DNA from: an uncultured Acetatifactor sp.
GTDB lineage: Bacteria > Bacillota > Clostridia > Lachnospirales > Lachnospiraceae
DNA: 64,000 nucleotides
Reading direction: 5' to 3'
Assembly (NCBI GenBank): GCA_949840885.1
Contig: CATKYJ010000011.1
Coordinates: 37,612-101,611, forward strand
Position numbers and translations under genes: made by a program. Within the stretch, counting starts at the first letter, position 1; each line of letters begins with the position of its first letter. Below, in pieces: positions 1 through 64,000 of the stretch. The notes beneath the pieces are model-generated. The model saw only the letters and a list, made by a program, of their open reading frames with translations. It searched no databases and was not told the origin of the DNA.

Positions 1-74
1 AATGCTGCCGGGACCGCTGCCGCACGGATTCCGATCCGGCCCATCCCGTTATGCTGATCCGGGCCGGCCCATCC

Positions 75-704
75 TCACCGGTTCCGCAGCCGCCCCGCCA
101 GGATGTTCAGCATGGCCCCGCAGGCTGCGAAGCAGATCAGGTACAGCTTCCCGATGCTGCTGGTGCACACCTCCAGGAGCCCGCCTACCACCGGGTAGTG
201 CAGGCACACCCTGCCGATGAGTTCCTGGTACCCGACAGGGTTCATGTCGTTCTCCGCGTTGGCATCCCCCTTGGTGATGAACTCGCCCTCCCCGATGCGG
301 TTCTTCACCACCCGGTGGGCGATGACGGACTCCCCTCCGTGGAACGCGATCACGTCCCCCTCCGCCACGTCCTCCGGGCGCAGGGTCTCCACATAGATCA
401 CGCTCCCCACCGGGATAGCAGGCTCCATGCTGCCGCTGACCACGTTGTAGACCTCGTACCCCTTGGCGTGGGCCAGGCTGATCGGCAAGTAGAACCCGAT
501 CACCGCCAGCAGGATCAGCGTCCCCATTATATTGCAGAGGGCGGGAACCAGCTTCCCGCCCCTCTTCCTCCCCCTCTGTCCAGGGCTGTCGTCCATCTTC
601 TCCGCCCCTTTCCGCTCAGGGCTGCTCTCTATCTTTTCTGTCCCTTTCCGTTCAGGGCTGCTCTCTATCTTCTCTGTCCCACTGCGTTCAGGGCTGCTGC
701 TCAT
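75..704 (-). CDS. SipW-type (S26B) signal peptidase I
   Basis: Membrane signal peptidase of the SipW/ER type, 209 residues. It should remove signal peptides of the TasA/CalY-like proteins encoded just upstream. The catalytic serine is in SGSMEP (about residues 90-95), and histidine in IAHRVV (about 130) stands where S26A enzymes have lysine, which marks the S26B group. Membrane segments lie at about 52-75 and near the C-terminus. The N-terminus carries three 12-residue repeats (SSPERxGxEKIE) of unknown role, so a start at Met37 is possible. However, AAGGGAAGAAAG precedes the chosen ATG, and the gene overlaps its upstream neighbour by 17 nt, which suggests translational coupling. It is the last gene visible in the pilus/SipW operon; nothing could be assigned to bases 1-74. 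Confidence 0.88.
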   Translation of the reverse strand: MSSSPERSGTEKIESSPERKGTEKIESSPERKGAEKMDDSPGQRGRKRGGKLVPALCNIMGTLILLAVIGFYLPISLAHAKGYEVYNVVSGSMEPAIPVGSVIYVETLRPEDVAEGDVIAFHGGESVIAHRVVKNRIGEGEFITKGDANAENDMNPVGYQELIGRVCLHYPVVGGLLEVCTSSIGKLYLICFAACGAMLNILAGRLRNR

Positions 705-2541
705 CTTCTTTCTTCCCTTTCCTGCGGGCGACCGCTACCAGCCACCAGATGCCTGCCCCTGCCAGGGCCACCACCAGAGCCAGGATCCCCGCTTTTGCGG
801 GAGTGGGAAGCATTGCCAGCGGTGTGGCCAGGTCGTCCAGGATGGACTCTATAGCGCTGTCCCCATTTCCGCTGTCCCCGCTGCCGTCCTCACTGCCTCC
901 GGGTCCCCCCAGGGGGGTCTCCTCCTCGTCCAGGTCCTCGTACTCCTCAGGCTCGGCCAGCGGAGGCTCCTCCTCATCCACCACTACCACGGGCTCCTCG
1001 GGTTCCGGTTCAGGCTCCGGCGGCGTCACCACCGCCACGGGTTCCTGAGGCTCGGGGCCGGGCTCCTGCCCGGGCTCCGGCACCGGCGCCTGGGGTCCAG
1101 GCACCACTATGGTGTTCACATTGGTCACCGTGGGCACCGGTGTGTATATGAAAGTGAACAGGTTCTCCGAGGCGTCCGCCGCCAGGGTCTTGCCCAGGTT
1201 GTACGCCTGGGGCTGCCAGCCCTCGATGTACTGGTAGGCCACCACGGGCTTGTCGCCTACATTTCCGTAGTATACTGCACTGGGGTACAGGTCGTTGCCC
1301 TCCGCATCCCGGTACGCCACGGTGTAGGCCACCGTCTCCCCCTGGATGCCGTAGGCCACCACATAGTCCGCGTCCCCGGTCACCGTCACGGACGGGTTCG
1401 CCAGGCGGCTGCTGTCCGTGTCCTCTCCGCTGACGCGGAAGCCTTTGCGGTAGTACTTGCTGGCGCTGTCCAGGCCCACGCCCTTCTGGATGTCGAAGAC
1501 CACCTGTTCCCCATAGTGGAGTCCGGTTATGACACAGACCTCGCCGTCCAGGATGCTGACCGTAGCCCCGGCGTCCGTCAGGCGCTGTATCACGGATCCG
1601 TCTATGGTGCCCTGGGCCCCTGCGAACAGGCGCAGGGTGTAGGTGTAGTCCTCTGCTGCGGACACCGGCTGCGCCGTGCCCAATGCCATGCACAGAGCCA
1701 GGCCTGCGCCCAGGGCTTTCGCACCTGCCTTGGCCTTTATCTTATCTTTTGCTTTCTTCTGCTCTTTCACTCCCAGGATGGCCAGTATCAGGAACAGGAT
1801 CCCGCTGACCCCCGCAGCTATGATGTAGGGCACCAGGTCGTCTTCATCCCCGGTGCGCACGATCCCGGTCCTGGCGGAGCCGCCGTCCCCGCTGCCGCCC
1901 TGGCTGCCATCGTCTTCCACCGGCACCGGGTCGCCCTGCACGGTGCGCTCCTCCGTCCGGGTATTCACCGTGGTGGTATCCACAGCGAAGTTCATCTGGA
2001 GGCTTGCCAGGGTGTTCTGGTAATCGTTGCCCTGGGTCTCACCGTCCAGAGCCACCCGCAGGGTCACCGCCCCGCTCTGTCCGGGCTCTAAGGTATCCAG
2101 GTACAGGAAGTCCTCCAGGCCGCTGGTGGCGGCCTTTAAGCCCACGCGGCTACCGTTGTTCTCGCCGCCCACGGTGTCGCTGGTGAACAGGGTCTCCCGT
2201 GCGCCGTCAGGGGCTGTATAGACAAGCTCGTATTCATACGCGCCGCCGCTGGCGCCGCTCCCTGCCGTCTCCTCCAGGGACTGCAGCACCTCGTTGGTCA
2301 TGTACCAGTTGGACGCGGAGGCGTTGTCGTTCTTCAGATTCAGTGTAATGGTGATGTCGTCACCGGGCTGCAGGTCGTACACGGCGCTGTTCACGTCCGA
2401 TGCCGAGCGGTCCTCGGACAGCTTGTTGTCCTGGGTGAACGTCACGTTCCGCTCCGTTGCCAGGGTCTCTGCCTGCGCCGTGGCCGGCGCAAAGAGCAGC
2501 GCCCCCGCCAGGAGGGCGGATGTCAGTATTCTCTTCTTCAT
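688..2541 (-). CDS. Bipartite anchored surface protein of the SipW locus
   Basis: Surface protein of 617 residues with two secreted modules joined by an internal membrane segment. Signal peptide 1-24; an all-beta domain to about 210; a sorting-signal-like stretch (VRTGDEDD, then hydrophobic PYIIAAGVSGILFLILAI, then KEQKKAKDK) at about 225-270; a second signal-peptide-like stretch (ALCMALGTAQPVSAAE, about 278-295); a MucBP-like beta domain; a Pro/Glu-rich stalk (about 465-560); and a C-terminal membrane anchor with a basic tail. It reads as two anchored proteins fused in frame. AGGAGGGG precedes the start. It lies 13 bp after the second TasA-like gene and overlaps the SipW peptidase gene. The domain assignments are my reading; the fusion itself is plain in the sequence. 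Confidence 0.7.
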   Translation of the reverse strand: MKKRILTSALLAGALLFAPATAQAETLATERNVTFTQDNKLSEDRSASDVNSAVYDLQPGDDITITLNLKNDNASASNWYMTNEVLQSLEETAGSGASGGAYEYELVYTAPDGARETLFTSDTVGGENNGSRVGLKAATSGLEDFLYLDTLEPGQSGAVTLRVALDGETQGNDYQNTLASLQMNFAVDTTTVNTRTEERTVQGDPVPVEDDGSQGGSGDGGSARTGIVRTGDEDDLVPYIIAAGVSGILFLILAILGVKEQKKAKDKIKAKAGAKALGAGLALCMALGTAQPVSAAEDYTYTLRLFAGAQGTIDGSVIQRLTDAGATVSILDGEVCVITGLHYGEQVVFDIQKGVGLDSASKYYRKGFRVSGEDTDSSRLANPSVTVTGDADYVVAYGIQGETVAYTVAYRDAEGNDLYPSAVYYGNVGDKPVVAYQYIEGWQPQAYNLGKTLAADASENLFTFIYTPVPTVTNVNTIVVPGPQAPVPEPGQEPGPEPQEPVAVVTPPEPEPEPEEPVVVVDEEEPPLAEPEEYEDLDEEETPLGGPGGSEDGSGDSGNGDSAIESILDDLATPLAMLPTPAKAGILALVVALAGAGIWWLVAVARRKGKKEDEQQP

Positions 2542-2554
2542 GGTCTCTCCCCTC

Positions 2555-3277
2555 CTAGTCCAGGCTCAGAACGCCGTTTTGGTCTATGGTGACCCTGCGG
2601 CCCCACGCGCTCCAGATGGCGTCCTCTGCGTTGTGTTCCTGCACCCCATCCACGCGGGCCTCGATGCAGAACCGGGCGCCGTCGTATTCGTAGACCGTGG
2701 TGATGGTGGTGTACCTGCCGTCCGTCTCCCTGATCTCACTGACATGTCTTGCCACGCTGCCGTCTATGGTGAGGCCGTCGGCAAAGAGCGGAGTCTCGTT
2801 CCGGGAGTTCAGCAGCTTGTTGTAGTAGAGCACGGTACGCTCCTCAGTGGAGGCTTCGCTGTCCACCAGCCAGTCGCTGCCCAGGTTTACCAGGTTCAGG
2901 CCGATGAGCTCCGGGGACAGGGTGCGGATTTTTTCTCCGTTTCCGTCCAGCCAGTACTTGTGGATGCTGACGCGGACATATTCGTTGATGACGCCGCTGT
3001 TGTAGACATTTAACTGCTCCTTATAGGATGCGCCGGGCTTGATCTGCCCGCCCTCCGCCAGGAGGCCTTTCAGCAGCTCGCCCTCCACCGGAGCCCCATT
3101 CTCCACCAGGGTCACGCCGATCTCATGGAGCTGGATGTTGGCCGCGTAGTCGTCCGAGAAGTAGGTCAGCGCCGCCCTGGCCCCTCCGACGGAGCTGAAC
3201 AGCAGCAGGCCCGCCGCCAGCACGAACGCCGCTATGGTAGTAATGGGGGATGCCACTATCTTTTTAAGTCTCTTCAT
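2555..3277 (-). CDS. SipW-dependent TasA/CalY-like secreted protein
   Basis: Short secreted protein of 240 residues. A hydrophobic N-terminal segment ends at GARAALTYFSDDYAANIQL (about residues 32-50), the usual shape of SipW-type signal peptides, where cleavage precedes a 'tyFsD' stretch. The rest is predicted beta-rich with no cysteine cluster or anchor. Family members (TasA, CalY) polymerise into matrix fibres or sit on the surface; the exact role here is inferred. The gene overlaps the preceding one by 4 nt (ATGA) and has a strong AAGGAGGG site. The matching peptidase is encoded two genes downstream. Confidence 0.72.
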   Translation of the reverse strand: MKRLKKIVASPITTIAAFVLAAGLLLFSSVGGARAALTYFSDDYAANIQLHEIGVTLVENGAPVEGELLKGLLAEGGQIKPGASYKEQLNVYNSGVINEYVRVSIHKYWLDGNGEKIRTLSPELIGLNLVNLGSDWLVDSEASTEERTVLYYNKLLNSRNETPLFADGLTIDGSVARHVSEIRETDGRYTTITTVYEYDGARFCIEARVDGVQEHNAEDAIWSAWGRRVTIDQNGVLSLD

Positions 3278-3828
3278 TGGTCAATCCCTCCTTCCGTCCT
3301 GCCGGTGAGCACCTTGCCTGACCAGTCCACCGCCTGAGGCGCCACAGGGTTCCCGTCGCTGTCGTACTGCACCGGGACGGACTCGTAGATGACGACCACA
3401 TTACAATCGTCTCCCTCCTTTGCGTCCTCAGGGAAAGTGATCAGCACGTCCAGCTGGGTGGTCCTGGACTTCACCACCGTTCCGTCCTCGGCTGTGGTGG
3501 TTCCAGGCACTATGGTATTATAGTAGTAGTATCCGTCGGCTCCGGCCTCCCAGCCCTCGCCTGTGTAGGTCAGACCGTAAAGGCTGCCGCTGAATGCCCT
3601 GGCCCTTACATATACCGGGACGGCTCCCTCGTTGGCCACTGTCAGGTGCTTGGTGTGCTCCGAGTAAGTCTCCACGATCCGGGTCTCGCTGCCAAGGCTT
3701 AAGGTGTAGCCGCCTGAGGCGGTGGTATTCGTAGTGAAGTAGGCCCACGCGCTCCCCACCGTGGCGGTGAGCGCCATGCCCGCTGCAAAGGCGGATATGG
3801 CTGTCAGAAATACCTTGCTTTTTTTCAT
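3274..3828 (-). CDS. SipW-dependent TasA/CalY-like secreted protein
   Basis: Protein of 184 residues with a SipW-type signal: hydrophobic stretch 8-27, then GSAWAYFTTNTTASGGYTL, the typical cleavage region of the family. The mature part is a compact beta domain (hltVaNeGavPVYVRARafs), a pattern recurring in camelysin/TasA relatives. There is no anchor, so it is either released or held through fibre assembly. It sits between the accessory pilin and a second TasA-like gene, with which it is coupled by a 4-nt overlap. A G-rich stretch precedes the ATG. It could be a subunit of a second fibre or a coat on the sortase pilus. Confidence 0.72.
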   Translation of the reverse strand: MKKSKVFLTAISAFAAGMALTATVGSAWAYFTTNTTASGGYTLSLGSETRIVETYSEHTKHLTVANEGAVPVYVRARAFSGSLYGLTYTGEGWEAGADGYYYYNTIVPGTTTAEDGTVVKSRTTQLDVLITFPEDAKEGDDCNVVVIYESVPVQYDSDGNPVAPQAVDWSGKVLTGRTEGGIDQ

Positions 3829-3842
3829 CTCATCCCACCCCC

Positions 3843-5021
3843 CTACTCTTCACCGGGCGTCCCGGCCGGGATCTGTGTCCAGTTCCATACCAGACCCTGC
3901 CCGTCGTCCGCGTACTCGAAATGGTTCGTGATGGCGGATCCCTGTCTGCCGCTGCCGTCATATATGTTCCGGAAAGAAGCGATGTTGTCAAAGGCCGCGT
4001 CCTCCGGACTCACGTTTGTCATGGTCAAAGTCTGTACCTGGGCGCTGCCAGGGGCTGTCTGGTAGGTGGTTCCGGAGTAGGTCTCCGTTACCGTGACTTC
4101 GGCTCCCACCGGGATTCGCTCCAGGATCAGCTCACTCCGGGTTCCGGGTGCATTGAACGCGAGAGAGACTACATTGCTGTAAACCAGTTTCCCTCTAAGC
4201 GTTGCCTCCACGGTGAAGATAAATGTGGCAGGGCTGCCGGACACATACTCGGTCAGTTCCTTGTCGATCCTGAGGGCTCCGAACCTGTCGCTCAGGGCCG
4301 GCTTGGACTCGGCTGCGTTCATACCAGTGAGACTGTAGATCCATTCCCCCGGGTTGGAGGTTGCCGCGGTATTGTCGCCGCTCTCTCTGGTGGGCAGCGC
4401 CACCAGCTGGGGGCTGTAGGTGAATGTATAAGAGTCCGAGTAGGCGATGGTCCGAATCGGTTCCGGAATCTCCTCTGCCTCCTCCCGGACCAGATAGTCC
4501 TCCCGCTCCAGCCCGGCGCCTCTGGGAACCATCAGGTAGAGACCGGGATCCAGCTCGGAAAATTCCACCACATCGGCTCCCTCTGCCTTTACGGCAGTGG
4601 CAGCGGGTTCCACGTAGTTACCCTCCGCGAAGATGACGGCTGCGGCATTCTGCGCCTGGTCTTTCCATGCCTGGCGGAGAGCCTCATCCTCCAATTCCCC
4701 CACAGTGATATCCACATCCAGTCCGTCATAGGCATCCAGGACTTCCAGCCGATAGGCGTCATAGCTTTCCTCTTTCACGGCATCCGCCACCTTATACAGG
4801 TCGATTGCTACCTCCGGCGACTGGGCCTCCTCGCCTTCGGCCAGAGCTTTCGGCTCTACTCTTACCTGCAGTGTACAGGAAGCGGAGAGATCCAGGGGCG
4901 CAGCCGCGCGGGCCGTACCGCCGACCGCTGCAGCCACGCATCCCGCTGCCAGTATGGACGCAAGCGCCAGGCCCATCAGACGGCCCCTGAACCGCTTGCG
5001 GCTCTTCCATTTCATTTTCAT
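3843..5021 (-). CDS. Accessory pilin-like surface protein
   Basis: Secreted protein of 392 residues. Signal peptide 1-40 (basic start, hydrophobic LMGLALASILAAGCVAAAV, cut near ARA). An N-terminal domain contains IDLYKVADAV and FSELDPGLYLMV, which resembles streptococcal/clostridial pilin folds, followed by a Cna-B-like or DUF5979-like domain (FIFTVEATLRGK, GAEVTVTETYSG, about 250-330). I see no LPXTG-type signal or C-terminal hydrophobic anchor, unlike the two pilins upstream. It could be a base or accessory subunit, or be incorporated in another way. It lies 27 bp after the sortase gene, with AAGGAGGAAA before the ATG. Confidence 0.6.
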   Translation of the reverse strand: MKMKWKSRKRFRGRLMGLALASILAAGCVAAAVGGTARAAAPLDLSASCTLQVRVEPKALAEGEEAQSPEVAIDLYKVADAVKEESYDAYRLEVLDAYDGLDVDITVGELEDEALRQAWKDQAQNAAAVIFAEGNYVEPAATAVKAEGADVVEFSELDPGLYLMVPRGAGLEREDYLVREEAEEIPEPIRTIAYSDSYTFTYSPQLVALPTRESGDNTAATSNPGEWIYSLTGMNAAESKPALSDRFGALRIDKELTEYVSGSPATFIFTVEATLRGKLVYSNVVSLAFNAPGTRSELILERIPVGAEVTVTETYSGTTYQTAPGSAQVQTLTMTNVSPEDAAFDNIASFRNIYDGSGRQGSAITNHFEYADDGQGLVWNWTQIPAGTPGEE

Positions 5022-5048
5022 GGGCGTTTCCTCCTTATGATTCGATTC

Positions 5049-5960
5049 TTATTTGAATTCGTTGTCTCTCTTGAATTCCTCCAGCAGCTCCTCCCCGGTC
5101 TTGCCGGAACGTTTCCTGCCGGATATGGCCAGCATCACCACCAAGGTCACGAACAACAGCGGTATCCCTACAGCAGGGATCACATAGTAGGACGGAATTT
5201 TCCTGGCCTCCGCGGCGACTATGACCAGCTGCTCCTCCTCAATATTGTCGATTCTGTGTCCCCGCACCAGCATCCTGTGGGAATTGATCCCGTAGGGGGT
5301 ACAGGTGAGCAAAGTGCAGTAGTCCTTTCCCCGGGTCACGTTCAGCGCCTCCATCTGGGTAGGCTCCACGATGAGGATCTGATCCACCTCGTAGGTCAGT
5401 GTCCGGTTCAGCACCGTGAGGACGAAGACATCCCCTTTCTCCAGGCGGTCCAAATCCGTGAACAGCTTCGCAGAGGGCAGGCCCCTGTGAGCTGAAAGCA
5501 CGCTGTGCCGTCCCTCACCGCCTATGGGAAGACTGGAGCCCTCCAGGTGCCCTACCGCCACGTTCAGCACGGGGTCGCTGGTGCCGTGGTGCACAGGCAG
5601 GTTCACGCCTATCTTGGGGATGGAGATGTGGCCTATGATGCCGTTTCCGGCCACGTCCAGGACGCTGTAATACAGCTCATCCAGCTCCTCGTAATCCGAA
5701 TACGGCGCGCTAAGCTCCCGGAGCTTCACATTGTATTCTTCCGCCGCAGCGAAAAGGGCTTCGTAGTCCGTCTCATCCAACGCCGCCACCATCGCATCGT
5801 AATCCGCGATAGCCCGGGTCTGGTGGAAAGAGTTCCAGTAGTCGCTGACTGAGGGGTAGAGCATGACGCCCAGCCCTGTCAGCAGGACCACCGTCAGGAG
5901 GAAAGTGGAGAGAGAGCCCTTTTTCCTCCCCGCTTTCCCTGTGTTTTCTTTTTTCTTCAT
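5049..5960 (-). CDS. Class C (pilus-type) sortase
   Basis: Membrane transpeptidase that joins pilin subunits through their LPXTG motifs. The protein has 303 residues when started at MKKKENTGK, the first ATG before the basic/hydrophobic N-terminus; an in-frame extension upstream reads like non-coding sequence. N-terminal membrane segment about 17-36; catalytic His in LSAHRG; Cys in TLLTCTPYG (about 220); Arg in MLVRGHR (about 233); second membrane segment in the C-terminus (VIPAVGIPLLFVTLVVMLAI) followed by a charged tail. Two membrane segments are characteristic of class C. No clear DPW/DPF lid motif was found. It lies between the major pilin and an accessory pilin, as usual in pilus islands. 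Confidence 0.93.
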   Translation of the reverse strand: MKKKENTGKAGRKKGSLSTFLLTVVLLTGLGVMLYPSVSDYWNSFHQTRAIADYDAMVAALDETDYEALFAAAEEYNVKLRELSAPYSDYEELDELYYSVLDVAGNGIIGHISIPKIGVNLPVHHGTSDPVLNVAVGHLEGSSLPIGGEGRHSVLSAHRGLPSAKLFTDLDRLEKGDVFVLTVLNRTLTYEVDQILIVEPTQMEALNVTRGKDYCTLLTCTPYGINSHRMLVRGHRIDNIEEEQLVIVAAEARKIPSYYVIPAVGIPLLFVTLVVMLAISGRKRSGKTGEELLEEFKRDNEFK

Positions 5961-6093
5961 CGGTTTCCCCGCCAGTTGCTTCTTACATCTTATCCGGATC
6001 CATGTCCCGGAAAGAAATCTTCCAAGGAACTTTTGCTGCGCTTTGCCGGAATCGCTCTGCATCGACCATGCAGCCCCCTTTTTTCCGTTGCTC

Positions 6094-6165
6094 GCCGCAC
6101 ACCACGGGAAGGTGTCAGCCTCGTGCGGCATCCCCCGGGGCAGGGGTACGATCGTCCTGCCCCGG
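6094..6165 (-). other. Two hairpins between major pilin and sortase genes
   Basis: Two adjacent inverted repeats in the 291-bp gap after the major pilin: CCGGGGCAGG (6135-6144) pairing with CCTGCCCCGG (6156-6165), and GCCGCAC (6094-6100) with GTGCGGC (6123-6129). Neither is followed by a T-run on the minus strand. Partial termination or mRNA 3'-end stabilisation of the abundant pilin message is a reasonable inference. The rest of the gap (5961-6251) shows no gene. Confidence 0.45.
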
Positions 6166-6251
6166 AGGTTTGGTGCTTATTTGATACTTGCCATTTTCTG
6201 GTTTACTGTCTTTTGTCCTAGGTCGGTTGTGTCATGGCTTTCCGCGGCCTG

Positions 6252-7862
6252 TCAGTCACGTCCGCTCATGCGCTTCTTGGTGATCAGAAGTACGCCTGCC
6301 GCTGCTACCAGGATACCGCCTACCACGTAGAAGATTGTGGTACCGATGCCGCCGGTGGATGGAAGAGTTGCTCCTGTGCTGTTTTCTACCGTGGGTTTGA
6401 CAATCAGCAATACTTTCTCGTTGTCTTCAATCTCATTGTTCTTGTTTGTATCATGTGCAACATTAACTTCCTGAGGCTCAGTCATCAGATTATAGCCAGC
6501 GGGCGCTTCCGTCTCAACCAAGTAGTAAGTACCGTCTTCTAAGCCGTTGAAGCTTGCTTTACCCTGAGCATCTGTCACTACCTCTGTCGCATCCGCCTTG
6601 GTACCCCACTTAACTTCAGCCTTTACAGCCGGGTTCTGACCCTCAGCCTCTTTTGCTTCGATATACTGGTAATACTTCGCGTCAGTCGCAACACCTGTGA
6701 TATTGCCCTCATCGTCTTTCGTCACTTTGTCCACCAGAACAAATTTCGCGCCGCTCAGAGGGTTCTGACTTCCTGCAACAACCTTATTGATTTCGATATT
6801 TGCCGTGTAGAGCGTAACGTCTGATCCGGGTGTTTTTTCTGTCGTGGTGTTATTAGGATCCTTGCTGTACTCTAAATGTGCCTCGTTCTTCAGCGGGTTG
6901 GGAGTTTGTGTTTCAACTACGATTGCATTTTCATTTACGGTAGCGGTATAGGTAATCTCCACCGTCTCGCCGACGTTAAATTTCGTCATATCAAAAGTCA
7001 GCTTGAAATCGTAATCCGAACCATTCTTCTCTACCGTGATTCCACCGGCAGGTGAATCCGCAGAGACCGTGTTATTCGCATAGATGGTAGCATTCCCAAC
7101 CTTTACGGTTAAATCATCGTTAAATGTTAAGCCTGTGCCCATTTTATCGGTAACGATATAGGTATACTGGTCGTACCCCACCGTACTCGGCACCTCACCT
7201 GTAATGGTATAAGGCACGTTCTGGCCAACGCTAACATCGCCAGTCAGCGTAGTTGTCTTTTCAATCTCAGGCGTCTCGTTCTTGTCGTAGATCGTCACCG
7301 GGGTGCTGCTTGAAGCAGTGGTCAGATTAGCCAATGCACCGCTGTCGGTAGAAACGAAGTAGTAACCCATCTGATCTGCCGGAATTGTAATTTCCACTTT
7401 TCCGGTTGTGGAATTGAGTGTACCGTTAATGCCGCCTGTTAATGTTGCTTTCTGGGTATTCAAATACTGGGCAAATGCAGGTGCATCGGTTACATTTACA
7501 TTGTAGACACCCTCTACCGTAGTAGGAGTAATCTCTACACCATTCGCTTGCTGCACAGTCTGATCCATTTGAGCCAACAGACTATACACGGCAGAAGTAT
7601 TATCCAACTTGTAGCCATAGTTCGTTTCACCGTCAGCTGTTGCAGATGTAGTTACGGAGAATATCTTGTATGCTACATAAGGATAAGGCTGCGGGTCGTC
7701 TCCTTCTTGCACAGGCGGCTGCAGAACGGGATTCTCAATTACAATTTTTCCACCTTGCGGTGCAACGGGATCCTCACCTGTGGCCGATGCGGTGATGCCC
7801 ATGGCCAGAACCATAATGGCGGCCAAGGCAAGCGCAAATAACTTTCTCATTTTACCTTTCAT
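6252..7862 (-). CDS. Major pilin / LPXTG backbone subunit (SpaA-like)
   Basis: Backbone pilin of 536 residues. Signal peptide 1-27; an N-terminal pilin domain beginning around YVAYKIFSVTT; a middle domain (KTTTLTGDVSVGQNVPYTITGE, read in pieces); a C-terminal Cna-B/SpaA domain (INKVVAGSQNPLSGAKFVL ... DGTYYLVETEAPAGY) with the lysine and E-box glutamate expected for an intramolecular isopeptide bond. The sorting signal LPSTG is at about 500, followed by a hydrophobic span and KKRMSGRD. The neighbouring class C sortase should polymerise it. AAGGAAGG precedes the ATG. It lies 110 bp after the tip adhesin gene. Base composition is slightly more AT-rich than its neighbours. Confidence 0.92.
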   Translation of the reverse strand: MKGKMRKLFALALAAIMVLAMGITASATGEDPVAPQGGKIVIENPVLQPPVQEGDDPQPYPYVAYKIFSVTTSATADGETNYGYKLDNTSAVYSLLAQMDQTVQQANGVEITPTTVEGVYNVNVTDAPAFAQYLNTQKATLTGGINGTLNSTTGKVEITIPADQMGYYFVSTDSGALANLTTASSSTPVTIYDKNETPEIEKTTTLTGDVSVGQNVPYTITGEVPSTVGYDQYTYIVTDKMGTGLTFNDDLTVKVGNATIYANNTVSADSPAGGITVEKNGSDYDFKLTFDMTKFNVGETVEITYTATVNENAIVVETQTPNPLKNEAHLEYSKDPNNTTTEKTPGSDVTLYTANIEINKVVAGSQNPLSGAKFVLVDKVTKDDEGNITGVATDAKYYQYIEAKEAEGQNPAVKAEVKWGTKADATEVVTDAQGKASFNGLEDGTYYLVETEAPAGYNLMTEPQEVNVAHDTNKNNEIEDNEKVLLIVKPTVENSTGATLPSTGGIGTTIFYVVGGILVAAAGVLLITKKRMSGRD

Positions 7863-7972
7863 AGTAAAACCTTCCTTTCTTTTCCCTCAAAATTTTTGTT
7901 TTTAGTTCCATGGTGCTATATTGGTCTTGCAGTCGGCGCAAGTTTGCGTCGATCGGAGGCTTTATCCCAGAG

Positions 7973-10900
7973 TCAATGCCTACCTCCTTTCTCTTTTCTG
8001 CGCCTCATGCCCAGACCGTACACAAGACTGGCTGCGATTACCGCAAGCCCGCCCAATGTATACATTGCGGTGCCGGGGCCGCCGGTTACGGGGAGCTGGG
8101 CTCCTGTGTTGTTTGGTATTGCAATTGTCCAAACCTTGCCATTGTCATCCACGGTGTACTTTGTATCCGAATTTGTAGCGTCTATTGCAAATTTACCATC
8201 CTCACTGATGAAAGCAGTAAAGAATGATTGGTTGGTTGGCACAACTTCCGCAATGCTGCCCACCTTACTGTCCAGGCCCTCTTTGATGTTGAAGACAAAA
8301 TCATTCGCAGAAAGCATGAAACCATCCGGCGCTTTTGTCTCACGGAGGAGATAAGTCTCTCCAACGGCGAATTTCTTTGTGCTATTGTGAATAACTATCT
8401 TTCCGTTTACAGCTTCCAGTTCCTCCATGATAAGGGTTTCGATCGTATCACCGCTTTCGCCCTTTGTCACTTGGTACAGATTAAACTTCGCTCCATCCAG
8501 TATCGGATATCCCTTTTCATTGGACTGCGCGTTTACTTTCACAATCTGCAATGTGTCGATCACCATCCGGCGGTTCTTTACCTGAAGTTCAAAGCTGTTT
8601 TCCTTTTCGTTATCGGTCAAAATGACATTTTCGTCATTCGGGAATCTGATGCCGACTACGTTCCCATCTATTTCGCGAGATTCGGAGATCGTACCCATCT
8701 CGACCTTGGAATCGAGAACCTTAAGCAGGAACGGGTATACTGTATAGTAGTCTATCAGCGGTTTTTCCACTCTGTCTTCTACGACAATGTAGTTGCCTAT
8801 ATTAAGCTCAATCTCTGCGCTGTTCGCACTGTCGGCTTTCATATATTTTTCATTAATTGAACTCTCAACTACTTTCGCATATCCGTCACTGCCTATCAGC
8901 AACTTGCAGACAACGGGTTTCCCGTTAATCAGGGCTTTGAGCTTTTCCTCTCTCTTTTCAGGTTCCTCTGCAAAGATAGCATCCCAGTCTTCCTTGGTAA
9001 TTTCTCCTGCCCGGATTGTGAAATCCAATCCTTCAAATACTGAGCTGGTCTTATTATCACCATCAACCTTTAGCAGCTTGACTGTCTGGGTCTTGGGCTC
9101 ATAGGTATTCGTGAAAGCTACTGTCACTGTACCATTTGCAGGGACATCTGCTATTGTAACTTTAGCATCCTGATCGAATAATGCGTCTTCTGCACTTTCT
9201 CCGCCGGTTTTAGACGGATCGAGCGCTGTGTCCACGCCATCGATCGTTATAGTGGTCGTGCGCAGCATATTGGGGATATCAGCACTTTCCCAAAGCTCAG
9301 TCACTGTATGCCTGCCCGGTGTTACCGTCTTGGTAATACTGTAGGTCCCGTTTTCGTTCTTTGTCAGCGATATCGGCGTTGTCTCATCGTCAAAGATAAA
9401 TCTCAGCTTTTCTAATATCCCGGCTTTTTCCTCCTCTGTTAAATCATCTAAGCCAACTATTTCCTTGGTCACTACAATGGTAGCGGCGCTGGGCTGAATG
9501 ACCGGACGAGAATATTCCGTTTCCTTGCCTGTTTCACCTTTGAAGTCGAACTTCACCTTTGCCGTATTATTACTGTAAAATCCTTCCTTACCGGCTGATG
9601 TTTCGCCTGTTCCGGCTTCGCCCTCACGAATATTCTCTGTACTTCCGTTTTTGAATTCTTCATAAGCAGCTTCCGTAGGTTTGATTCTTATGGTTACGGC
9701 ATAGGTATAGCCTGCTTCCAGTTTATAGTCATCAGTAAAATCAAGCTCAACCTTTTTCTCGGCCTCGTTGTAGGTTGCGGTCATGGAACCGCCATTCGGA
9801 TTTGTATTGTTCGCATCTGTGGATTTCGGCAGCGGCAATGTCACTGACAAATCTGTTCCCTTATTTGTGTTAGAACTTATCTCCGCTCCGGTATCCTTAT
9901 TAATGAGTGCCACTTTCAGCATCTGCGGAACACCCGGAACATCCGCGGCTGCGTCGATCTCTGCCCACTGACTCAGGATGTCGGTAATCGTTACATTATC
10001 GCAATTATACTGGACGATTGTCTCAATGATCGCATTGAAGTACTTTGCCAGATCGTTGGTGGCATCGACTTTGCCGTCCTGTATACCCGTAGCAGTTCTC
10101 ACTTTTTCAAGTAACTCTTTGGCTGTATACCTTTCTCTCGTTTTACTGTCTGTGTAAATAATTGTATTTGAATTCATATCTTTGCCGAAACCAATGGCAT
10201 AGAAAGAATCAGCTTTCCCAGCCAGAGCACCGGCGCCCATTATCGCGCCATTAAAGTCATCATCCTTAGTCTCATTTCCCCCTCCCTGCATTGCTGTCCC
10301 ATTATTATCAAGCGGGCCACATTTCTTACTGCCCCAATTGCTTATAACATTGCATACATGGTATGTTGGCTGACCATCCGTCAGGAAAATGACAACTCTG
10401 GTTGCATCACTGCGGGTTCCGCCCATTCCATTAGCTGCCTTTACAAGGCCGTCCTGGTAATTCGTACCACCCGACGGAGCCAGATTACTTGTGTCGGAGG
10501 TCCCAGACCAGCCAGAAGAAGTAGTCAATTTAATGTACTCCTTGACTCCATTGCCACTTTGCCATCCAATGGCAGACTTGGCCGAACCGGCAAATGTCAC
10601 CAGATTATACTGCGCGTCGATTTTCTTCTCTGCCAGCTGGTCAATCAGATTATTTATCGCCGTTCTGACATCGTCAATGCGGCGGTACCCTATAGATGCG
10701 TTGTTATTCGTATTCACGCCATAGTTCATGGAACCGGACGTATCTACCACAAACATAACATCATACTTAGCCGGCTTTTGGTCTTTTCCGGTTGCAACTT
10801 CACCCGTGATATCAAGAGTCAAATCATACAGATCAGTCGCTCCCTCTACTTTCGTAACGTATTTATTATGTCCCATCTCCTGTACTCTGATGGGCTCCGG

Positions 10901-13900
10901 AGTAGGTACGGTTGTCATCTGGACTACGGGACGAGGATATTCCAGCGGATCATGCTTTACAGCAGCGTCTCCTATTTTATAGCTGTACTCTACTTTAGCG
11001 CTGTCCTCCACGTTGCAAAAGAATCCCAGCTGCCCCTCAGAGCCTGCTCCTGTATTCGCCTCTCCCCTATCCGGATAGCTGTATCCGTTTATCCGATATT
11101 CAGGGTCCGCAGCTTCCTTATTTATCTTAATCTTTGCGGTTACAGAGTACGTATAGTTTTCTTTCAATTCGTACCCAGGATTAAAAGTCACATTTAATCC
11201 ATTTCCGCTGTCATACTCGGCTTTCATGCCGGACGCCGCGATCTCGTCAGCGGCCTCATTTCCGGCAGCATCCGTAATCTTGCACACCCAGTTATCTGCA
11301 CCCGGATTTTCTACTTTACTCCCCTCGCCGTCCACGATATAGACCACATTGGTCAGCCGGTCTGTAAAGCTTACATCAACCGCTGTGATTTTCTTCAGGT
11401 TAGCCTGAAACTGTTCAAAGAATTTTGTCAGGTCTGTGCTTGCGGTGGCAAAGCTCTCTCCGGCTCCGGAATTCTTTGCCGCTTCCGCAACATCGGTTAA
11501 AATCTGCAGCGCGGTCTTTCCGGAACTGCCCATGGTAGTAGGCTTCGTCATATCCGCGCCAAAGCCCACCGCGTAGAAATAATCGCAATCGCTTCCGATC
11601 ATTCCTGCACCCTCTACCGCTTTCGTCACACAGACAGTATTTGTAGAGGAGCCCGGTCCGGCAACGCCGCGGCCGCTGTTATAATAGGTAGGCGCTCCGT
11701 CCGTCAGGAAGATGATGATTCTCTTCGCATCTCTCTTGTCTGCACTCACTGCCGCTCCGGCCTTTTCCAGAGCGTCCTGGTAGTTCGTTCCGCCGGAGGC
11801 GTCCCCCGGCAATCTGTTGATTAAAGTTGCTCCGCTCTGCCACGAACTTGCATTCCTTGTGCTGGCCGTGCTGGCAAAGGTAACCAGCTTATATCTGGCA
11901 TCAATCGCGTCGTCATTTTCCAGGCTGTTTACCAGCTTTGTGATCTGTTCATTTACCAAGGCCTGGCGAGTCTTATTATAATGGTACTCATGCCCATCCA
12001 CATCAAAGTCCATGGAGCCTGAAGTATCCACCACAAATAAGATATCCAGTTTTGCCTTTTCCTTTATGCTTCCGATAGCGCCCTTTACGTTCAGGGTCAG
12101 TTCATAGACATCCTCCATCCCCGAAACAGGCTCAACCTGTTTCTCATGAGCAAGACCGCCAATAGGAGCAATCTGCGAGAGCTGACTGTCAGAGTCCACC
12201 GTGTATGTGCTGGTACCGGCCACATCGGAAAAGCTGTCCAGAGTAAATTCCGCTTCCACACCGCTTCCGGTCTTTGTTCCGCTGCCGGTCATCTTCTCTG
12301 TTTCGGTGTCCGCAAAATGTACTATCTCATACTCAGCGGCATCTGTTACATTCTTATCCGTCACCTTGACGCTGACAGGGGTCTTAGGCTCTACCTCCTC
12401 CCCTTCCACGAAGAAGCCTACATTCAGCAGCCAGTCCGGCTGGTAGCCCAATTCTTCACAGCGTTTCATGTACTGTTCAGAGTCTTTTGAATATTCGATT
12501 ACCTGCAGCTGCGCTCCCTCCGGAATCCGGGCGCTCTCCGCATAGTTGACGGTCACGATATAGTTCGCAGTTTCTTTTGTCTGGAACAAAGTCAGCTCGT
12601 CGCTGAGGATTTCTACCATGGTCTCCCTGACCAGAGTCGCCACCATAGCGTCCACGGCATCTCCCGCATTGTATACCAGCACCACGGGTGCCCCTGCGGC
12701 ATTGCCGTCCCCATCCAGGCACTGTACCGTAAAGGTTACGCTGCCTTCCGGCTGGATCGTCTCACCGTTTACCGTGAACCGCAGTCTGTAGGATACTTCT
12801 TCCCTTATGATTTCCACGGCGTCATCGGATGTATTTCCGTCCTCCGCAGACGCCTGGTCGGCAGTTTTCTCATCCCCGCCGGCATTCTCTGCCCCAGGCT
12901 CCGCTTCCGTGCCGGCCTCCGGTGCAGTCTGTGTATCGGGTGTATCCTGGGTCGCCTGCCCGTCTGCCTCCGTCTCCGTTCCCGCCGGCTCCTGCTCATC
13001 CACCACGGGCTCGATGCCCTGGTCTTCCTGTCCGGCCTCTTCAGGCTCTGTCCCGGCTTCCGTCTGGACAGACTCCGCCTCCGGGACTTCCAGATCCTGA
13101 GATTCTGTCTGGGCAGACTCCGCCTCTGCGGGTGCCTGACTCTGGTCTTCCTGTCCGGCCTCCTCAGGCTCTGTCCCGGCTTCCGTCTGGGCAGGCTCCG
13201 CCTCCGGGACTTCCAGATCCTGAGATTCCGTCTGGGCAGGCTCCGCCTCTGCGGGTGCCTGATCCGGGGTTTCGGGTTCCTGGTTCTGGTCTTCCTGCTC
13301 CTGATTTACCTGTCCCTGAGTCTCGGTCTTCCTGGCGATCACTTCCGCCACCAGCCGGGCCTCCTCGGGAATGTTGGCATCCTTGCCGTACACCGCCGTC
13401 ACGCGGATCTCGCTGTCCTGATATACTTTCTGAAGAACCACCGGCTCCTCTGTCTCTATGGTTTTGAAGCATTCCTCGCCGTGCACATGCTCCACTGCCG
13501 CCAGCCGGCCGCAGATGCAGACGGTCTCGGTTCCATAGCACTCCCCGCTGTGCACATGGGCTCCCTCGCCCTCGGGCACCTCACAGGTCAGTTCTTCGGT
13601 CCACTCGTAGCACTCGTCCGTGTGCTCATGGGGCCCTTCGGGTATCTCGCAGACCAGATCTTCGGTCCATGCGTAGCATTCGTCTGTATGGGTATGGCCC
13701 TCTTCCTCCGGAATCTCGCAGGTGAGCTCATCTGTCCACTCATAGCACTCGTCCGTATGGGCATGGCTCTCCTCTTCGGTGAGGCCGCAGGTCAGTTCGT
13801 CATGCCAGGCGTAGCACTCGTCCGTATGTTCATGGCTTTCCTCGGCGAGTCCGCAGGTCAGCTCCTCATTCCATGCATAGCACTCGTCCGTATGCTCGTG

Positions 13901-14650
13901 ACCCTCTTCCTCGGACGCACAGGTCAGGGCGCCCTTTACTTTTGTATAGCACTCTGCGCCGTGCTGATGGCCATCCCCTGCCGTGCAGATCAGGTCGCCT
14001 TTCACTTTCGTATAGCACTCCGGGCTGTGCTGATGGCCCTCTGTTTCCTCCTGGCCGCAGACCAGGCCGCCCTTTGTCTTTGTATAGCAGTCGGCGCTGT
14101 GCCGGTGCCCTGACTCCTCTTCCCCGCAGGTCAGGTCGCCTTTCACTTTCTCATAGCACTCCGGGCCGTGCTGATGCTCCGTGCCCTCGGCCTCGCAGAT
14201 GAGCCCGCCCTGAGTCTTGGTGTAGCACGCCTCGTCATGCACATGCCCCCCGGACTCCTCTTCCCCACAGATGAGCACTTCCTGCTCCGTGAAGCATGCG
14301 GCGTCATGTACGTGGAGTTCTCCATCGGCCTGCATCTCGGCCAGGGTACATACCAGCTCCCCGCCCTCGTTGTAGCAGTTCTCGTCATGGGTGTGAATCA
14401 CGTAGTCCGCCTGCCCGCAGACGAGCCCGCCCTCGCTGTTGTAGCACTCGTCCGTGTGCTGGTGCATGGCCAGCCGGCAGTCAAGCTCCTTTTCTCCCTT
14501 GTCAGCGGTGAGCGCCTGGCCGTTCATGGTCAGCGCCGCCACGGTTCCCGCTGTCACCAGCAGGGCCAGGCACAGAAACGCCGTCAGCCGGACCTTATAT
14601 TTCTTCTGCTCCCCCAAGATTCTTGCAGCCTGTTTCCTCAAAGATTCCAT
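7973..14650 (-). CDS. Giant vWA pilus tip/adhesin with Cys-His repeat array, LPVTG
   Basis: Cell-wall adhesin of 2225 residues. Signal/membrane segment about 20-45; then 15 copies of HxHxxxC(Y/F), each usually followed by LxC about eight residues later (about 60-395); an acidic Gln/Glu/Thr/Pro linker with a long tandem duplication (about 430-590); beta domains; two vWA domains with MIDAS DTSGSM (about 875 and 1305) and FLTDG; further Cna-B/SpaA-type domains (ETKAPDGFML); sorting signal LPVTG (about 2187), a hydrophobic span and RRRKEKGG. It fits a pilus tip protein such as the vWA adhesins of streptococcal pili. The Cys-His array may bind zinc or form disulfides (inference). AGGAAGGAG precedes the start. 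Confidence 0.9.
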   Translation of the reverse strand: MESLRKQAARILGEQKKYKVRLTAFLCLALLVTAGTVAALTMNGQALTADKGEKELDCRLAMHQHTDECYNSEGGLVCGQADYVIHTHDENCYNEGGELVCTLAEMQADGELHVHDAACFTEQEVLICGEEESGGHVHDEACYTKTQGGLICEAEGTEHQHGPECYEKVKGDLTCGEEESGHRHSADCYTKTKGGLVCGQEETEGHQHSPECYTKVKGDLICTAGDGHQHGAECYTKVKGALTCASEEEGHEHTDECYAWNEELTCGLAEESHEHTDECYAWHDELTCGLTEEESHAHTDECYEWTDELTCEIPEEEGHTHTDECYAWTEDLVCEIPEGPHEHTDECYEWTEELTCEVPEGEGAHVHSGECYGTETVCICGRLAAVEHVHGEECFKTIETEEPVVLQKVYQDSEIRVTAVYGKDANIPEEARLVAEVIARKTETQGQVNQEQEDQNQEPETPDQAPAEAEPAQTESQDLEVPEAEPAQTEAGTEPEEAGQEDQSQAPAEAESAQTESQDLEVPEAESVQTEAGTEPEEAGQEDQGIEPVVDEQEPAGTETEADGQATQDTPDTQTAPEAGTEAEPGAENAGGDEKTADQASAEDGNTSDDAVEIIREEVSYRLRFTVNGETIQPEGSVTFTVQCLDGDGNAAGAPVVLVYNAGDAVDAMVATLVRETMVEILSDELTLFQTKETANYIVTVNYAESARIPEGAQLQVIEYSKDSEQYMKRCEELGYQPDWLLNVGFFVEGEEVEPKTPVSVKVTDKNVTDAAEYEIVHFADTETEKMTGSGTKTGSGVEAEFTLDSFSDVAGTSTYTVDSDSQLSQIAPIGGLAHEKQVEPVSGMEDVYELTLNVKGAIGSIKEKAKLDILFVVDTSGSMDFDVDGHEYHYNKTRQALVNEQITKLVNSLENDDAIDARYKLVTFASTASTRNASSWQSGATLINRLPGDASGGTNYQDALEKAGAAVSADKRDAKRIIIFLTDGAPTYYNSGRGVAGPGSSTNTVCVTKAVEGAGMIGSDCDYFYAVGFGADMTKPTTMGSSGKTALQILTDVAEAAKNSGAGESFATASTDLTKFFEQFQANLKKITAVDVSFTDRLTNVVYIVDGEGSKVENPGADNWVCKITDAAGNEAADEIAASGMKAEYDSGNGLNVTFNPGYELKENYTYSVTAKIKINKEAADPEYRINGYSYPDRGEANTGAGSEGQLGFFCNVEDSAKVEYSYKIGDAAVKHDPLEYPRPVVQMTTVPTPEPIRVQEMGHNKYVTKVEGATDLYDLTLDITGEVATGKDQKPAKYDVMFVVDTSGSMNYGVNTNNNASIGYRRIDDVRTAINNLIDQLAEKKIDAQYNLVTFAGSAKSAIGWQSGNGVKEYIKLTTSSGWSGTSDTSNLAPSGGTNYQDGLVKAANGMGGTRSDATRVVIFLTDGQPTYHVCNVISNWGSKKCGPLDNNGTAMQGGGNETKDDDFNGAIMGAGALAGKADSFYAIGFGKDMNSNTIIYTDSKTRERYTAKELLEKVRTATGIQDGKVDATNDLAKYFNAIIETIVQYNCDNVTITDILSQWAEIDAAADVPGVPQMLKVALINKDTGAEISSNTNKGTDLSVTLPLPKSTDANNTNPNGGSMTATYNEAEKKVELDFTDDYKLEAGYTYAVTIRIKPTEAAYEEFKNGSTENIREGEAGTGETSAGKEGFYSNNTAKVKFDFKGETGKETEYSRPVIQPSAATIVVTKEIVGLDDLTEEEKAGILEKLRFIFDDETTPISLTKNENGTYSITKTVTPGRHTVTELWESADIPNMLRTTTITIDGVDTALDPSKTGGESAEDALFDQDAKVTIADVPANGTVTVAFTNTYEPKTQTVKLLKVDGDNKTSSVFEGLDFTIRAGEITKEDWDAIFAEEPEKREEKLKALINGKPVVCKLLIGSDGYAKVVESSINEKYMKADSANSAEIELNIGNYIVVEDRVEKPLIDYYTVYPFLLKVLDSKVEMGTISESREIDGNVVGIRFPNDENVILTDNEKENSFELQVKNRRMVIDTLQIVKVNAQSNEKGYPILDGAKFNLYQVTKGESGDTIETLIMEELEAVNGKIVIHNSTKKFAVGETYLLRETKAPDGFMLSANDFVFNIKEGLDSKVGSIAEVVPTNQSFFTAFISEDGKFAIDATNSDTKYTVDDNGKVWTIAIPNNTGAQLPVTGGPGTAMYTLGGLAVIAASLVYGLGMRRRKEKGGRH

Positions 14651-14683
14651 TGTGCTGTCTCCTTCCTTGTATCTGCAAAACTG

Positions 14684-15379
14684 TCAGTTTATCAATCCAA
14701 TTTCCTGCACCGGCCATATCCGGAACGTGATCCTGCCTACGATCTTGCCCGCCTCTATGCAGCCTACCGTGCTGCTGCGGCTGTCTATGCTGGTGGAGCG
14801 ATGATCCCCCATGACGAAGCACCTCCCGTCCGGAACCTGGTATGGCAGGTCGATGTCGCACTGCCCCAGGGCTTTCTCCGCCAGATACGGCTCCTCGATG
14901 GCCTCCCCGTTGACGTAGACATTGCCGTCCGCGTCTATGTCCACCCAGTCCCCGGCTGTGGCGATGACCCGCTTCACCAAGATGGTGTTGTTGTAGTAGA
15001 ACGCCACCACATCGCCGATCCGGAACTTCGCCCCCGACACGGCCACCACGATGTCCCCGTCCTGCAGGGTCTCCGTCATGGAGGTGCCGTCTATCTTCAG
15101 CACCGGCAGGAACAACATTGCGACGAGCACGGCCACGGCCGCCACTACCACCAAAGAGAAGCTGGTGCTCCTTAAGACCTTTCTGTAACGGCTCTTGTGC
15201 CTGGTCCTGTGGAGCTCCGCCTCCAGCTGTTCCAGGGTGGGGATCTGCGTCCCGGCTCCCCCGGATGGCTCTGTCCCGCTTAGTTCCTCCAGCCCTATCA
15301 CATCCAGGTCGTACACGTATATCTCCTCGACGGATGTTTGGCCGGGTTCCTCAGGCCGAGCTTTGCGTCTGCGCTTCAT
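14684..15379 (-). CDS. Pilus-locus signal peptidase I (S26A)
   Basis: Type I signal peptidase of 231 residues, first gene of the pilus operon. A long charged cytoplasmic N-terminus (about 1-75) precedes one membrane span (SFSLVVVAAVAVLVAMLFL), the catalytic Ser in DGTSMTETL, the catalytic Lys in ILVKRVIATAGD, and the conserved GDHR near the C-terminus. Serine-lysine chemistry separates it from the SipW-type enzyme at the far end of the operon. Pilus islands often carry such a dedicated peptidase (SipA/LepA); in some streptococci it acts as an assembly chaperone. SD GAGGAA lies 7 nt before the ATG. The gene starts 30 bp from the left inverted repeat of the invertible segment. Confidence 0.93.
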   Translation of the reverse strand: MKRRRKARPEEPGQTSVEEIYVYDLDVIGLEELSGTEPSGGAGTQIPTLEQLEAELHRTRHKSRYRKVLRSTSFSLVVVAAVAVLVAMLFLPVLKIDGTSMTETLQDGDIVVAVSGAKFRIGDVVAFYYNNTILVKRVIATAGDWVDIDADGNVYVNGEAIEEPYLAEKALGQCDIDLPYQVPDGRCFVMGDHRSTSIDSRSSTVGCIEAGKIVGRITFRIWPVQEIGLIN

Positions 15380-15408
15380 GTAAAAGTTCCTCTATCCTGT
15401 CTGACGAG

Positions 15409-15434
15409 ATACCTCATAATAAACATTATGAGGT
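15409..15434. repeat. Left recombination site (IR-L) of invertible segment
   Basis: A 26-bp site, 24/26 identical to the reverse complement of 15662-15687. It is itself palindromic: ten-base arms (ACCTCATAAT and ATTATGAGGT) flank an asymmetric AAAC spacer. The 16-base core CATAATAAACATTATG is identical in both sites. Two arms around a short spacer is the usual layout of tyrosine-recombinase crossover sites. Its opposite orientation to IR-R predicts inversion rather than deletion. Confidence 0.88.
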
Positions 15435-15599
15435 TTTAAATGGCATGAAAAAATAAAAAATCCAAGCAGAAACCCATTTTAGCAAAATGTTTAGACGTAT
15501 CTTTTGACTTAGAATCTGTTATAGTTAATTCACAAACCGCGGAAGCGCAATAAAAGGGCTCCAACTGTATAAATACTTTTGGAAATTTCGTTTATGATA

Positions 15600-15628
15600 T
15601 TGAATTTTCAGAGTTGGAAGAGTATAAT
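15600..15628 (+). promoter_or_regulatory. Sigma-70-type promoter inside invertible segment
   Basis: TTGAAT at 15600-15605, 17-bp spacer, consensus TATAAT at 15623-15628. It is the best promoter match in the segment and reads rightward in the sequenced orientation, so it would not serve the leftward pilus operon until the segment flips. Confidence 0.65.
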
Positions 15629-15650
15629 GATTTCTGAGTGAAAGAGTCAT
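15621..15650 (-). promoter_or_regulatory. Weaker leftward promoter candidate in invertible segment
   Basis: ATGACT at 15645-15650, 18-bp spacer, TATACT at 15621-15626, reading toward the pilus operon in the sequenced orientation. Its -10 overlaps that of the rightward promoter. If active, the sequenced orientation would not be fully OFF. Confidence 0.35.
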
Positions 15651-15661
15651 TTTCGGAAGTT

Positions 15662-15687
15662 ACCGCATAATGTTTATTATGCGGTAT
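15662..15687. repeat. Right recombination site (IR-R) of invertible segment
   Basis: Inverted partner of 15409-15434, 24/26 identical, with arms ACCGCATAAT/ATTATGCGGT around GTTT. The two mismatches are compensating, so each site keeps its own palindrome. The recombinase stop codon (15677-15679) lies in the shared core, so the encoded C-terminus is unchanged whichever way the segment faces. Confidence 0.88.
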
Positions 15688-16534
15688 TTTCGTTTGGCAG
15701 GACGAGTCCCAGGCTGTCCAGACGCCTTTCCTGCATCTCACAGCTTATGAGGGTGTAGATGCGGGTGGTGTTGACATTGGAATGACCCAGCAGGTCAGCC
15801 AGGCGGGAGAGATCTTTTTCTACATTATAATATGTGACCGCGAAGAGGTGGCGGAGATTGTGGGGGAAGACTTTCCCCTCTTCCACTCCTGCCTCCCTGC
15901 ACAGGGCTTTCATGGCATGCAGGATGTTGCTGCGGTCCATGGGCTGTCCGCCGCGGGTGACGAAGACGCTGCCGTTTTGGATGCCTGCGGCTTTTGTGTA
16001 GCGCTTCAGTTCCCGGCAGAGATCCAGGGGCAGGATGACCGTGCGGGTCTTTCCCTTGAGTGAGACCGTGGCGCGCCTGGTCTGGAGGGAGGCTACGGTG
16101 ATGAAAGGGAGTTCGCTGATGCGGATGCCGGTGGCACAGATGGTCTGCATGAGCAGGGACAGGCGCAGGTTCCCCCGGTGCCTGGCGGTCTCCACCAGGC
16201 GGACATACTCCGTTTTGGTCAGTTCCAGTTCTTTGGAGCGGAAGACGGCTTTCTGGACTTTAAAGGTGCGTACTACGCAGTCGGGGCAGCCTGCGAAGCG
16301 CAGGAAGCTGTTTACGGCGGCCAGCATGGAGTTGGCGCTGGCTATGGCGTAATGGGCGGACAGGTGCTGTTTGTAGCGGATGGCGGCGTCTTTCGTGACG
16401 GGCTGTCCGTCCAGGAAAGCGGCAAAGGCTCTGATGTCCCGCATGTATTTTTCTATGGTGGCTTTGCTTTTCTCTTCGGCCTGCAGGCTGTCTTTGAATT
16501 GGCCTATGATCGGGTTATCTATTGTAAGTCCCAT
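15677..16534 (-). CDS. Tyrosine recombinase (XerC/D-like), probable inversion enzyme
   Basis: Site-specific recombinase of 285 residues. An N-terminal SAM-like core-binding domain (IGQFKDSLQAEEKSKATIEK, about 8-95) is followed by the catalytic domain with all expected residues: Arg in ATGIRISEL, Lys in LKGKTRTV, His-x-x-Arg in PHNLRH, His in LLGHSN, Tyr in TTRIYTLIS. The start is the ATG at 16534, preceded by GAGGAGGG; the in-frame extension upstream has no such support. The gene ends inside IR-R, which makes it the obvious candidate for flipping the 15435-15661 segment. A hairpin (CCCTGCC/GGCAGGG, 16551-16570) lies in its leader just ahead of the SD. It is not flanked by other phage or conjugation genes. 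Confidence 0.92.
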   Translation of the reverse strand: MGLTIDNPIIGQFKDSLQAEEKSKATIEKYMRDIRAFAAFLDGQPVTKDAAIRYKQHLSAHYAIASANSMLAAVNSFLRFAGCPDCVVRTFKVQKAVFRSKELELTKTEYVRLVETARHRGNLRLSLLMQTICATGIRISELPFITVASLQTRRATVSLKGKTRTVILPLDLCRELKRYTKAAGIQNGSVFVTRGGQPMDRSNILHAMKALCREAGVEEGKVFPHNLRHLFAVTYYNVEKDLSRLADLLGHSNVNTTRIYTLISCEMQERRLDSLGLVLPNENTA

Positions 16535-16629
16535 TTGGGCCCTCCTCGTGCCCTGCCTTTTGGGGCAGGGGAAAATACATCTATGGCACAATGTCCTTAT
16601 TCCTGGCGCGGAACGGCCGTATGGCCACA

Positions 16630-16661
16630 GGTACCATGTACGATGCTGTGCACATGGTACC
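16630..16661. other. Perfect 10-bp inverted repeat upstream of the recombinase
   Basis: GGTACCATGT (16630-16639) and ACATGGTACC (16652-16661) with a 12-nt spacer. It could be an operator for the recombinase promoter or a stem of a small transcript ending at the hairpin at 16748-16790. I could not identify a protein-coding gene between 16535 and 16810. Confidence 0.4.
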
Positions 16662-16747
16662 ATCCTTTTGGTTGTTTGTCACCTTATCTTTGTCTGTGGG
16701 CGGCACAGGGGGCGGGGCTTTGGGTTTTGCTGCTTTTAGAACACAAG

Positions 16748-16790
16748 AGCCGCTGTATGGAGCCATGAATCCATACAGCGGCTGGTTTTT
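16748..16790 (+). terminator. Rho-independent terminator (rightward)
   Basis: Perfect 13-bp stem AGCCGCTGTATGG (16748-16760) / CCATACAGCGGCT (16771-16783), 10-nt loop, then GGTTTTT on the + strand. There is no T-run in the other direction. No rightward gene lies immediately upstream, so it may end antisense transcription coming from the invertible segment, or a small RNA. Confidence 0.65.
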
Positions 16791-16810
16791 ATATTTATAG
16801 GGTTATAGAT

Positions 16811-16906
16811 TTACAGGGCTATTCTTATGGCGTATTCCTCGTGGTATCCCTTATAATATTCCTCCCAATAACTGTCTTCCATCAGTTCGCGCAGAGTCGG
16901 GCACAT
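16811..16906 (-). pseudogene. Remnant of an Rpn-like C-terminal tail
   Basis: A 31-codon open stretch ending in TAA whose first part (MCPTLRELMEDS) matches the MCQAIRELMEDS segment of the two larger copies to the right, then diverges (YWEEYYKGYHEEYAIRIAL). It is probably the third and most decayed relic of the same family. Confidence 0.45.
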
Positions 16907-16952
16907 ATGTATTTCGTCCGCTTTATGCATATCATATTTTCCTTACTCTGTT

Positions 16953-17384
16953 TTATACTTTGGTATATATGTCTTTCGCCTGGCGGTACTCTTCAAGGGT
17001 CTTTCCGGCCACCTCACAGGCTTCTTTCAGAGTACAGCGGCTTGACTTCATAATGTTCTCTATAATTTCGGTTATTTGGTGGGCCTCTCCCTCCAGTCTG
17101 CTGTCTTCCATCAGTTCGCGTATGGCTTGGCACATATTGTAGTTTCCTCCCTCGGTTTTATAAGTTTCTTCGTTTTCGTTGAATTTATTTATCCCCATAA
17201 GCACGCTGAGCGTCTCGGCGGTCTCTTTGTCCATGCTTTGGTAGGCCGGGTCGCTGGACAGAAGCTCCAACTGCCCCAGGTGTTCCCTTGTATCCTTTCG
17301 CGTTATTTTTATTCCTGCTTTATGGTAAGATCTCCTCTCTTTTATGGGTGTGCGAAAAAATAGTTTTTTGCTGAAAAAGAGCAA
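16953..17384 (-). pseudogene. 5'-truncated duplicate of the Rpn-like nuclease tail
   Basis: The open frame of 143 codons is homologous to the full gene at 17428-18405 only over its last ~105 residues (LLSSDPAYQSMDKETAETL to the end; DNA about 16953-17268). The first ~38 codons are unrelated, and the nuclease core is missing. The homologous block is a direct repeat of 17429-17744 with many point differences, so the duplication is not recent. It is most likely a non-functional remnant, though a small protein could still be made. Confidence 0.65.
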
Positions 17385-17427
17385 CTATTGCCTTTCGCCC
17401 TTCAGTACTTGTCTGGTGGCGTTCCTG

Positions 17428-18405
17428 TTATATTTTGGTGTATATTTTTTTCGCCTGGCGGTACTCTTCCAAAGTCTTTCCAGCCGCTTTGCAGGCTTCT
17501 TTCAGAGAACACCGGCTTAATTTCATGATGTTCTCTATAATTTCGATCCTTTCACGAGCTTCGCCCTCAAGTCGGCTGTCCTCCATCAGTTCGCGTATCG
17601 CTTGGCACATATTATAGTTTCCCTCCTCTGTCTTATAAGTTTCTACATTTTCGTTGAATTTATTTATCCCCATAAGCACGCTGAGCGTCTCGGCGGTCTC
17701 TTTGTCCATGCTTTGGTAGGCCGGGTCGCCGGACAGAAGCTCTATCAGCCGCTTTTTGTCCCTGCGGCAGGGCAGGATGGTGAAGAGGTCGCGCAGGGAC
17801 GTGCGGAACCCGGAGCAGTCTAGGGGCTCGTTTACGCAGACCAGGTGCAGGGGGTAGTCCGCAAAGCATTCCTCCCACTCCCGCACCCCGCCGCTTTCCG
17901 GCTGACCCGGCCGGCTCTCTCCGAAGTCCATCATGTCTTTCAGACTCCTTGGGCCATCCCAGGGTTCTGTACCATGGTAGAGGCAGAGGGTATACACCGG
18001 TGCGAAGCGCTCCTCTTTCCGCACCTTGTCCAGGCGCTCCCCGGCGCTTTCGTACACTTTCTCCCCGGCCCTCTCCCGGGCTTTGTTGGCCCTCTGGGCC
18101 TGCTGAATTTGGCGGCCGTACTCCCTGCAGTCATAGTCCATCACCCGCCAGGGCATGATGCTGCTTGCCTCGCTCTGGCTCTCCACCGCCAGTATCTTCA
18201 GCTCCCTGCCCGACTTCAGGCGTTTCTTCACATCCCGGATCCGCCCGCTCTTCTCCCCGGGCTTCCCATGGTACACCTCCGACGCCTCCGCCAGTTCCTC
18301 CGGGTCGACCACCTGCCCTCCCTTGAAGTACAGCTGGTTGAACAGATCCGCAAATCGGTAGTTGTCCTCCAGATAGGACAGCATTGCCTCGTTTTCCACT
18401 CCCAT
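17428..18405 (-). CDS. PD-(D/E)XK (Rpn-like) nuclease/putative transposase
   Basis: Protein of 325 residues resembling the Rpn/PD-(D/E)XK 'putative transposase' proteins common in Lachnospiraceae. The N-terminal part has YRFADLFNQLYFKGGQVV and a nuclease-like core (IRDVKKRLKSG ... LKILAVESQSEASSIMPWR) with D and E-x-Q type residues. The C-terminal tail (MDKETAETLSVLMGINKF ... CQAIRELMEDS ... GKTLEEYRQAKKIY) is helical. I chose ATG 18405 because GGAGGA lies 7 nt before it; an upstream in-frame ATG lacks this. Known family members (E. coli RpnA) are nucleases that promote recA-independent recombination; the role here is unproven. Flanked by decayed copies of its own tail. Confidence 0.72.
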   Translation of the reverse strand: MGVENEAMLSYLEDNYRFADLFNQLYFKGGQVVDPEELAEASEVYHGKPGEKSGRIRDVKKRLKSGRELKILAVESQSEASSIMPWRVMDYDCREYGRQIQQAQRANKARERAGEKVYESAGERLDKVRKEERFAPVYTLCLYHGTEPWDGPRSLKDMMDFGESRPGQPESGGVREWEECFADYPLHLVCVNEPLDCSGFRTSLRDLFTILPCRRDKKRLIELLSGDPAYQSMDKETAETLSVLMGINKFNENVETYKTEEGNYNMCQAIRELMEDSRLEGEARERIEIIENIMKLSRCSLKEACKAAGKTLEEYRQAKKIYTKI

Positions 18406-18820
18406 TGTCATTCCTCCATTCCGGCAGGAATGTATGTATGGGCTGCCTCCATCCCTGCCGTTTTCCTTTGCTTTGTTTACAGTTGCGCTTTTTCCAGTGA
18501 TAAACGGCTGAGATGCCATTCAACATCAGAAAGTACAGATCTTAAGATAGTGGTGCTTTAGATATAGGATAATATGTGGAGTGGGAGGTTGTCAAGAGCA
18601 AAAATGGCAAAATTTCTTTTTGACTTAACCTACGAAATGCTGGTCTGGCTGCAAGGTTTGCGCTTTCTCTTCTGGAACCGTATACTTCATCGGTAATACT
18701 ATCGGAATGGTGGTCATTTATCTCTCTAATACCATCAATTAACTGATTATCAAAATTGCAAATCTTTACAGTTCTGTCAATACGACAAAAAGAAACAGCC
18801 ACTACGAAAATTCTCCAGTC
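18406..18820. other. Intergenic stretch without a supported gene
   Basis: 415 bp between the Rpn-like gene and trmL. An 86-codon leftward open frame (18542-18802) has no convincing ribosome site or recognisable motif. It is locally AT-richer than its neighbours. I see no clear promoter or terminator. Confidence 0.4.
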
Positions 18821-19321
18821 TCACTGTCCCCTCTTCCACTCCAGGCGGTGCAGCTCCCCCTGTTTTTGCATGTCTGCGAAACCCTTCTGGCGCAGCGCCT
18901 CGTAGAGCACGATGGCCACGGAGTTAGAGAGATTCAGGGAACGGATGGCGGGAAGCATGGGAATGCGGATGCAGGTCTCTTCATAATCCACAAGAATCTC
19001 CTCGGGAATCCCTGCGCTTTCTTTGCCGAACATGATGTAGTCGTCCTGTTCAAAGGCCGCCTCCGTGTAGGAGCGCCCGGCCTTGGTGGTGGCCATCCAG
19101 ATTCTGGCGCCGGGATGGCTCTCCCTAAATTCCTGAAAATTCATGTAGCGGTGGACTTCCAACTGATGCCAGTAGTCCATTCCGGCCCGCCGGATGGATT
19201 TTTCGTCCAGCCGGAAGCCTAAAGGCTCTATCAAATGCAGGGACGTACCTGTAGCCACGCAGGTACGTCCTATGTTTCCTGTATTTCCCGGTATCTCCGG
19301 CTGGTGCAGAACGATATGCAT
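18821..19321 (-). CDS. trmL: tRNA (cytidine/uridine(34)-2'-O)-methyltransferase
   Basis: SPOUT-family enzyme of 166 residues that 2'-O-methylates the wobble base of tRNA-Leu isoacceptors. It starts with the typical MHIVLHQPEIPGNTGNIGRT; GKESAGIPEEIL and IRSLNLSNSVAIVLYEAL form the knotted SAM-binding region. Length matches the family. The longer in-frame reading upstream is rejected: MHIV is the conserved N-terminus and has AGGAGG about 10 nt before it. It is the last gene of a leftward run that probably starts at 24753. Confidence 0.95.
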   Translation of the reverse strand: MHIVLHQPEIPGNTGNIGRTCVATGTSLHLIEPLGFRLDEKSIRRAGMDYWHQLEVHRYMNFQEFRESHPGARIWMATTKAGRSYTEAAFEQDDYIMFGKESAGIPEEILVDYEETCIRIPMLPAIRSLNLSNSVAIVLYEALRQKGFADMQKQGELHRLEWKRGQ

Positions 19322-19358
19322 CTCAATGAATCCTCCTGCGGCACTGGGGCCTCTTTTG

Positions 19359-20150
19359 TTAATATACGTCAAAGCTGTCCAGGATCTCTGCGGCTTTTTC
19401 TGTCGTCTCTTCCGTATATGTGACCGTGATGCATAGGGCATGATCTCCGGCCACGCGAACATAGTAATCCTGAAAATACGTAGCGTCACTCTCCACCCGG
19501 AGGTTCAGCACGTCATAGCTTTCGCCTGCGATCTCCGCTGATTTACTGTCGTCCAATACGGTAATGTCCGTCATTCTCATAAGCAGCAGCTGCATCTGCA
19601 GGGCCTTTTTATAGTTCTCCGTGGTCAGGCCCCTCATCAGAAGCTTTTCTGTCATCACGAGCACATTGGCATCCGCCCGGGGCGTGACGGCCATCATCTC
19701 ATATAAGGTGGTGTCCTCCAGTCGATCCTGCTGGGCCTCGGTAAATTCACGGTCCTCTGCAACCATCTCCTGTCCCGCCTCCTTGACATTGGCAAGCCCC
19801 TCATCGCTGAGCATGTACACGTCCTCAGGAACCGAAAAGCGCAGGTTCCAGTACTCGCTCTCCCAGCCATAGTCCGTGACAGTGCCTTTCAAATAGCCAT
19901 CTTCCCGGCCGTCCGCTTCTTCGCCCTGCTTCTCCCCGGCTGCTTCCCCGTCATCCTGGCCCTTTACATAGAGTTTTTGTTCCCGCTCCTCCCGGGCTTC
20001 AGATTTCGTCTCGCTGTCAGCGCTGGCGCTCTCCCCGGTTTTGCTGTTGGCCTGGGAAAGCAGCTCCAGCAGTTCCAGGGGCGAGACGATGGCACAGCCT
20101 GACAAAAGCAGCGCTGTCAAAAGCAGCACAATGCCAACTCTCTTTTTCAT
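19359..20150 (-). CDS. Lipoprotein of unknown function
   Basis: Predicted lipoprotein of 263 residues: MKKRVGIVLLLTALLLSGC with a lipobox (LLSGC, Cys19), then a charged low-complexity linker (about 30-85) and a globular alpha/beta domain (about 90-263) ending EKAAEILDSFDVY. The domain resembles the helper lipoproteins found in many Firmicutes, but I cannot name a family. AGGAGG lies 7 nt before the ATG, 12 bp after the aminotransferase gene and 37 bp before trmL, so it is cotranscribed. Confidence 0.75.
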   Translation of the reverse strand: MKKRVGIVLLLTALLLSGCAIVSPLELLELLSQANSKTGESASADSETKSEAREEREQKLYVKGQDDGEAAGEKQGEEADGREDGYLKGTVTDYGWESEYWNLRFSVPEDVYMLSDEGLANVKEAGQEMVAEDREFTEAQQDRLEDTTLYEMMAVTPRADANVLVMTEKLLMRGLTTENYKKALQMQLLLMRMTDITVLDDSKSAEIAGESYDVLNLRVESDATYFQDYYVRVAGDHALCITVTYTEETTEKAAEILDSFDVY

Positions 20151-20161
20151 TGCTTTACCTC

Positions 20162-21340
20162 CTAGTTCCCGCGTTCCTCCCTAAGCCTTTTCAGAAAGCG
20201 CTCCAGCCTGCCCATGGCTGTCCTCAGATTCTCCAGCGAAGCAGCGTAGGAAATACGCAGATACCCCTCCCCGCAGTCGCCGAAAGCCGTGCCCGGCACC
20301 ACAGCCACGCCCTCTTCCTTTAAGAACCGCATGGCGAAGTCGTCGCTGGTCAGACCGTATTCTTTGATACAGGGGAAGATATAGAATGCGCCGTAGGGCT
20401 CAAAGCAGGGCAGCCCCATCTCCCGAAAAGCATGCACCAGATAGCGGCGCCTCTGGTTGTAGGCCGTGCACATCTCTTTCACATCGTCATCGCCGTTTTT
20501 CATGGCCTCTATGGCCGCGTACTGGCTGGTGGTGGGCGCGCACATGATGGCGAACTGATGGATCTTGGTCATCTGCTCTATGATGGCCTCCGGACCGCAG
20601 GCATAGCCCAGCCGCCAGCCGGTCATGGCAAAGGCCTTGGAAAAACCGTTGATCAGTATGGTGCGCTCTTTCATGCCCGGAAGTTCCGCAATGGACACAT
20701 GCTTCTCCTTGTAGCTAAGTTCCGCATAGATCTCATCGGACATGACATAGATGTCATGTTTGAGGATGACTTCCGCAATGGCCTCCAGGTCTTTTCGCTC
20801 CATGATGGCTCCGGTAGGATTATTGGGGAAAGGCAGCACCAGAATCTTGGTTTTGTCCGTGATGTTCTCCTCCAGTTCCCGGGCCGTAAGGCGGAACTCG
20901 TTCTCCTCTTTCATGTTGATGTACACGGGCTTTGCCCCTGCCATCACCGCGCAGGGCCCGTAGGACACAAAGCTGGGCTGGGGGATCAGCACTTCGTCCC
21001 CAGGATTGATCATGGCCCGAAAGCCTATGTCGATGGCCTCGGAGCCTCCTACGGTGATCAGAATCTCTTTCATGGGGTGCTCGTAGAGAATCCCCTGCTT
21101 CCTGTACAGATACCTTGCAATCTCCTCCCGCAGTTCTTTCAGGCCCGCATTGGAGGTATAGAAAGTCTTCCCCTTTTCCAGGGAATAAATGCCCTCGTCC
21201 CGGATGTGCCAGGGAGTGTCGAAGTCAGGCTCGCCCACGCCCAGGGAAATGGTGTCTTTCATCTCCTGGGCAATGTCAAAGAATTTCCGGATGCCTGACG
21301 GCTTTATATTTACCACATTGTCTGATAACGGATTCCTCAT
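20162..21340 (-). CDS. PLP-dependent aminotransferase, class I/II
   Basis: Fold-type I aminotransferase of 392 residues, AspAT/PatA-like. Visible are the N-terminal SLGVGEPDFDTPWHI, the substrate/cofactor motif PFPNNPTGA, the PLP-contact DEIY, the Schiff-base lysine in NGFSKAFAMTGWRLGYA, and the C-terminal Arg in YLRISYA. Substrate cannot be told from sequence; aromatic or branched amino acids are common for this clade. It overlaps the Lrp-type regulator by 4 nt (ATGA). That pairing, frequent in clostridia, suggests the regulator senses an amino acid handled by this enzyme. Confidence 0.93.
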   Translation of the reverse strand: MRNPLSDNVVNIKPSGIRKFFDIAQEMKDTISLGVGEPDFDTPWHIRDEGIYSLEKGKTFYTSNAGLKELREEIARYLYRKQGILYEHPMKEILITVGGSEAIDIGFRAMINPGDEVLIPQPSFVSYGPCAVMAGAKPVYINMKEENEFRLTARELEENITDKTKILVLPFPNNPTGAIMERKDLEAIAEVILKHDIYVMSDEIYAELSYKEKHVSIAELPGMKERTILINGFSKAFAMTGWRLGYACGPEAIIEQMTKIHQFAIMCAPTTSQYAAIEAMKNGDDDVKEMCTAYNQRRRYLVHAFREMGLPCFEPYGAFYIFPCIKEYGLTSDDFAMRFLKEEGVAVVPGTAFGDCGEGYLRISYAASLENLRTAMGRLERFLKRLREERGN

Positions 21341-21819
21341 GGGGTGATCATCTCCCTTTCATCTTCTTTTTTCCTGGAAAGCACTGTGCCGTGATCCTTG
21401 TATTTCTTCAGGATGAAATGCGTGGCTGTGCTGAGCACGGACTCCTGTGTGGACAGCTTATCAGACACGAAAGAAGATACTTCCCGCAAAGTCTTGCCCT
21501 CCAGGATGATCATCAGGTCATAGCCGCCGGACATCAGGTATACGCTCTGAACCTCCGGATACTGATAGATACGCTGTGCGATGCTGTCGAAGCCCTGGCC
21601 TCTCTGGGGTGTCACCCGCACCTCGATCAGTGCGGACACTTTTTCCCTGGAGGTCTTCTCCCAGTCGATCATGGTATGGTATCCGCAGATGACGCCCTCC
21701 TTTTCCAGGTCGGCCAGTTCATTTGCCACCTCTGCCTCCTGAACTCCTAACAGGACTGCCAGCTCGCTTAAGTCGATGCGGCTGTTCTTTTCCATCAATG
21801 CCAACAATTCTTCTCTCAT
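21337..21819 (-). CDS. Lrp/AsnC-family transcriptional regulator
   Basis: Regulator of 160 residues: N-terminal winged helix-turn-helix (RIDLSELAVLLGVQEAEVANELADLE, read as two helices) and a C-terminal RAM/ligand domain (KVSALIEVRVTP ... VQSVYLMSGGYDLMI). The start at MREELLALM has GAGAGGG before it; an upstream in-frame extension is not homologous to the family. It is translationally coupled to the aminotransferase by a 4-nt overlap. Lrp proteins bind amino acids and act as oligomers; its own operon is a likely target. Confidence 0.92.
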   Translation of the reverse strand: MREELLALMEKNSRIDLSELAVLLGVQEAEVANELADLEKEGVICGYHTMIDWEKTSREKVSALIEVRVTPQRGQGFDSIAQRIYQYPEVQSVYLMSGGYDLMIILEGKTLREVSSFVSDKLSTQESVLSTATHFILKKYKDHGTVLSRKKEDEREMITP

Positions 21820-21925
21820 TTGATATCCCTCTCTTTTCTTGTAATGCATACTGACGGTCACTGGAATTTGCCATGGAATGGTACCCGACTCACCAGCGGC
21901 AGGCATCATGAATCGGCGGCAAACT

Positions 21926-23257
21926 TCATCGCCCGTGAGTATGATAGATTTCATCCCTTTTGGGTCTGTCCAGGTAGCGGATTTCGTCTCCGTTTGTCAG
22001 TATTCGGTCATTGCCCCGGGTAAGCTTCCCCACCACTGTGGCAGGAATCCCTGCCGCCTTGAGAGCCGCCGCAAGCCCCTCTCCGTCCCATGCCGTCATA
22101 ACAAGGCACCCTCCCGAGAGCAGCTCGTAAGGGTTTGCGCCGCAGCACTCGCATACCTCCACGGTCTCCTGGCGCAGGGGAAACTTTCGCATATCTGTCA
22201 AAAGCCCTGTGCCCGCGCCCTCCGCCAGCTCCCAGAGGGCTCCTAAAATGCCTCCCTCCGAGGCATCGTGCATGGCGCAGACCCCGAAACCCATCGCCGC
22301 CTCCGCCTCCGGCAGTACAGACAGATACCGGCCAAAGCCGGCCGCTTCCTCCACCAGCCAGGCGGGATATCGCTGGGAAAGCTGCCCCGCGCAGCTTCTG
22401 GCGATCCGGGCCGTGCCCTGCAGGCCGATCCATTTGCTCAGGACAATGTCCTGGCCCGGCGCGGCGGCTTTCAAGGTGTGGTCCCGGCCCATAGCCACTG
22501 TCCCATAGCCTGTCACTGTGGCTATAGGCATGGCGGCTGCGGCCGTTATCCTCGTCTGTCCTCCGGCAAGTTCCAGGGACAGTTCCCGGCACTTCTCCTC
22601 AGCCTGGGCCATCAGCGCCCTGACCCGGGACTCCTGGGTATCCTGGGGCAAAAGCAGCGCGGTCATCACTGCCACGGGGCGTGCGCCTCCCGCAGCCAGG
22701 TTGTTGGCGCATTTCGCAATCAGGTCGGCCATGGTCATTTCCATTTCGTCTGTCCATGTCCCGGAAACCGCCTCCTGTCCGGGCGGTGCGGATGATTTCT
22801 GCCCTTCGGATGCTTTCCGCACTGCGCTCGTGCCCTCCGCAGACAGTGGGGCGGGCTTTCCGACTATGTATTTATCTTCTTTATCTGATGATGCGGTTTT
22901 TCCCCTTTCGGCCAGTCGGACTGCTCCGTCCGGCCTGACAGTCACCACCGCCTCCTGCACGCAGATCGCTATATTTTGTTCCCCGCAGGAAGAGAAGATG
23001 GCGCAGTCTCTTCCTACGCCTGCGCCACTTAACACTTCCTCTCTTTTTGTCCGGATCTGTCCCAGAACGGAACGTTTCATGGCATTCACCGGCAGTTTTC
23101 CTGTTTTTAGTCCCGCACTCTCCGGGGCAGCGCTTCGTCCCATGGGCCCGCTGCGCCCCACAGAGGCGATATGTTCCAGGGGAGCGCTGCACTCTGCCGA
23201 TGCGCTGTTATCCGCGGAAATGCCGCACTCCGCCGGAGCTTTCCCCCCAGGCATCAC
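21926..23257 (-). CDS. AIR synthase-related protein (PurM/HypE-like)
   Basis: Protein of 443 residues of the PurM/HypE/ThiL superfamily, ATP-using enzymes; the actual substrate is unknown. The family start region is recognisable only from about residue 50 (LKTGKLPVNAMKRSVLGQI ... GAGVGRDCAIF). The later part has MADLIAKCANNLAAGGARP, GYGTVAMGRDH, HDASEGGILGALWELAEG and VVGKLT. The chosen start overlaps the VanW stop by 4 nt, so an N-terminal extension of about 50 Ala/Ser/Glu-rich residues is probably translated; MKRSVL is the alternative. A second low-complexity insert lies at about 110-170. Confidence 0.8.
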   Translation of the reverse strand: MMPGGKAPAECGISADNSASAECSAPLEHIASVGRSGPMGRSAAPESAGLKTGKLPVNAMKRSVLGQIRTKREEVLSGAGVGRDCAIFSSCGEQNIAICVQEAVVTVRPDGAVRLAERGKTASSDKEDKYIVGKPAPLSAEGTSAVRKASEGQKSSAPPGQEAVSGTWTDEMEMTMADLIAKCANNLAAGGARPVAVMTALLLPQDTQESRVRALMAQAEEKCRELSLELAGGQTRITAAAAMPIATVTGYGTVAMGRDHTLKAAAPGQDIVLSKWIGLQGTARIARSCAGQLSQRYPAWLVEEAAGFGRYLSVLPEAEAAMGFGVCAMHDASEGGILGALWELAEGAGTGLLTDMRKFPLRQETVEVCECCGANPYELLSGGCLVMTAWDGEGLAAALKAAGIPATVVGKLTRGNDRILTNGDEIRYLDRPKRDEIYHTHGR

Positions 23258-24753
23258 TGCGCCCCTGCAGCCGGATCCGCGGCCGGGTCGGCAGCCGGGT
23301 CTGCGGGAGGAGGCGGCAGGAGCAGGGCAAGCACGTCCCTCACATGCTGTATGCTGCCAGTGCCGATTGCAGCCATAATCTCCTCATATGCAACCGGATC
23401 CTCCGTGGCCACTCCCACCACTGCGCTTTTTGGCACCAGCCGATAGCTGCTGCTGTTTATTTTGGTACGTTCCACTTCTTCGCCGTCCTCCAGAACGATT
23501 TTCCACAGCTCCGCCCTGTATCCGGTATGGACGCTGTCATTGGACACGATATAGCCAAGGGGCTGGCCTGCGTCCGCAGTGATGTCGTCCGAGGTAGGAT
23601 TGATGACCTCCAGTATCTCGCTCTGATAGCGGACTTCCCGTCCGGGATCCCTGGTCTCCTCCCCATAGATGGTAAAGGTCAGCTTCTTGCCCTCGGTGCG
23701 TCCCTCAATATAAATGGGGGAATCCAGGTTGTTTACGAACCTGAAATCTTTGTTCGCGCTCTCGGCGATTGCCGCGTCCGCCGACGGATCCACATAGGTG
23801 ACGATCATGGTGTGATTGGAGCGCTCCGTCACCTCCAGTTCCGCCAGCAGGACTGTGTTGTACAGCGTGGTGGATACCTGGCAGATGCCGCCGCCCATGC
23901 TGTCCACCACCTGGTTGTTCATGAACGACCCTGCCATATAGTAGCCGTTCTCCGCGGTAAAAGGCGTCACGTACTCCAACATGGAGAATTCGTCTCCGGG
24001 GTACAGGACCGTGCCGTTGATCAATTTACAGCCATTGGATATGTTTTCGCTCCGGTTGAAATTGGAACTGCCGTAGGAGGTGGTAAAAGTGCCCAGCACG
24101 TCTTTCACCTTGGAAAGCTCCTCCGCGCTGCCCCTGGGCTGCGTCACTTCCACCACCAGGGGAATGCTGCATGGCTGACAGTCCCACCCGCTGGACAAAA
24201 GTTCGTGAACCTTGTCGAAAGAGGCCTCCACGTCCAGGGCGTAGCCGACGTTTCCGCCTATCACCTGGAATGCATCGTCCTCACGAACCAAAGAGGCATC
24301 CACTGCTTTCACATCATACTGGGTGCACTGTTCCATCAGGATATCCGTAAGCCCCTGAAAATCAAAGGAAAGCTCCAGCGGGTAGACCAGATTCTCCCGC
24401 TCCAGATCCTTGAGCATCTTGTAGCGCTCGATCACGTTTCCATGGATGCCTACCTCCAAAGCCTCGGTTATCACATCCTGATTGGCCCAGGAGATTCCCA
24501 GTTCCCCGGCGGTCACGGGCACTTCCCTGTCCTCGGCGGCCAGCAGCGTGATCTGCACTTCCCGCAGAGTCTCCACATAGGCGTTCACCGCCTGCACCGC
24601 CTCCTCGGCAGTCATGCCGGACAGATTCACTTCGCCCACATAAATTCCGTTTTTGATGACACCTTTGTCTTTTGCTGCCGCTGTCATTCCCGATGCCAGC
24701 ATGCAGACCAGCATAAGGGCGCAAAGGCACCCTCTCTTTATCCATTTCCCCAT
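23254..24753 (-). CDS. VanW-family envelope protein
   Basis: Secreted or membrane-anchored protein of 499 residues. Signal segment 7-27; a repeat domain resembling PG-binding_4 (GVIKNGIYVGEVNLSGMTAEEA); the VanW domain (FSMLEYVTPFTAENGYYMAG, GGGICQVSTTLYN, about 245-380); and a C-terminal tail of short PADPAADPAA repeats. VanW occurs in some vancomycin-resistance clusters, but its biochemical function is unknown. There is no vanHAX-type gene nearby, so no resistance should be inferred. It heads the leftward operon; GGGAGGAA lies about 10 nt before the ATG. Confidence 0.88.
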   Translation of the reverse strand: MGKWIKRGCLCALMLVCMLASGMTAAAKDKGVIKNGIYVGEVNLSGMTAEEAVQAVNAYVETLREVQITLLAAEDREVPVTAGELGISWANQDVITEALEVGIHGNVIERYKMLKDLERENLVYPLELSFDFQGLTDILMEQCTQYDVKAVDASLVREDDAFQVIGGNVGYALDVEASFDKVHELLSSGWDCQPCSIPLVVEVTQPRGSAEELSKVKDVLGTFTTSYGSSNFNRSENISNGCKLINGTVLYPGDEFSMLEYVTPFTAENGYYMAGSFMNNQVVDSMGGGICQVSTTLYNTVLLAELEVTERSNHTMIVTYVDPSADAAIAESANKDFRFVNNLDSPIYIEGRTEGKKLTFTIYGEETRDPGREVRYQSEILEVINPTSDDITADAGQPLGYIVSNDSVHTGYRAELWKIVLEDGEEVERTKINSSSYRLVPKSAVVGVATEDPVAYEEIMAAIGTGSIQHVRDVLALLLPPPPADPAADPAADPAAGAQ

Positions 24754-24837
24754 TATTTTGTTCCTCCCGTTTTATACTCAGACCACCGGTATTTACTAAC
24801 CCTGCACACCATTGTGCACTGCCATTCCGCTCTTGAA

Positions 24838-24945
24838 TTAATAGAGCAGATATGTTACAGTGGAAGCAATCATTGCGATCACCAGCAAAGCAACGATGAT
24901 CGCGGAAATGCGCCGGGTTGTCTTTTTATTGTTCATATGAAACAT
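24838..24945 (-). CDS. Tiny single-span membrane peptide, Prli42/DUF4044-like
   Basis: A 35-codon gene: a short basic N-terminus (NNKKTTRRI) followed by one membrane helix (SAIIVALLVIAMIASTVTY). AGGAG lies 6 nt before the ATG at 24945; a second in-frame ATG sits three codons in. Size, the basic-then-hydrophobic layout and the 'AMIAST' end recall Prli42-type miniproteins, which anchor the stressosome in Listeria. The family call is inferred. It lies between VanW and a divergent membrane TPR-like gene. Confidence 0.6.
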   Translation of the reverse strand: MFHMNNKKTTRRISAIIVALLVIAMIASTVTYLLY

Positions 24946-25020
24946 GGCTTGCTCCTGACTGCCCTGCCCGCGCAGGACTCTATGGCAAATATTACAGTTC
25001 CTTATGAAAGGATATTATAT

Positions 25021-25629
25021 ATGAATATCGGTTTTTTGGCAAGTTTTATTACCTTTTCCCTGCTGGTTTATTACAATGTCAAGAAGTGGTCCGGAAAAAG
25101 CCGCAGGCAGGAGTCGGACTTCTGGGCCCGGGAATCCGCCGCCAACGCCGTGCGCCGCAAGCCTTTGGACGGGCTGCCCTATATCAAGATTCCCCTGGAG
25201 AGCTTTCCCACGCATCTGCTGAATGACAACAGCGAAGTCCTGGAATGCATTGAGGTCATGGAAACCCTCTCTGATCAGAAAATTGTCAATCTCACCGGCT
25301 GGACCAACACGGATCTGAAGCTGGAGTACGGCACTGCCAATATTACAGCATTGTCTGAATATGACCAGAGCTATACCCTGCTTGTCCGCACACTGCAGCG
25401 TTGGGCGGATGTGCTGACCGAGGCCGGCTACCGGGAGGAAGCTGCCATCTTGATGAAATTCGCCGTCAGCACCAACACGGATGTGAGCCGCACTTATTAT
25501 CAGCTGGCGGACTACTGGGCATCGAAAAAGGAATGGGGGGAGATCCAGCAGCTGCTGCACACCGCTGAGGGGCTGCGTTCTTCTAACCGCGAGGTCATTG
25601 TACGGCATTTGAAAGAAGTTCTGCCCTGA
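25021..25629 (+). CDS. Membrane-anchored protein with helical repeats, unknown function
   Basis: Protein of 202 residues: N-terminal membrane helix (MNIGFLASFITFSLLVYYNVKK), a basic stretch, then a helical domain with TPR-like pairs (LVRTLQRWADVLTEAGYREE; RTYYQLADYWASKKEWGEI). It is probably cytoplasm-facing. I chose ATG 25021, with AAAGGA 8 nt upstream; an ATG at 24982 would add 13 residues. Such proteins are widespread and conserved in Lachnospiraceae but uncharacterised to my knowledge. It is the only rightward gene between 16.5 and 35 kb. Confidence 0.72.
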   Translation: MNIGFLASFITFSLLVYYNVKKWSGKSRRQESDFWARESAANAVRRKPLDGLPYIKIPLESFPTHLLNDNSEVLECIEVMETLSDQKIVNLTGWTNTDLKLEYGTANITALSEYDQSYTLLVRTLQRWADVLTEAGYREEAAILMKFAVSTNTDVSRTYYQLADYWASKKEWGEIQQLLHTAEGLRSSNREVIVRHLKEVLP

Positions 25630-25791
25630 CTGGAAAGCCGCATGCAGGGCAGCGCTTGCGGGGGCTTCAAGGCAGTTTTATGGCAGCTTTACGCAACTTC
25701 ATAGCCCGGCAGGCTGCGGCAGTTCTGCTTTATGTCATTCTATGCCGGTGTTTGCTTTGAAAGAATCCCTGCTGCTATTTCGTTCACAAAA

Positions 25792-27957
25792 TTATGGGGT
25801 TTCCCCATGGGACGATTCCGGCCGCCCGGCCTGCGGCAGCACCTGCACGTTTGCCTCATAGCGAAGCGGGTTGCGGTTTTTGTAGTCAAACAGGACGAAA
25901 GTGTGCCCTGCGCCGCCCGTCTCCGGGTGATCATACTTCTCCGCCATCTGCTCTTCGTCCCAAACCGGCCAGGCAAAGGCTTCCATATGGGTCATTTTGC
26001 TAAGCTGTTTCCAGTCATACCCGCCGTAATCCGGCAAATACTTCCGCTCCTTTTCCTCCTTTTGGTAGAAAGCCCTGGCCGCTTCCCTGCTGCCCTCCCT
26101 CTCCGGCGCAAAATCCGGCCTGCTCTTGAGGTTCTCCCGCAGATACATGTCAAAAGTCAGAAGCTCCCGGTAGATTTCCCGCCGCTCCCCATCGTATGTC
26201 ACGGCAAAGTCAAGCAGCGCCTGGTACCGGTATGCCCGGGCAGGACTCGCGGTAAAGTATCCCCTTTCTTCGTAGAACTCCGCCAGCGCCTCATACAGGG
26301 CAAAGGGGCCGGGGAATGCTTTCTCCAAAAAAGGCAGCGTATGGGTGAACTGGCCGCTGTTGTAGTAGAGTTCCACCATCTCTTCAATGCGCTTTAGCCG
26401 CAGCATGTCCCGGTAGGTCAGCCATTTCGTGCAGAGCACCTCATAGGGAGGCTGCTCCAGATATTGAATGCCGTACTCCCCGGCCCGCTCCCACATTTCA
26501 GAGCCTTTCAAGACTTTCAGGAAGCCCAGCTGCAGCTGATGGGGGTGCATCCCATAGACCCGGTCAAAGGACCTGCCGAAGCTTTCGTAGTCCTCGTAGG
26601 GCAGTCCGGCGATCAGATCCAGGTGCAGGTGCACGTTCCCGCCCTGGCGGATGGACGCCACTATGCTTTCCAGCTTATCCACATCCATGACCCGGCGGAT
26701 GGCTTCCAGGGTCTTTGGGTTCACTGTCTGGACGCCGATCTCCAGCTGCGCCAGCCCCGGGCGCAAGTCATTCAGCAATGCTATCTCGTCCTCTCGGAGG
26801 ATGTCGGCTGAAATTTCGAAGTGGAAATTTGTGACACCATTGTCATGTTCCAGAAGATAGGACCAGACGGCCATGGTGTGGGCATGGCTGCAGTTGAAAG
26901 TGCGGTCTATGAATTTTACCTGTTTTACCTTATGGTCCAGGAAAAACCGGAGTTCTTTCTTTACAATGCCCATATCCCGCAGCCTCACCTGTTTGTCGAT
27001 GGAGGACAGGCAGTAGCTGCACCGGAACGGGCAGCCGCGGCTGCTTTCGTAGTACACAATCCGGTTCTCAAAGGGCGCCAGGTCGTCATACAGGAACGGG
27101 ATGGCGCTTAGGTCCGTCAGGGAGCGGCACGGGGTGTAGCCTGTGGGGAGATACAGGCCCGGGATATCCGCCAGGCGCCCGGCATCACGGCCCGGCCATT
27201 GGCGCCGGCCATTTGCTTCGGCTGTTGCAATCGGACATTTTCCCTCTGAGAAATCCTCTGCTTCCATGTCCCCCCGCCCGGCTGTCGCGATGCTTTCCGG
27301 CTCCGTGTCCCCGCACCCGGCTCTCGCGATGCTTTCCGGCTCCGTGTCCCCATACCCGGCTGCCGCGATGCTTTCCGGCTCCGTGTCCCCCCGTCCGGCT
27401 GCCGCGATGCTTTCCGGCTCCGTGTCCCCCCGTCCGGCTGTCGCGATGCTTTCCGGCTCCATGTCCCCCCGTCCGGCTGCCGCGATGCTTTCCGGCTCCG
27501 TGTCCCCGCACCCGGCTGTCGCGATGCTTTCCGGCTCCATGTCCTCCCGCTTGTCTGCCGTCGCACCCGCCGCATAATACCCCAGAAGCTCCCGGAAAGT
27601 GGCCTCGCCCTCGCCCACCATAATACCTGTCAGCTGCGGATAATTCCTCAAAATGGCATCTGCGTCATATGACACCTCCGGGCCTCCCAGCCAGATTTCC
27701 GTATCGGGCAGGAGTTTGGGAAGCTCCCCCAGCAGCTCCCGCACCAGCCTCCAATTCCAAATATAGCAGGAAAACCCGATCACATCAGGTTTCCTGCCAT
27801 AGAGATCGGCAAGTATGTCTGCCATAGGCTGATTTATGGTATACTCCGCCAGTTCCACATATTGGCGCAGTTCTTCTCCCGCATAAGCCCGCAGGCTGTA
27901 TATGGCAGGATTCGAATGAATGTATTTCGCATTCACCGCCGCCAGCAAAAATTTCAT
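25792..27957 (-). CDS. B12-binding-domain radical SAM protein (DUF4080 type)
   Basis: Radical SAM enzyme of 721 residues. An N-terminal cobalamin-binding-like domain (about 1-135; MKFLLAAVNAKYIHSNPA ... EIWLGGPEVSYD ... GEGEATFREL) precedes the radical SAM core with CPFRCSYC (Cys-x3-Cys-x2-Cys, about 312-319) and a C-terminal DUF4080-like helical region. Between the two lies an expanded tandem repeat of 13 residues (about 138-232). The reaction is unknown; relatives are annotated only as B12-binding radical SAM. GGGAGG precedes the ATG. It lies 24 bp after the metallophosphoesterase gene, in one operon. Confidence 0.9.
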   Translation of the reverse strand: MKFLLAAVNAKYIHSNPAIYSLRAYAGEELRQYVELAEYTINQPMADILADLYGRKPDVIGFSCYIWNWRLVRELLGELPKLLPDTEIWLGGPEVSYDADAILRNYPQLTGIMVGEGEATFRELLGYYAAGATADKREDMEPESIATAGCGDTEPESIAAAGRGDMEPESIATAGRGDTEPESIAAAGRGDTEPESIAAAGYGDTEPESIARAGCGDTEPESIATAGRGDMEAEDFSEGKCPIATAEANGRRQWPGRDAGRLADIPGLYLPTGYTPCRSLTDLSAIPFLYDDLAPFENRIVYYESSRGCPFRCSYCLSSIDKQVRLRDMGIVKKELRFFLDHKVKQVKFIDRTFNCSHAHTMAVWSYLLEHDNGVTNFHFEISADILREDEIALLNDLRPGLAQLEIGVQTVNPKTLEAIRRVMDVDKLESIVASIRQGGNVHLHLDLIAGLPYEDYESFGRSFDRVYGMHPHQLQLGFLKVLKGSEMWERAGEYGIQYLEQPPYEVLCTKWLTYRDMLRLKRIEEMVELYYNSGQFTHTLPFLEKAFPGPFALYEALAEFYEERGYFTASPARAYRYQALLDFAVTYDGERREIYRELLTFDMYLRENLKSRPDFAPEREGSREAARAFYQKEEKERKYLPDYGGYDWKQLSKMTHMEAFAWPVWDEEQMAEKYDHPETGGAGHTFVLFDYKNRNPLRYEANVQVLPQAGRPESSHGETP
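27263..27545. repeat. 39-bp in-frame minisatellite within radical SAM gene
   Basis: Seven near-identical 39-bp units (DTEPESIAAAGRG and close variants), with an eighth partial. Units differ by a few bases, mostly changing Thr/Met, Ala/Thr and Arg/Cys/Tyr. Unit length keeps the reading frame, and the array sits exactly in the linker between the two domains. Confidence 0.92.
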
Positions 27958-27981
27958 TTCACACCTCCCGCAGATTGCCCG

Positions 27982-28836
27982 TCACAGCCCGAACCGCTCC
28001 GCCAGCTTCTCCCACTCCGATTCCGGCGCCTCGGGCATAGATGCAAGCCCCAGCTCCTTTGCCCGCTTTTCCATGGCCAGGATGCATCGGAAGAAATAGT
28101 TGACGCCCGTCACCAGGCTCTTCTTAATGGCTTTGTTGAGGGTCATGCCCATCTCGTCCACGCCGCTCTCCCCAAAGGCCTGCAGATAGGCCTCCACGTC
28201 ATAGGGAATGGACAGGAACTCCGCATCCCACTTTTCCGACACTCCTGTCAGAATGGCGAACTGTGCCCGCCGGCCCACGCCGTCTACGGCAAAGCCCAGA
28301 GAACCCGGATTGATATAGGTGACGCCATAGAGGCTGTCCATCTCCTGGTGGTGGCTGTGACCGCCCAGCAGACAGGAATAGGGCAGTTCCTTTAAGACTT
28401 TCTCTTTCAGCCCCGCCTCCTCATGCACATTCCCCCGAACCCGGCCGGGAGTGCCGTGACACAGATATAGGGTCGGACAGCCCTCCAGGCACAGCTCCCT
28501 CTCCGTGGGGAGGGAGGCGAAAAATGCCAGATCCCGGTCAGTCATATGCTGCAGGGTGTAAAATAGGGTGCCGTTGGCGGAGGAGGGTCGCCATCCCTCC
28601 CGATTGTCCCGGTTGTTCAGGAGATAGTCCTCCCTGTTGCCCCGCAGCATCCAGCACGTATGGTTCTTCCGCATCTCATACAGAAGCGCCATGGTGCGCT
28701 CCGGGTAGGGGCTGTCCGTCACATAATCTCCCAGACAGATAATGCCCTCCACCGGGTGCAGGGTAATATATTGCAAAAAGGCCTCCAGCGCCTTGTAGTT
28801 TCCGTGGATGTCGCTGATCAGCGCGATTCTCCTCAT
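27982..28836 (-). CDS. Calcineurin-like metallophosphoesterase
   Basis: Phosphoesterase of 284 residues with every metal-site motif: SDIHGN (residues 8-13), LGDYVTD, LRGNRED, LCHGTPG and GGHSHHQ, followed by NPGSLG. It resembles the YfcE/serine-threonine phosphatase-like branch with an added C-terminal helical part (about 205-284). The substrate cannot be told; small phosphodiesters or phosphoproteins are possible. AAAGGAGAGG lies about 10 nt before the ATG. First gene of an operon with the radical SAM protein. Confidence 0.9.
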   Translation of the reverse strand: MRRIALISDIHGNYKALEAFLQYITLHPVEGIICLGDYVTDSPYPERTMALLYEMRKNHTCWMLRGNREDYLLNNRDNREGWRPSSANGTLFYTLQHMTDRDLAFFASLPTERELCLEGCPTLYLCHGTPGRVRGNVHEEAGLKEKVLKELPYSCLLGGHSHHQEMDSLYGVTYINPGSLGFAVDGVGRRAQFAILTGVSEKWDAEFLSIPYDVEAYLQAFGESGVDEMGMTLNKAIKKSLVTGVNYFFRCILAMEKRAKELGLASMPEAPESEWEKLAERFGL

Positions 28837-29206
28837 GTCATGCCTCTCCTTTCCGCTCCTGGGTCATCACACGGCCGAAGACCTTGTCACAGGGCCTGGT
28901 CCGAAACGGATTCCCCGTTATAGCGGTTCGGGATCCTGCCAGCCGGCTGCACAAAAGGAGTCTTCCACGGCATACAATCCCCCGCGGCGCGCTCCTCCCT
29001 CAGGCGTCAAATCCGGATATGCTCTCCAGCACTGATCCCGATTGCCGGTACATCAAATTCTTTGGAAAGAAATGATATTCATGGTTTCGCGCAAACATGC
29101 AAGCTAAGAGGATCCCATATGGCATATTCTACTATAAATACCTACACTTTGAAATGGAAAATTTTAACTTTTACAAATTAATTTTCTAAATTTTTGGATA
29201 TTTCCG
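28837..29206. other. Intergenic region between phosphoesterase and surface protein genes
   Basis: 370 bp. The half nearest the phosphoesterase is GC-rich; the half nearest the surface gene's 3' end (29090-29200) is markedly AT-rich. I see no coding gene, no good riboswitch match and no clean terminator. Confidence 0.4.
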
Positions 29207-32200
29207 TTACCTCTCCCCTCGCTTTTTCAGTCTCAGGAAATGCCATAAAGCCATAATCGCCAGCAAAGCTCCCGCCGCACGGGCAATTGCGGAAAACCGC
29301 GGTGCATTGTCCCCGGTCTGCGGACTGCGCAGGGCATCCCCGCTATCGCCCTGGCTTTCGGATGTGGTCGGGCCAGAGGATCCGCCGGGGCGGTCAGGCG
29401 GCGTGGTTTCGGCAGGTCTATCCGGCTCGTCCGGGCCGCCCTTGGCCTGGATTTCGAATCTGCCGGAGGTCTCGCCGTCCAGGTAGAGGAAAGTCAGGGT
29501 GTGGGGGCCTACCGGGAGGGTGTCCAGATAGCTTTCTTTCAAGGTGACAATGGTGCTGCCGGACTCCACTGTATAGTGCTCCGCGTCCACAGGCTCTCCG
29601 TCCACCAACAGGCCCTTGAACTTCTCCACCGCCCCGTTCGCCCGGAAAGCGATACCTCTTTCCGTCTCCTGGCTCCACTGGCTTCCATCGCCCTCCAGGA
29701 TCCTGTAATCCCTCAGGGCGGCCAGAACCTCCTCCAGTTTCTTGGCATCCACCAGAGACTTCTCGTGGTTCGTCAGGGACTCCAGCTTGCTCTTTGCCCA
29801 TGCCGCGGCCCTTTCCGTGTCCAGATCGTCCGGGCTCACGCTCTCCGGCTCCGGCAGCTTCTTGATCACATCCACTGTCTCCACTACTTTCTCAATGCTC
29901 TCCAGAGCTCCTGCAATCCGATCCCTTTCCGCCTCAATGGCTTCCTTTTCGGCTTCCGTGTAGTTCCCTCCATATTCCTCCAGCAGGGATTCCAGTTCCT
30001 CCAGGGCTTTCTCCAGGGTCTCACGGTCTGTGAGCTGCACTGTGTCCTTGGATATCCCTTCCACCGCGTCCTCCACGTCCGCCAGTTCTCCCTGTGCCGT
30101 ATCGATCCTGGTCAGGAGCCTGTCGCAGGTATCCAGGATTTCCTGCAGTTCTTCCTTTTCCTCCGGGGTAGCGCTGGCGCTGTCTGCCTCCACGGCCCGG
30201 ACAGCTTCCAGGGCTGCCCTGTCGCCGGAGGTGGCGTTTCCCTCCGTCAGGCCCTCTATGGCCTGAGCCAGAAGCTTTATGGGCTTCATGTATAACGTAG
30301 ATGTAGTCTCGTTCCCGGCCAGGTCTGTGGCCTTTATCACATAGACTGCCTCCCGGTTTCCCGAGAGCGTCAGGCTGCCGGAGACCGTCTCCCCATTCAG
30401 GGTCACGGAAGCCAGATTCCGATCCGTCACTTCCACTGCCTGGGTGGTGTAGTAGGTAGCCCCCGGCTTCACCCCTGTGACGGCAGGCTGCGTCAGGTCA
30501 AACTCCACGCCCAGGGACGCGTAATACACCGAATTCCCCGCCATATCCGTGGCTTTTACGTAGACTATAATCTTTCTTCCGTCTCCGGGCGGGATGGTGA
30601 AGCGGTTCCCGGGCACCCAGTCTTTTACATCCGGCAGCTGAGCCTGGGGCAATATGCTTCCCGACTGGTAATAAGCTATGGTGCCCATGCCGCTTAAGGC
30701 ATCCGCAGCCGTAAGGGAGACATCGATCCCCTCTCGTGAGAACTGTCCGAAAGCCACTTCTGCGGGAAGCCTCCTGACGGAAGTGCCGTTGAAGCGGATA
30801 TCAAAAGTTTCCGGCGCTGTCCGGTCAAGCCTGTAGGTTTCCGTGGCCGCCAGGGAGATGTGCCCCGTCTCCTTATCTTTTACATAAAATGTCAGGGAGC
30901 CCTCTTTGGTCTCTTCCGTCCGCCGCAATTCCTCCACCCAGTCGTCCGATACTGTATTTCCCAGGGAAAGCAGATGTCCCTCCCCGGCGGACACCACGAA
31001 GTCATCTTGCATCCAGCCGTTCTCGTTCAGGGATGTGATATAGTCCCGGCCTTTCTCCGGACGGTATTCGTTCACGATGTCGAAAGTTCTGCTTCCTCCG
31101 CTCACTATGTAGAGTCCCCCGGGCTTGTTGGCGATGGTTACGGTGGCCGTGCCGATGTTCACGTTGTCCCGGTAGGTGACTGTGTATTCCTCCGGCGGGA
31201 TTACGGTGTCCCCGTCTTTCACTACCACCGCCGGCTCCTTTGCCGTCCCATCGTAATGGAAGCGGCTCTCCGAGAGCCGGATATCGGGATTTTCCACTTC
31301 CGTCGGGGGGACGATTTTTATGGTAAGTTCATGGGTATACCTTTTGTTCCGGCCACTTTCCGTCCGGAAATATGCCGCTACATCAAAACTATACTCACCT
31401 GCTGGCAGCCCATTGTAATATTCCTTGCTAAAGCCAAATACGAGGACATCGTTTTCCAGCGTCTTTGTATACATGTCAGCGCCCACGTAATCATGTTCAA
31501 CTGAAATATCGTATATATAGGAATCCGTTGTGTCAAACTCCAAGCCTTTGAAAGAGAGGAGGATATCCTCTGCCATACCCTCGGCAAATATGTAGCAGTC
31601 CTTTTCCGGAACCCTGATGAAATATACGAAATCGTCATAAGTACAGGTTTTTCCTCTTAAATTCTGTTCCACATTCACATGTACTGTGCCGGGGCCACCC
31701 ACTTTGAGGCTGTCCCCCTCCAGCACCGCCCCGGGGGCCGTGGTTCCGGCATTCAGCAAGGTATAGGTAAACTCTGCGGTTTTGCCCCGGTGGGCGAATA
31801 TGGGGCAACTATCGGAGGCATTCGTGCTTTCCTTACAGATGTCCTCCAGCATGACCGTAGTTCCACTGCCGCTTTCCTGCAAGGGGAATATGGTCTCTTT
31901 CAGCGCGGAGGTCTCAACCTGGCATTTGCAGAGTTTTTCCGTCAGGTCAGTCTGCCAGCCTCTTCTCTGCCATACCTGCCCGGATGTATCACTACCCATA
32001 GACACCTCATATACTACAGAATAGTCGTCCGCTGCTGGGAGGAAGAGTTCTTCCGGCCCATCCTTGGGTGTCTCTGCCACCAGGACAGGCATAGAAATCC
32101 CCTCAAAATCAGGGATTCCGCATCCTTCCGCATTCATCCACTGAATCCGTGCCTGACCTGTGGGATTCTGCCCGAAACGGATGCTCTCCTGGTATAAACT

Positions 32201-34807
32201 GGTGCGAATCAACAGTGGGCAGTTCAGCAGCTGCGTGGGCGGCATATTTGTCCGCCAGTCCCCAATCAGCCGTAATGCACCGCCGTCCACCACGAGTTCT
32301 TTCATACAGGTATCCGGGCTGTTCTCACCTTCCGTGAGCGAATCGTCAAAATAGTTCATGTAGCTGTTCCGGAAAGTTATGCAGGTAAATTTATTTTTAT
32401 TCAGACGGGAACCCTGCAGAACCGGATTTTCCTCAACCGTGAAACTGGCAGAGCCGGCATAGCCTCCTCCATTGCAGATCCCCCATTTGCTCTCCGGGCT
32501 GCCGCAGTTGATATAGGATAACACGGCCTCTGTATCCTCTGTCAGTACGCCCGTGGCCAACCTCAGATTTCCCACGGATGCATTATCCAAAGTGATTTGC
32601 AATCTCTCCGTCACTTTGGAATTGATTTCCAGATTGGCAGCCTTTCCGTCTTTCAGCGTTATGGAGACTGTTTGAAGAGCCTTTGTAACGGAAAAACCAA
32701 AATCGAGATCTGTAGCAGCAAAACTATCTCCTGACACCACAACGGACAAATCCCCCAAGATAGAAGCTTCTTCACAGGGCAGGGCGCTGAAGTATTCCAC
32801 CGTACCTCCAAGAAGACGAATGTCCGCTTCTCCTACCGTTGACTCCATACCGCTGAAGCTGGCTCCCGAAGCACAGACTCCCCCTATCGTACCTCCCTGT
32901 ATGGCGATATAGGCCTTGCCTGTCACCTCGGATTTCTCCTCGCCGCCTCCATAGACCTCCGCTGCCTCTAAGTTTCCGCCATTGATTGTGATATTGCTGC
33001 TGCCTACTTTCGCGCCGAACCAGGCTCCGCCTCCGTATACATTGTGCAGAAACTGTCCGTCATTGATGGTGATGTTGGCGCTTCCGGTCACTTCTGTGGG
33101 GATACTGTCAGCCCTTCCTGCACCGCCGCCGTAAGTCCATCCATTTACCATCGCGCCGTAGCCAAAGACCAGCTCCGTATTGCCGCCTACGGTTCCGGAG
33201 ACTTCATTGCCGCCAAAGACAGAACTCACCTGAGCGTTTTCTATATATATACTGGTGCTGCCGCTAATCGCCCCTGTTACAAGCCCACCAAATATATTCT
33301 TGACTACACGTCCGCCCGTAACACGAATTGATGTATTTCCATTAACCTCTTCGCTGTATCCGCCTCCCAGGACATATTGGACATTGCCGCCGGATATAGC
33401 CACATGGGTATCTCCGTTTAAAACGCCGTTTCCGTTGCCTCCATATAAGTTTCGGGCATTACCACCGGACATTGTCACATGGGTGTCCCCATTTAAGACG
33501 CCGTTTCCGTTGCCTCCATATATGTATCCCCCATTTCCGCCAGATACGACCACATTCGTGCTGCCTGTCAGAGTTCCTCCTGCATTTCCGCCATAGATGG
33601 CCCAAACCGTATAGACAGGGTTATTGCTGTCCGTCTCATGGGAAATGCCGCTCAAAGTGACATATGTGTCATATTGTTGCACCCCTTCTTTTGCACCGCC
33701 ATAGATGGCCGAGTATCTCAGATCATATCCCGTCGAAGTCGGAGACAGAGCCCCTGTTCCGTCCGCCACTTTGTCTCCCTGGATAGACGTAATCTCCTCC
33801 CCATCCTCGCCGATGCCGTTTCTATTAGAATCTACATACAGCTTCGCATAGCCGGCATCTGCTCCCGCTACAATCAGCAGAGGCTGTCCATTGGCATATA
33901 TGTTATATTTATTTTCCCCTACCGTCTCATACGTCACGCCCTTGCCGTCTGTGTCTCTGGCTGCCGCCTTTTCCATTGGCATCGTGCCGTTCAGAGCGCT
34001 GTCCCCGGATATTCCCTCCGAAAGCGCTTGATCCCGAGACTCCCCATCCTCTGGGTCATCCGGCGCTATTTCCTCTGCGGGAGAGTTGTCAGAAGTTTCC
34101 TCTTCTCCGGAATCGCCCCTGGCGCTTTCCCCATCCGCAGGGTTTCCGTCGGAATCCTTGTTCCCGGAGACTTTATCTGTTCCATTTTCATCCCCAGGGG
34201 CGTCATCCGTTCCCTCGTTCCCAGAAATCCCGTCTGTCCCATCCGTGCTTTCACTCCCGGAGGTTCCTCCTGTGCTTTCCCCATCCGCGGGGCTTCCTTC
34301 CGTACTTTCACTTCCGGAGGTTCCTCCTGTGCTTTCCCCATCCGCGGGGCTTCCTTCCGTGCTTTCACTTCCGGAGGTTCCTCCTGTGCTTTCCCCATCC
34401 GCGGGGCTTCCATCCGTACTTTCACTCCCGGAGGTTCCTCCTGTACTTTCCCCACCCGCAGGGCTTCCTTCCGTACTTTCACTTCCGGAGGTTCCTCCTG
34501 TGCTTTCCCCATCCGCGGGGCTTCCTTCCGTAACTTCCCCATCCGCACCCTCGGTCCCTGGAACCGTCCCTGTCCCCTCTTCGGCCCCAGGGTTTCTGTC
34601 CGCGCTCTCGTGCCCCGGAACGCTGTCTGCATTTTCTCCCTTTTTTCCATCTGCAGGCTTGCTGTCCGCAGTCTCATTGTCCAAAACCTCTCCGGCCGCC
34701 GCCTGGCTCGCAGCTGCCCGGAGCGTCCCTCCCGCTGACGGCATGGACACTGTCATTGCCGCTGCCAGCAGCAGGCTCATGGCTGTCTTTCCGATTCCTT
34801 TTTTCAT
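29207..34807 (-). CDS. Giant beta-repeat surface protein with sorting-like C-terminus
   Basis: Surface protein of 1866 residues. Signal peptide 1-35; acidic Ser/Gly/Thr/Glu stalk with 19-residue tandem repeats (about 90-200); a Gly/Asn-rich region (about 370-640) with units such as GGNGNGVLNGDTHVTMSGGN, likely a beta-helix or stacked-loop adhesive domain; Ig-like domains (YDGTAKEPAVVVKDGD); a helical FIVAR-like part (about 1500-1690); and the C-terminus SPQTGDNAPRF, hydrophobic span, LKKRGER. That end is like the non-canonical TGD-type anchors of Lachnospiraceae, not true LPXTG. Transcription probably starts from 34887-34916 under LytTR control. AGAGGTG precedes the ATG. Confidence 0.82.
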   Translation of the reverse strand: MKKGIGKTAMSLLLAAAMTVSMPSAGGTLRAAASQAAAGEVLDNETADSKPADGKKGENADSVPGHESADRNPGAEEGTGTVPGTEGADGEVTEGSPADGESTGGTSGSESTEGSPAGGESTGGTSGSESTDGSPADGESTGGTSGSESTEGSPADGESTGGTSGSESTEGSPADGESTGGTSGSESTDGTDGISGNEGTDDAPGDENGTDKVSGNKDSDGNPADGESARGDSGEEETSDNSPAEEIAPDDPEDGESRDQALSEGISGDSALNGTMPMEKAAARDTDGKGVTYETVGENKYNIYANGQPLLIVAGADAGYAKLYVDSNRNGIGEDGEEITSIQGDKVADGTGALSPTSTGYDLRYSAIYGGAKEGVQQYDTYVTLSGISHETDSNNPVYTVWAIYGGNAGGTLTGSTNVVVSGGNGGYIYGGNGNGVLNGDTHVTMSGGNARNLYGGNGNGVLNGDTHVAISGGNVQYVLGGGYSEEVNGNTSIRVTGGRVVKNIFGGLVTGAISGSTSIYIENAQVSSVFGGNEVSGTVGGNTELVFGYGAMVNGWTYGGGAGRADSIPTEVTGSANITINDGQFLHNVYGGGAWFGAKVGSSNITINGGNLEAAEVYGGGEEKSEVTGKAYIAIQGGTIGGVCASGASFSGMESTVGEADIRLLGGTVEYFSALPCEEASILGDLSVVVSGDSFAATDLDFGFSVTKALQTVSITLKDGKAANLEINSKVTERLQITLDNASVGNLRLATGVLTEDTEAVLSYINCGSPESKWGICNGGGYAGSASFTVEENPVLQGSRLNKNKFTCITFRNSYMNYFDDSLTEGENSPDTCMKELVVDGGALRLIGDWRTNMPPTQLLNCPLLIRTSLYQESIRFGQNPTGQARIQWMNAEGCGIPDFEGISMPVLVAETPKDGPEELFLPAADDYSVVYEVSMGSDTSGQVWQRRGWQTDLTEKLCKCQVETSALKETIFPLQESGSGTTVMLEDICKESTNASDSCPIFAHRGKTAEFTYTLLNAGTTAPGAVLEGDSLKVGGPGTVHVNVEQNLRGKTCTYDDFVYFIRVPEKDCYIFAEGMAEDILLSFKGLEFDTTDSYIYDISVEHDYVGADMYTKTLENDVLVFGFSKEYYNGLPAGEYSFDVAAYFRTESGRNKRYTHELTIKIVPPTEVENPDIRLSESRFHYDGTAKEPAVVVKDGDTVIPPEEYTVTYRDNVNIGTATVTIANKPGGLYIVSGGSRTFDIVNEYRPEKGRDYITSLNENGWMQDDFVVSAGEGHLLSLGNTVSDDWVEELRRTEETKEGSLTFYVKDKETGHISLAATETYRLDRTAPETFDIRFNGTSVRRLPAEVAFGQFSREGIDVSLTAADALSGMGTIAYYQSGSILPQAQLPDVKDWVPGNRFTIPPGDGRKIIVYVKATDMAGNSVYYASLGVEFDLTQPAVTGVKPGATYYTTQAVEVTDRNLASVTLNGETVSGSLTLSGNREAVYVIKATDLAGNETTSTLYMKPIKLLAQAIEGLTEGNATSGDRAALEAVRAVEADSASATPEEKEELQEILDTCDRLLTRIDTAQGELADVEDAVEGISKDTVQLTDRETLEKALEELESLLEEYGGNYTEAEKEAIEAERDRIAGALESIEKVVETVDVIKKLPEPESVSPDDLDTERAAAWAKSKLESLTNHEKSLVDAKKLEEVLAALRDYRILEGDGSQWSQETERGIAFRANGAVEKFKGLLVDGEPVDAEHYTVESGSTIVTLKESYLDTLPVGPHTLTFLYLDGETSGRFEIQAKGGPDEPDRPAETTPPDRPGGSSGPTTSESQGDSGDALRSPQTGDNAPRFSAIARAAGALLAIMALWHFLRLKKRGER
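34236..34535. repeat. 57-bp in-frame tandem repeats in surface-protein stalk
   Basis: About five copies of a 57-bp unit coding for SESTEGSPADGESTGGTSG with few substitutions. The high identity between copies suggests recent expansion and probable length variation between strains. Confidence 0.9.
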
Positions 34808-34886
34808 AAGCTTCGCACCTCTACCCCTTTTTCTGACACATTGCCGTCGGCAGGAAAATCTGCCCAGGCAAACATTATGTAGAAAA

Positions 34887-34916
34887 ATTATATACAGCCG
34901 TCAAAACCCGAATCAA
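34887..34916 (-). promoter_or_regulatory. Promoter of the giant surface protein gene
   Basis: TTGATT (34911-34916), 18-bp spacer, TATAAT (34887-34892) on the minus strand, about 80 bp before the start codon. Direct repeats resembling LytTR boxes lie 6 bp upstream of its -35. Confidence 0.6.
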
Positions 34917-34922
34917 CCCGGA

Positions 34923-34954
34923 TGACTCAAACGGCATTTTTTTGACTCAAACGG
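34923..34954 (-). promoter_or_regulatory. Direct repeat resembling a LytTR-regulator binding site
   Basis: Two identical 12-bp repeats CCGTTTGAGTCA on the minus strand (34943-34954 and 34923-34934), 20 bp apart start to start. LytTR proteins (AgrA, ComE, VirR) bind imperfect direct repeats with a GTT core about one to two helical turns apart (usually 21-22 bp). Position just upstream of a -35 suits an activator, and a LytTR regulator gene begins 150 bp away. Confidence 0.65.
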
Positions 34955-35011
34955 TAGCCGGAATGCCTCTCCTGCGCGAAATTCGGCCTTTCTTTTTTTC
35001 ATGACTTCCAC

Positions 35012-35017
35012 TATAAT
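35012..35017 (+). promoter_or_regulatory. -10 element for the LytTR/GHKL operon
   Basis: TATAAT at 35012-35017, about 90 bp before the response regulator start. No good -35 at the right distance, so expression may need an activator, perhaps the same LytTR protein. Confidence 0.4.
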
Positions 35018-35105
35018 AGATAAAAAGGCATCAGTCCCCCGGCATAACGAATCGCCGTCAGGCTCCATGGCCGGCGCATAGCTGTCATGTATATGGAGAA
35101 CCCTT

Positions 35106-35831
35106 ATGAAAATCGCTATCGTAGATGATGAAAAGGACGAGCTGGATTGTCTGTCCCGCAGATTGGAGAATCAGCTTTCCCTTTTGGGATATTCCGAAAA
35201 TGTAATCCATTGTTTCCACAGCGCCGAGGATTTTTTCTCGGCGTGGAGCCCCGGCAGATATGACCTGATCCTGCTGGACATCTATATGGAGGGCATGCAG
35301 GGGATAGAGGCCGCCCGCCGGATCAGAGAGCAGGACAGGGACTGCCGCCTAGTATTTAGCACTTTCAGTAACGACTTCGCCAGCGAAAGCTACGAAGTGG
35401 GCGCCCATTATTATCTTCTTAAGCCTTTCTCGGACGACGCCATCCTGGGGATGCTGCGAAAGCTGGATCTGGAAACCTATGAATCCGGCCGCTTCGTCAC
35501 CCTGCCCGACGGAAAGAATATTTTGCTTCGAAATATTGTTTATACAGAATACCATAATCACGTAGTCACAATTCATACAAAAAGAGACGGCCAGATGCGC
35601 ACCAGAATCTCCCAGACAGAATTCCAGCACCTGCTCCTGGGGTATCCCTGCTTTTGCTGCTGCTCCAAGGGAGTCCTCATCAATTTCCATGAGGTGGCCC
35701 GCCAGGACAGAGCCATGTTCACCATGAGCAACGGGAGCGCCGTGGCTGTCAGCCGCAGGAGGGAAAAGGAAGTGCAGGCGGCCTATGCCGCTTTCCTCTT
35801 CCAGCGGATGCGAAAGGAGATGCGGGAATAA
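35106..35831 (+). CDS. LytTR-family response regulator
   Basis: Response regulator of 241 residues. REC domain about 1-120 with acidic pair DDEKDE, phospho-acceptor Asp in LILLDIYMEGMQG, and Lys in YYLLKPF; LytTR DNA-binding domain about 135-235 (GKNILLRNIVYTEYHNHVV ... FCCCSKGVLINFHEV). GGAG lies 7 nt before the ATG. Its stop overlaps the kinase start (TAATG). Relatives control virulence, competence or bacteriocins in response to peptides. Likely target: the divergent giant surface gene. Confidence 0.94.
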   Translation: MKIAIVDDEKDELDCLSRRLENQLSLLGYSENVIHCFHSAEDFFSAWSPGRYDLILLDIYMEGMQGIEAARRIREQDRDCRLVFSTFSNDFASESYEVGAHYYLLKPFSDDAILGMLRKLDLETYESGRFVTLPDGKNILLRNIVYTEYHNHVVTIHTKRDGQMRTRISQTEFQHLLLGYPCFCCCSKGVLINFHEVARQDRAMFTMSNGSAVAVSRRREKEVQAAYAAFLFQRMRKEMRE

Positions 35832-37174
35832 TGCCACCTTTCTATATAATCCTGGAAATCAGCGTATACTCCCTGCTGAATTTCCTGCCCTATCTGTCCC
35901 TTGCCCTCTATCCTTTCCGGAAGCATCTGCGCTATTCCAGGCGGACTACCTGCATGCTGGCGGCTCTGGTAGCGATCCTGCAGATAGCTCTGGGGCTGTT
36001 GGCGTCCTTTTCGCCTACTGACCTGAAAGGGTTTGTCAGCGCATCCAGCACGACTTTCTATTTCCTGTTCTACTTTTGGTCCGTCCGGGTGCACCCGGGA
36101 AAGACATTGTTCACTCTGCTCATGCTGTCCAATATTGCCAATCTGGTGGTAGTCTGTTCCAAATGCGTGGAGGGGCAGCTTTTCCCCGGGCTTGCGGTGC
36201 AGACGTACCGATGGTCTTTTACCGCCGTCATGCTGACGGTGCAGTCCGTCATCCTGATCCCGCTGTTCTTCTATATCCGGAATGTGTACTCGGAGGCGGT
36301 GGAGAAAGAATCGGATTCTTCCATATGGCGGTATCTGTGGCTGATACCGGCCACTTTCTATCTGCTGTGGTTCTACCATCTCTACGGCAGCGGACAGTCC
36401 GGCCTGGAAGTCGCCCTGCAGCCCGCGAATGCTCTGTTCCTGCTGTGCATCAATCTGGGCGCCTTCCTGATCTACCACATGGTAGCTCAGCTGATCGTGG
36501 AACACTACAAGAATATAGAGCTGGAACAGCTAAACCATATGCTCCTGCTGGAGAATCTGCAGTATGTCAATCTGAAAGACAGAATCGAGGAGACCAGGCG
36601 GGCGGAGCACGACCTGCGGCACCATATGGCTCTCATGGCCGCCTATCTGGAGGACGGGGCGTACGACAGGCTGAGGGCGTACCTGAACGAGTACCGCAGT
36701 TCCCAGCCGGAAGACTTGCATGTAATGTTCTGTCAAAACCATACCGCCAACCTGCTGCTGTCCTACTTTGCCAGGCAGGCCGCAGGCTCAGGCATAGGCT
36801 TCGCCGTATATGGGAATCTCCCTGCTGATCCGGGAATCGCGGAGAGCGATTTATCGGTCATTCTGGGGAATCTTCTGGAAAATGCACTTCATGCCTGCTT
36901 GGCTCAGAAAGGGCGGGAACGACGAATCGTATTCCGGGGGAAGATGGAGGGATGTTCTCTCCTTGTCACCGTGGACAATACCTTTGAGGGGGAATTGAGA
37001 CAGGATGTAAGCGGAACGCTCCTGTCCACAAAGCGGGGCGGCTCCGGGCTGGGCCTGGAGTCGGTGCGCCATATCGCTGCCCGCTATGGCGGGATGCTGC
37101 GCACGGAATGCAGGGACGGCATGTTCTGCGCGTCCGTGCTGTTGAAATTGCAGGGGGAGAACTTTCCGACGTAA
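35831..37174 (+). CDS. GHKL-domain sensor histidine kinase (AgrC-like)
   Basis: Membrane sensor kinase of 447 residues. About six membrane segments fill residues 1-225, followed by a coiled coil (HYKNIELEQLNHMLLLENLQ), the phospho-acceptor His in RRAEHDLRHHM, and a GHKL ATPase domain with N-box LGNLLENALHAC and G-box GGSGLGLESV. This layout is that of AgrC/ComD/VirS-type peptide sensors. No AgrB/AgrD-like or leader-peptide gene is visible nearby, so the signal is unknown. Translationally coupled to the response regulator. Confidence 0.94.
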   Translation: MPPFYIILEISVYSLLNFLPYLSLALYPFRKHLRYSRRTTCMLAALVAILQIALGLLASFSPTDLKGFVSASSTTFYFLFYFWSVRVHPGKTLFTLLMLSNIANLVVVCSKCVEGQLFPGLAVQTYRWSFTAVMLTVQSVILIPLFFYIRNVYSEAVEKESDSSIWRYLWLIPATFYLLWFYHLYGSGQSGLEVALQPANALFLLCINLGAFLIYHMVAQLIVEHYKNIELEQLNHMLLLENLQYVNLKDRIEETRRAEHDLRHHMALMAAYLEDGAYDRLRAYLNEYRSSQPEDLHVMFCQNHTANLLLSYFARQAAGSGIGFAVYGNLPADPGIAESDLSVILGNLLENALHACLAQKGRERRIVFRGKMEGCSLLVTVDNTFEGELRQDVSGTLLSTKRGGSGLGLESVRHIAARYGGMLRTECRDGMFCASVLLKLQGENFPT

Positions 37175-37216
37175 TCCGCTCCCATTAAGAGATAGCGTGT
37201 CTGGCGCAGAAACATT

Positions 37217-37264
37217 AAAAAACCCAACGTGGTCCGCATCGTTGAGAGGCGTGTTGGGTTTTGT
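37217..37264. terminator. Bidirectional terminator between kinase and galT
   Basis: AAAACCCAAC ... GTTGGGTTTT stem (outer arms 37219-37228 and 37253-37262) with A-run on one side and T-run on the other, in the gap between two convergent genes. It should stop transcription from both sides. Confidence 0.75.
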
Positions 37265-37389
37265 TAGGATTATTATATACACCGTTAAGGCCGTGGTGCA
37301 CCTGCCATAAATCATCTGCTCTCAAAGCGGCAGAGCGCTTTTCATACGAGTATTACTGCTCCTGGCCTGCATGTATCAAATCTTATCGG

Positions 37390-38958
37390 TCAAAGGCTCT
37401 CTATGAATCTGTCAAAAGCCGCCTGGCCCTGAGGTGTCCTCTTGTACACCCCGGCGTCCTCCAATACCTCCATGAACACCAGGCCGATCTCTTTCTCGAT
37501 GATGCCGTCGATATTGGAGGCGTCAATCTTGTCGTAGTTAGGCGCGAATTCCTCCACCCAGTCCGCGTGCTTGGCCAGCACCTGGTCCGCGCGCAGATCC
37601 GCTCCGGTGAGGATGGCCTCCTTTAGCTGCGCCATCTCTCCCTTAAGGCGGGCGGGCAGCACGGCCAGTCCCATGACCTCGATGAGTCCGATGTTCTCTT
37701 TCTTGATGTGGTGGAGCTTGGCATGGGGGTGGTAGACTCCCAGGGGATGCTCCTCGGTGGTGATGTTGTTGCGCAGCACCAAATCAAGCTCGAAATTCTC
37801 CCCCCGCTTCCTGGCAATGGGGGTGATGGTGTTATGGGGCTCCCCATCCGTGTAGGCGTATACAAATGCGTCTTCATCCGTATACCCCCGCCACTTCTCC
37901 AGAATCCGGTCTGCCAGAGCTATGATGCGGCCTGAGTCCGGGCCGTTTAACCGGATGACTGACATGGGCCAGTTCACCACGCCCGCGGCCACGTCCTCAA
38001 AGCCCTCCACCGTGAAACGCCTCTCCACCGGAGCTTTTGCCATGGCGAACTCATAATGGCCGCCCTGGAAATGGTCATGGCTTAAGATAGAGCCGCCCAC
38101 GATGGGGAGATCCGCGTTGGAGCCCACGAAATAGTGGGGGAACTGCTTCACGAAGTCGAACAGCTTACAGAACGCTGCATGGTCTATCTTCATGGGCACA
38201 TGCCGGAAGTTGAACACGATGCAGTGCTCGTTGTAGTACACATAGGGCGAATACTGGAAGCCCCACTGGCTGCCGTTTATGGTCACGGGGATGATACGGT
38301 GGTTCTGTCTGGCGGGATGGTTCACCCGGCCCGCGTAGCCCTCGTTCTCCCGGCAGAGCAGACATTTGGGGTAACCGGACTGCTTGGCGTTTCTGGCGGC
38401 AGCAATGGCCTTAGGGTCTTTCTCCGGCTTGGACAGGTTGATGGTGATGTCAAGGTCGCCGTACTTGGTGGGCGCAATCCACTTCATGTCCCGGGCGATG
38501 CGGTATCTGCGAATGTAATCGGAATCCTGGCTGAGCTTGTAATAATAGTCCGTAGCCGCTTTGGGGGATTCGTTTTCGTACAGCTCCCGGAACCTGCGGA
38601 TGACCTCGCTGGGCCTGGGCATCAGCATACTCATGATCTTGGTGTCGAACAGATCCCGGTACACCACGCCGTCCTCGGCAATGAGGCCGTTCTCACAGGC
38701 GTAGTCGCACAGGCGGTTCAGGATTTCCTCCAGCTCCCCGGCCGGCGCGGATTCCCCGGCCTGGTCCGCGGCAGCCTCTCCCTGGGAAGCCGCGCCGCGC
38801 CTCCCGTCATCGCCCGGGTCCGTCAGCTCATCCAGCCCGAACAGCTCCAATAACCTGTTAATCGTGAAAATCTCATCCTCTTTGGGGACGAGCCCTGTCC
38901 TGATTCCGTAGGACACCAGTTTCCTGATATCAGACTCTATTCTCTCCATCCTCTCCAT
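37390..38958 (-). CDS. galT: UDP-glucose-hexose-1-phosphate uridylyltransferase, class II
   Basis: Leloir-pathway enzyme that exchanges UMP between UDP-glucose and galactose-1-phosphate. It belongs to the Firmicute class II family: MSMLMPRPSEVI, YPKCLLCRENEGYAGR, PVTINGSQWGFQYSPYVYY, ILSHDHFQGGHYEF with the catalytic HxH, and GVYHPHAKLHHIKKENIG. Protein is 522 residues from ATG 38958 (GGAAAGG just upstream); the ATG three codons later (38949) is about equally plausible. An Ala/Glu/Gly-rich insert (about 50-70) lies in a loop. It lies downstream of galK with a 269-bp gap that shows nothing else. Confidence 0.95.
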   Translation of the reverse strand: MERMERIESDIRKLVSYGIRTGLVPKEDEIFTINRLLELFGLDELTDPGDDGRRGAASQGEAAADQAGESAPAGELEEILNRLCDYACENGLIAEDGVVYRDLFDTKIMSMLMPRPSEVIRRFRELYENESPKAATDYYYKLSQDSDYIRRYRIARDMKWIAPTKYGDLDITINLSKPEKDPKAIAAARNAKQSGYPKCLLCRENEGYAGRVNHPARQNHRIIPVTINGSQWGFQYSPYVYYNEHCIVFNFRHVPMKIDHAAFCKLFDFVKQFPHYFVGSNADLPIVGGSILSHDHFQGGHYEFAMAKAPVERRFTVEGFEDVAAGVVNWPMSVIRLNGPDSGRIIALADRILEKWRGYTDEDAFVYAYTDGEPHNTITPIARKRGENFELDLVLRNNITTEEHPLGVYHPHAKLHHIKKENIGLIEVMGLAVLPARLKGEMAQLKEAILTGADLRADQVLAKHADWVEEFAPNYDKIDASNIDGIIEKEIGLVFMEVLEDAGVYKRTPQGQAAFDRFIESL

Positions 38959-39227
38959 ATCCTTTCCGTCATATACAAAATCCCTTGTGCCGTCTTCGCA
39001 TTGCCCCAATGCTGTCTTTGTACTGTCCTTGTACCGTCCTTGTGCCGCAGGCCTCTCCAAATTTCCCCGCCGGTTCGCCCTATGCGCCACGCCGTACAGG
39101 CGGCTTCTGCACAGCCGACCGGCGCGTCCTGTTCTAAAGCAGTGCACTGCTCCGGGGACATCCCATGGACATACTTTCAGGCAAAATCTTCAAAGCAGAG
39201 TATTCCAGCCTGCCGATCTGCCGTCTT

Positions 39228-40391
39228 TTACAGCGCCACAGGCCCGTTCCCTACTTCCACTACATAGAAATCCGCCGCATAGCCGATCTTTTCCTGATAG
39301 GCCTTGCCCACCTTTTCGATAAAAGCGTCTATGGCTTCGTCTTTCACAATGCTGACCGTACAGCCGCCGAAGCCTGCGCCGGTCATTCTGGAGCCGATGA
39401 CGCCCTCCACTTTCCAGGCCTCCTCCACCAGAGTGTCCAGCTCGATGCCAGTCACCTCGTAGTCGTCCCGCAGGGATACATGGGAGGCATTCATCAGCTG
39501 ACCGAATAGGGACACATCGTTGGCTTTCAGCGCCGCTACCGCGCGGATTGTCCGCTGGTTCTCATACACCGCATGCTTCGCACGCTTCCTGCGCACATCG
39601 TCCTTGATGGTATTCTGATACTTCTCAAAGGTCTCCTCATCCAGGTCGCCCAAGCCGTTTATCTGCACCACCTGCTGCAGCTCCGCCAGGGCAGCCTCAC
39701 ACTCGCTGCGGCGCTCGTTGTACTTGGAATCCCCCAGTCCCCGCTTCTTGTTGCTGCTGGCGATGACGATCTTCGCCCCCTCCAGCACAATGGGCGCGTA
39801 CTCGAAGCTTAAATCCGCCGTGTCTAGGAAGATAGCATTGTCTTTCTTTCCCATGGCGATGGCAAACTGATCCATGATGCCGCAGTTCACTTTATTGTAA
39901 TTGTTCTCCGCGTACTGTCCGATCAGGGCCAGATCCTGATTCGTCACGTCAAAGCCGAAGAAGTCCCGCAGGATGTACCCGGTGAGCACCTCCACGGACG
40001 CGGAGGAGGACAGGCCGGAGCCGTTGGGGATATTCCCGTACAGCATCAAATCCATGCCGCAGGGCATCTTCATGCCTCTCTCCCCGAAAGCCCACATGAC
40101 CCCCTTTGGATAATTGGTCCAGCCGGCCTCTTTGGCGGGCACCAATTCGTCCAGGGAGGACTCGATGACTCCCAGCTTCTCGAAATTCATGGAGTAGAAG
40201 CGCAGCTTATTGTCATTGCGTCTCCTGGCCGCGCCGTAAGTGCCAATGGTCAATGCGCAGGGGAACACATGCCCGCCGTTATAGTCGGTATGTTCTCCGA
40301 TGAGATTCACCCTGCCCGGCGCAAAATAGGCTTTCACGCCCTCTCCGCCTCCGAATACTTCCTCAAACCGTTTCAAGATCTCGTTCTTCAT
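39228..40391 (-). CDS. galK: Galactokinase
   Basis: GHMP kinase of 387 residues that phosphorylates galactose. Signature FAPGRVNLIGEHTDYNGG near the start, ATP loop NGSGLSSSASVEVLTGY, catalytic Asp region NCGIMDQFAIAMG, and GAGFGGCTVSIV near the end. The start at MKNEILKRF has GGAGG 5 nt upstream; the 13-codon extension before it is not family-like. First gene of a galKT operon. A candidate operator and -10 lie at 40558-40588. Confidence 0.96.
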   Translation of the reverse strand: MKNEILKRFEEVFGGGEGVKAYFAPGRVNLIGEHTDYNGGHVFPCALTIGTYGAARRRNDNKLRFYSMNFEKLGVIESSLDELVPAKEAGWTNYPKGVMWAFGERGMKMPCGMDLMLYGNIPNGSGLSSSASVEVLTGYILRDFFGFDVTNQDLALIGQYAENNYNKVNCGIMDQFAIAMGKKDNAIFLDTADLSFEYAPIVLEGAKIVIASSNKKRGLGDSKYNERRSECEAALAELQQVVQINGLGDLDEETFEKYQNTIKDDVRRKRAKHAVYENQRTIRAVAALKANDVSLFGQLMNASHVSLRDDYEVTGIELDTLVEEAWKVEGVIGSRMTGAGFGGCTVSIVKDEAIDAFIEKVGKAYQEKIGYAADFYVVEVGNGPVAL

Positions 40392-40557
40392 GCTGCCTCC
40401 GTTCCGCGCCCTGCAGTTTTCTGCAGTCATGCGCTGTCATTCATTTTATCTCTGTCGCAGCCCGCGCCGATTTTGCTCTGCCGCGCGCCTGCGCTCTATG
40501 CGTCCTCAGGTGGTTCCGGGCCGGGAACCGTCTCGCGTACCCTGTTGTCTTATGTCC

Positions 40558-40588
40558 ATTATACACGCAGAGCCTGTGGAATTTCCAC
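40558..40588 (-). promoter_or_regulatory. galK -10 element and operator-like palindrome
   Basis: TATAAT on the minus strand at 40558-40563, about 170 bp before galK. The 13-bp palindrome GTGGAATTTCCAC (40576-40588) covers the -35 position, which itself matches poorly. A regulator binding there is likely; which one is unknown. Confidence 0.5.
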
Positions 40589-40743
40589 ATTTATTTGTTT
40601 TTTGTACCTGTCAAAATGTTAAATGATGGGGCGACGAGTATTCATCCTTACTATTCATGGCTTCGCCGCTCACAGCAACGTGATACACACATACAATTGT
40701 ATGGCGCCTGCTGTCAAAGCAATCGAAACGATTGCTTGGGATT

Positions 40744-40771
40744 GTTCGTGCAAAATGCGCACGAAAACACT
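40744..40771 (+). repeat. Dispersed palindromic intergenic repeat, copy A
   Basis: TTCGTGCAAAATGCGCACGAA-type palindrome followed by AACACT, nearly identical to copy C at 44864-44893. Stem TTCGTGC/GCACGAA. Confidence 0.7.
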
Positions 40772-40803
40772 TGGCGGAACTACAAAAAAATCATAAATTC
40801 ACA

Positions 40804-40831
40804 TTGACAAAACCGTGAACTATGCTATCAT
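40804..40831 (+). promoter_or_regulatory. Promoter before PD-(D/E)XK gene
   Basis: TTGACA (40804-40809), 16-bp spacer, TATCAT (40826-40831) preceded by TGC (extended -10). It gives a leader of about 185 nt to the gene at 41024. Confidence 0.55.
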
Positions 40832-41023
40832 AATTTTAGAAAGCATACTTTTTTCTTGAAGACACTGATATCATCTTAACCATCTAAAGGTCTCATTCAG
40901 AAACTCTATGCTTTGAAACCCATTCTACAATAGAATCCACGCTCCGCGAGTCTTCTATTGTCACGAATCACAAGGCAGGAGCTTCTGGCGCAGCAATGTT
41001 TCCTGCCTGGAAAAGGAGGAGAC

Positions 41024-41686
41024 ATGAAAAAACTGCAAGAAATGAACCTGGTAGACGACTTTTTGGTCTACAGCCTGACCGCGCATAAGGTCTACGGGGA
41101 GGAAGCCGCCCGCTACATCCTGGAGTGCATCCTGCAGCGCAGCATCCGGCATCTGACGGTGGTGCCCCAGAAGACCTGGTACGGCGAAACCCCGGAGAAG
41201 CACGGCGTGCGGCTGGACGTCTGTCTGGACGAGGAGGACGGAGAGCTCTTTGACATAGAGCCTGACCGGACCGGCGGTTCCGAGGAAGTGAAAGCGCTGC
41301 CCCGGAGAGCCCGTTTCTACCATGCCAAGATCGATGCCGGGAACCTGACCGCCGGGGAGAGCTATGGCACACTGCGGAATGTGGTGGTCATTTTCATCAC
41401 CACCTATGACCCGTTCGGGCTGAACCGCATGGTGTATACCATTAAGAACGGCTGTGTAGAAGTGCCGGAAATGCCTTACGAGGACGGTGCCAAGACGCTT
41501 TTCCTGTACACCAAGGGCGAGGAGGGGAATCCTCCGAAAGAATTAAGGGAACTCACCCGGTACATGGAGGAATCCAGAGGGGAGAACGCGCAGACCAACG
41601 GTCTGAAACGTCTGCACGAGATGGTGACAAAAGTAAAAGCAGACAGAGAAGTGGGGGTTAGCGTATATGAAGATGTGGGAAAGTGA
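41024..41686 (+). CDS. PD-(D/E)XK nuclease-family putative transposase, frameshifted
   Basis: Protein of 220 residues of the PD-(D/E)XK 'transposase' family: AARYILECILQ, GVRLDVCLDEEDGELFDIEPD (Asp and Glu of the nuclease site), RARFYHAKIDAGNL, NVVVIFITTYDPFG, ELRELTRYMEES. AAGGAGGAG lies before the ATG. The frame ends early (VSVYEDVGK) while the family continues with an 'SYMKMWE'-like sequence, which appears in the next frame at 41667. Removing one G from the G5 run at 41653-41657 would join them into one protein of about 350 residues. It is either a recent inactivation, a sequencing error, or slipped-strand switching. Confidence 0.75.
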   Translation: MKKLQEMNLVDDFLVYSLTAHKVYGEEAARYILECILQRSIRHLTVVPQKTWYGETPEKHGVRLDVCLDEEDGELFDIEPDRTGGSEEVKALPRRARFYHAKIDAGNLTAGESYGTLRNVVVIFITTYDPFGLNRMVYTIKNGCVEVPEMPYEDGAKTLFLYTKGEEGNPPKELRELTRYMEESRGENAQTNGLKRLHEMVTKVKADREVGVSVYEDVGK

Positions 41687-42077
41687 AGAATCTATTAAAG
41701 CGAGGGCAACCGCCGAAGCCACTGCAAACGAAAAGGCAAACGAAATCCTGCGCCTGCTGGAAAAATGCGGCACAGTCTCCCAGGAGGAGCGGGAGCGCAT
41801 CCTGGCGCAGCGGAATCTCCAGGTGCTGGAACAATGGCATGAGGAGGCTATGGCCAAAAATGAGCAATACCTGACAGCAAAGATCAAAACGGAATCCAAA
41901 CAGGAAACCATATTCCTGCTGTTGTCAGATCTCGGCCAGATTCCGGAAGCCCTGAAAGCGAAGATCCTCTCGGAGACGAGGCAGGAGACCCTTGACCTGT
42001 GGATTCGAGCTATCAAGCGGGCCGAAAGCATAGAACAGTTCACTGCCTCCGTCCTACCGGACAGGGAATCTCTTTGA
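41667..42077 (+). CDS. C-terminal tail of the frameshifted PD-(D/E)XK protein
   Basis: Helical, charged 136-residue reading (MKMWESEESIKARATAEAT ... SETRQETLDLWIRAIK) that overlaps the previous gene by 20 nt in another frame. It matches the usual end of the family, where MKMWE follows directly on the EVG segment. There is no ribosome site of its own, so it is best seen as the detached 3' part of the upstream gene. Confidence 0.6.
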   Translation: MKMWESEESIKARATAEATANEKANEILRLLEKCGTVSQEERERILAQRNLQVLEQWHEEAMAKNEQYLTAKIKTESKQETIFLLLSDLGQIPEALKAKILSETRQETLDLWIRAIKRAESIEQFTASVLPDRESL

Positions 42078-42083
42078 CAGCGA

Positions 42084-42128
42084 AATCTCCCCGGCGCCTG
42101 TTGTCTCTATTCAGACGCCGGGGAGATT
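42084..42128 (+). terminator. Strong hairpin after the PD-(D/E)XK gene
   Basis: Perfect 13-bp stem AATCTCCCCGGCG (42084-42096) / CGCCGGGGAGATT (42116-42128). Only a weak T stretch follows, so termination may be partial. Confidence 0.5.
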
Positions 42129-42195
42129 CTATGTCAGGGCGAAACACGGCCATGCAAGCCCACCCAGGCTTTGTCCCAGCCCCTAAGCCCCTCTC

Positions 42196-42390
42196 TCATA
42201 GCAGTCTGTACGTCCCCTTTCCCAGCCTCTTTACCGCCCCTGCGGCCTCCCTTTCGTTGAGGATCCTCTGCAGCTGCCTGGCGCTGCAGTGAAGATGAAA
42301 GGCAGCCCGCTCGATCCCCTTTAAAGTCCCGTCTTCACATTTATACCTCATATAGGATATGACCCTCTCCGCAAGGGAGGCCGGAGCAGC
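42196..42390 (-). pseudogene. C-terminal fragment of a Crp/Fnr-type regulator
   Basis: Leftward frame whose last ~60 codons (LAERVISYMRYKC ... HLHCSARQLQRILNEREAAG) are a typical Crp-family helix-turn-helix end with a terminal winged strand (RLGKGTYRLL). The sensor domain is missing; upstream the frame runs antisense through the truncated MATE gene. Together with that gene's missing start this points to a deletion of the shared divergent promoter region, with a junction around 42370-42395. Confidence 0.6.
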
Positions 42391-43267
42391 GTCCATGGCC
42401 GCCACCATCGCCGCAGTGACATTGTGCGCGCCCATTCTGCTCATCATCATGTCCGTGGCCTGCATCTTCGGAATGGGCGGCAGCAGCGTGATCGCCAGGC
42501 TGCTGGGCGAGGACAAGAAAGAAGAGTCCGGCGCCACCCTGTATTATGTCCTCTGCATGATACGGGAAGCGGCCAGGGGCAATCAGTTGGTGCCCTGGAA
42601 ACCCAGCCGCTTTTCGCCAAATGCCTCCATGGTCCGCGGCGTCATAAGCATAGGCATCCCGGGAGCCCTCATCACAGTGCTCATGAGCGTCTCCAATATC
42701 GTGCTCAACAACTATATCGGCATCTACGGTTCTGACGCAGTGGCCTCCTACGGAATCGCATACAAGCTGGATATGGTTCCCATCCTGCTGTCCGTGGGGC
42801 TGTCCCAGGGCGTGGCCCCTCTGGTAGGCTATTACTATGGCGCAGGCAGGACAAAGCGAATGTCCGACACCGTGAAGCACGCAGCGCTGTACGGCGTACT
42901 CATGGGCGCAGTATTCACTGTTGTCTTCGTGCTTTTCGGAAAGCCCCTTGCCTCCGTCTTCCTCCAGGACAGTGCCCTAATCCGGCAGACCGGATATTTC
43001 CTGACGATCCTCTGTCTGTCCGCCCCGCTGCTGGGTATCATCAATATGATGACCAGCTATTTCCAGGCGCTGGGAAAAGCGGTGAAATCGCTGACCATCA
43101 CGGTGCTGAGAAACGCTGTGCTGTTCATCCCTGGCGTCATCCTCCTGAACCGCTTCTGGCAGCTGAATGGGGTCATCGCAGCGCAGCCTGTGGTGGAGGC
43201 CGTATTGACAATCATCTGCGTCTTTATGTACCTTAAGGATGCGAAGACCGTCGGCAAAAATGACTGA
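42359..43267 (+). pseudogene. Truncated, internally deleted MATE efflux gene
   Basis: 302-codon frame. From about residue 15 it is MATE-like (TIAAVTLCAPILLIIMSVAC, GMGGSSVIARLLGEDKKEESG), then jumps to VPWKPSRFSPNASMVRGVISIGIPGA, losing the membrane helices normally between, and continues normally to the end (VGLSQGVAPLVGYYYGAG; ALGKAVKSLTITVLRN). Usual length is about 450 residues. The first helix and start region are also absent, and no ribosome site precedes the frame. It should not make a working transporter. Confidence 0.7.
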
Positions 43268-43307
43268 AAAGATGACTGTTCACGGGCAGTCCTCAAGGCA
43301 TTTTCCA

Positions 43308-43327
43308 GCGCATTTTACACGAAAATT
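43308..43327 (-). repeat. Dispersed palindromic intergenic repeat, copy B
   Basis: Reverse-strand partial copy (ATTTTCGTGTAAAATGCGC on the minus strand), one base different from copy C over that length. Lies between the MATE pseudogene and the Rpn-like gene. Confidence 0.55.
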
Positions 43328-43369
43328 ACAAGACTTCCTAACTGATTGGCATTGCTCATGACAAGTAAT

Positions 43370-44584
43370 CTAGAATTCAGAGCCCTCTTTCCAATAGAGT
43401 CCTGTTTTTTTCAAGGCTTCCTCATGGCCCATATTCTTTTTATCCATAAGGCTCCGGACGGCGGCATCCCTTGACGCGCCGAGCTCCTGGCAAAGCTCAA
43501 CAAGCAATTTGACACTGTTTTCCTCCGCTGTGTCGGCGCGTCTTTTCTCTTCGCCAGCATGTCTTCTCTCTTCGTAGGCCAGTTTCTGTACTTCATCTGC
43601 ACGTCTCTTCTCCTCGTCGGCACGTCGCTTCTCCTCATCAGCCCGCGTCCTCTCAGCCTCGGTTTTCCTCCGCTCGGCCTGTATGTCCATCTTCTCCATA
43701 TCCGCAAATAATTCTCCCATTTTCTTTTCCCTCACCTTGTCAGTCAGTCGCTCCGTCTCCGGTACAGGTACATTCATCTTTAGCAAAAAGGCGCACAGTA
43801 CATCCGCGATTACATCGACCAGATGGCCGGGGGAATCCCGCAGAATCGCTTCGATTTCACCGCCCGGAAGCTTCCGGAAATTCTCGATGTCCTCCGCTGT
43901 CTGGAGCTTGTTGATTAGCATGACCAGCGATATCTCATCTTTCTTCTCCATCAGCGCTTCATTGCTGTAATCCCGCAGGGGCACCAGATAATAGGTAAAG
44001 TCCGGAAGATACTTTCCGAATGCCTCTCCCTCCCGTACGCGGCTCTTGAAATCCAGGGGCACATTCCACTTTCTGGCTCCCTCATAGTATATGATGGGCA
44101 GAACAGGCGGGTACAGAAAATCCTCTCTCCTTGACATGCCTTTCCGGATGCTTTCCGCCTCTTTCTCATAGGCGTTCCAGATGTAGACCATATAGCGGAA
44201 CACCTGCATACACACATTGTAATCCGGCGCTGTCTTGTGCTCTATCAGGGACACCAGGAAGAAAGGAACAGTTCCTCCACCTATGTGCACCCGCTTTACC
44301 CTGTCGGAATTCCGTTCCTCTGCAAAAAGCGTCACATATTGCTCTGACACATCCTCGATATCTTCCGGCTTTACATCCTTTAGACAGGGCAAATCCACGT
44401 AGTCACGCAAAAACTGCGAGCACAGCGTGGGATCATCGAAGATGACCTTACTGCCGCTGTCCCGAATCCGGGAATTCAACACCATGTCCCTGGGTTCTGC
44501 CGCTCTGTGCAGACCCGGAACAGCCGAAGTCACAGGCCCTCTTTTCTTCCTGATTTTTTTGTTTCTCTTTTTTGTCTGTTTCAT
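43370..44584 (-). CDS. Rpn-family recombination-promoting nuclease/putative transposase
   Basis: Protein of 404 residues. Basic N-terminus, then the nuclease core (SKVIFDDPTLCSQFLRDYVD ... VPFFLVSLIEHKTAPDYN ... MQVFRYMVYIW) with acidic and lysine residues typical of Rpn, then PVLPIIYYEGARKWNVPLDF. The C-terminus has a coiled coil built from RADEEKR units (about 300-365) and a final helical tail (SLMDKKNMGHEEALKKTG). The start at MKQTKKRNK has GGGAGG 5 nt upstream. Family members cut DNA and promote recA-independent recombination; activity here is not shown. Confidence 0.8.
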   Translation of the reverse strand: MKQTKKRNKKIRKKRGPVTSAVPGLHRAAEPRDMVLNSRIRDSGSKVIFDDPTLCSQFLRDYVDLPCLKDVKPEDIEDVSEQYVTLFAEERNSDRVKRVHIGGGTVPFFLVSLIEHKTAPDYNVCMQVFRYMVYIWNAYEKEAESIRKGMSRREDFLYPPVLPIIYYEGARKWNVPLDFKSRVREGEAFGKYLPDFTYYLVPLRDYSNEALMEKKDEISLVMLINKLQTAEDIENFRKLPGGEIEAILRDSPGHLVDVIADVLCAFLLKMNVPVPETERLTDKVREKKMGELFADMEKMDIQAERRKTEAERTRADEEKRRADEEKRRADEVQKLAYEERRHAGEEKRRADTAEENSVKLLVELCQELGASRDAAVRSLMDKKNMGHEEALKKTGLYWKEGSEF

Positions 44585-44863
44585 ACATACCTCCCGGCCA
44601 GGCAGATGGGAAACAAACAATATCGATTCTTTCCGCGTCTGCCTGCTTGTTCAATTATAAATGGGTTACTTCAGGCAAAACGCCCAGATCCATGGCTTCC
44701 GCAGGAAACCGGATAGTACATGGCAAAAAGCTGCAACTGACAGCTTATGCCGCTATGAAAAATAGATTTTTTGAAGTGGTTTCATCATATCATATGAAAA
44801 TCGGAATTGCAATACATTTTTTGACTTGGTAATGGCTGCCCATAGATCGCTTGCTGTCTTGTG

Positions 44864-44893
44864 ATTTTCGTGCAAAATGCGCACGAAAACACT
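44864..44893 (+). repeat. Dispersed palindromic intergenic repeat, copy C
   Basis: ATTTTCGTGCAAAATGCGC then ACGAAAACACT: a perfect 9-bp stem (TTTTCGTGC/GCACGAAAA). Shares 27 identical positions with copy A. Confidence 0.72.
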
Positions 44894-45002
44894 GGAATTG
44901 CCCGTGAGCATAACGTTCATGCCGGCTGATGCAAAGCTAAAACAGGGCGGCGGGGCACAGGGAACAGGAAGATGTAAAGAGGATTTTTTTACAGAGTTCA
45001 TT

Positions 45003-45040
45003 AATATGACATACTGATGTCATATTATCAGGTATATAAT
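45003..45040 (+). promoter_or_regulatory. Operator-like palindrome and -10 before zinc-ribbon gene
   Basis: Perfect 9-bp inverted repeat AATATGACA (45003-45011) / TGTCATATT (45018-45026) with a 6-bp spacer, followed by TATAAT at 45035-45040. The palindrome covers the -35 position, which is a poor match, as expected for a regulated promoter. The regulator gene is not adjacent. Confidence 0.55.
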
Positions 45041-45148
45041 AGGCTTACACTTATGGAGGCAGGCGCCGCTTCTATAGTGAAATGTGAGGCAGAGGAGATC
45101 TCTGCCAATTCCGATACGAAAAAGGCAAAACGAGAGGAGAGCAACATT

Positions 45149-45424
45149 ATGGAAAACACAATGAAGCAGGAACTGAAAATCTGCCAGAGCTGCGGTATGC
45201 CCATGCAGGAGGAGCAGTACGGAACCAATCAGGACGGCAGCAGGAACGAGAAGTATTGCTGCTACTGCTACAAGGACGGGGCCTTTGCCCAGGACTGCAG
45301 CCTGGAGGAGATGATCGAATTCTGTGCGCCGTTTGAGGTGGAGGGCGGCCGGGCCAAGACCCTGGAGGAAGCGAAAGGGATGCTGGGGGAATACTTCCCC
45401 ACGCTGGAGCGCTGGAGGGCATAA
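45149..45424 (+). CDS. Small putative zinc-ribbon protein
   Basis: Protein of 91 residues with CQSCGMPM near the start and YCCYCYKDG about 28 residues later, a Cys4 ribbon of the 'putative zinc ribbon' family often found near or fused to MerR/AraC/GyrI-like proteins. The C-terminal half (FCAPFEVEGGRAKTLEEAK) is helical. GAGGAGAG precedes the ATG at 45149; an in-frame extension to 45017 runs through the promoter and is rejected. Probably cotranscribed with the effector-binding protein 38 bp downstream. Confidence 0.82.
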   Translation: MENTMKQELKICQSCGMPMQEEQYGTNQDGSRNEKYCCYCYKDGAFAQDCSLEEMIEFCAPFEVEGGRAKTLEEAKGMLGEYFPTLERWRA

Positions 45425-45462
45425 AACAGGCGCATTGTTAAATGCGGGAGAGGAGGTTGACT

Positions 45463-45960
45463 ATGGCAGTCAAATTATTGGAGATAAAGAGGGAGAGCTG
45501 GCCTGCGGTGCGGCTGATCGGAAAGAAATATTCCGATGCTCCCAACTGGGGAGAATGGTGGGAAAAGGACTGGTTCGAGATATTGGAGGCGAAGCAGTGC
45601 ACTCCCATGAACGGGGATGCCTATGTGGGAGCCGTACACATCGTGGATGGGAGACCCGAGAGATGGATCGGCATGTTCTTCCCGGCGGACACGTCGGTTC
45701 CGGAGGGATTTGAATTTGTGGACATAGAACCTCTGGACTATGGGGTATGCTATCTGTCCGGCAAAGAGGGCGAAGGGGAGTTCTTTACCATGGATACCCA
45801 CAATATGTGCCTGGAAGCGCTGCGGGCGGAGGGCTTTGTCCGAAAAGAGGACGATTGGTGTTTTGACAGATATAACTGTCCCAGGTATACCACGCCGGAC
45901 GGAGAGGGAAATGTCATTCTAGACTATGGGATTTCCGTGATGTCCGTATCAGGGGACTGA
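45463..45960 (+). CDS. GyrI-like effector-binding domain protein
   Basis: Protein of 165 residues with a GyrI/AraC-effector-like fold: a stand-alone small-molecule-binding domain without DNA-binding part (AVRLIGKKYSDAPNWGEWW ... AVHIVDGRPERWIGMFFPA ... CPRYTTPDGEGNVILDYGI). Relatives bind hydrophobic compounds. GAGGAGG lies 6 nt before the ATG. Its pairing with a zinc-ribbon gene is frequent; a role in sensing or sequestering a toxic compound is only inferred. Confidence 0.72.
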   Translation: MAVKLLEIKRESWPAVRLIGKKYSDAPNWGEWWEKDWFEILEAKQCTPMNGDAYVGAVHIVDGRPERWIGMFFPADTSVPEGFEFVDIEPLDYGVCYLSGKEGEGEFFTMDTHNMCLEALRAEGFVRKEDDWCFDRYNCPRYTTPDGEGNVILDYGISVMSVSGD

Positions 45961-46001
45961 ATCATACACAGGAACCGAATCAATGGCGTTCTGCGCTCCG
46001 G

Positions 46002-46781
46002 TTATACCAGCACGTTTTTGCAAAATTTTGCAATGGTGGCTGGCGGTAGATACAAGCCCTCTCTGAGATAGGTGTCCATATCCGGATACCGTTCGTCGAT
46101 GGCCGCAAACGCCTCGTCCAGGTAGGAGGCTTTGGCAAGGAATGCATTTCTTACCGCAGCGGCTTCGGACTCGGATTTGCCTGCCGCCAGCATCCCCCGG
46201 TAATACATCTCCGCCTTGGATTCGTTTACGTCGTTGGTCAACAGATAGTCTTCCATGATTTGTCTGCGGTCCACCCCGAGAGCAGAGAGCAGCATGACTG
46301 CCAGCAGTCCGCAGCGGTCTTTTCCCTCGGTGCAATGCCAGAGGACGCTTCCTGCCGCGAAGTCATGTTCCATCACGCATCCGACTGCCTTGCCCAGATT
46401 CTTCCGGCAGGGCTCCAGCGTCACCATCATGCGATAGAGATGCTCCATGTTCGGGATAGTGGCTCCGATTTGTTCCGCATCCGTATTCTTCTCATGGGAG
46501 ATACCCGGTACCGGCCCGTCAAAGACCGGGATAGGCAGGTAGGCCGCGTCTTCCGGCGCGGCATCCGGCCGCTGGCTGCGTTCCGTCTTGGTCCGCAGAT
46601 CTATGACTTTGGCCAGACGCCACTTCTCCCGGAGAATTGTCCTGTCGGCAGACGTTGCCTCTGCCAGATTTGCCGAGCGGAGTAAAAGGCCCGGCGCAAT
46701 CTTACGCCCGTCCGCCGTGGGCAGCCCTCCTAAGTCCCGGGCATTCTGAATTCCCTGAAAATCGATTTTCCTGCTGTCCAT
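46002..46781 (-). CDS. Tyrosine-protein phosphatase (HCxxGKDR type)
   Basis: Cysteine-based phosphatase of 259 residues of the tyrosine/serine, LMW-unrelated family seen as MptpB-like or lipid phosphatases. N-terminal NARDLGGLPTADGRKI (typical of the family), VIDLRTKTERSQRP, and the P-loop HCTEGKDRCG with the catalytic Cys. The protein has no signal peptide. AGAGGTGA precedes the chosen ATG. Its 3' end faces the GyrI-like gene. It lies 29 bp after the anSME gene on the same strand, so the two are probably cotranscribed with the sulfatase. Confidence 0.9.
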   Translation of the reverse strand: MDSRKIDFQGIQNARDLGGLPTADGRKIAPGLLLRSANLAEATSADRTILREKWRLAKVIDLRTKTERSQRPDAAPEDAAYLPIPVFDGPVPGISHEKNTDAEQIGATIPNMEHLYRMMVTLEPCRKNLGKAVGCVMEHDFAAGSVLWHCTEGKDRCGLLAVMLLSALGVDRRQIMEDYLLTNDVNESKAEMYYRGMLAAGKSESEAAAVRNAFLAKASYLDEAFAAIDERYPDMDTYLREGLYLPPATIAKFCKNVLV

Positions 46782-46810
46782 CTCTGTCACCTCTGCGCTT
46801 TTATGTAGTC

Positions 46811-47959
46811 TCACTTCAAGCGGCTGCTGCCGGGTGGGGAATCTTTCCGGCTGTCCGCGCACCGGTCCGCAATCCGCAAAAGTCCCGGCAGACAGGCGTC
46901 GAAAAACATCCTGTAAGCTTTACAGAAATAATTCTCCCCCTCCGCCGCACCCATTCCGCACCGGTGCCTGCGGCAGCCTCCCCGGCACAGACGAAAATAG
47001 CCGCATGCTCTGCATTCCGGCGTATGATTTACGGAGCGCTCCGAGAATTTCAGCTCCCGCCGCTTTCTCTCAATCTCGGCAGTTTCCTCCGTTCTCAGAT
47101 TCCCCAGACAGTATTCATCCATTGCGTAAAAATCACAGGGATACACGCTGCCGTCCGCCTCCACCACGGTCTGACGGCTGCAGTATCCCCGCTGTTCGCA
47201 GGACTCAGGCTCTTTCCCCAGGAGAATTCCGATATAATTTTCAAACTGTCTGATATAGGGTTGGATCCCTTTTTTCACATCGATTTCCCACAGCTCGAAC
47301 AGGTCGATGAGGAACTGTCCGTAGGCTTCGGGAGACAGGGAGTATTCCCGGCTGCCCTGCTTCTCCCACACGGGATCCAGACAGGCGATATACTGCTGCC
47401 AGCCAAAGCCCAGCTTTCTGTACTGCTCGTAGATTCGCCTGATCTTCGGGGCTGTCCTGCCGTTCACCACGGTCAGCACGTTGAAATCCACCCCGGCTTT
47501 TTTCAGCTGCTCCGCCCCGGCCAGAACGCGGAAATAGGTTTCCTCCCCCCGGGCGTCCCTGCGGAAAGCGTCATGTGCCGCCTTAATTCCGTCCACAGAA
47601 AGCCCCACCAGGAAGTGATTTCCGGCGAAGAAGTCACACCATTCCTCGTCCAGCAGATAGCCGTTGGTCTGGAGGGCGTGGGAGATTACAAGCCCTCTGT
47701 CATTGCAGACGCGCTCCGTTTCCAGCCACTCCCTGTAGAACGCCAGCCCTGCCAGCGTGGGCTCCCCGCCCTGAAAGGCGAAAGTACATCCGCCCTCTGC
47801 GGAGGCCAGGCTTTTTCGGATGACCTGCTCCATGATCTCCCTGTCCATGACTCCCCGCAGGGGCTGCTGTCTATGGCTCATCTCATCCGCGTAAAAACAA
47901 TAGCTGCAGCGCATATTGCACAGTCCGGAGACTGGCTTTACCATTATACATTCCATCAC
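46811..47959 (-). CDS. Anaerobic sulfatase-maturating enzyme (radical SAM/SPASM)
   Basis: Radical SAM enzyme of 382 residues that converts a Cys (or Ser) of sulfatases to formylglycine without oxygen. CNMRCSYCFYADE carries the three cluster cysteines, FAFQGGEPTLAG is the SAM-binding motif of the family, and the C-terminal SPASM region has the cysteine sets GYCSRQ ... VYPCDFYAMDEYCLG ... CRACGYFRLCRGGCRR for two auxiliary clusters. It lies 72 bp after the sulfatase gene, whose active-site Cys it should modify. Confidence 0.95.
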   Translation of the reverse strand: MMECIMVKPVSGLCNMRCSYCFYADEMSHRQQPLRGVMDREIMEQVIRKSLASAEGGCTFAFQGGEPTLAGLAFYREWLETERVCNDRGLVISHALQTNGYLLDEEWCDFFAGNHFLVGLSVDGIKAAHDAFRRDARGEETYFRVLAGAEQLKKAGVDFNVLTVVNGRTAPKIRRIYEQYRKLGFGWQQYIACLDPVWEKQGSREYSLSPEAYGQFLIDLFELWEIDVKKGIQPYIRQFENYIGILLGKEPESCEQRGYCSRQTVVEADGSVYPCDFYAMDEYCLGNLRTEETAEIERKRRELKFSERSVNHTPECRACGYFRLCRGGCRRHRCGMGAAEGENYFCKAYRMFFDACLPGLLRIADRCADSRKDSPPGSSRLK

Positions 47960-48031
47960 ATTTCACCTGTTTGACTGCTTTGGCCGTCCGAGAGTTCCCG
48001 CTGCGCTTCCCCATGGCTCCTGCGGTTTCGC

Positions 48032-49504
48032 TTACGCTTCCCCCGGGTACTTTTCCAGGAGCAGCGGGATGCCGTATGCCCGAGGCGTGTCTTCAATCCG
48101 CTTGATATAGGCGGAGAGCTGTCCCCTGCAGTGCTCCGGCCCGCCCTCCCGCATCACGGTCCACATGGGATCCGCATCATATCGGGAGCTCTTCATCATG
48201 GCATCGTTCCAGTCCAGAATCATCTTGGCCCCGCGTGCGCAAAGTTCCGGATGCTCCGCCGCCAGGTTGTGCTGCTGATGGGGATCTTCCCGAATGTCAA
48301 AGAGCATCTCCTCAGGCAGCAGATGGTATCCTCCGTGTACAGTGCGGATATAGAGATAATCCTCAAAGCGCACGCTCCGCTGGCAGACATGGGCGCACTG
48401 GGTCAGCACCACGCAGGACTTTGCGCAGTCCGTGCCGTCCCGAAGCGCCGCCGCAAAGGAAACCCCGTCATAACAATACCTGTCTCCCCACATCTGCGTG
48501 CCCAGCAATTCCTGGACGGTGGGAGCCAGATCCGTATTGTCATGGAAGCCCTTTACCACCGCGCCTTTCCTCATTCCGGGCCAGCGGATGATCAGCGGGA
48601 TCCTGCAGACTGGCTCGTCCGCCATTCCGTGCTCGCCGTATACGCCGAATTCTCCCAGATCCTCTCCGTGGTCGGCAGTGATGATCACGGCCAGATCGTC
48701 GTCATACAGCCCGTGCTCTCTCAGCCACCCCAGAATTAAGCCAATGTTGTCGTCAGTATAGCGCACGCCCTTGTCATACTCGTTCAGGAAAGCCTTTGCC
48801 TCCTCCAGACTATTGAGCCTGCCGGGGTGCTTTGGCCAGGCCTCAAAGCGGTCATCGTTCCACATATTGATCTCGTTGGCACCGTGAGGACCGATGTGAA
48901 GCAGATGCTCGGCAAAAATTTCCTCCGTAATCCAGTCGTCCGGAAGAGCCGTTTCCTGGAAAGGACATTTGTAATCCGCCGGCGTTCTGTAGGGCGTGTG
49001 GGGATCCCAGAAATGCACATGCATCATCCAGTTGTCCTTTTCTCCGTTTCGCTCCAGCCAGTCCAGGACCTGGGGCGTCACCATCTCCGCGGACTCCCCG
49101 CCTCTACGTCCTACATTGTAGCACTCGTGAAAACCGGCGTTGAACCACCAGGCGCTGTGCCGTTCTGCAAAGGTGGAGAAAGACACCGTATGCATACCGG
49201 CTCTGCGAAACTGCATGAACAGGCCGTTCTCCGACATATCGTCGGTAAAGCTCCGGGAAGCGCCCTGAAGCCGCATATCCGCCGCCGTCCCCCCATGTCC
49301 CACGATTCCGTTATGTATGCCGTAGAGACCGCTGATCATGGAGGCCCGGGAGGGCAGGCAGGGCGCGTTGGGGCAGTAGTAATCCTCAAAGCGCACTCCC
49401 TCCGCGGCCACCCCATCCATCACCGGGGTGGTATCCCGCCCATAGCCGTAACACCCCATATGATTCGCCCGCAGCGTATCTATATCGAACATCAATACCC
49501 TCAT
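48032..49504 (-). CDS. Cys-type sulfatase
   Basis: Sulfatase of 490 residues. N-terminal metal site (LMFDIDTLRANHMGCYGYG), formylglycine motif C-x-P-S-R in NAPCLPSRASMISGLYG, HVHFWDPHTPYRTP, and the second metal site VIITADHGEDLGEFG. The modified residue is Cys, fitting the anSME encoded next. No signal peptide is seen, so it probably acts in the cytoplasm on imported sulfated sugars, such as mucin or glycosaminoglycan fragments; the substrate is not readable from sequence. GGAGGAG lies before the ATG at 49504; a longer reading has no support. Confidence 0.93.
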   Translation of the reverse strand: MRVLMFDIDTLRANHMGCYGYGRDTTPVMDGVAAEGVRFEDYYCPNAPCLPSRASMISGLYGIHNGIVGHGGTAADMRLQGASRSFTDDMSENGLFMQFRRAGMHTVSFSTFAERHSAWWFNAGFHECYNVGRRGGESAEMVTPQVLDWLERNGEKDNWMMHVHFWDPHTPYRTPADYKCPFQETALPDDWITEEIFAEHLLHIGPHGANEINMWNDDRFEAWPKHPGRLNSLEEAKAFLNEYDKGVRYTDDNIGLILGWLREHGLYDDDLAVIITADHGEDLGEFGVYGEHGMADEPVCRIPLIIRWPGMRKGAVVKGFHDNTDLAPTVQELLGTQMWGDRYCYDGVSFAAALRDGTDCAKSCVVLTQCAHVCQRSVRFEDYLYIRTVHGGYHLLPEEMLFDIREDPHQQHNLAAEHPELCARGAKMILDWNDAMMKSSRYDADPMWTVMREGGPEHCRGQLSAYIKRIEDTPRAYGIPLLLEKYPGEA

Positions 49505-50078
49505 CCGCTCCTCCTTTCGGCCATTTTCCCGCACTGACGGGAGGCGGCCGCCCATTGAAATTATGATTGTGATTATATCTTATCCCATGGGCAAAGTCAA
49601 TGAATATATTGCCCTGCAGGAGCCGGGGAGGTTGCTGTTTATGGGCAGTTCCGCGAGGTGTTTTCGTGCGTATTTTGTGCGAAAATTACCGAAAGCTATT
49701 ATGCCCCCAGCGGCGGGACGGTTCCTGTATTCATTGCAGACAGAGGGGCCATGCGTACAATGTCTTTGCACATGCCATTGAGAGCGGCTCCTTTTTTGTC
49801 ATCCAGGCAACTGATACAAAAAGGAAGCGCTTTCTTGGCAGCGACTTTCCAAAAAACGAGACATTTGACATCAGGATCACAAGGCTCCTTTGCAATAAAA
49901 CAAAGACATGGCTCGTCAAATGACATTATCCCCCCGCCTGATCTGGGGTTCGTTCCCATATGGCGCTCTATTCCTAATGTTTAGGCTGTTTATTCGATTT
50001 TTAGCGTTCTTAACTAACTGACATTGACCGTGAGCAGTACCCAAAAATGCCACCAAGTAATTCCATTTCAAAAACCCC
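49505..50078. other. Intergenic region between sulfatase and alaS leader
   Basis: About 570 bp without a supported gene. It contains dispersed-repeat copy D (49658-49687). Overlapping open frames on both strands lack ribosome sites and recognisable motifs. Confidence 0.45.
49658..49687 (-). repeat. Dispersed palindromic intergenic repeat, copy D
   Basis: Reverse-strand copy (AATTTTCGCACAAAATACGC then ACGAAAACAC on the minus strand), a few substitutions away from copies A and C, so its stem is imperfect. Confidence 0.6.
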
Positions 50079-50107
50079 TTGACATTCCGCCCCTCCCGCG
50101 TTATACT
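50079..50107 (+). promoter_or_regulatory. alaS promoter
   Basis: Consensus TTGACA (50079-50084), 17-bp spacer, TATACT (50102-50107). Transcription should start near 50114 and enter the T-box leader. Confidence 0.8.
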
Positions 50108-50113
50108 CTCCTT

Positions 50114-50402
50114 ACTTCAAGACAAAAAGGCTTTGACGAGGAGTAGTAAATAGCAGGGATTTCACAGAGAGAGGATGTTTGGTGCGAATCCTCATTGAAC
50201 TGTTATCGAAGCAGCCTCCGAGCTGTGAACCGAACGGATCCGTCCCAGTAGGCTTCAACGGAGTTCCCCCGTTAACACAGGAAGCAATATCGGAGCAATC
50301 CCGTATTGGCAAAGTGCAGAGAAATCTGAAATCAGGTGGTAACACGGACAAGTAGGTTCGCCCTGAGTCGGCAAATATGCCGGCCCGGGGCTTTTTGTTT
50401 TG
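50114..50402 (+). promoter_or_regulatory. T-box riboswitch (alanine) upstream of alaS
   Basis: Leader that senses uncharged tRNA. Stem I has the AGAGAG and GGTGCGAATCC signature parts (50166-50192), its base closed by TTCACAG/CTGTGAA. A candidate alanine specifier GCA is at 50211-50213 (GCC follows directly). The T-box sequence AGGTGGTAACACGG is at 50334-50347, where TGGT would pair with the tRNA-Ala end. A GC-rich terminator with 12 of 13 pairs (arms within 50362-50394) and TTTTTG follows. Alanine starvation should therefore raise alaS expression. Confidence 0.9.
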
Positions 50403-50426
50403 GAAAAAAACAAAAAGGAGAAAGCC

Positions 50427-52409
50427 ATGACCGCACAAGAATTGAGAACCATGTATCTAAACTTTTTCAGGGAAAGGGGGCACAGGGAGATTCCCTCGGC
50501 CTCCCTGCTTCCGGAGAACGACCCTACCGTCCTGTTCACCACGGCCGGGATGCATCCCCTGGTACCCTATCTGCTGGGGGAAAAGCATCCTCTGGGGAGA
50601 CGTCTGACAGATGTCCAGAAATGCGTCAGGACATGCGATATCGACGAAGTGGGAGACGACGTCCACCTGATCTTCTTCGAGATGATGGGCAACTGGTCTC
50701 TGGGCGATTACTCCAAGGAGGAATCCGTCTCCATGAGCTTTGAATTCCTGACGCAGTGCCTCCATATCCCGCCCGAGCGCCTGGCCGTGACCGTGTTCGC
50801 CGGGGATGCCGGGATGCCCCGCGACCAGGAGACCGAGCGGCTCTGGAAAAGCCACGGCCTGACGAATGAGCAGATCTTTCCCTATGGCAGGGAGGAGAAT
50901 TGGTGGGGGCCCGTGGGGCGCACAGGCCCCTGCGGCCCGGACACGGAGATCTTCTACGACTGCGGAAAGCCCAAATGCGGCGAAAGCTGCGGCCCGGCCT
51001 GTCACTGCGGGAAATATGTGGAGATCTGGAACAATGTATTTCTACAGTTCAATCAGGAGGAGGGCGGACGCTTTACCGAGCTGAAGCAGAAAAACGTGGA
51101 CACCGGCATGGGACTGGAACGGGTCCTGACCATCCTGAACGGAAAGACAAATGTCTATGAGACGGAGCTGTTTGAGCCCCTCATGGAACGGCTTGAAGCG
51201 CTTTCGGAAAGCCGGGGAAAGCACATTCCGCAGAGAGACAGGCGGATCATCGCGGAGCATGTCAGAGCCGTCACCTTTATCCTGGGGGACCCGAAGCGAA
51301 TCGCCCCGTCCAACACGGAACAGGGCTATATCCTAAGGCGCCTCATCCGCAGAGTCATACGCCTGTTCCAGAAAGCCGGAATCGAATCCGACTGTCTGTG
51401 CAGCCTCTCGGACATTATCATCGGCCAGTACCGGGGCGTATACCCGGAGCTGGGGGAGAACAGGGACTTTATCCTGGAGGAGCTGCGAAAGGAACACGCC
51501 CTGTTCTCCAGAACCCTGGAGGAGGGGCTTCGGAAAGCCAATCGGTATCTGGACAGTCTCGGGGCGGGCAGCCCGGGAGAGAACAGTCTCATGGCGGGCA
51601 GCCCGGGGGAGGACAGTCTCAGGGCGGGCGGCCCGGGGGAGGACAGTCTCGGGGCGGGCAGCCCTGGGGAGGACAGTCTCGGGGCAGGCAGCCCGGGGGA
51701 GGACAGTCTCAGGGCGGGCGGCCCGGGGGAGGACAGTCTTTTGGCGGATCCTGCCGGGGGCCGGATAGGAACCATGCTCAGCGGAGAGCTCGCTTTCAAG
51801 CTCTATGACACCTATGGATTCCCGATTGAGTTCACGGCGGAGCTTGCCAGGGAGCGGGGCTTTTCCGTGGACGAAGAGGGTTTTAGGCAAAAATTTGAAG
51901 AGCACCAGGAGAAGTCCAGGAAAGCCTCCGCCGGAAAGTTCGCAGGGGGGCTGGCGGAGCACAGCGCAGAGACCGCCAGGCTCCACACCGCCACCCATCT
52001 GCTGGGCGCAGCGCTTCGAAAGGTGCTGGGGGAGGAGGTGGCCCAGAGGGGCAGCAATATCACCGCCCAGCGCCTGCGCTTCGATTTTTCTTACGCCAGA
52101 AAAGTCACAAAAGAGGAACTGGCCCAGGTGGAGGCAATCGTAAACCAGGCCATCTCCCGGAAAATAGATGTGGTGCTGGAGGAAATGTCTCCCCAGGAGG
52201 CCTGGCGCACCGGTGCCGTGGGAGTCTTCTCCGAGAAGTACGGGGACTTGGTCAAAGTGTATGCCATCCCCGGATACTCCAGGGAGATCTGCGGCGGCCC
52301 CCACGCGGGCAACACCGGGGAGCTGGGCAGATTCCGGATCCTGAAAGAGGAGGCCTCCTCGGCGGGCGTCAGGCGGATCAAGGCGGTGCTGGAACCGGAC
52401 GGGGGCTGA
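50427..52409 (+). CDS. alaS: Alanine-tRNA ligase, short form without C-Ala domain
   Basis: Class II synthetase of 660 residues. The catalytic core includes [25 protein letters not shown] and motif 3 DTGMGLERV; a Cys-rich loop ([17 protein letters not shown]) may bind zinc. The editing domain has HTATH and [15 protein letters not shown] metal ligands. The protein stops after it, lacking the C-terminal DHHA1/C-Ala part that brings standard AlaRS to about 875 residues. A 10-residue tandem repeat (about 376-438) has been inserted between the tRNA-binding and beta-barrel parts. AAGGAG precedes the ATG. It could be a second, stress-induced AlaRS. Confidence 0.9.
51552..51740. repeat. 30-bp in-frame minisatellite within alaS
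   Basis: Six copies of a 30-bp unit encoding [10 protein letters not shown] and close variants. Copies are nearly identical, so the array is likely recent and length-variable. The frame is kept. Confidence 0.92.
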
Positions 52410-52573
52410 TGCCCCTCCGGTCATCCTTTCCCCTTTGTCCTCCTCCATAGAACGGTTCCTGCCGACAGCCGCGCCGGGAACACAACGCCGGACGGAGCGC
52501 CCGTTTTCAGGTTGGCCCCGGCGCTCCCGGCGCTGTCCCCGCCGACCCCGGGCCGTAACTTTACCCCGCTGCC

Positions 52574-53647
52574 TCACAGGTGTTCCCGAAATCTTTCCAC
52601 ATGCTCAAATACTTTCCGTATCTCATCGGGAATCCGGATTCCGGCAGGGCACATGGGCAGGCAGGGCATGTCCGCACATTTCCTGCACTGCCCCGCGCTC
52701 TCCCGGATCCCCATATCCAGTTTCCGCAGAGCCCAGTGATCCTTTCCCAGGAAGAAATAATTGTACTGGCGGAAAACAGTGTGTATCTCCGTCCCATACG
52801 GACAGCGGCACCTCTGGCAGCGGTCACAGGGAATGGGAGAAAAGTCTTTTTCCAGAACAGACAGCACCTGTTCAAAATCCGGGGCCACAGTTCCGCGTCC
52901 GCCTCCCCGGATAAAGGCCGCATCCGCCTGTTCCACGGTGCCGATTCCCACCAGGGCGCTTGATACCGGATAGGACAATACGCTGTCAATCAGGAGCTTT
53001 GGCGGGAAGAAATCCGTAAGAATCCCGGCTGCGTATACCTTGTTCACCAGCAGGCCTTTGTGCCAAAAAGCCGGCTCCTCCCTGATCCTGTCCAGCATCC
53101 CCCGCTCCAGCAGATTGCCGCTGCCCTGTAGCACATCCACCCTTGGGTCATTGGCGCCTCTCAGGAGGATGTCATAATAATGGGACGCCAGTCCCGTGAA
53201 TCGAATCCGCCCCTCCTCTTTCAGCTGGCTGAGGGCATCCAGAGCCCCTCCTTTCCGGAAAATCTCCTCCTCATGGTCCCAGTCCGCCTGATGGACGAAG
53301 TAGATGTCCGGCCGTGTCCCAAGGTTTTCACAGGATTCCAGCACTGCCATGTACATCTCATTGCCGTCAAAAAACCGTGCCTTGTCCGAGATGATGATTT
53401 TGTCTCTTCTGCTGCCGGATGCAAATTTCCCCGTTTTTCGTTCCGCATCCCCATATTCCGGGACAATGGCCGTATCATACAGATTACAGCCTAACCGGAA
53501 AGCATGCTCCATCACAGCCAGGGCTTGTTCGTCACTGAGATTATAATAATCGGGAAGAACCGGCACGCTGCCCTTTAAGACGGGGATCGTGCCGAAGCTG
53601 ACCTCTGAGACCATCAGACCGGTGCTTCCCAGTTTACGATACCGCAT
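52574..53647 (-). CDS. Aldo/keto reductase with ferredoxin-like C-terminus
   Basis: Oxidoreductase of 357 residues. AKR barrel about 1-260: RKLGSTGLMVSEVSFGT, DTAIVPEYGDAE, IISDKARF (catalytic Lys) and IYFVHQADW (His). The C-terminal ~100 residues have two cysteine clusters (CDRCQRCRCPYG and CRKCADMPCLPMC), fitting iron-sulfur binding as in other clostridial AKRs of this type. The catalytic tyrosine is probably in PEYGD. Substrate unknown. AGGAGG lies 5 nt before the ATG. It follows the leucine-rich-repeat gene on the same strand. Confidence 0.88.
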   Translation of the reverse strand: MRYRKLGSTGLMVSEVSFGTIPVLKGSVPVLPDYYNLSDEQALAVMEHAFRLGCNLYDTAIVPEYGDAERKTGKFASGSRRDKIIISDKARFFDGNEMYMAVLESCENLGTRPDIYFVHQADWDHEEEIFRKGGALDALSQLKEEGRIRFTGLASHYYDILLRGANDPRVDVLQGSGNLLERGMLDRIREEPAFWHKGLLVNKVYAAGILTDFFPPKLLIDSVLSYPVSSALVGIGTVEQADAAFIRGGGRGTVAPDFEQVLSVLEKDFSPIPCDRCQRCRCPYGTEIHTVFRQYNYFFLGKDHWALRKLDMGIRESAGQCRKCADMPCLPMCPAGIRIPDEIRKVFEHVERFREHL

Positions 53648-53765
53648 AGCTTCCTCCTGTCCACGGCTCCCGTTTTCGGAACCTGTTCTCTGTGCAGCAG
53701 TGCCTGCCCCGAGACTGCTTCAAATCTGCCGGTTCTCCTGACGCCGACCTCAGGGCAGCACCCTT

Positions 53766-56700
53766 TTACGGTCTGCTTATCACGCCCGCAAACGCCCGCT
53801 CCTCCACCAGGACGCCCTCCAGGACGGTCGGCATCTCAAGGTTTCTGCAGAAAGCAAACGCCTCTCTCCCGATCCGCTTCAGCGTGGACGGCAGCTGAAC
53901 CCTCTCCAGGCTTTGACACCGGAAAAATGCCCTCTCAGGCAGCTCTTCTATCCCTTCCGGCAGCAAGATTTCTCTCAGGGAAGTGCAGTTTTCAAAGGCG
54001 CCTGCGCCGATCTCGGCAAGGCGTTCCGACAGCTGTATCTCCTCCAGGCTGCCGCACCCCGAGAATGCCCTGCTCCCGATGGCTCTCACGTTTTGGGCCC
54101 CGCATACCCTCCGCAGCCACTTGCAGCCGGCAAAGGAATTCCTGCCCAGGGAAGCCACCGTCCGCGGCAGGAGAACTTCCGTCAGAAGATTCCCGTCCTG
54201 AAAGACATTGTCCCCGACGGCAGTGATCCCTTCGGCCACGAGAAGCCTGGAAATATTGCCGGTACACTCAACCAGCACATCATTTTCATCTGTTTTGAAG
54301 CAGTTGAGCCTGTCCCGTACGGCCTGCTCTGCCAGCGCCGGCAGCTCTTTCTTTCGGTCCGAAATCCCCTCGAACACAATCGCAGTACCGTCCGCCAGCA
54401 CCAGTTCTTTCAGGAAAATACAGTTCCGGAAAGCATAGGCCTCCACCCTTGTCCGGTCCGATAAGAAGCGGATTTTCTCTATCTCCATGCCCCCTGCAAA
54501 CGCCCATCCGCAGACCAGGCGGATATCCCTGGGGACAACCGCCTCCCCCCGGCAGCCGGAACCGTCCAAAAGCATGCGGTTCACCACCACCATGGGCGAT
54601 CTCTTCCTCTGCCTCTCCATCCACGCTGTCTTGTGGAAAGCCCTGGCCCCGATGTATTCCACCGTTTCCGGGATGCTTATCTGCTCCAGCATCAGGCGGT
54701 CCTGAAAAACTTCCGCCCGTATCTGCCGTATCCCCTCCGGAATCCTCAGAATGCGCCCAAGCCCTCTGTATCCGCAGAGAATCTCCTCTTTTTCCACCTC
54801 AAAGCAGCTGAGGGCGCTGTGGAAGATCAGGCGCACGGTTTCCGGCAGCTTTTCCGACAGGATATCCCTGTATGCACCAAGTTCCCACGCCTGCCCGTGC
54901 AGTACCACCCGGCTCAGGGCGGTGCTGCCGGAAAACGCATATTCACAGAGCCGAATGCTCCCCTGACTTCCCGCAAGGATGATCCGTTCCAGGCGGCCGC
55001 AGTCCTCAAATCCATGGGGATGTACCAGGACATGATCGTTCAGCCGGATCTCTTCCAGCATGTCGCAGTCCTGGAACGCGTAGCTCCCGATTTCTTCGGC
55101 CCACCGCAGATCAAAGCTTTCCAGCTTCCCGCAGCCGCTGAAGCAGGAATCTTCCACCCTGGACACCTCTTTGCACAGGCATTCCTCCAGATTCCCGCAG
55201 CCCTCAAAAAGCCTTTTGCTCAAAACGGTTATGCCTCTAAGCTCTGCTCTCCTGAGGGACAGGCAGCGGGCAAAGGCGGCATGGCCCGCGCCGGCGGCGT
55301 GGAGGCTGACTGACCGCAGCCCGATGCACTTCTCGAAAGCGCGGTCGCCCAGGTCGAGAGCAGACAGCGGGAACCGGATCCGCTCCAGCCCGCCGCAGCC
55401 CCAAAAGGCACCCTCGCCGATGCAGCGGAGGGATTCCGGCAGCACGAGCCCTGTGACCTGGCGATTGCCCCAAAAGGCATATGGCGCAATGGCGGTGATC
55501 CCTTCCGGTACACGCACCTCTCCCAGGCAGCGTCTGCCCGATACCAGGATACTTCCCACAATACACAGACCGGACGCTCCTCCCGGGCTCTCTGCGTCCT
55601 CCTGCCCTCCCATCCCCTCAAATGCCAGCTCCCCCGCCCATTCCAGGGAATCCGTTTCCCCCGGCATCAGGGAAACACAGCCGTAGAAAGCTTCCTTTCC
55701 CACTGTCCGGATGTGCTTCCACCGGACGGAAGACAGATTCCGGCAGTTGTAAAAAGCCCGTTCCCTGACAGCCTGCCATGGGATCTGCGCCGCCTCCCCG
55801 CCGTCCGGACACAGGACAACGGACTTAAGCAGGGTACAGCCGGAGAAGACCTCCGGTTCCGCCGTGGTTACGGCTTTCGGCCAGATCACACGGCGCAGGC
55901 CGGTACAGCCTTTGAGCGCGGCCCCTCCGATCCATGTGACGCTGTCCGGAAAATGTATCTCCGTGAGGAACCGGTTTCCGTAAAATGCACCGCCCGCTAC
56001 GATCCGGGTTCCCTCCGGCAGGAAAACCACCCCCTGTAAATTACGCCCGTCCCAGAATATCCCGTCCTGCTTTTCTGCCTGCTTTTCTGCCCGCTTTTCC
56101 GTCGGACTCTCGATTTGCATCCCTGTCTCTGTTTGGTTCCTTGGGGCTATTTGATTTCCGGTCCCATGTCCAATCTGATTTTCGGCACGATTTTCAGTCT
56201 GATTTTCGGTCTGACTTTCGGTCCGTTTTTCAGTCTGACTTTCGGTTCGATTTTCAGTCTGGTTTTCAGTCCGATTTTCCATCCGATTCTCTGAGCGCTT
56301 CTCGATCCAATTATCCAGAAAGGGCGTGTGTTCCCACACATTCCTCCCCACGGACTCCAGCGTATCTGGCAGTATGACCTGCGCCAGAGCGGTACAGCCA
56401 TAGGCCAGCCTGTCCGGGATGTGGCGGACTCCTTTTTCCATTACCACCCTGCGCAGGCCCAGGCACCGGGAAAAGATATCCGTCCCGTACCTGCTGCCGC
56501 TGCTTTCCATCCGGACTTTCTTCACGCCGCTCTGGGCAAAGGCCAGACTGCCCACCTCTTCGGTCCCGGAGGGCAGGCGGATCTCTCTCAAGGCCCTGCA
56601 CCGGTAAAATGCCATACTGCCCAGGGAGACCAGGCTGTTGGGAAAATGCACTTCCCCCAGAGAAGTACAGCCATAAAATGCCTGCTCCCCAACGGACCGG

Positions 56701-58004
56701 ACGCCTTTCCCGAAGCGAAGCTCTTTCAGCTTGCGGCACCGTTTAAATGCCTTGGGCTCTACTTCCGTAAGCCCCTCCGGCAGCAGGACCCGCAGCAGCT
56801 TCACGCAGTTTTCAAAAGCCCCCTCCCCGATGTGCCCCAGGCGGTCCGGAAAATTCACTCCCTGCAGCACCAGGCAGTCCCTGAAAGCGGCCGCCCCTAT
56901 CGATTCCACAGAATCGGGTAGAATCACTCTGTCAATGGCCTCGTTTCCGGCAAAAGCCTCCTCCGCGATACGGGTGACGCCCTCCGGAACCACAACCCTT
57001 GATTCGTTCCCCAGATATTTCAGGAGCAGGGAACCGCTGAGGCGGAAATTTCCCAGGACCTGCCTGCGGACAGTCTCCACCAGTGCCGGGATACTTTCCG
57101 CTAAACGGCCTGCGATCCCTTCGATCCCAAATGACCTGCCCTCCGGCGTACAGACTTCTTTTAATGCGCTGCAGTTCTGGAACGCATCCTCGTGGATCAT
57201 GATCCCGTCCTGCCAGAACGACACGGTCTCCAGACTGATACAATTGCGGAAAGCACGGCTTTCTATCTCTTTCAGGGTGGCGGGGAACCGGACCGAAATA
57301 ATCCCCCGCTTGTCGAAAAAGGCGCTCTTCCCGATTTTCTCAATCCCCTCCGGGATTTCCACATGCTTCAGGTTCGTCAGGAATTTTGTGAGGCATCGCC
57401 CCTCCAGTTCCATCATCCGCAGGACATCAACCGCAATGGCGCGGACCAGACCGGGAACGGCCATCTCCCCGGCCACTGCCTCCACCGCGTTGGGAAACAC
57501 GAATTGCCGTCCGTCCGAAAATCCGATCTGCGAAATCCTGCCGCAGCCCGTGAAGACGTCACAGATGCACGCTTCCTGAAGTTCCGGGGAAATCTCCAGC
57601 TTTTTCAGCATCACATCGTTGACGAATACCTGCTTCCCCAGGCGCAGGACACCGGGAATCCTCACTTCCGTAAGGCTGTCGCAGTAGAGGAATACGCAGT
57701 CCCCCAGCTCCTTTACAGACAGGGGCAGACAGACGGACTCCAGGCTGTGGCAGCGGTGAAAGGCATAATCTCCCACAAAGGCCACGCCCGCCGGGATCTC
57801 AGCCTCCCTTAACCTGCGGCACCCCTTAAAAGCGCCGGACAGGATACGGACAAGGGAGGCTGGCAGGACCACTTTCCGCAGGGAGACGCAGCCTTTGAAA
57901 GCGTCCTCGCCGATGGTATGGACTCCGTCCGGGACAGTGATATGCTCCTGTCTGCCCGTATAAGATTTTAAGATACCGTCTTCCACCTGAAAGTCATTTC
58001 CCAT
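53766..58004 (-). CDS. Very large BspA-type leucine-rich-repeat protein
   Basis: Protein of 1412 residues built almost wholly from ~23-residue LRR_5 units (IPEGVTRIGEEAFxGCxxLxxV type). Four places restart with a cap-like phrase (ENDVLVECTGN; EKEEILCGYRG; EDGILKSYTG). A hydrophilic insert of ENRTENQTESQTEKR-type repeats interrupts the array at about 575-645. I chose the ATG at 58004 (GGAGGGGG upstream); the start then reads MGNDFQVEDGIL, with no signal peptide or anchor, unlike most secreted BspA proteins. It lies between dusB and an aldo/keto reductase gene. Function unknown; protein binding inside the cell or non-classical export are both open. Confidence 0.85.
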   Translation of the reverse strand: MGNDFQVEDGILKSYTGRQEHITVPDGVHTIGEDAFKGCVSLRKVVLPASLVRILSGAFKGCRRLREAEIPAGVAFVGDYAFHRCHSLESVCLPLSVKELGDCVFLYCDSLTEVRIPGVLRLGKQVFVNDVMLKKLEISPELQEACICDVFTGCGRISQIGFSDGRQFVFPNAVEAVAGEMAVPGLVRAIAVDVLRMMELEGRCLTKFLTNLKHVEIPEGIEKIGKSAFFDKRGIISVRFPATLKEIESRAFRNCISLETVSFWQDGIMIHEDAFQNCSALKEVCTPEGRSFGIEGIAGRLAESIPALVETVRRQVLGNFRLSGSLLLKYLGNESRVVVPEGVTRIAEEAFAGNEAIDRVILPDSVESIGAAAFRDCLVLQGVNFPDRLGHIGEGAFENCVKLLRVLLPEGLTEVEPKAFKRCRKLKELRFGKGVRSVGEQAFYGCTSLGEVHFPNSLVSLGSMAFYRCRALREIRLPSGTEEVGSLAFAQSGVKKVRMESSGSRYGTDIFSRCLGLRRVVMEKGVRHIPDRLAYGCTALAQVILPDTLESVGRNVWEHTPFLDNWIEKRSENRMENRTENQTENRTESQTEKRTESQTENQTENRAENQIGHGTGNQIAPRNQTETGMQIESPTEKRAEKQAEKQDGIFWDGRNLQGVVFLPEGTRIVAGGAFYGNRFLTEIHFPDSVTWIGGAALKGCTGLRRVIWPKAVTTAEPEVFSGCTLLKSVVLCPDGGEAAQIPWQAVRERAFYNCRNLSSVRWKHIRTVGKEAFYGCVSLMPGETDSLEWAGELAFEGMGGQEDAESPGGASGLCIVGSILVSGRRCLGEVRVPEGITAIAPYAFWGNRQVTGLVLPESLRCIGEGAFWGCGGLERIRFPLSALDLGDRAFEKCIGLRSVSLHAAGAGHAAFARCLSLRRAELRGITVLSKRLFEGCGNLEECLCKEVSRVEDSCFSGCGKLESFDLRWAEEIGSYAFQDCDMLEEIRLNDHVLVHPHGFEDCGRLERIILAGSQGSIRLCEYAFSGSTALSRVVLHGQAWELGAYRDILSEKLPETVRLIFHSALSCFEVEKEEILCGYRGLGRILRIPEGIRQIRAEVFQDRLMLEQISIPETVEYIGARAFHKTAWMERQRKRSPMVVVNRMLLDGSGCRGEAVVPRDIRLVCGWAFAGGMEIEKIRFLSDRTRVEAYAFRNCIFLKELVLADGTAIVFEGISDRKKELPALAEQAVRDRLNCFKTDENDVLVECTGNISRLLVAEGITAVGDNVFQDGNLLTEVLLPRTVASLGRNSFAGCKWLRRVCGAQNVRAIGSRAFSGCGSLEEIQLSERLAEIGAGAFENCTSLREILLPEGIEELPERAFFRCQSLERVQLPSTLKRIGREAFAFCRNLEMPTVLEGVLVEERAFAGVISRP
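56060..56290. repeat. Short-unit coding repeats in the LRR protein insert
   Basis: Degenerate 12-bp and 24-bp units encoding ENRT, ENQT, ESQT and EKRT in tandem. The array breaks the LRR pattern cleanly, so it is an expansion in a loop rather than an ancient part of the fold. Confidence 0.8.
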
Positions 58005-58048
58005 AAAAGCAGCCCCCTCCGCCGTTCTTTCCATACTTTCATCACATA

Positions 58049-59011
58049 TCACTTTCCCTTTTCCATATCCTCGGAAAATATCTGTACCACCATTTCCCTG
58101 AGCTCTTCCAGGCTTCCGCACCGGTACATCCGCTCCTTATACTGCTTGGTCCCTTTCCGCTTTTTCATCCCGTAGGAAGCCAGCTTCTGGATGTACCGGA
58201 TGGTAAAGGTCTCATCATAACAGGCGGCCGCCAGATCCAGCTGCTCCAGCAGGATCTGCAAGGTGGTCTTTTTTACGGCTTTTTGCGTCAGCCGGCTGAA
58301 AATAAAGGGATTTTCCAGGGCGTAACGGGCGATCATCACCCCGTCGGCGCCGGTCCGCTCCATCATCAGCTCCGCGTCCTCCGCGGAAAAAATCCCCCCG
58401 TTGGCAATCACGGGAATGGAGACCGCCGCTTTCGCCTGGGCGATCTCCTCGTAGCGGCAGGCGCCGTCATACATCATGCTGCGGCTGCGCCCATGGATGG
58501 TGACCATATCCGCTCCGGCCTCCTCGCACATGCGGGCGAATTCCGCCGCGAACATATGATCCTCCCGGATTCCCGTGCGGCACTTCACCGTAACGATCTT
58601 CCCGCTTTTCCGGCATCCCCGGATGATGGCGGCTGCTCTCTTGGGATCCGCCATCAGGGCGCTCCCCTCGCCGCTCTTAAATACGTTGGGCACCGGGCAT
58701 CCCATGTTGATGTCAATGATATCAAAGTCTTTCAGCAGCTCTGAGGAGGCCATCTGCGCCATCACGGCAGGATCCCCGCCCAGGAGCTGCACAGCCCGCA
58801 CGGGCTCTTCCCGGGTGGTAAAGAGAAGTCGCCGGGTGGCCCTGTCCGAATATTTCAGCGCGTTGGCGCTGGACATCTCGGTAAAGCACAGGCCTGCGCC
58901 CATCTCATAAGCAAGCATCCGAAACGGATAGCAGGTATATCCGGCCAGGGGCGCCATCAAAACATTGGAAGACAGCAACAGTCCGCCCACCCTCAATCTT
59001 TTATTTTCCAT
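58049..59011 (-). CDS. dusB: tRNA-dihydrouridine synthase, DusB family
   Basis: FMN enzyme of 320 residues that reduces uridines in tRNA. N-terminal VLMAPLAGYTCYPFR, active-site INMGCPVPNVFKSGEGSALM with the catalytic Cys, TVKCRTGIRED, TIHGRSRSMMY, and PVIANGGIFSAEDA for FMN phosphate. Length fits the family. GGAGGAG lies about 10 nt before the ATG. It heads the run dusB - LRR protein - aldo/keto reductase. The third family marker (HGRSR rather than HGRTR) is a small variation. Confidence 0.95.
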   Translation of the reverse strand: MENKRLRVGGLLLSSNVLMAPLAGYTCYPFRMLAYEMGAGLCFTEMSSANALKYSDRATRRLLFTTREEPVRAVQLLGGDPAVMAQMASSELLKDFDIIDINMGCPVPNVFKSGEGSALMADPKRAAAIIRGCRKSGKIVTVKCRTGIREDHMFAAEFARMCEEAGADMVTIHGRSRSMMYDGACRYEEIAQAKAAVSIPVIANGGIFSAEDAELMMERTGADGVMIARYALENPFIFSRLTQKAVKKTTLQILLEQLDLAAACYDETFTIRYIQKLASYGMKKRKGTKQYKERMYRCGSLEELREMVVQIFSEDMEKGK

Positions 59012-59103
59012 AGAATTTCCGCTCCTCCGTCTCCAATCCTATTATCCCGCATCTTCATGCGAAATGGAACACTTTTTATAAATTTTTAAGTATCTCAAGC
59101 GCC

Positions 59104-59132
59104 TTGAACCCGAGCGCCTCCTGTGGTAGAAT
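59104..59132 (+). promoter_or_regulatory. Promoter of the effector-binding/GNAT gene pair
   Basis: TTGAAC (59104-59109), 17-bp spacer, TAGAAT (59127-59132) with an extended TGG just before the -10. About 100 bp before the gene at 59236. Confidence 0.6.
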
Positions 59133-59235
59133 CATATAAATACATCGAATTTCATGGGAGAAATGTCCGGAAAACGGAGCAAAAGAACCTGTGTTTACAT
59201 GTATTTGACACAGGTATCTCTAAGGAGGAAAGGCA

Positions 59236-59790
59236 ATGGCATTTGACAGAGAACAGATTTTTCTTTTTCCAGGGGAGACATTAGTAGACACAATCCTTGA
59301 CAAGGGCGTCCGCTTCGACATCATAAAAAGGGATGAGGCTATCTGGTGCGGCACGCTTGGGTATGCCCCCACGCCCGCGGACGAGCCGGATATCCCGGGG
59401 CTGCTTGCAGCTTATCAGGCCCTTATACCCGTGGAGAAGCGGGAACCGGTGGCCCCTGACTGGAGCGGCTGCATCAGTCTGGGATATTGGCCGGACAAAG
59501 AGGCGCCCCGCGGAATCATGTTCATGCAGCAGGTCGGCACAGCGCATCAAGATGAACGGTACGCCGTATACAAAACACCCGCCTCACTGTACATCCGCAT
59601 TCACTATAACAGCGCCGAGATTCCCCAAAAGCTCTTTGGCAAGGAACAGTGCCAGGTGTTCGAACTGTACGGGCCCATCCATGAACTGGCCCAGAAGCAT
59701 GGATACGAGCCCCTCTCCCCCGTGGGGATCGAGTTTGAATACTACGGCAGCGCATCCTGTTTTGCCTACTGCGGGGTGAAGAAGATATAA
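59236..59790 (+). CDS. GyrI-like small-molecule-binding protein
   Basis: Cytoplasmic protein of 184 residues with a GyrI/effector-binding-like C-terminal domain (CISLGYWPDKEAPRGIMFMQ ... YAVYKTPASLYIRIHY ... PVGIEFEYYG). There is no DNA-binding part. A very strong AAGGAGGAAAGG site precedes the ATG. Similar in type to the protein at 45463, but sequence similarity between the two is low by eye. It is followed 24 bp later by an acetyltransferase gene, probably in one transcript. Confidence 0.65.
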   Translation: MAFDREQIFLFPGETLVDTILDKGVRFDIIKRDEAIWCGTLGYAPTPADEPDIPGLLAAYQALIPVEKREPVAPDWSGCISLGYWPDKEAPRGIMFMQQVGTAHQDERYAVYKTPASLYIRIHYNSAEIPQKLFGKEQCQVFELYGPIHELAQKHGYEPLSPVGIEFEYYGSASCFAYCGVKKI

Positions 59791-59814
59791 TCAGCCAAAG
59801 GAGGCTTCCGACAC

Positions 59815-60270
59815 ATGGTATTTGAACGGCTGACTGAAGATAACGTGGAAGATTACATTGCATATTTAAGGATCGCAATGCAGGAGGAACCCGACAAGAT
59901 GACCGCCGAAGAGGTGGATGCGGAGGGCATAAAAGCCCGCGTCTCCGACCCCTTTTACACAGCGGCAGCTTCCATTCTGGCAAGGGAAAACGGTAAAATT
60001 GTAGGGCGCATAGAATATCACTTCTACGGCTGCATGCAGGATGGCTACAGGATGGCCTATGTGGATTGGATCTATGTCCTGAGAGCGTACAGGCACAGAG
60101 GAATCGCTCAAAAGCTCTTCGCAGCCTTTGAAACAGACTGCATCCGCAACCGCATAGACCAGTATTACCTGATTCGCGCCACCAACCAGGAAGCGGACAG
60201 GTTTTATCAAAGCTTTGAAGATGTCGGGCTGGAGGAGGCTCCTCTCCTGCGGAAATATTTGAAGATATAG
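59815..60270 (+). CDS. GNAT-family N-acetyltransferase
   Basis: Protein of 151 residues with the GNAT fold: central strand AYVDWIYVLRAYRHRGIAQKLF, whose RHRGIA loop is the acetyl-CoA pyrophosphate site, and the C-terminal YLIRATNQEADRFYQSFEDV motif B region. The substrate is not known. AGGAGG lies 10 nt before the ATG. Cotranscribed with the preceding effector-binding gene. Confidence 0.85.
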   Translation: MVFERLTEDNVEDYIAYLRIAMQEEPDKMTAEEVDAEGIKARVSDPFYTAAASILARENGKIVGRIEYHFYGCMQDGYRMAYVDWIYVLRAYRHRGIAQKLFAAFETDCIRNRIDQYYLIRATNQEADRFYQSFEDVGLEEAPLLRKYLKI

Positions 60271-60811
60271 GTGTGATATTGGAGCATTTCCCTCTGGTAA
60301 AGCGCGGAGAAATCCGAAAGCAGGCTGCGGCATGGGCAGGCAGGTCCGCCCCGGGCCCGCAGCCTCACTCCGCCCGCCAGACCAGAAAGCCCTTGTCCCG
60401 GGTGCCGCAGTAGATCTCCCGGACAGCGACCCTGTCCCCGCCGTCTGTAAGAGTCATTGTAGGGATGGCCCACTGTGCCGTCCAGGTTTCCTGGCCCCCG
60501 TTGCCCTGGGGGATCACTCCCCGCTTTAATAGGATGAAGCATTTCCTGTGTTCCTGTTCCTTGTTTTATTGTTTCTGTGCCTTAAAACAAGCAAAGGAGA
60601 ACTGCTGGACGAAGATATAGGACACATCCGCAAGCCTCTGGAGGTTCTTCGCTATATGGAGTTCGTCAGCCTGGACCTCAAACCACTCATGGATCCGGTC
60701 CGGCTTACCAATGAAATAGGGGAGTTTTTAAGGGGCATTTTTAATGAAAACAGCTCAGTAATATGTCAATCCCACTCCCCAAAAATTGAATAAATTTCTT
60801 TCCGAAACTGC
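60271..60811. other. Intergenic region with possible gene relics
   Basis: About 540 bp. A leftward stretch (60366-60545) keeps an open, protein-like reading (TWTAQWAIPTMTLTDGGD, then IYCGTRDKGFLVWRAE and a stop) without a start or ribosome site, probably the end of a lost gene. A rightward 81-codon frame at 60548-60793 is of doubtful status. Base composition turns AT-rich toward 60800. Confidence 0.4.
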
Positions 60812-60840
60812 TTGCGTGCGCACGCATATTAATTTATAAT
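60812..60840 (+). promoter_or_regulatory. MarR-MATE promoter with embedded palindromic operator
   Basis: TTGCGT (60812-60817), 17-bp spacer, TATAAT (60835-60840). The palindrome GCGTGCGCACGC (60814-60825) overlaps the -35 and spacer, a position where a MarR-type repressor would block polymerase. The leader to the MarR start is under 20 nt. Confidence 0.7.
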
Positions 60841-60864
60841 GTTCTTGATTGGAGGTTGACATCT

Positions 60865-61314
60865 ATGAAACTATTAAAATGGCTTTCGGTAACAGACCGG
60901 TTTTACAAAATCTATTTGGACAAACAGCTTGCGCCCTTTGGGATTAACAACAGTCAATATATGTTCTTAATCAAAATCTGCCACTCGCCTGGAATTTTGC
61001 AGGATTCTTTGATGGATATGTTCTATGTCCACCCCAGTAATATCGTGCGGACAATAGCGGCATTAGAAAAACAGGGGATGCTCACACGCTCCCCCAACGA
61101 CAAGGATAAAAGGACCTGCAAACTATATCCCACGGACCGCGCGTTGTCTGTGATCGACGAGGTAGAGGCAGTCTGTGAAAAAACGGAAGCTCTTTTGCTC
61201 CAGGGTATCACCGAAGCCAATCAAGAGCTTTTTATGAGCCTGCTGGTGCAGGCAGGCAAGAATATTACTGCGGAACTTCATATAGAAAGAAAGGAGGAGG
61301 AATTCAATGCCTGA
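60865..61314 (+). CDS. MarR-family transcriptional regulator
   Basis: Regulator of 149 residues: winged helix-turn-helix with GINNSQYMFLIKICHSPGI, VHPSNIVRTIAALEKQGML (recognition helix) and the wing RSPNDKDKRTCKLYPTD. The ATG at 60865 has GGAGG 9 nt upstream; a TTG nine bases earlier is less likely. It overlaps the MATE start by 8 nt. It probably represses its own operon by binding the palindrome at 60814-60825 and is released by a transporter substrate. Confidence 0.92.
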   Translation: MKLLKWLSVTDRFYKIYLDKQLAPFGINNSQYMFLIKICHSPGILQDSLMDMFYVHPSNIVRTIAALEKQGMLTRSPNDKDKRTCKLYPTDRALSVIDEVEAVCEKTEALLLQGITEANQELFMSLLVQAGKNITAELHIERKEEEFNA

Positions 61315-62677
61315 AAATCCGCTGGGCTGTGAAAAAATTTCAAAGCTGCTGAAAAATTTTGCTGTTCCAAGTATTGTGGCGTCTCTTGTCGGCTCAATCT
61401 ACAATATTGTGGATCAGATTTTTATTGGTCAGGGGGTCGGCTATCTGGGAAATGCAGCAACCAATGTTTCCTACCCGTTCTCTACCATCTGCCTTGCCAT
61501 TGCGCTGCTGGTGGGAATTGGCAGTGCCTCCCGTGTTTCCCTCTGTCTTGGACGCAAAGAGCCGAAAGCGGCTGCTAAAGCAGCGGGAAATGGTATTGTT
61601 CTGATGGGGATTTTCGGAATTATTTATATGTTGGTTGGTGAAGCTTTGCTGCCTTTGCTCCTAAAGGCATTTGGGGCAACCACAGATGTGTTTCCATATG
61701 CAAAGCAGTATGCCAGCATCACATTGATTGGAATGCCGTTTCTCATCGTAACGAATGGCATGAGCAATTTGATTCGGGCAGACGGAAAACCAAAGTATTC
61801 GATGATCTGCATGGTTGTGGGAGCTATTGTCAATACCATTCTTGACCCCATTTTTATTTTTGTTTGCGATTGGGGAATTGCCGGCGGAGCTTGGGCAACG
61901 GTCGTTGGGCAAATTTTTTCTTTCATACTCGCATTCCGTTATCTATGGCGTTTCCAAACAGTCCATTTTGAAAAAGAGTCGTTTCTGTTGGACATCAAAG
62001 AAGGCCTGAAAATTTGCAGCATGGGAATCAGCAGCAGCTCAAACCAGATTGCAATTACCGTGATTCAAATCATTCAGTACAATTCGTTGACTTATTACGG
62101 CGCATTCACAAAATACGGAACGGATATTCCCTTAGCCGCCTGCGGAATCGTTATGAAAACAAACGCCATCCTCCTTGCAATCGTTGTGGGAATCTCGCAG
62201 GGAGCCCAGCCCATTATCGGCTTCAACTATGGGGCAAGGCAATATCATCGTGTACGGGAGGTCTATCTGCTTGCAGTAAAATGGAACCTCATTGTTTCTG
62301 CTATTGGTTTCATCACATTTCAATTCTTCCCGCATTCTATCATTTCACTATTCGGAAACGGCAACGAACTGTATTTTGAATTTGCCGTTTTGTTCATGCG
62401 TACCTATCTTTTCATGGTGTTGGTAAATGGAGTACAATTACTTTCTTCCAGCTTTTTTACCGCAATAGGAAAACCGTTAAAAGGCGCTCTGCTGGCATTG
62501 ACAAGGCAGACCTTTTTCTTGATTCCGCTTACCCTGCTGCTCCCGCTTCGTTTCGGCATTATGGGAGTATTGTTTGCGGGACCCGTTGCTGATTTTTCAG
62601 CGTTTGTGCTATCTGTTGTGCTGGTGGGGATAGAATTAAGAAAGCAAAAAAATGCTGCGCAAATGAATCCCATGTAA
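61307..62677 (+). CDS. MATE-family multidrug efflux transporter (MepA-like)
   Basis: Twelve-helix cation-coupled exporter of 456 residues. Both MATE halves are complete: FAVPSIVASLVGSIYNIVDQIFIG at the start (read in pieces), LIRADGKPKYSM and the central NTILDPIFIF, then ISQGAQPIIGFNYGA and FTAIGKPLKGALLALTRQ. AAAGGAGGAGG precedes the ATG, which overlaps the MarR gene. The MarR-MATE pair resembles S. aureus MepR-MepA. Codon use and base composition are AT-richer than in most of the window, which suggests transfer. Confidence 0.95.
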   Translation: MPENPLGCEKISKLLKNFAVPSIVASLVGSIYNIVDQIFIGQGVGYLGNAATNVSYPFSTICLAIALLVGIGSASRVSLCLGRKEPKAAAKAAGNGIVLMGIFGIIYMLVGEALLPLLLKAFGATTDVFPYAKQYASITLIGMPFLIVTNGMSNLIRADGKPKYSMICMVVGAIVNTILDPIFIFVCDWGIAGGAWATVVGQIFSFILAFRYLWRFQTVHFEKESFLLDIKEGLKICSMGISSSSNQIAITVIQIIQYNSLTYYGAFTKYGTDIPLAACGIVMKTNAILLAIVVGISQGAQPIIGFNYGARQYHRVREVYLLAVKWNLIVSAIGFITFQFFPHSIISLFGNGNELYFEFAVLFMRTYLFMVLVNGVQLLSSSFFTAIGKPLKGALLALTRQTFFLIPLTLLLPLRFGIMGVLFAGPVADFSAFVLSVVLVGIELRKQKNAAQMNPM

Positions 62678-63083
62678 AAATAATTCTTCAATTTCAATCT
62701 TTACTTTGGGACAAAATCGAGCTGTTGACAAACCCCTTTCTATCAGCAATCTTCTGAAATACAATGACACATTTTTAGTAAATCAATAGGAGGTATACAA
62801 GGAAAAAGGTCATGGTTTGTTATGCCATGGCCTTTATCATCCGTTTTAGATTTAACGCCGTTGACGATAAGAGGTACTGCTTTTCAGCCGCCTCTAATCC
62901 TCTTCCGCAGCAACAAAATTTTTATGCACTTAGTTTGTAACAGTTCGAATATAGGGGAAAGTTCTTCCGTTCTGTATTTTGCCGTATCTGTAACCTTGTT
63001 TTATATCCGCAGATTGGGCAAAACAACCATTCTGTTTTCATAATGTCAAATCCTTTTCTTTCATAAGCAAATGCTTATTCTTT
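62678..63083. other. Intergenic region between MATE and ABC permease genes
   Basis: About 400 bp, AT-rich, no supported gene. A hairpin that could end leftward transcription lies at 62805-62835. A short rightward reading after AGGAGG (62790) stops within 13 codons. Confidence 0.45.
62800..62835 (-). terminator. Terminator-like hairpin (leftward)
   Basis: AAAGGTCATGG (62805-62815) pairs with CCATGGCCTTT (62825-62835), one G-T pair, 9-nt loop. On the minus strand it is followed by TTCC after a T-run, consistent with ending the ABC permease transcript. Confidence 0.45.
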
Positions 63084-63794
63084 CTAGATTTTACGCAAAT
63101 ATCGTTTAAACAAAAAGCAAATCCACATAGCAGATAGAACAAATGCGGGAAGCATATAAAGCGGTACATTTTCTAAAATCGCTTTTCCAATCCAAAAAGA
63201 GGGCAACAAAGATATTACATACTGTATATCTGATTTCATGAAAAACGGGATGACTGCACCAAAAATAGTCAGCGTAGATAGCTTTGTTACTGCCATGCCC
63301 TCTAGCTTGTTTGATGAAATCGTCAGTACCAGCAATGCAACAATCATGCCCTGCAAGGTTCCTCCTGCCGCCAGCAATAAAATGGTAATCAAAGAAAGAG
63401 ACGTCAGCTTAAAAACAGGCAGTAGAATAATAGTCGCAAGAAATGCGATAGCAGAAGGAACACCAAACCGTGCAGCTATGTAACCTGTTTTTCTTAAAGG
63501 CGTAATGAATAAATAGACGGCTGTCTTTTCATCCCTTTCCTCTAAAGAAATCATTGTGGAAACAAAGCAGAACATAGTGGACGACAGCATTGCAAACAGG
63601 ATGTCAACCAACTTGTAATAGGGAGAAATAATCGCCGCTATATGAAAACTGTCTGTCAAAGCAGCTTCTATGAAAGGTATGGCAAACCGAAAGAAAAAGC
63701 CTGCAAGGATTGGCGCAAAACAAGATACAGACAACATCATGTCCCGCCGCATAGCTGCTGCCATTTGGAAAAAACTCAATCTAATTGTTTTCAT
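63084..63794 (-). CDS. ABC-2-type transporter permease
   Basis: Integral membrane protein of 236 residues with six predicted helices, among them FAPILAGFFFRFAIPFI, ILFAMLSSTMFCFVSTMI, AIAFLATIILLPVF and AGGTLQGMIVALLVLTI. The loop EERDEKTAVYLFITPLRKTGYIAAR is typical of ABC-2 permeases of the drug/fluoroquinolone-export type. GAGGTG precedes the ATG. No ATPase gene lies downstream in the window, so the partner is probably encoded upstream, beyond 64000. Base composition matches the AT-rich MarR-MATE neighbours. Confidence 0.8.
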   Translation of the reverse strand: MKTIRLSFFQMAAAMRRDMMLSVSCFAPILAGFFFRFAIPFIEAALTDSFHIAAIISPYYKLVDILFAMLSSTMFCFVSTMISLEERDEKTAVYLFITPLRKTGYIAARFGVPSAIAFLATIILLPVFKLTSLSLITILLLAAGGTLQGMIVALLVLTISSNKLEGMAVTKLSTLTIFGAVIPFFMKSDIQYVISLLPSFWIGKAILENVPLYMLPAFVLSAMWICFLFKRYLRKI

Positions 63795-63811
63795 AACTTT
63801 ACACCTCGTAT

Positions 63812-63860
63812 AATAAGTTTATAGCCAATCAAAATAGGCTATAGACTTATTCTTTTTTGT
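63812..63860 (+). terminator. Long imperfect hairpin with T-run upstream of the ABC permease
   Basis: AATAAGTTTATAGCC (63812-63826) / GGCTATAGACTTATT (63837-63851), 14 of 15 pairs counting one wobble, followed by CTTTTTT on the + strand. It lies in the permease 5' region. It may be a terminator for rightward transcripts or an operator. The remaining bases to 64000 hold no gene; TGATATAG(A/G)TGAAGG occurs twice there (about 63860 and 63946). Confidence 0.4.
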
Positions 63861-64000
63861 GATATAGATGAAGGATAATTCAGAAGGGTCCTCCTTATCC
63901 CATCCCATCTATACAGCCAACAGTTACTTTGATAATACTTTCTTATTGATATAGGTGAAGGCAGTCAGGAGGATTCTCCTCTCGCCCTTTCATCATCTGT

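Follow-up and report, generated by a model that had tools for sequence, protein, structure and literature searches.

A probable recombinase-driven invertible promoter upstream of a sortase-pilus operon in an uncultured Acetatifactor species

A tyrosine recombinase gene, a paired repeat and a nine-gene pilus operon

The window, the whole 64,000-nt stretch of Acetatifactor DNA analysed here, carries a tyrosine recombinase gene and a nine-gene sortase-pilus operon, with a 227-nt segment between them (Table 1). The operon lies on the minus strand and its first gene, encoding a signal peptidase I, begins 29 nt beyond the nearer of two recombination sites. A class C sortase, an LPXTG major pilin and a large LPXTG adhesin are encoded together, as is found in sortase-dependent pilus operons. 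The remaining assignments are less firm: the two putative TasA/BsaA-like proteins scored below the curated TIGR04090 cut-off and had no Pfam match, and the SipW-like signal peptidase, above the cut-off of TIGR02228, reached 67.5 bits against NF046067 (SipW), below its cut-off of 190. The operon seems to extend past the window start, where an AP2-domain protein, a class B sortase and a BTAD regulator are encoded (G000:C11:34622-37655, L199). In the N-terminal region of the giant adhesin (window 13460-14480), Cys/His-containing repeats with a unit of about 66-72 nt form an array; the orthologues of the adhesin vary in length (2225, 2080, 1811 and 1596 aa).

Table 1. Features of the locus, in window coordinates
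Feature	Position	Strand	Remarks
SipW-like signal peptidase	75..704	-	TIGR02228 91.5 bits, cut-off 51.85
617-aa protein	688..2541	-	unmatched in Pfam and NCBIfam; G244 and G284 encode similar proteins at this position
Second SipW-dependent (BsaA/TasA-like) protein, weak match	2555..3277	-	TIGR04090 26.7 bits, cut-off 60
SipW-dependent (BsaA/TasA-like) secreted protein, weak match	3274..3828	-	TIGR04090 23.9 bits, cut-off 60
Putative minor pilin	3843..5021	-	DUF5979
Class C (pilin) sortase	5049..6131	-	NF033745 266.5 bits, cut-off 160
SpaH/EbpB-type major pilin, LPXTG	6252..7862	-	NF033902 123.2 bits, cut-off 95
2225-aa LPXTG surface protein, putative tip adhesin	7973..14650	-	two VWA domains, DUF7604, SpaA fold
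Signal peptidase I, first gene of the operon	14684..15379	-	TIGR02227 117.8 bits, cut-off 47
Operon-side recombination site	15409..15434	.	24-nt core 15411-15434, spacer 15421-15424
Predicted invertible segment	15435..15661	.	227 nt
Conserved block CTATAACAGAT..AAGTCAAAAGATACGTCTAAA (minus strand) within the segment	15490..15525	.	from orthologue comparison
Predicted sigma-A promoter, TTGAAT-17-TATAAT, inside the segment	15600..15628	+	kept in five of six orthologous copies
Terminator-like hairpin: recombinase-side site plus T-run outside	15661..15696	+	predicted end of the OFF transcript
Recombinase-side recombination site	15662..15687	.	24-nt core 15662-15685, spacer 15672-15675
Tyrosine recombinase, 285 aa, predicted flipper of the adjacent segment	15677..16534	-	Pfam Phage_integrase E 1.9e-27

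The sequence-only reading had described two 26-bp inverted sites, identical at 24 of 26 positions, on either side of a 227-bp non-coding segment, and both the coordinates and the degree of identity were reproduced. Within their 24-nt cores, the operon-side site reads ACCTCATAAT-AAAC-ATTATGAGGT on the plus strand and the recombinase-side site ACCGCATAAT-AAAC-ATTATGCGGT on the minus strand, so that the pair has a matching, asymmetric crossover region; the mirroring of the two mismatches can be seen in both cores, as that reading held. The longest stop-free frame of the segment spans 51 codons, in agreement with its being non-coding. The exact 16-nt core CATAATAAACATTATG has one copy on each strand of the window and no other. 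When three or fewer mismatches were allowed, 0.28 matches to it were expected in shuffled sequence and 1 of 100 shuffles reached two, counts on which a chance palindrome was rejected as the origin of the sites.

The recombinase carries the full catalytic set that had been ascribed to it: R138, K162, H225xxR228, H251 and Y260 were invariant in 20 aligned sequences, its own included. It scored below the cut-offs of the XerA, XerD and XerC models, and the best-scoring solved chains were Xer proteins. With 28.4 bits against PRK09870 (cut-off 221) and 24.3 bits against PRK09871 (cut-off 222), it falls outside the FimB/FimE family. Its stop codon does lie in the recombinase-side site, as proposed, more precisely in the outer arm (15677-15679), one base outside the 4-nt spacer. 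Inversion would thus leave the reading frame and the protein unchanged.

The promoter match in the segment faces the recombinase

The segment had also been read as promoter-bearing, with no direction stated. A promoter match is indeed present inside it, as judged by sequence, and the best match points at the recombinase, away from the operon. The region held two promoter matches against 1.2 in shuffles and a single match is not significant alone; we credit this one because it is conserved, not for its own score. A candidate facing the operon in the present orientation (ATGACT-18-TATACT) was rejected, as its -35 element is not conserved in orthologues. Since the best match faces the recombinase, the assembly is predicted to show the OFF state of a switch. 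The conserved block of Table 1 lies about 75 nt upstream of the promoter match; it is kept in five aligned orthologous segments and recognisable in the sixth (G256).

On the operon strand, no terminator-like site was detected between 15300 and 15800, the one hairpin found there being on the opposite strand, where it coincides with the recombinase-side site and its T-run. As the recombinase gene is upstream of the operon on the same strand, with no terminator between them on that strand, read-through could give the operon basal expression in either state.

The unit is conserved in orthologous copies

Of the genomes of the genus, 138 with that of the window, 6 gave a recombinase match at E ≤ 1e-85. 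Six orthologous copies of the locus, counting the window, are found in five genomes, and in all of them the recombinase, both sites and operon genes are kept. The sequence-only reading had named the absence of the repeats beside a conserved recombinase-pilus pair as grounds for abandoning it; the repeats are present in 6/6 copies. In G284:C108, G244:C7 and two copies in G310, the recombinases are 78-80% identical to that of the window, and the sites, the promoter and the second conserved block align across the whole segment. The copy at G256:C81 is more distant (recombinase 67% identical, sites with spacer AGTT); adhesin, pilin and secreted-protein genes follow it, and no promoter was recognised in its segment. 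The spacer is AAAC in four copies, CGAC in G310:C221 and AGTT in G256, matching within each pair. A recombinase in G237, 60% identical, is accompanied by one site only.

As far as translations show, the nine genes of the window recur in unchanged order in G284, and eight of them in G244, which lacks the signal peptidase gene. The G310 copies run to near their contig ends, through a signal peptidase and then the adhesin in C221 (identical to L079, a named record of an uncultured Lachnospiraceae bacterium) and through the adhesin in C67. The inner arm of the operon-side site has diverged in G244. The promoter faces the recombinase in five of the six copies, and the sixth (G256) stands in the same sense by its conserved block. 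Because none of the six is in the opposite orientation, flipping at the pilus locus itself is a step that we infer. The window's own genome holds the segment once and in one orientation, with no flipped form on another contig.

A family of recombinase-site pairs is widespread in Clostridia

Related recombinases with adjacent site pairs form a family that is widespread in Clostridia. A first scan covered 52 recombinase loci, a subset of all matches. The search zone began 60 nt ahead of the recombinase end and closed 840 nt past it. Of 45 loci with 600 nt or more of downstream sequence, 40 had an inverted pair in this zone, and of 47 upstream stretches 2 had one. Named genomes were scanned independently (at least 576 relatives confirmed, 80 kept): the recombinase was followed by a site pair in 68 of 70 loci, and upstream controls gave a pair in 3 of 74. 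The pairs of L112, L128 and L154, three among the 68, were doubtful as first picked. These three and L056, whose best repeats were likewise doubtful, were left out of the site comparison; the pairs of L112 and L128 were found by the arms-only search described below and entered the spacer and promoter tallies.

To avoid a bias towards matching spacers, sites were picked by their arms alone. This search returned two sites in 109 of 143 loci, corresponding to 102 unique pairs, and in 101 of these the 4-nt spacers were identical in inverted order, an agreement expected by chance in about 0.5% of cases each. There were 74 distinct spacers, of which one was palindromic against 6.1 expected. The arms are thus common across the family and the spacer is private to each pair. 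The record of Hungatella hathewayi WAL-18680 (G149, NZ_JH379027.1) had 11 spacers among the 12 copies examined, and L125 and L143 are further copies in it.

At the arm threshold, 34 of the 143 loci lacked two sites. Arms were degenerate and spacers matching in L013, L161, L164, L168, L169, L173 and L125, the first of these being the third cassette of the window's own genome, with spacer CGCC. Some of the 34 carry other repeats; only the first site was found in L039, L053 and L081, and no site at all in four G029 loci, L040 and L067. The sole case with sites in direct order is L166 (Hungatella, G149:C1:3232001-3239800), whose assembly is uncertain because a run of 200 N lies between its two sites; it was left out of the promoter, first-gene and T-run counts below. 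The inner, segment-facing half-sites are more alike within a pair than the outer ones and many repeats extend inward beyond the 24-nt site, observations that may both partly reflect how repeats were picked. An excess of contig ends within 400 nt 3' of the recombinase (20 of 143 loci, and 9 of 143 on the 5' side; p 0.06) was considered as proof of mixed orientations and discarded.

Predicted segment promoters and a terminator-like outer flank

Promoter-like matches 30-59 nt before the exit site were counted in 118 segments: 103 were found against about 11 in shuffles, and a somewhat looser rule placed an exit-proximal promoter in 107 of the 118. The match faced only the recombinase (OFF) in 80 segments and only the target (ON) in 23, implying either that the OFF orientation dominates or that our promoter reading is incomplete. 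Outside the recombinase-side site, in the reading direction of the OFF transcript, a run of at least 5 T in 9 nt was present at 52 of 101 loci; the same test at the other three flanks gave 8, 13 and 12 of 101. Given this statistical enrichment, it is likely that the recombinase-side site also serves to terminate the OFF transcript, which would shield the recombinase gene from antisense transcription.

These data bear on a switch of the cwpV type, in which the promoter, for instance that of the recombinase gene, would lie upstream of the segment and inversion would make or break a terminator in the read-through transcript. The cwpV switch of C. difficile works in this manner (PMC2784873), and at our locus the recombinase gene is upstream of and co-directional with the operon and the sites are palindromic. 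On inversion, however, the family T-run would stay put, as it lies on the outer recombinase side, and the conserved promoter match is inside the segment. The sole hairpin detected in 15300-15800 is on the opposite strand, and we regard this arrangement as quite unlikely.

The first downstream gene was directed away from the switch in at least 92 of 106 loci, a lower bound since the window's own first gene was miscalled (a longer antisense frame in a 1.5-kb stub). Among 58 named loci (58 of 59 first genes, L103 with its masked letters being left out), the commonest Pfam domains of the first gene were Flg_new (6), DUF7601 (6), SpaA (4), dockerin (4), Flg_new_2 (4), LRR_5, SLH, DUF5979, TetR_N and Peptidase_M73 (3 each) and GGDEF (2). 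Surface-type domains therefore head the list, and regulators and enzymes are also present.

A sister cassette stands in both orientations

The same genome carries a second cassette (C16:10358-11480), whose recombinase is 65% identical and whose spacer is ATGC. It lies upstream of an AP2-BTAD regulator and a 1944-aa protein (L008, G000:C16:10358-19751), the latter with a highly repetitive region. G284:C125 carries the corresponding stretch of about 9 kb at 98.6-99.4% identity. Between the two, the flanks are collinear and identical at 2356/2382 and 1236/1236 positions, and the 216-bp segment is identical at 215/216 positions only when inverted; uninverted, it matched in 110 of 239 alignment columns. 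Two close alleles of the sister cassette thus stand in opposite orientations, which is the strongest evidence for an inversion switch. The promoter match faces the regulator in G000 (predicted ON) and the recombinase in G284. A second natural inversion was observed between L061 (G239) and L064 (G218), from two other genomes of the genus, where the flanks run in the same sense and the segment aligns only when inverted. Overall, 14 of 75 segment pairs with similarity matched better inverted, the 75 still including a few duplicate loci, all counted as same-orientation. The pair L144/L166 scored equally in both senses and was uninformative because of runs of N (146 and 200).

Could the recombinase or the sites be inactive at the pilus locus, the segment being a fossil in a fixed orientation? 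The uniform orientation of the six orthologous copies and the diverged inner arm in G244 would fit a locked switch. Against this, the window recombinase is intact with all its catalytic residues, internally matching site pairs persist at 67-80% recombinase identity even where the spacer differs, and a sister cassette of the same genome exists in both orientations; we consider a locked switch improbable. A role of the sites in integrating or excising a mobile element, or in a Xer-like dif function, is extremely unlikely, Xer resemblance of the recombinase notwithstanding: 101 of the 102 unique pairs have their sites in inverted and not in direct order, the sites of the window enclose no cargo gene, and homologous segments are found inverted between genomes whose flanks are both fixed.

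A recombinase paralogue lacking its catalytic residues

At 6 of 106 loci (L054, L060, L061, L068, L069 and L070, in G218 and G239) and in the third cassette of the window's own genome (G000:C16:81991-90350; L021 3992-12351), the first gene after the switch encodes a homologue of the recombinase. The K, HxxR, H and Y residues are all lost in 7/7 of these paralogues, which have NPRCLWKMY or SPRCLWKMY where the recombinase has FPHNLRHLF. A search for relatives gave 663 proteins at E ≤ 1e-20, with the PRCLW motif in 114 of the 120 listed; since a motif script left most of the 120 ambiguous owing to an N-terminal LGH, the PRCLW count alone was used. If the paralogue were made only in the ON state and still bound the sites, its likely effect would be a locked or biased switch. 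A giant protein follows the paralogue in the window's own genome (L021) and in G239 (L200). Over 57% of its length, the paralogue of G239 is identical to a protein of Acetatifactor muris, which points to Acetatifactor as the probable genus.

A model for the switch

We conclude that the locus is very probably a self-contained DNA inversion switch, in which the recombinase would flip the 227-bp segment and a promoter within it would drive the pilus operon in one orientation. This upholds the central proposal of the sequence-only reading, a recombinase-controlled invertible promoter, through the conserved repeats in 6/6 copies and the sister cassette in both orientations. According to our model, the tyrosine recombinase acts on the two adjacent sites, and the segment promoter, connected to the operon in one orientation, would be cut off from it in the other. 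In the OFF state, the transcript would end at the recombinase-side site, whose palindrome and T-run resemble a terminator. In the ON state, it would meet a palindrome with no T-run behind it and could continue into the genes for the signal peptidase, adhesin, pilin, sortase and SipW/TasA-like proteins. The spacer AAAC would let the pair recombine with itself and not with the genome's other two cassettes (ATGC and CGCC).

A broader reading is that Clostridia harbour a family of self-addressed promoter switches, with private spacers, a site acting as terminator and, in one branch that this genome also has, a dead paralogue that binds the sites and locks the ON state, the pilus operon being one output. 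We put this forward tentatively, as a possibility that falls somewhat short of probable. A private 4-nt spacer would permit many switches in one cell without cross-recombination.

Relation to known switches

Recombinase-driven promoter inversion is classical. The fimS element of E. coli is a promoter segment that inverts; a tyrosine recombinase gene adjoins it and a fimbrial operon lies downstream. The locus described here has the same layout, a promoter segment and an adjacent tyrosine recombinase gene upstream of a fibre operon. It differs in that fimS has two recombinases (FimB/FimE), whereas a single one, outside that family, is present here, and in that the fimS fibre is of the chaperone-usher type and ours a sortase pilus. 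The RecV switches of C. difficile (PMC5903667 and PMC2784873) share a tyrosine recombinase, short inverted repeats, surface and signalling targets and a clostridial host. The recV gene is not next to cwpV, and its product acts on several switches with mostly unrelated repeats, whereas in our family every cassette comes with an adjacent recombinase of its own and with sites that combine common arms and a private spacer. The cwpV promoter is moreover placed outside the segment, and the promoter match here is inside. Phase-variable sortase-dependent pili in a gut commensal are also described for Bifidobacterium breve (PMC9187656), where switching occurs by replication slippage, in contrast to the DNA inversion proposed here.

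The closest published set is that of Jin et al. (2025, Microbiome; PMC11892184), who describe Inverton group 139, associated with invertase group 35, as 33 invertons, 32 of them in Clostridia, adjoining tyrosine-type recombinases. In one example that they list, from Clostridium sp. D5, 205 bp separate the 26-bp repeats. Orientation changes at the level of reads are given there for Clostridium sp. D5 and Intestinimonas butyriciproducens, together with one case of surface-dependent orientation. Our locus has the trait of these groups, a clostridial tyrosine-type recombinase within 5 kb of an inverted-repeat segment, and ACNNCATAATnnnnATTATGNNGT is provided for comparison with the group 139 repeat motif. 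Group 139 probably includes the present family. The words 'pilus', 'pili', 'sortase' and 'spacer' do not occur in the available text of Jin et al., nor does that text mention a site terminator or a dead paralogue. In the open-licence literature we found no clostridial sortase-pilus operon reported to be under an invertible promoter. To our knowledge, four points are new: the targeting of a sortase-pilus/SipW operon, the rule of private spacers, the proposed role of a site as terminator and the dead paralogue.

If the model holds, single gut Lachnospiraceae cells would turn their pili, the 2,225-residue adhesin and the secreted fibre proteins on and off together, with a bearing on adhesion, recognition by the immune system and exposure to phage. 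Conserved arms, a private spacer and a recombinase directly upstream make up a sequence rule that could serve to find switches in assemblies, also of uncultured Clostridia, and to pair them with their enzymes, and mutually non-reacting recombination pairs of one common fold would be useful tools.

Elsewhere in the window, the longer of two adjoining genes (17428-18519) had no Pfam match; over 16953-18519 the two genes have in common a 300-nt repeat at 88% identity.
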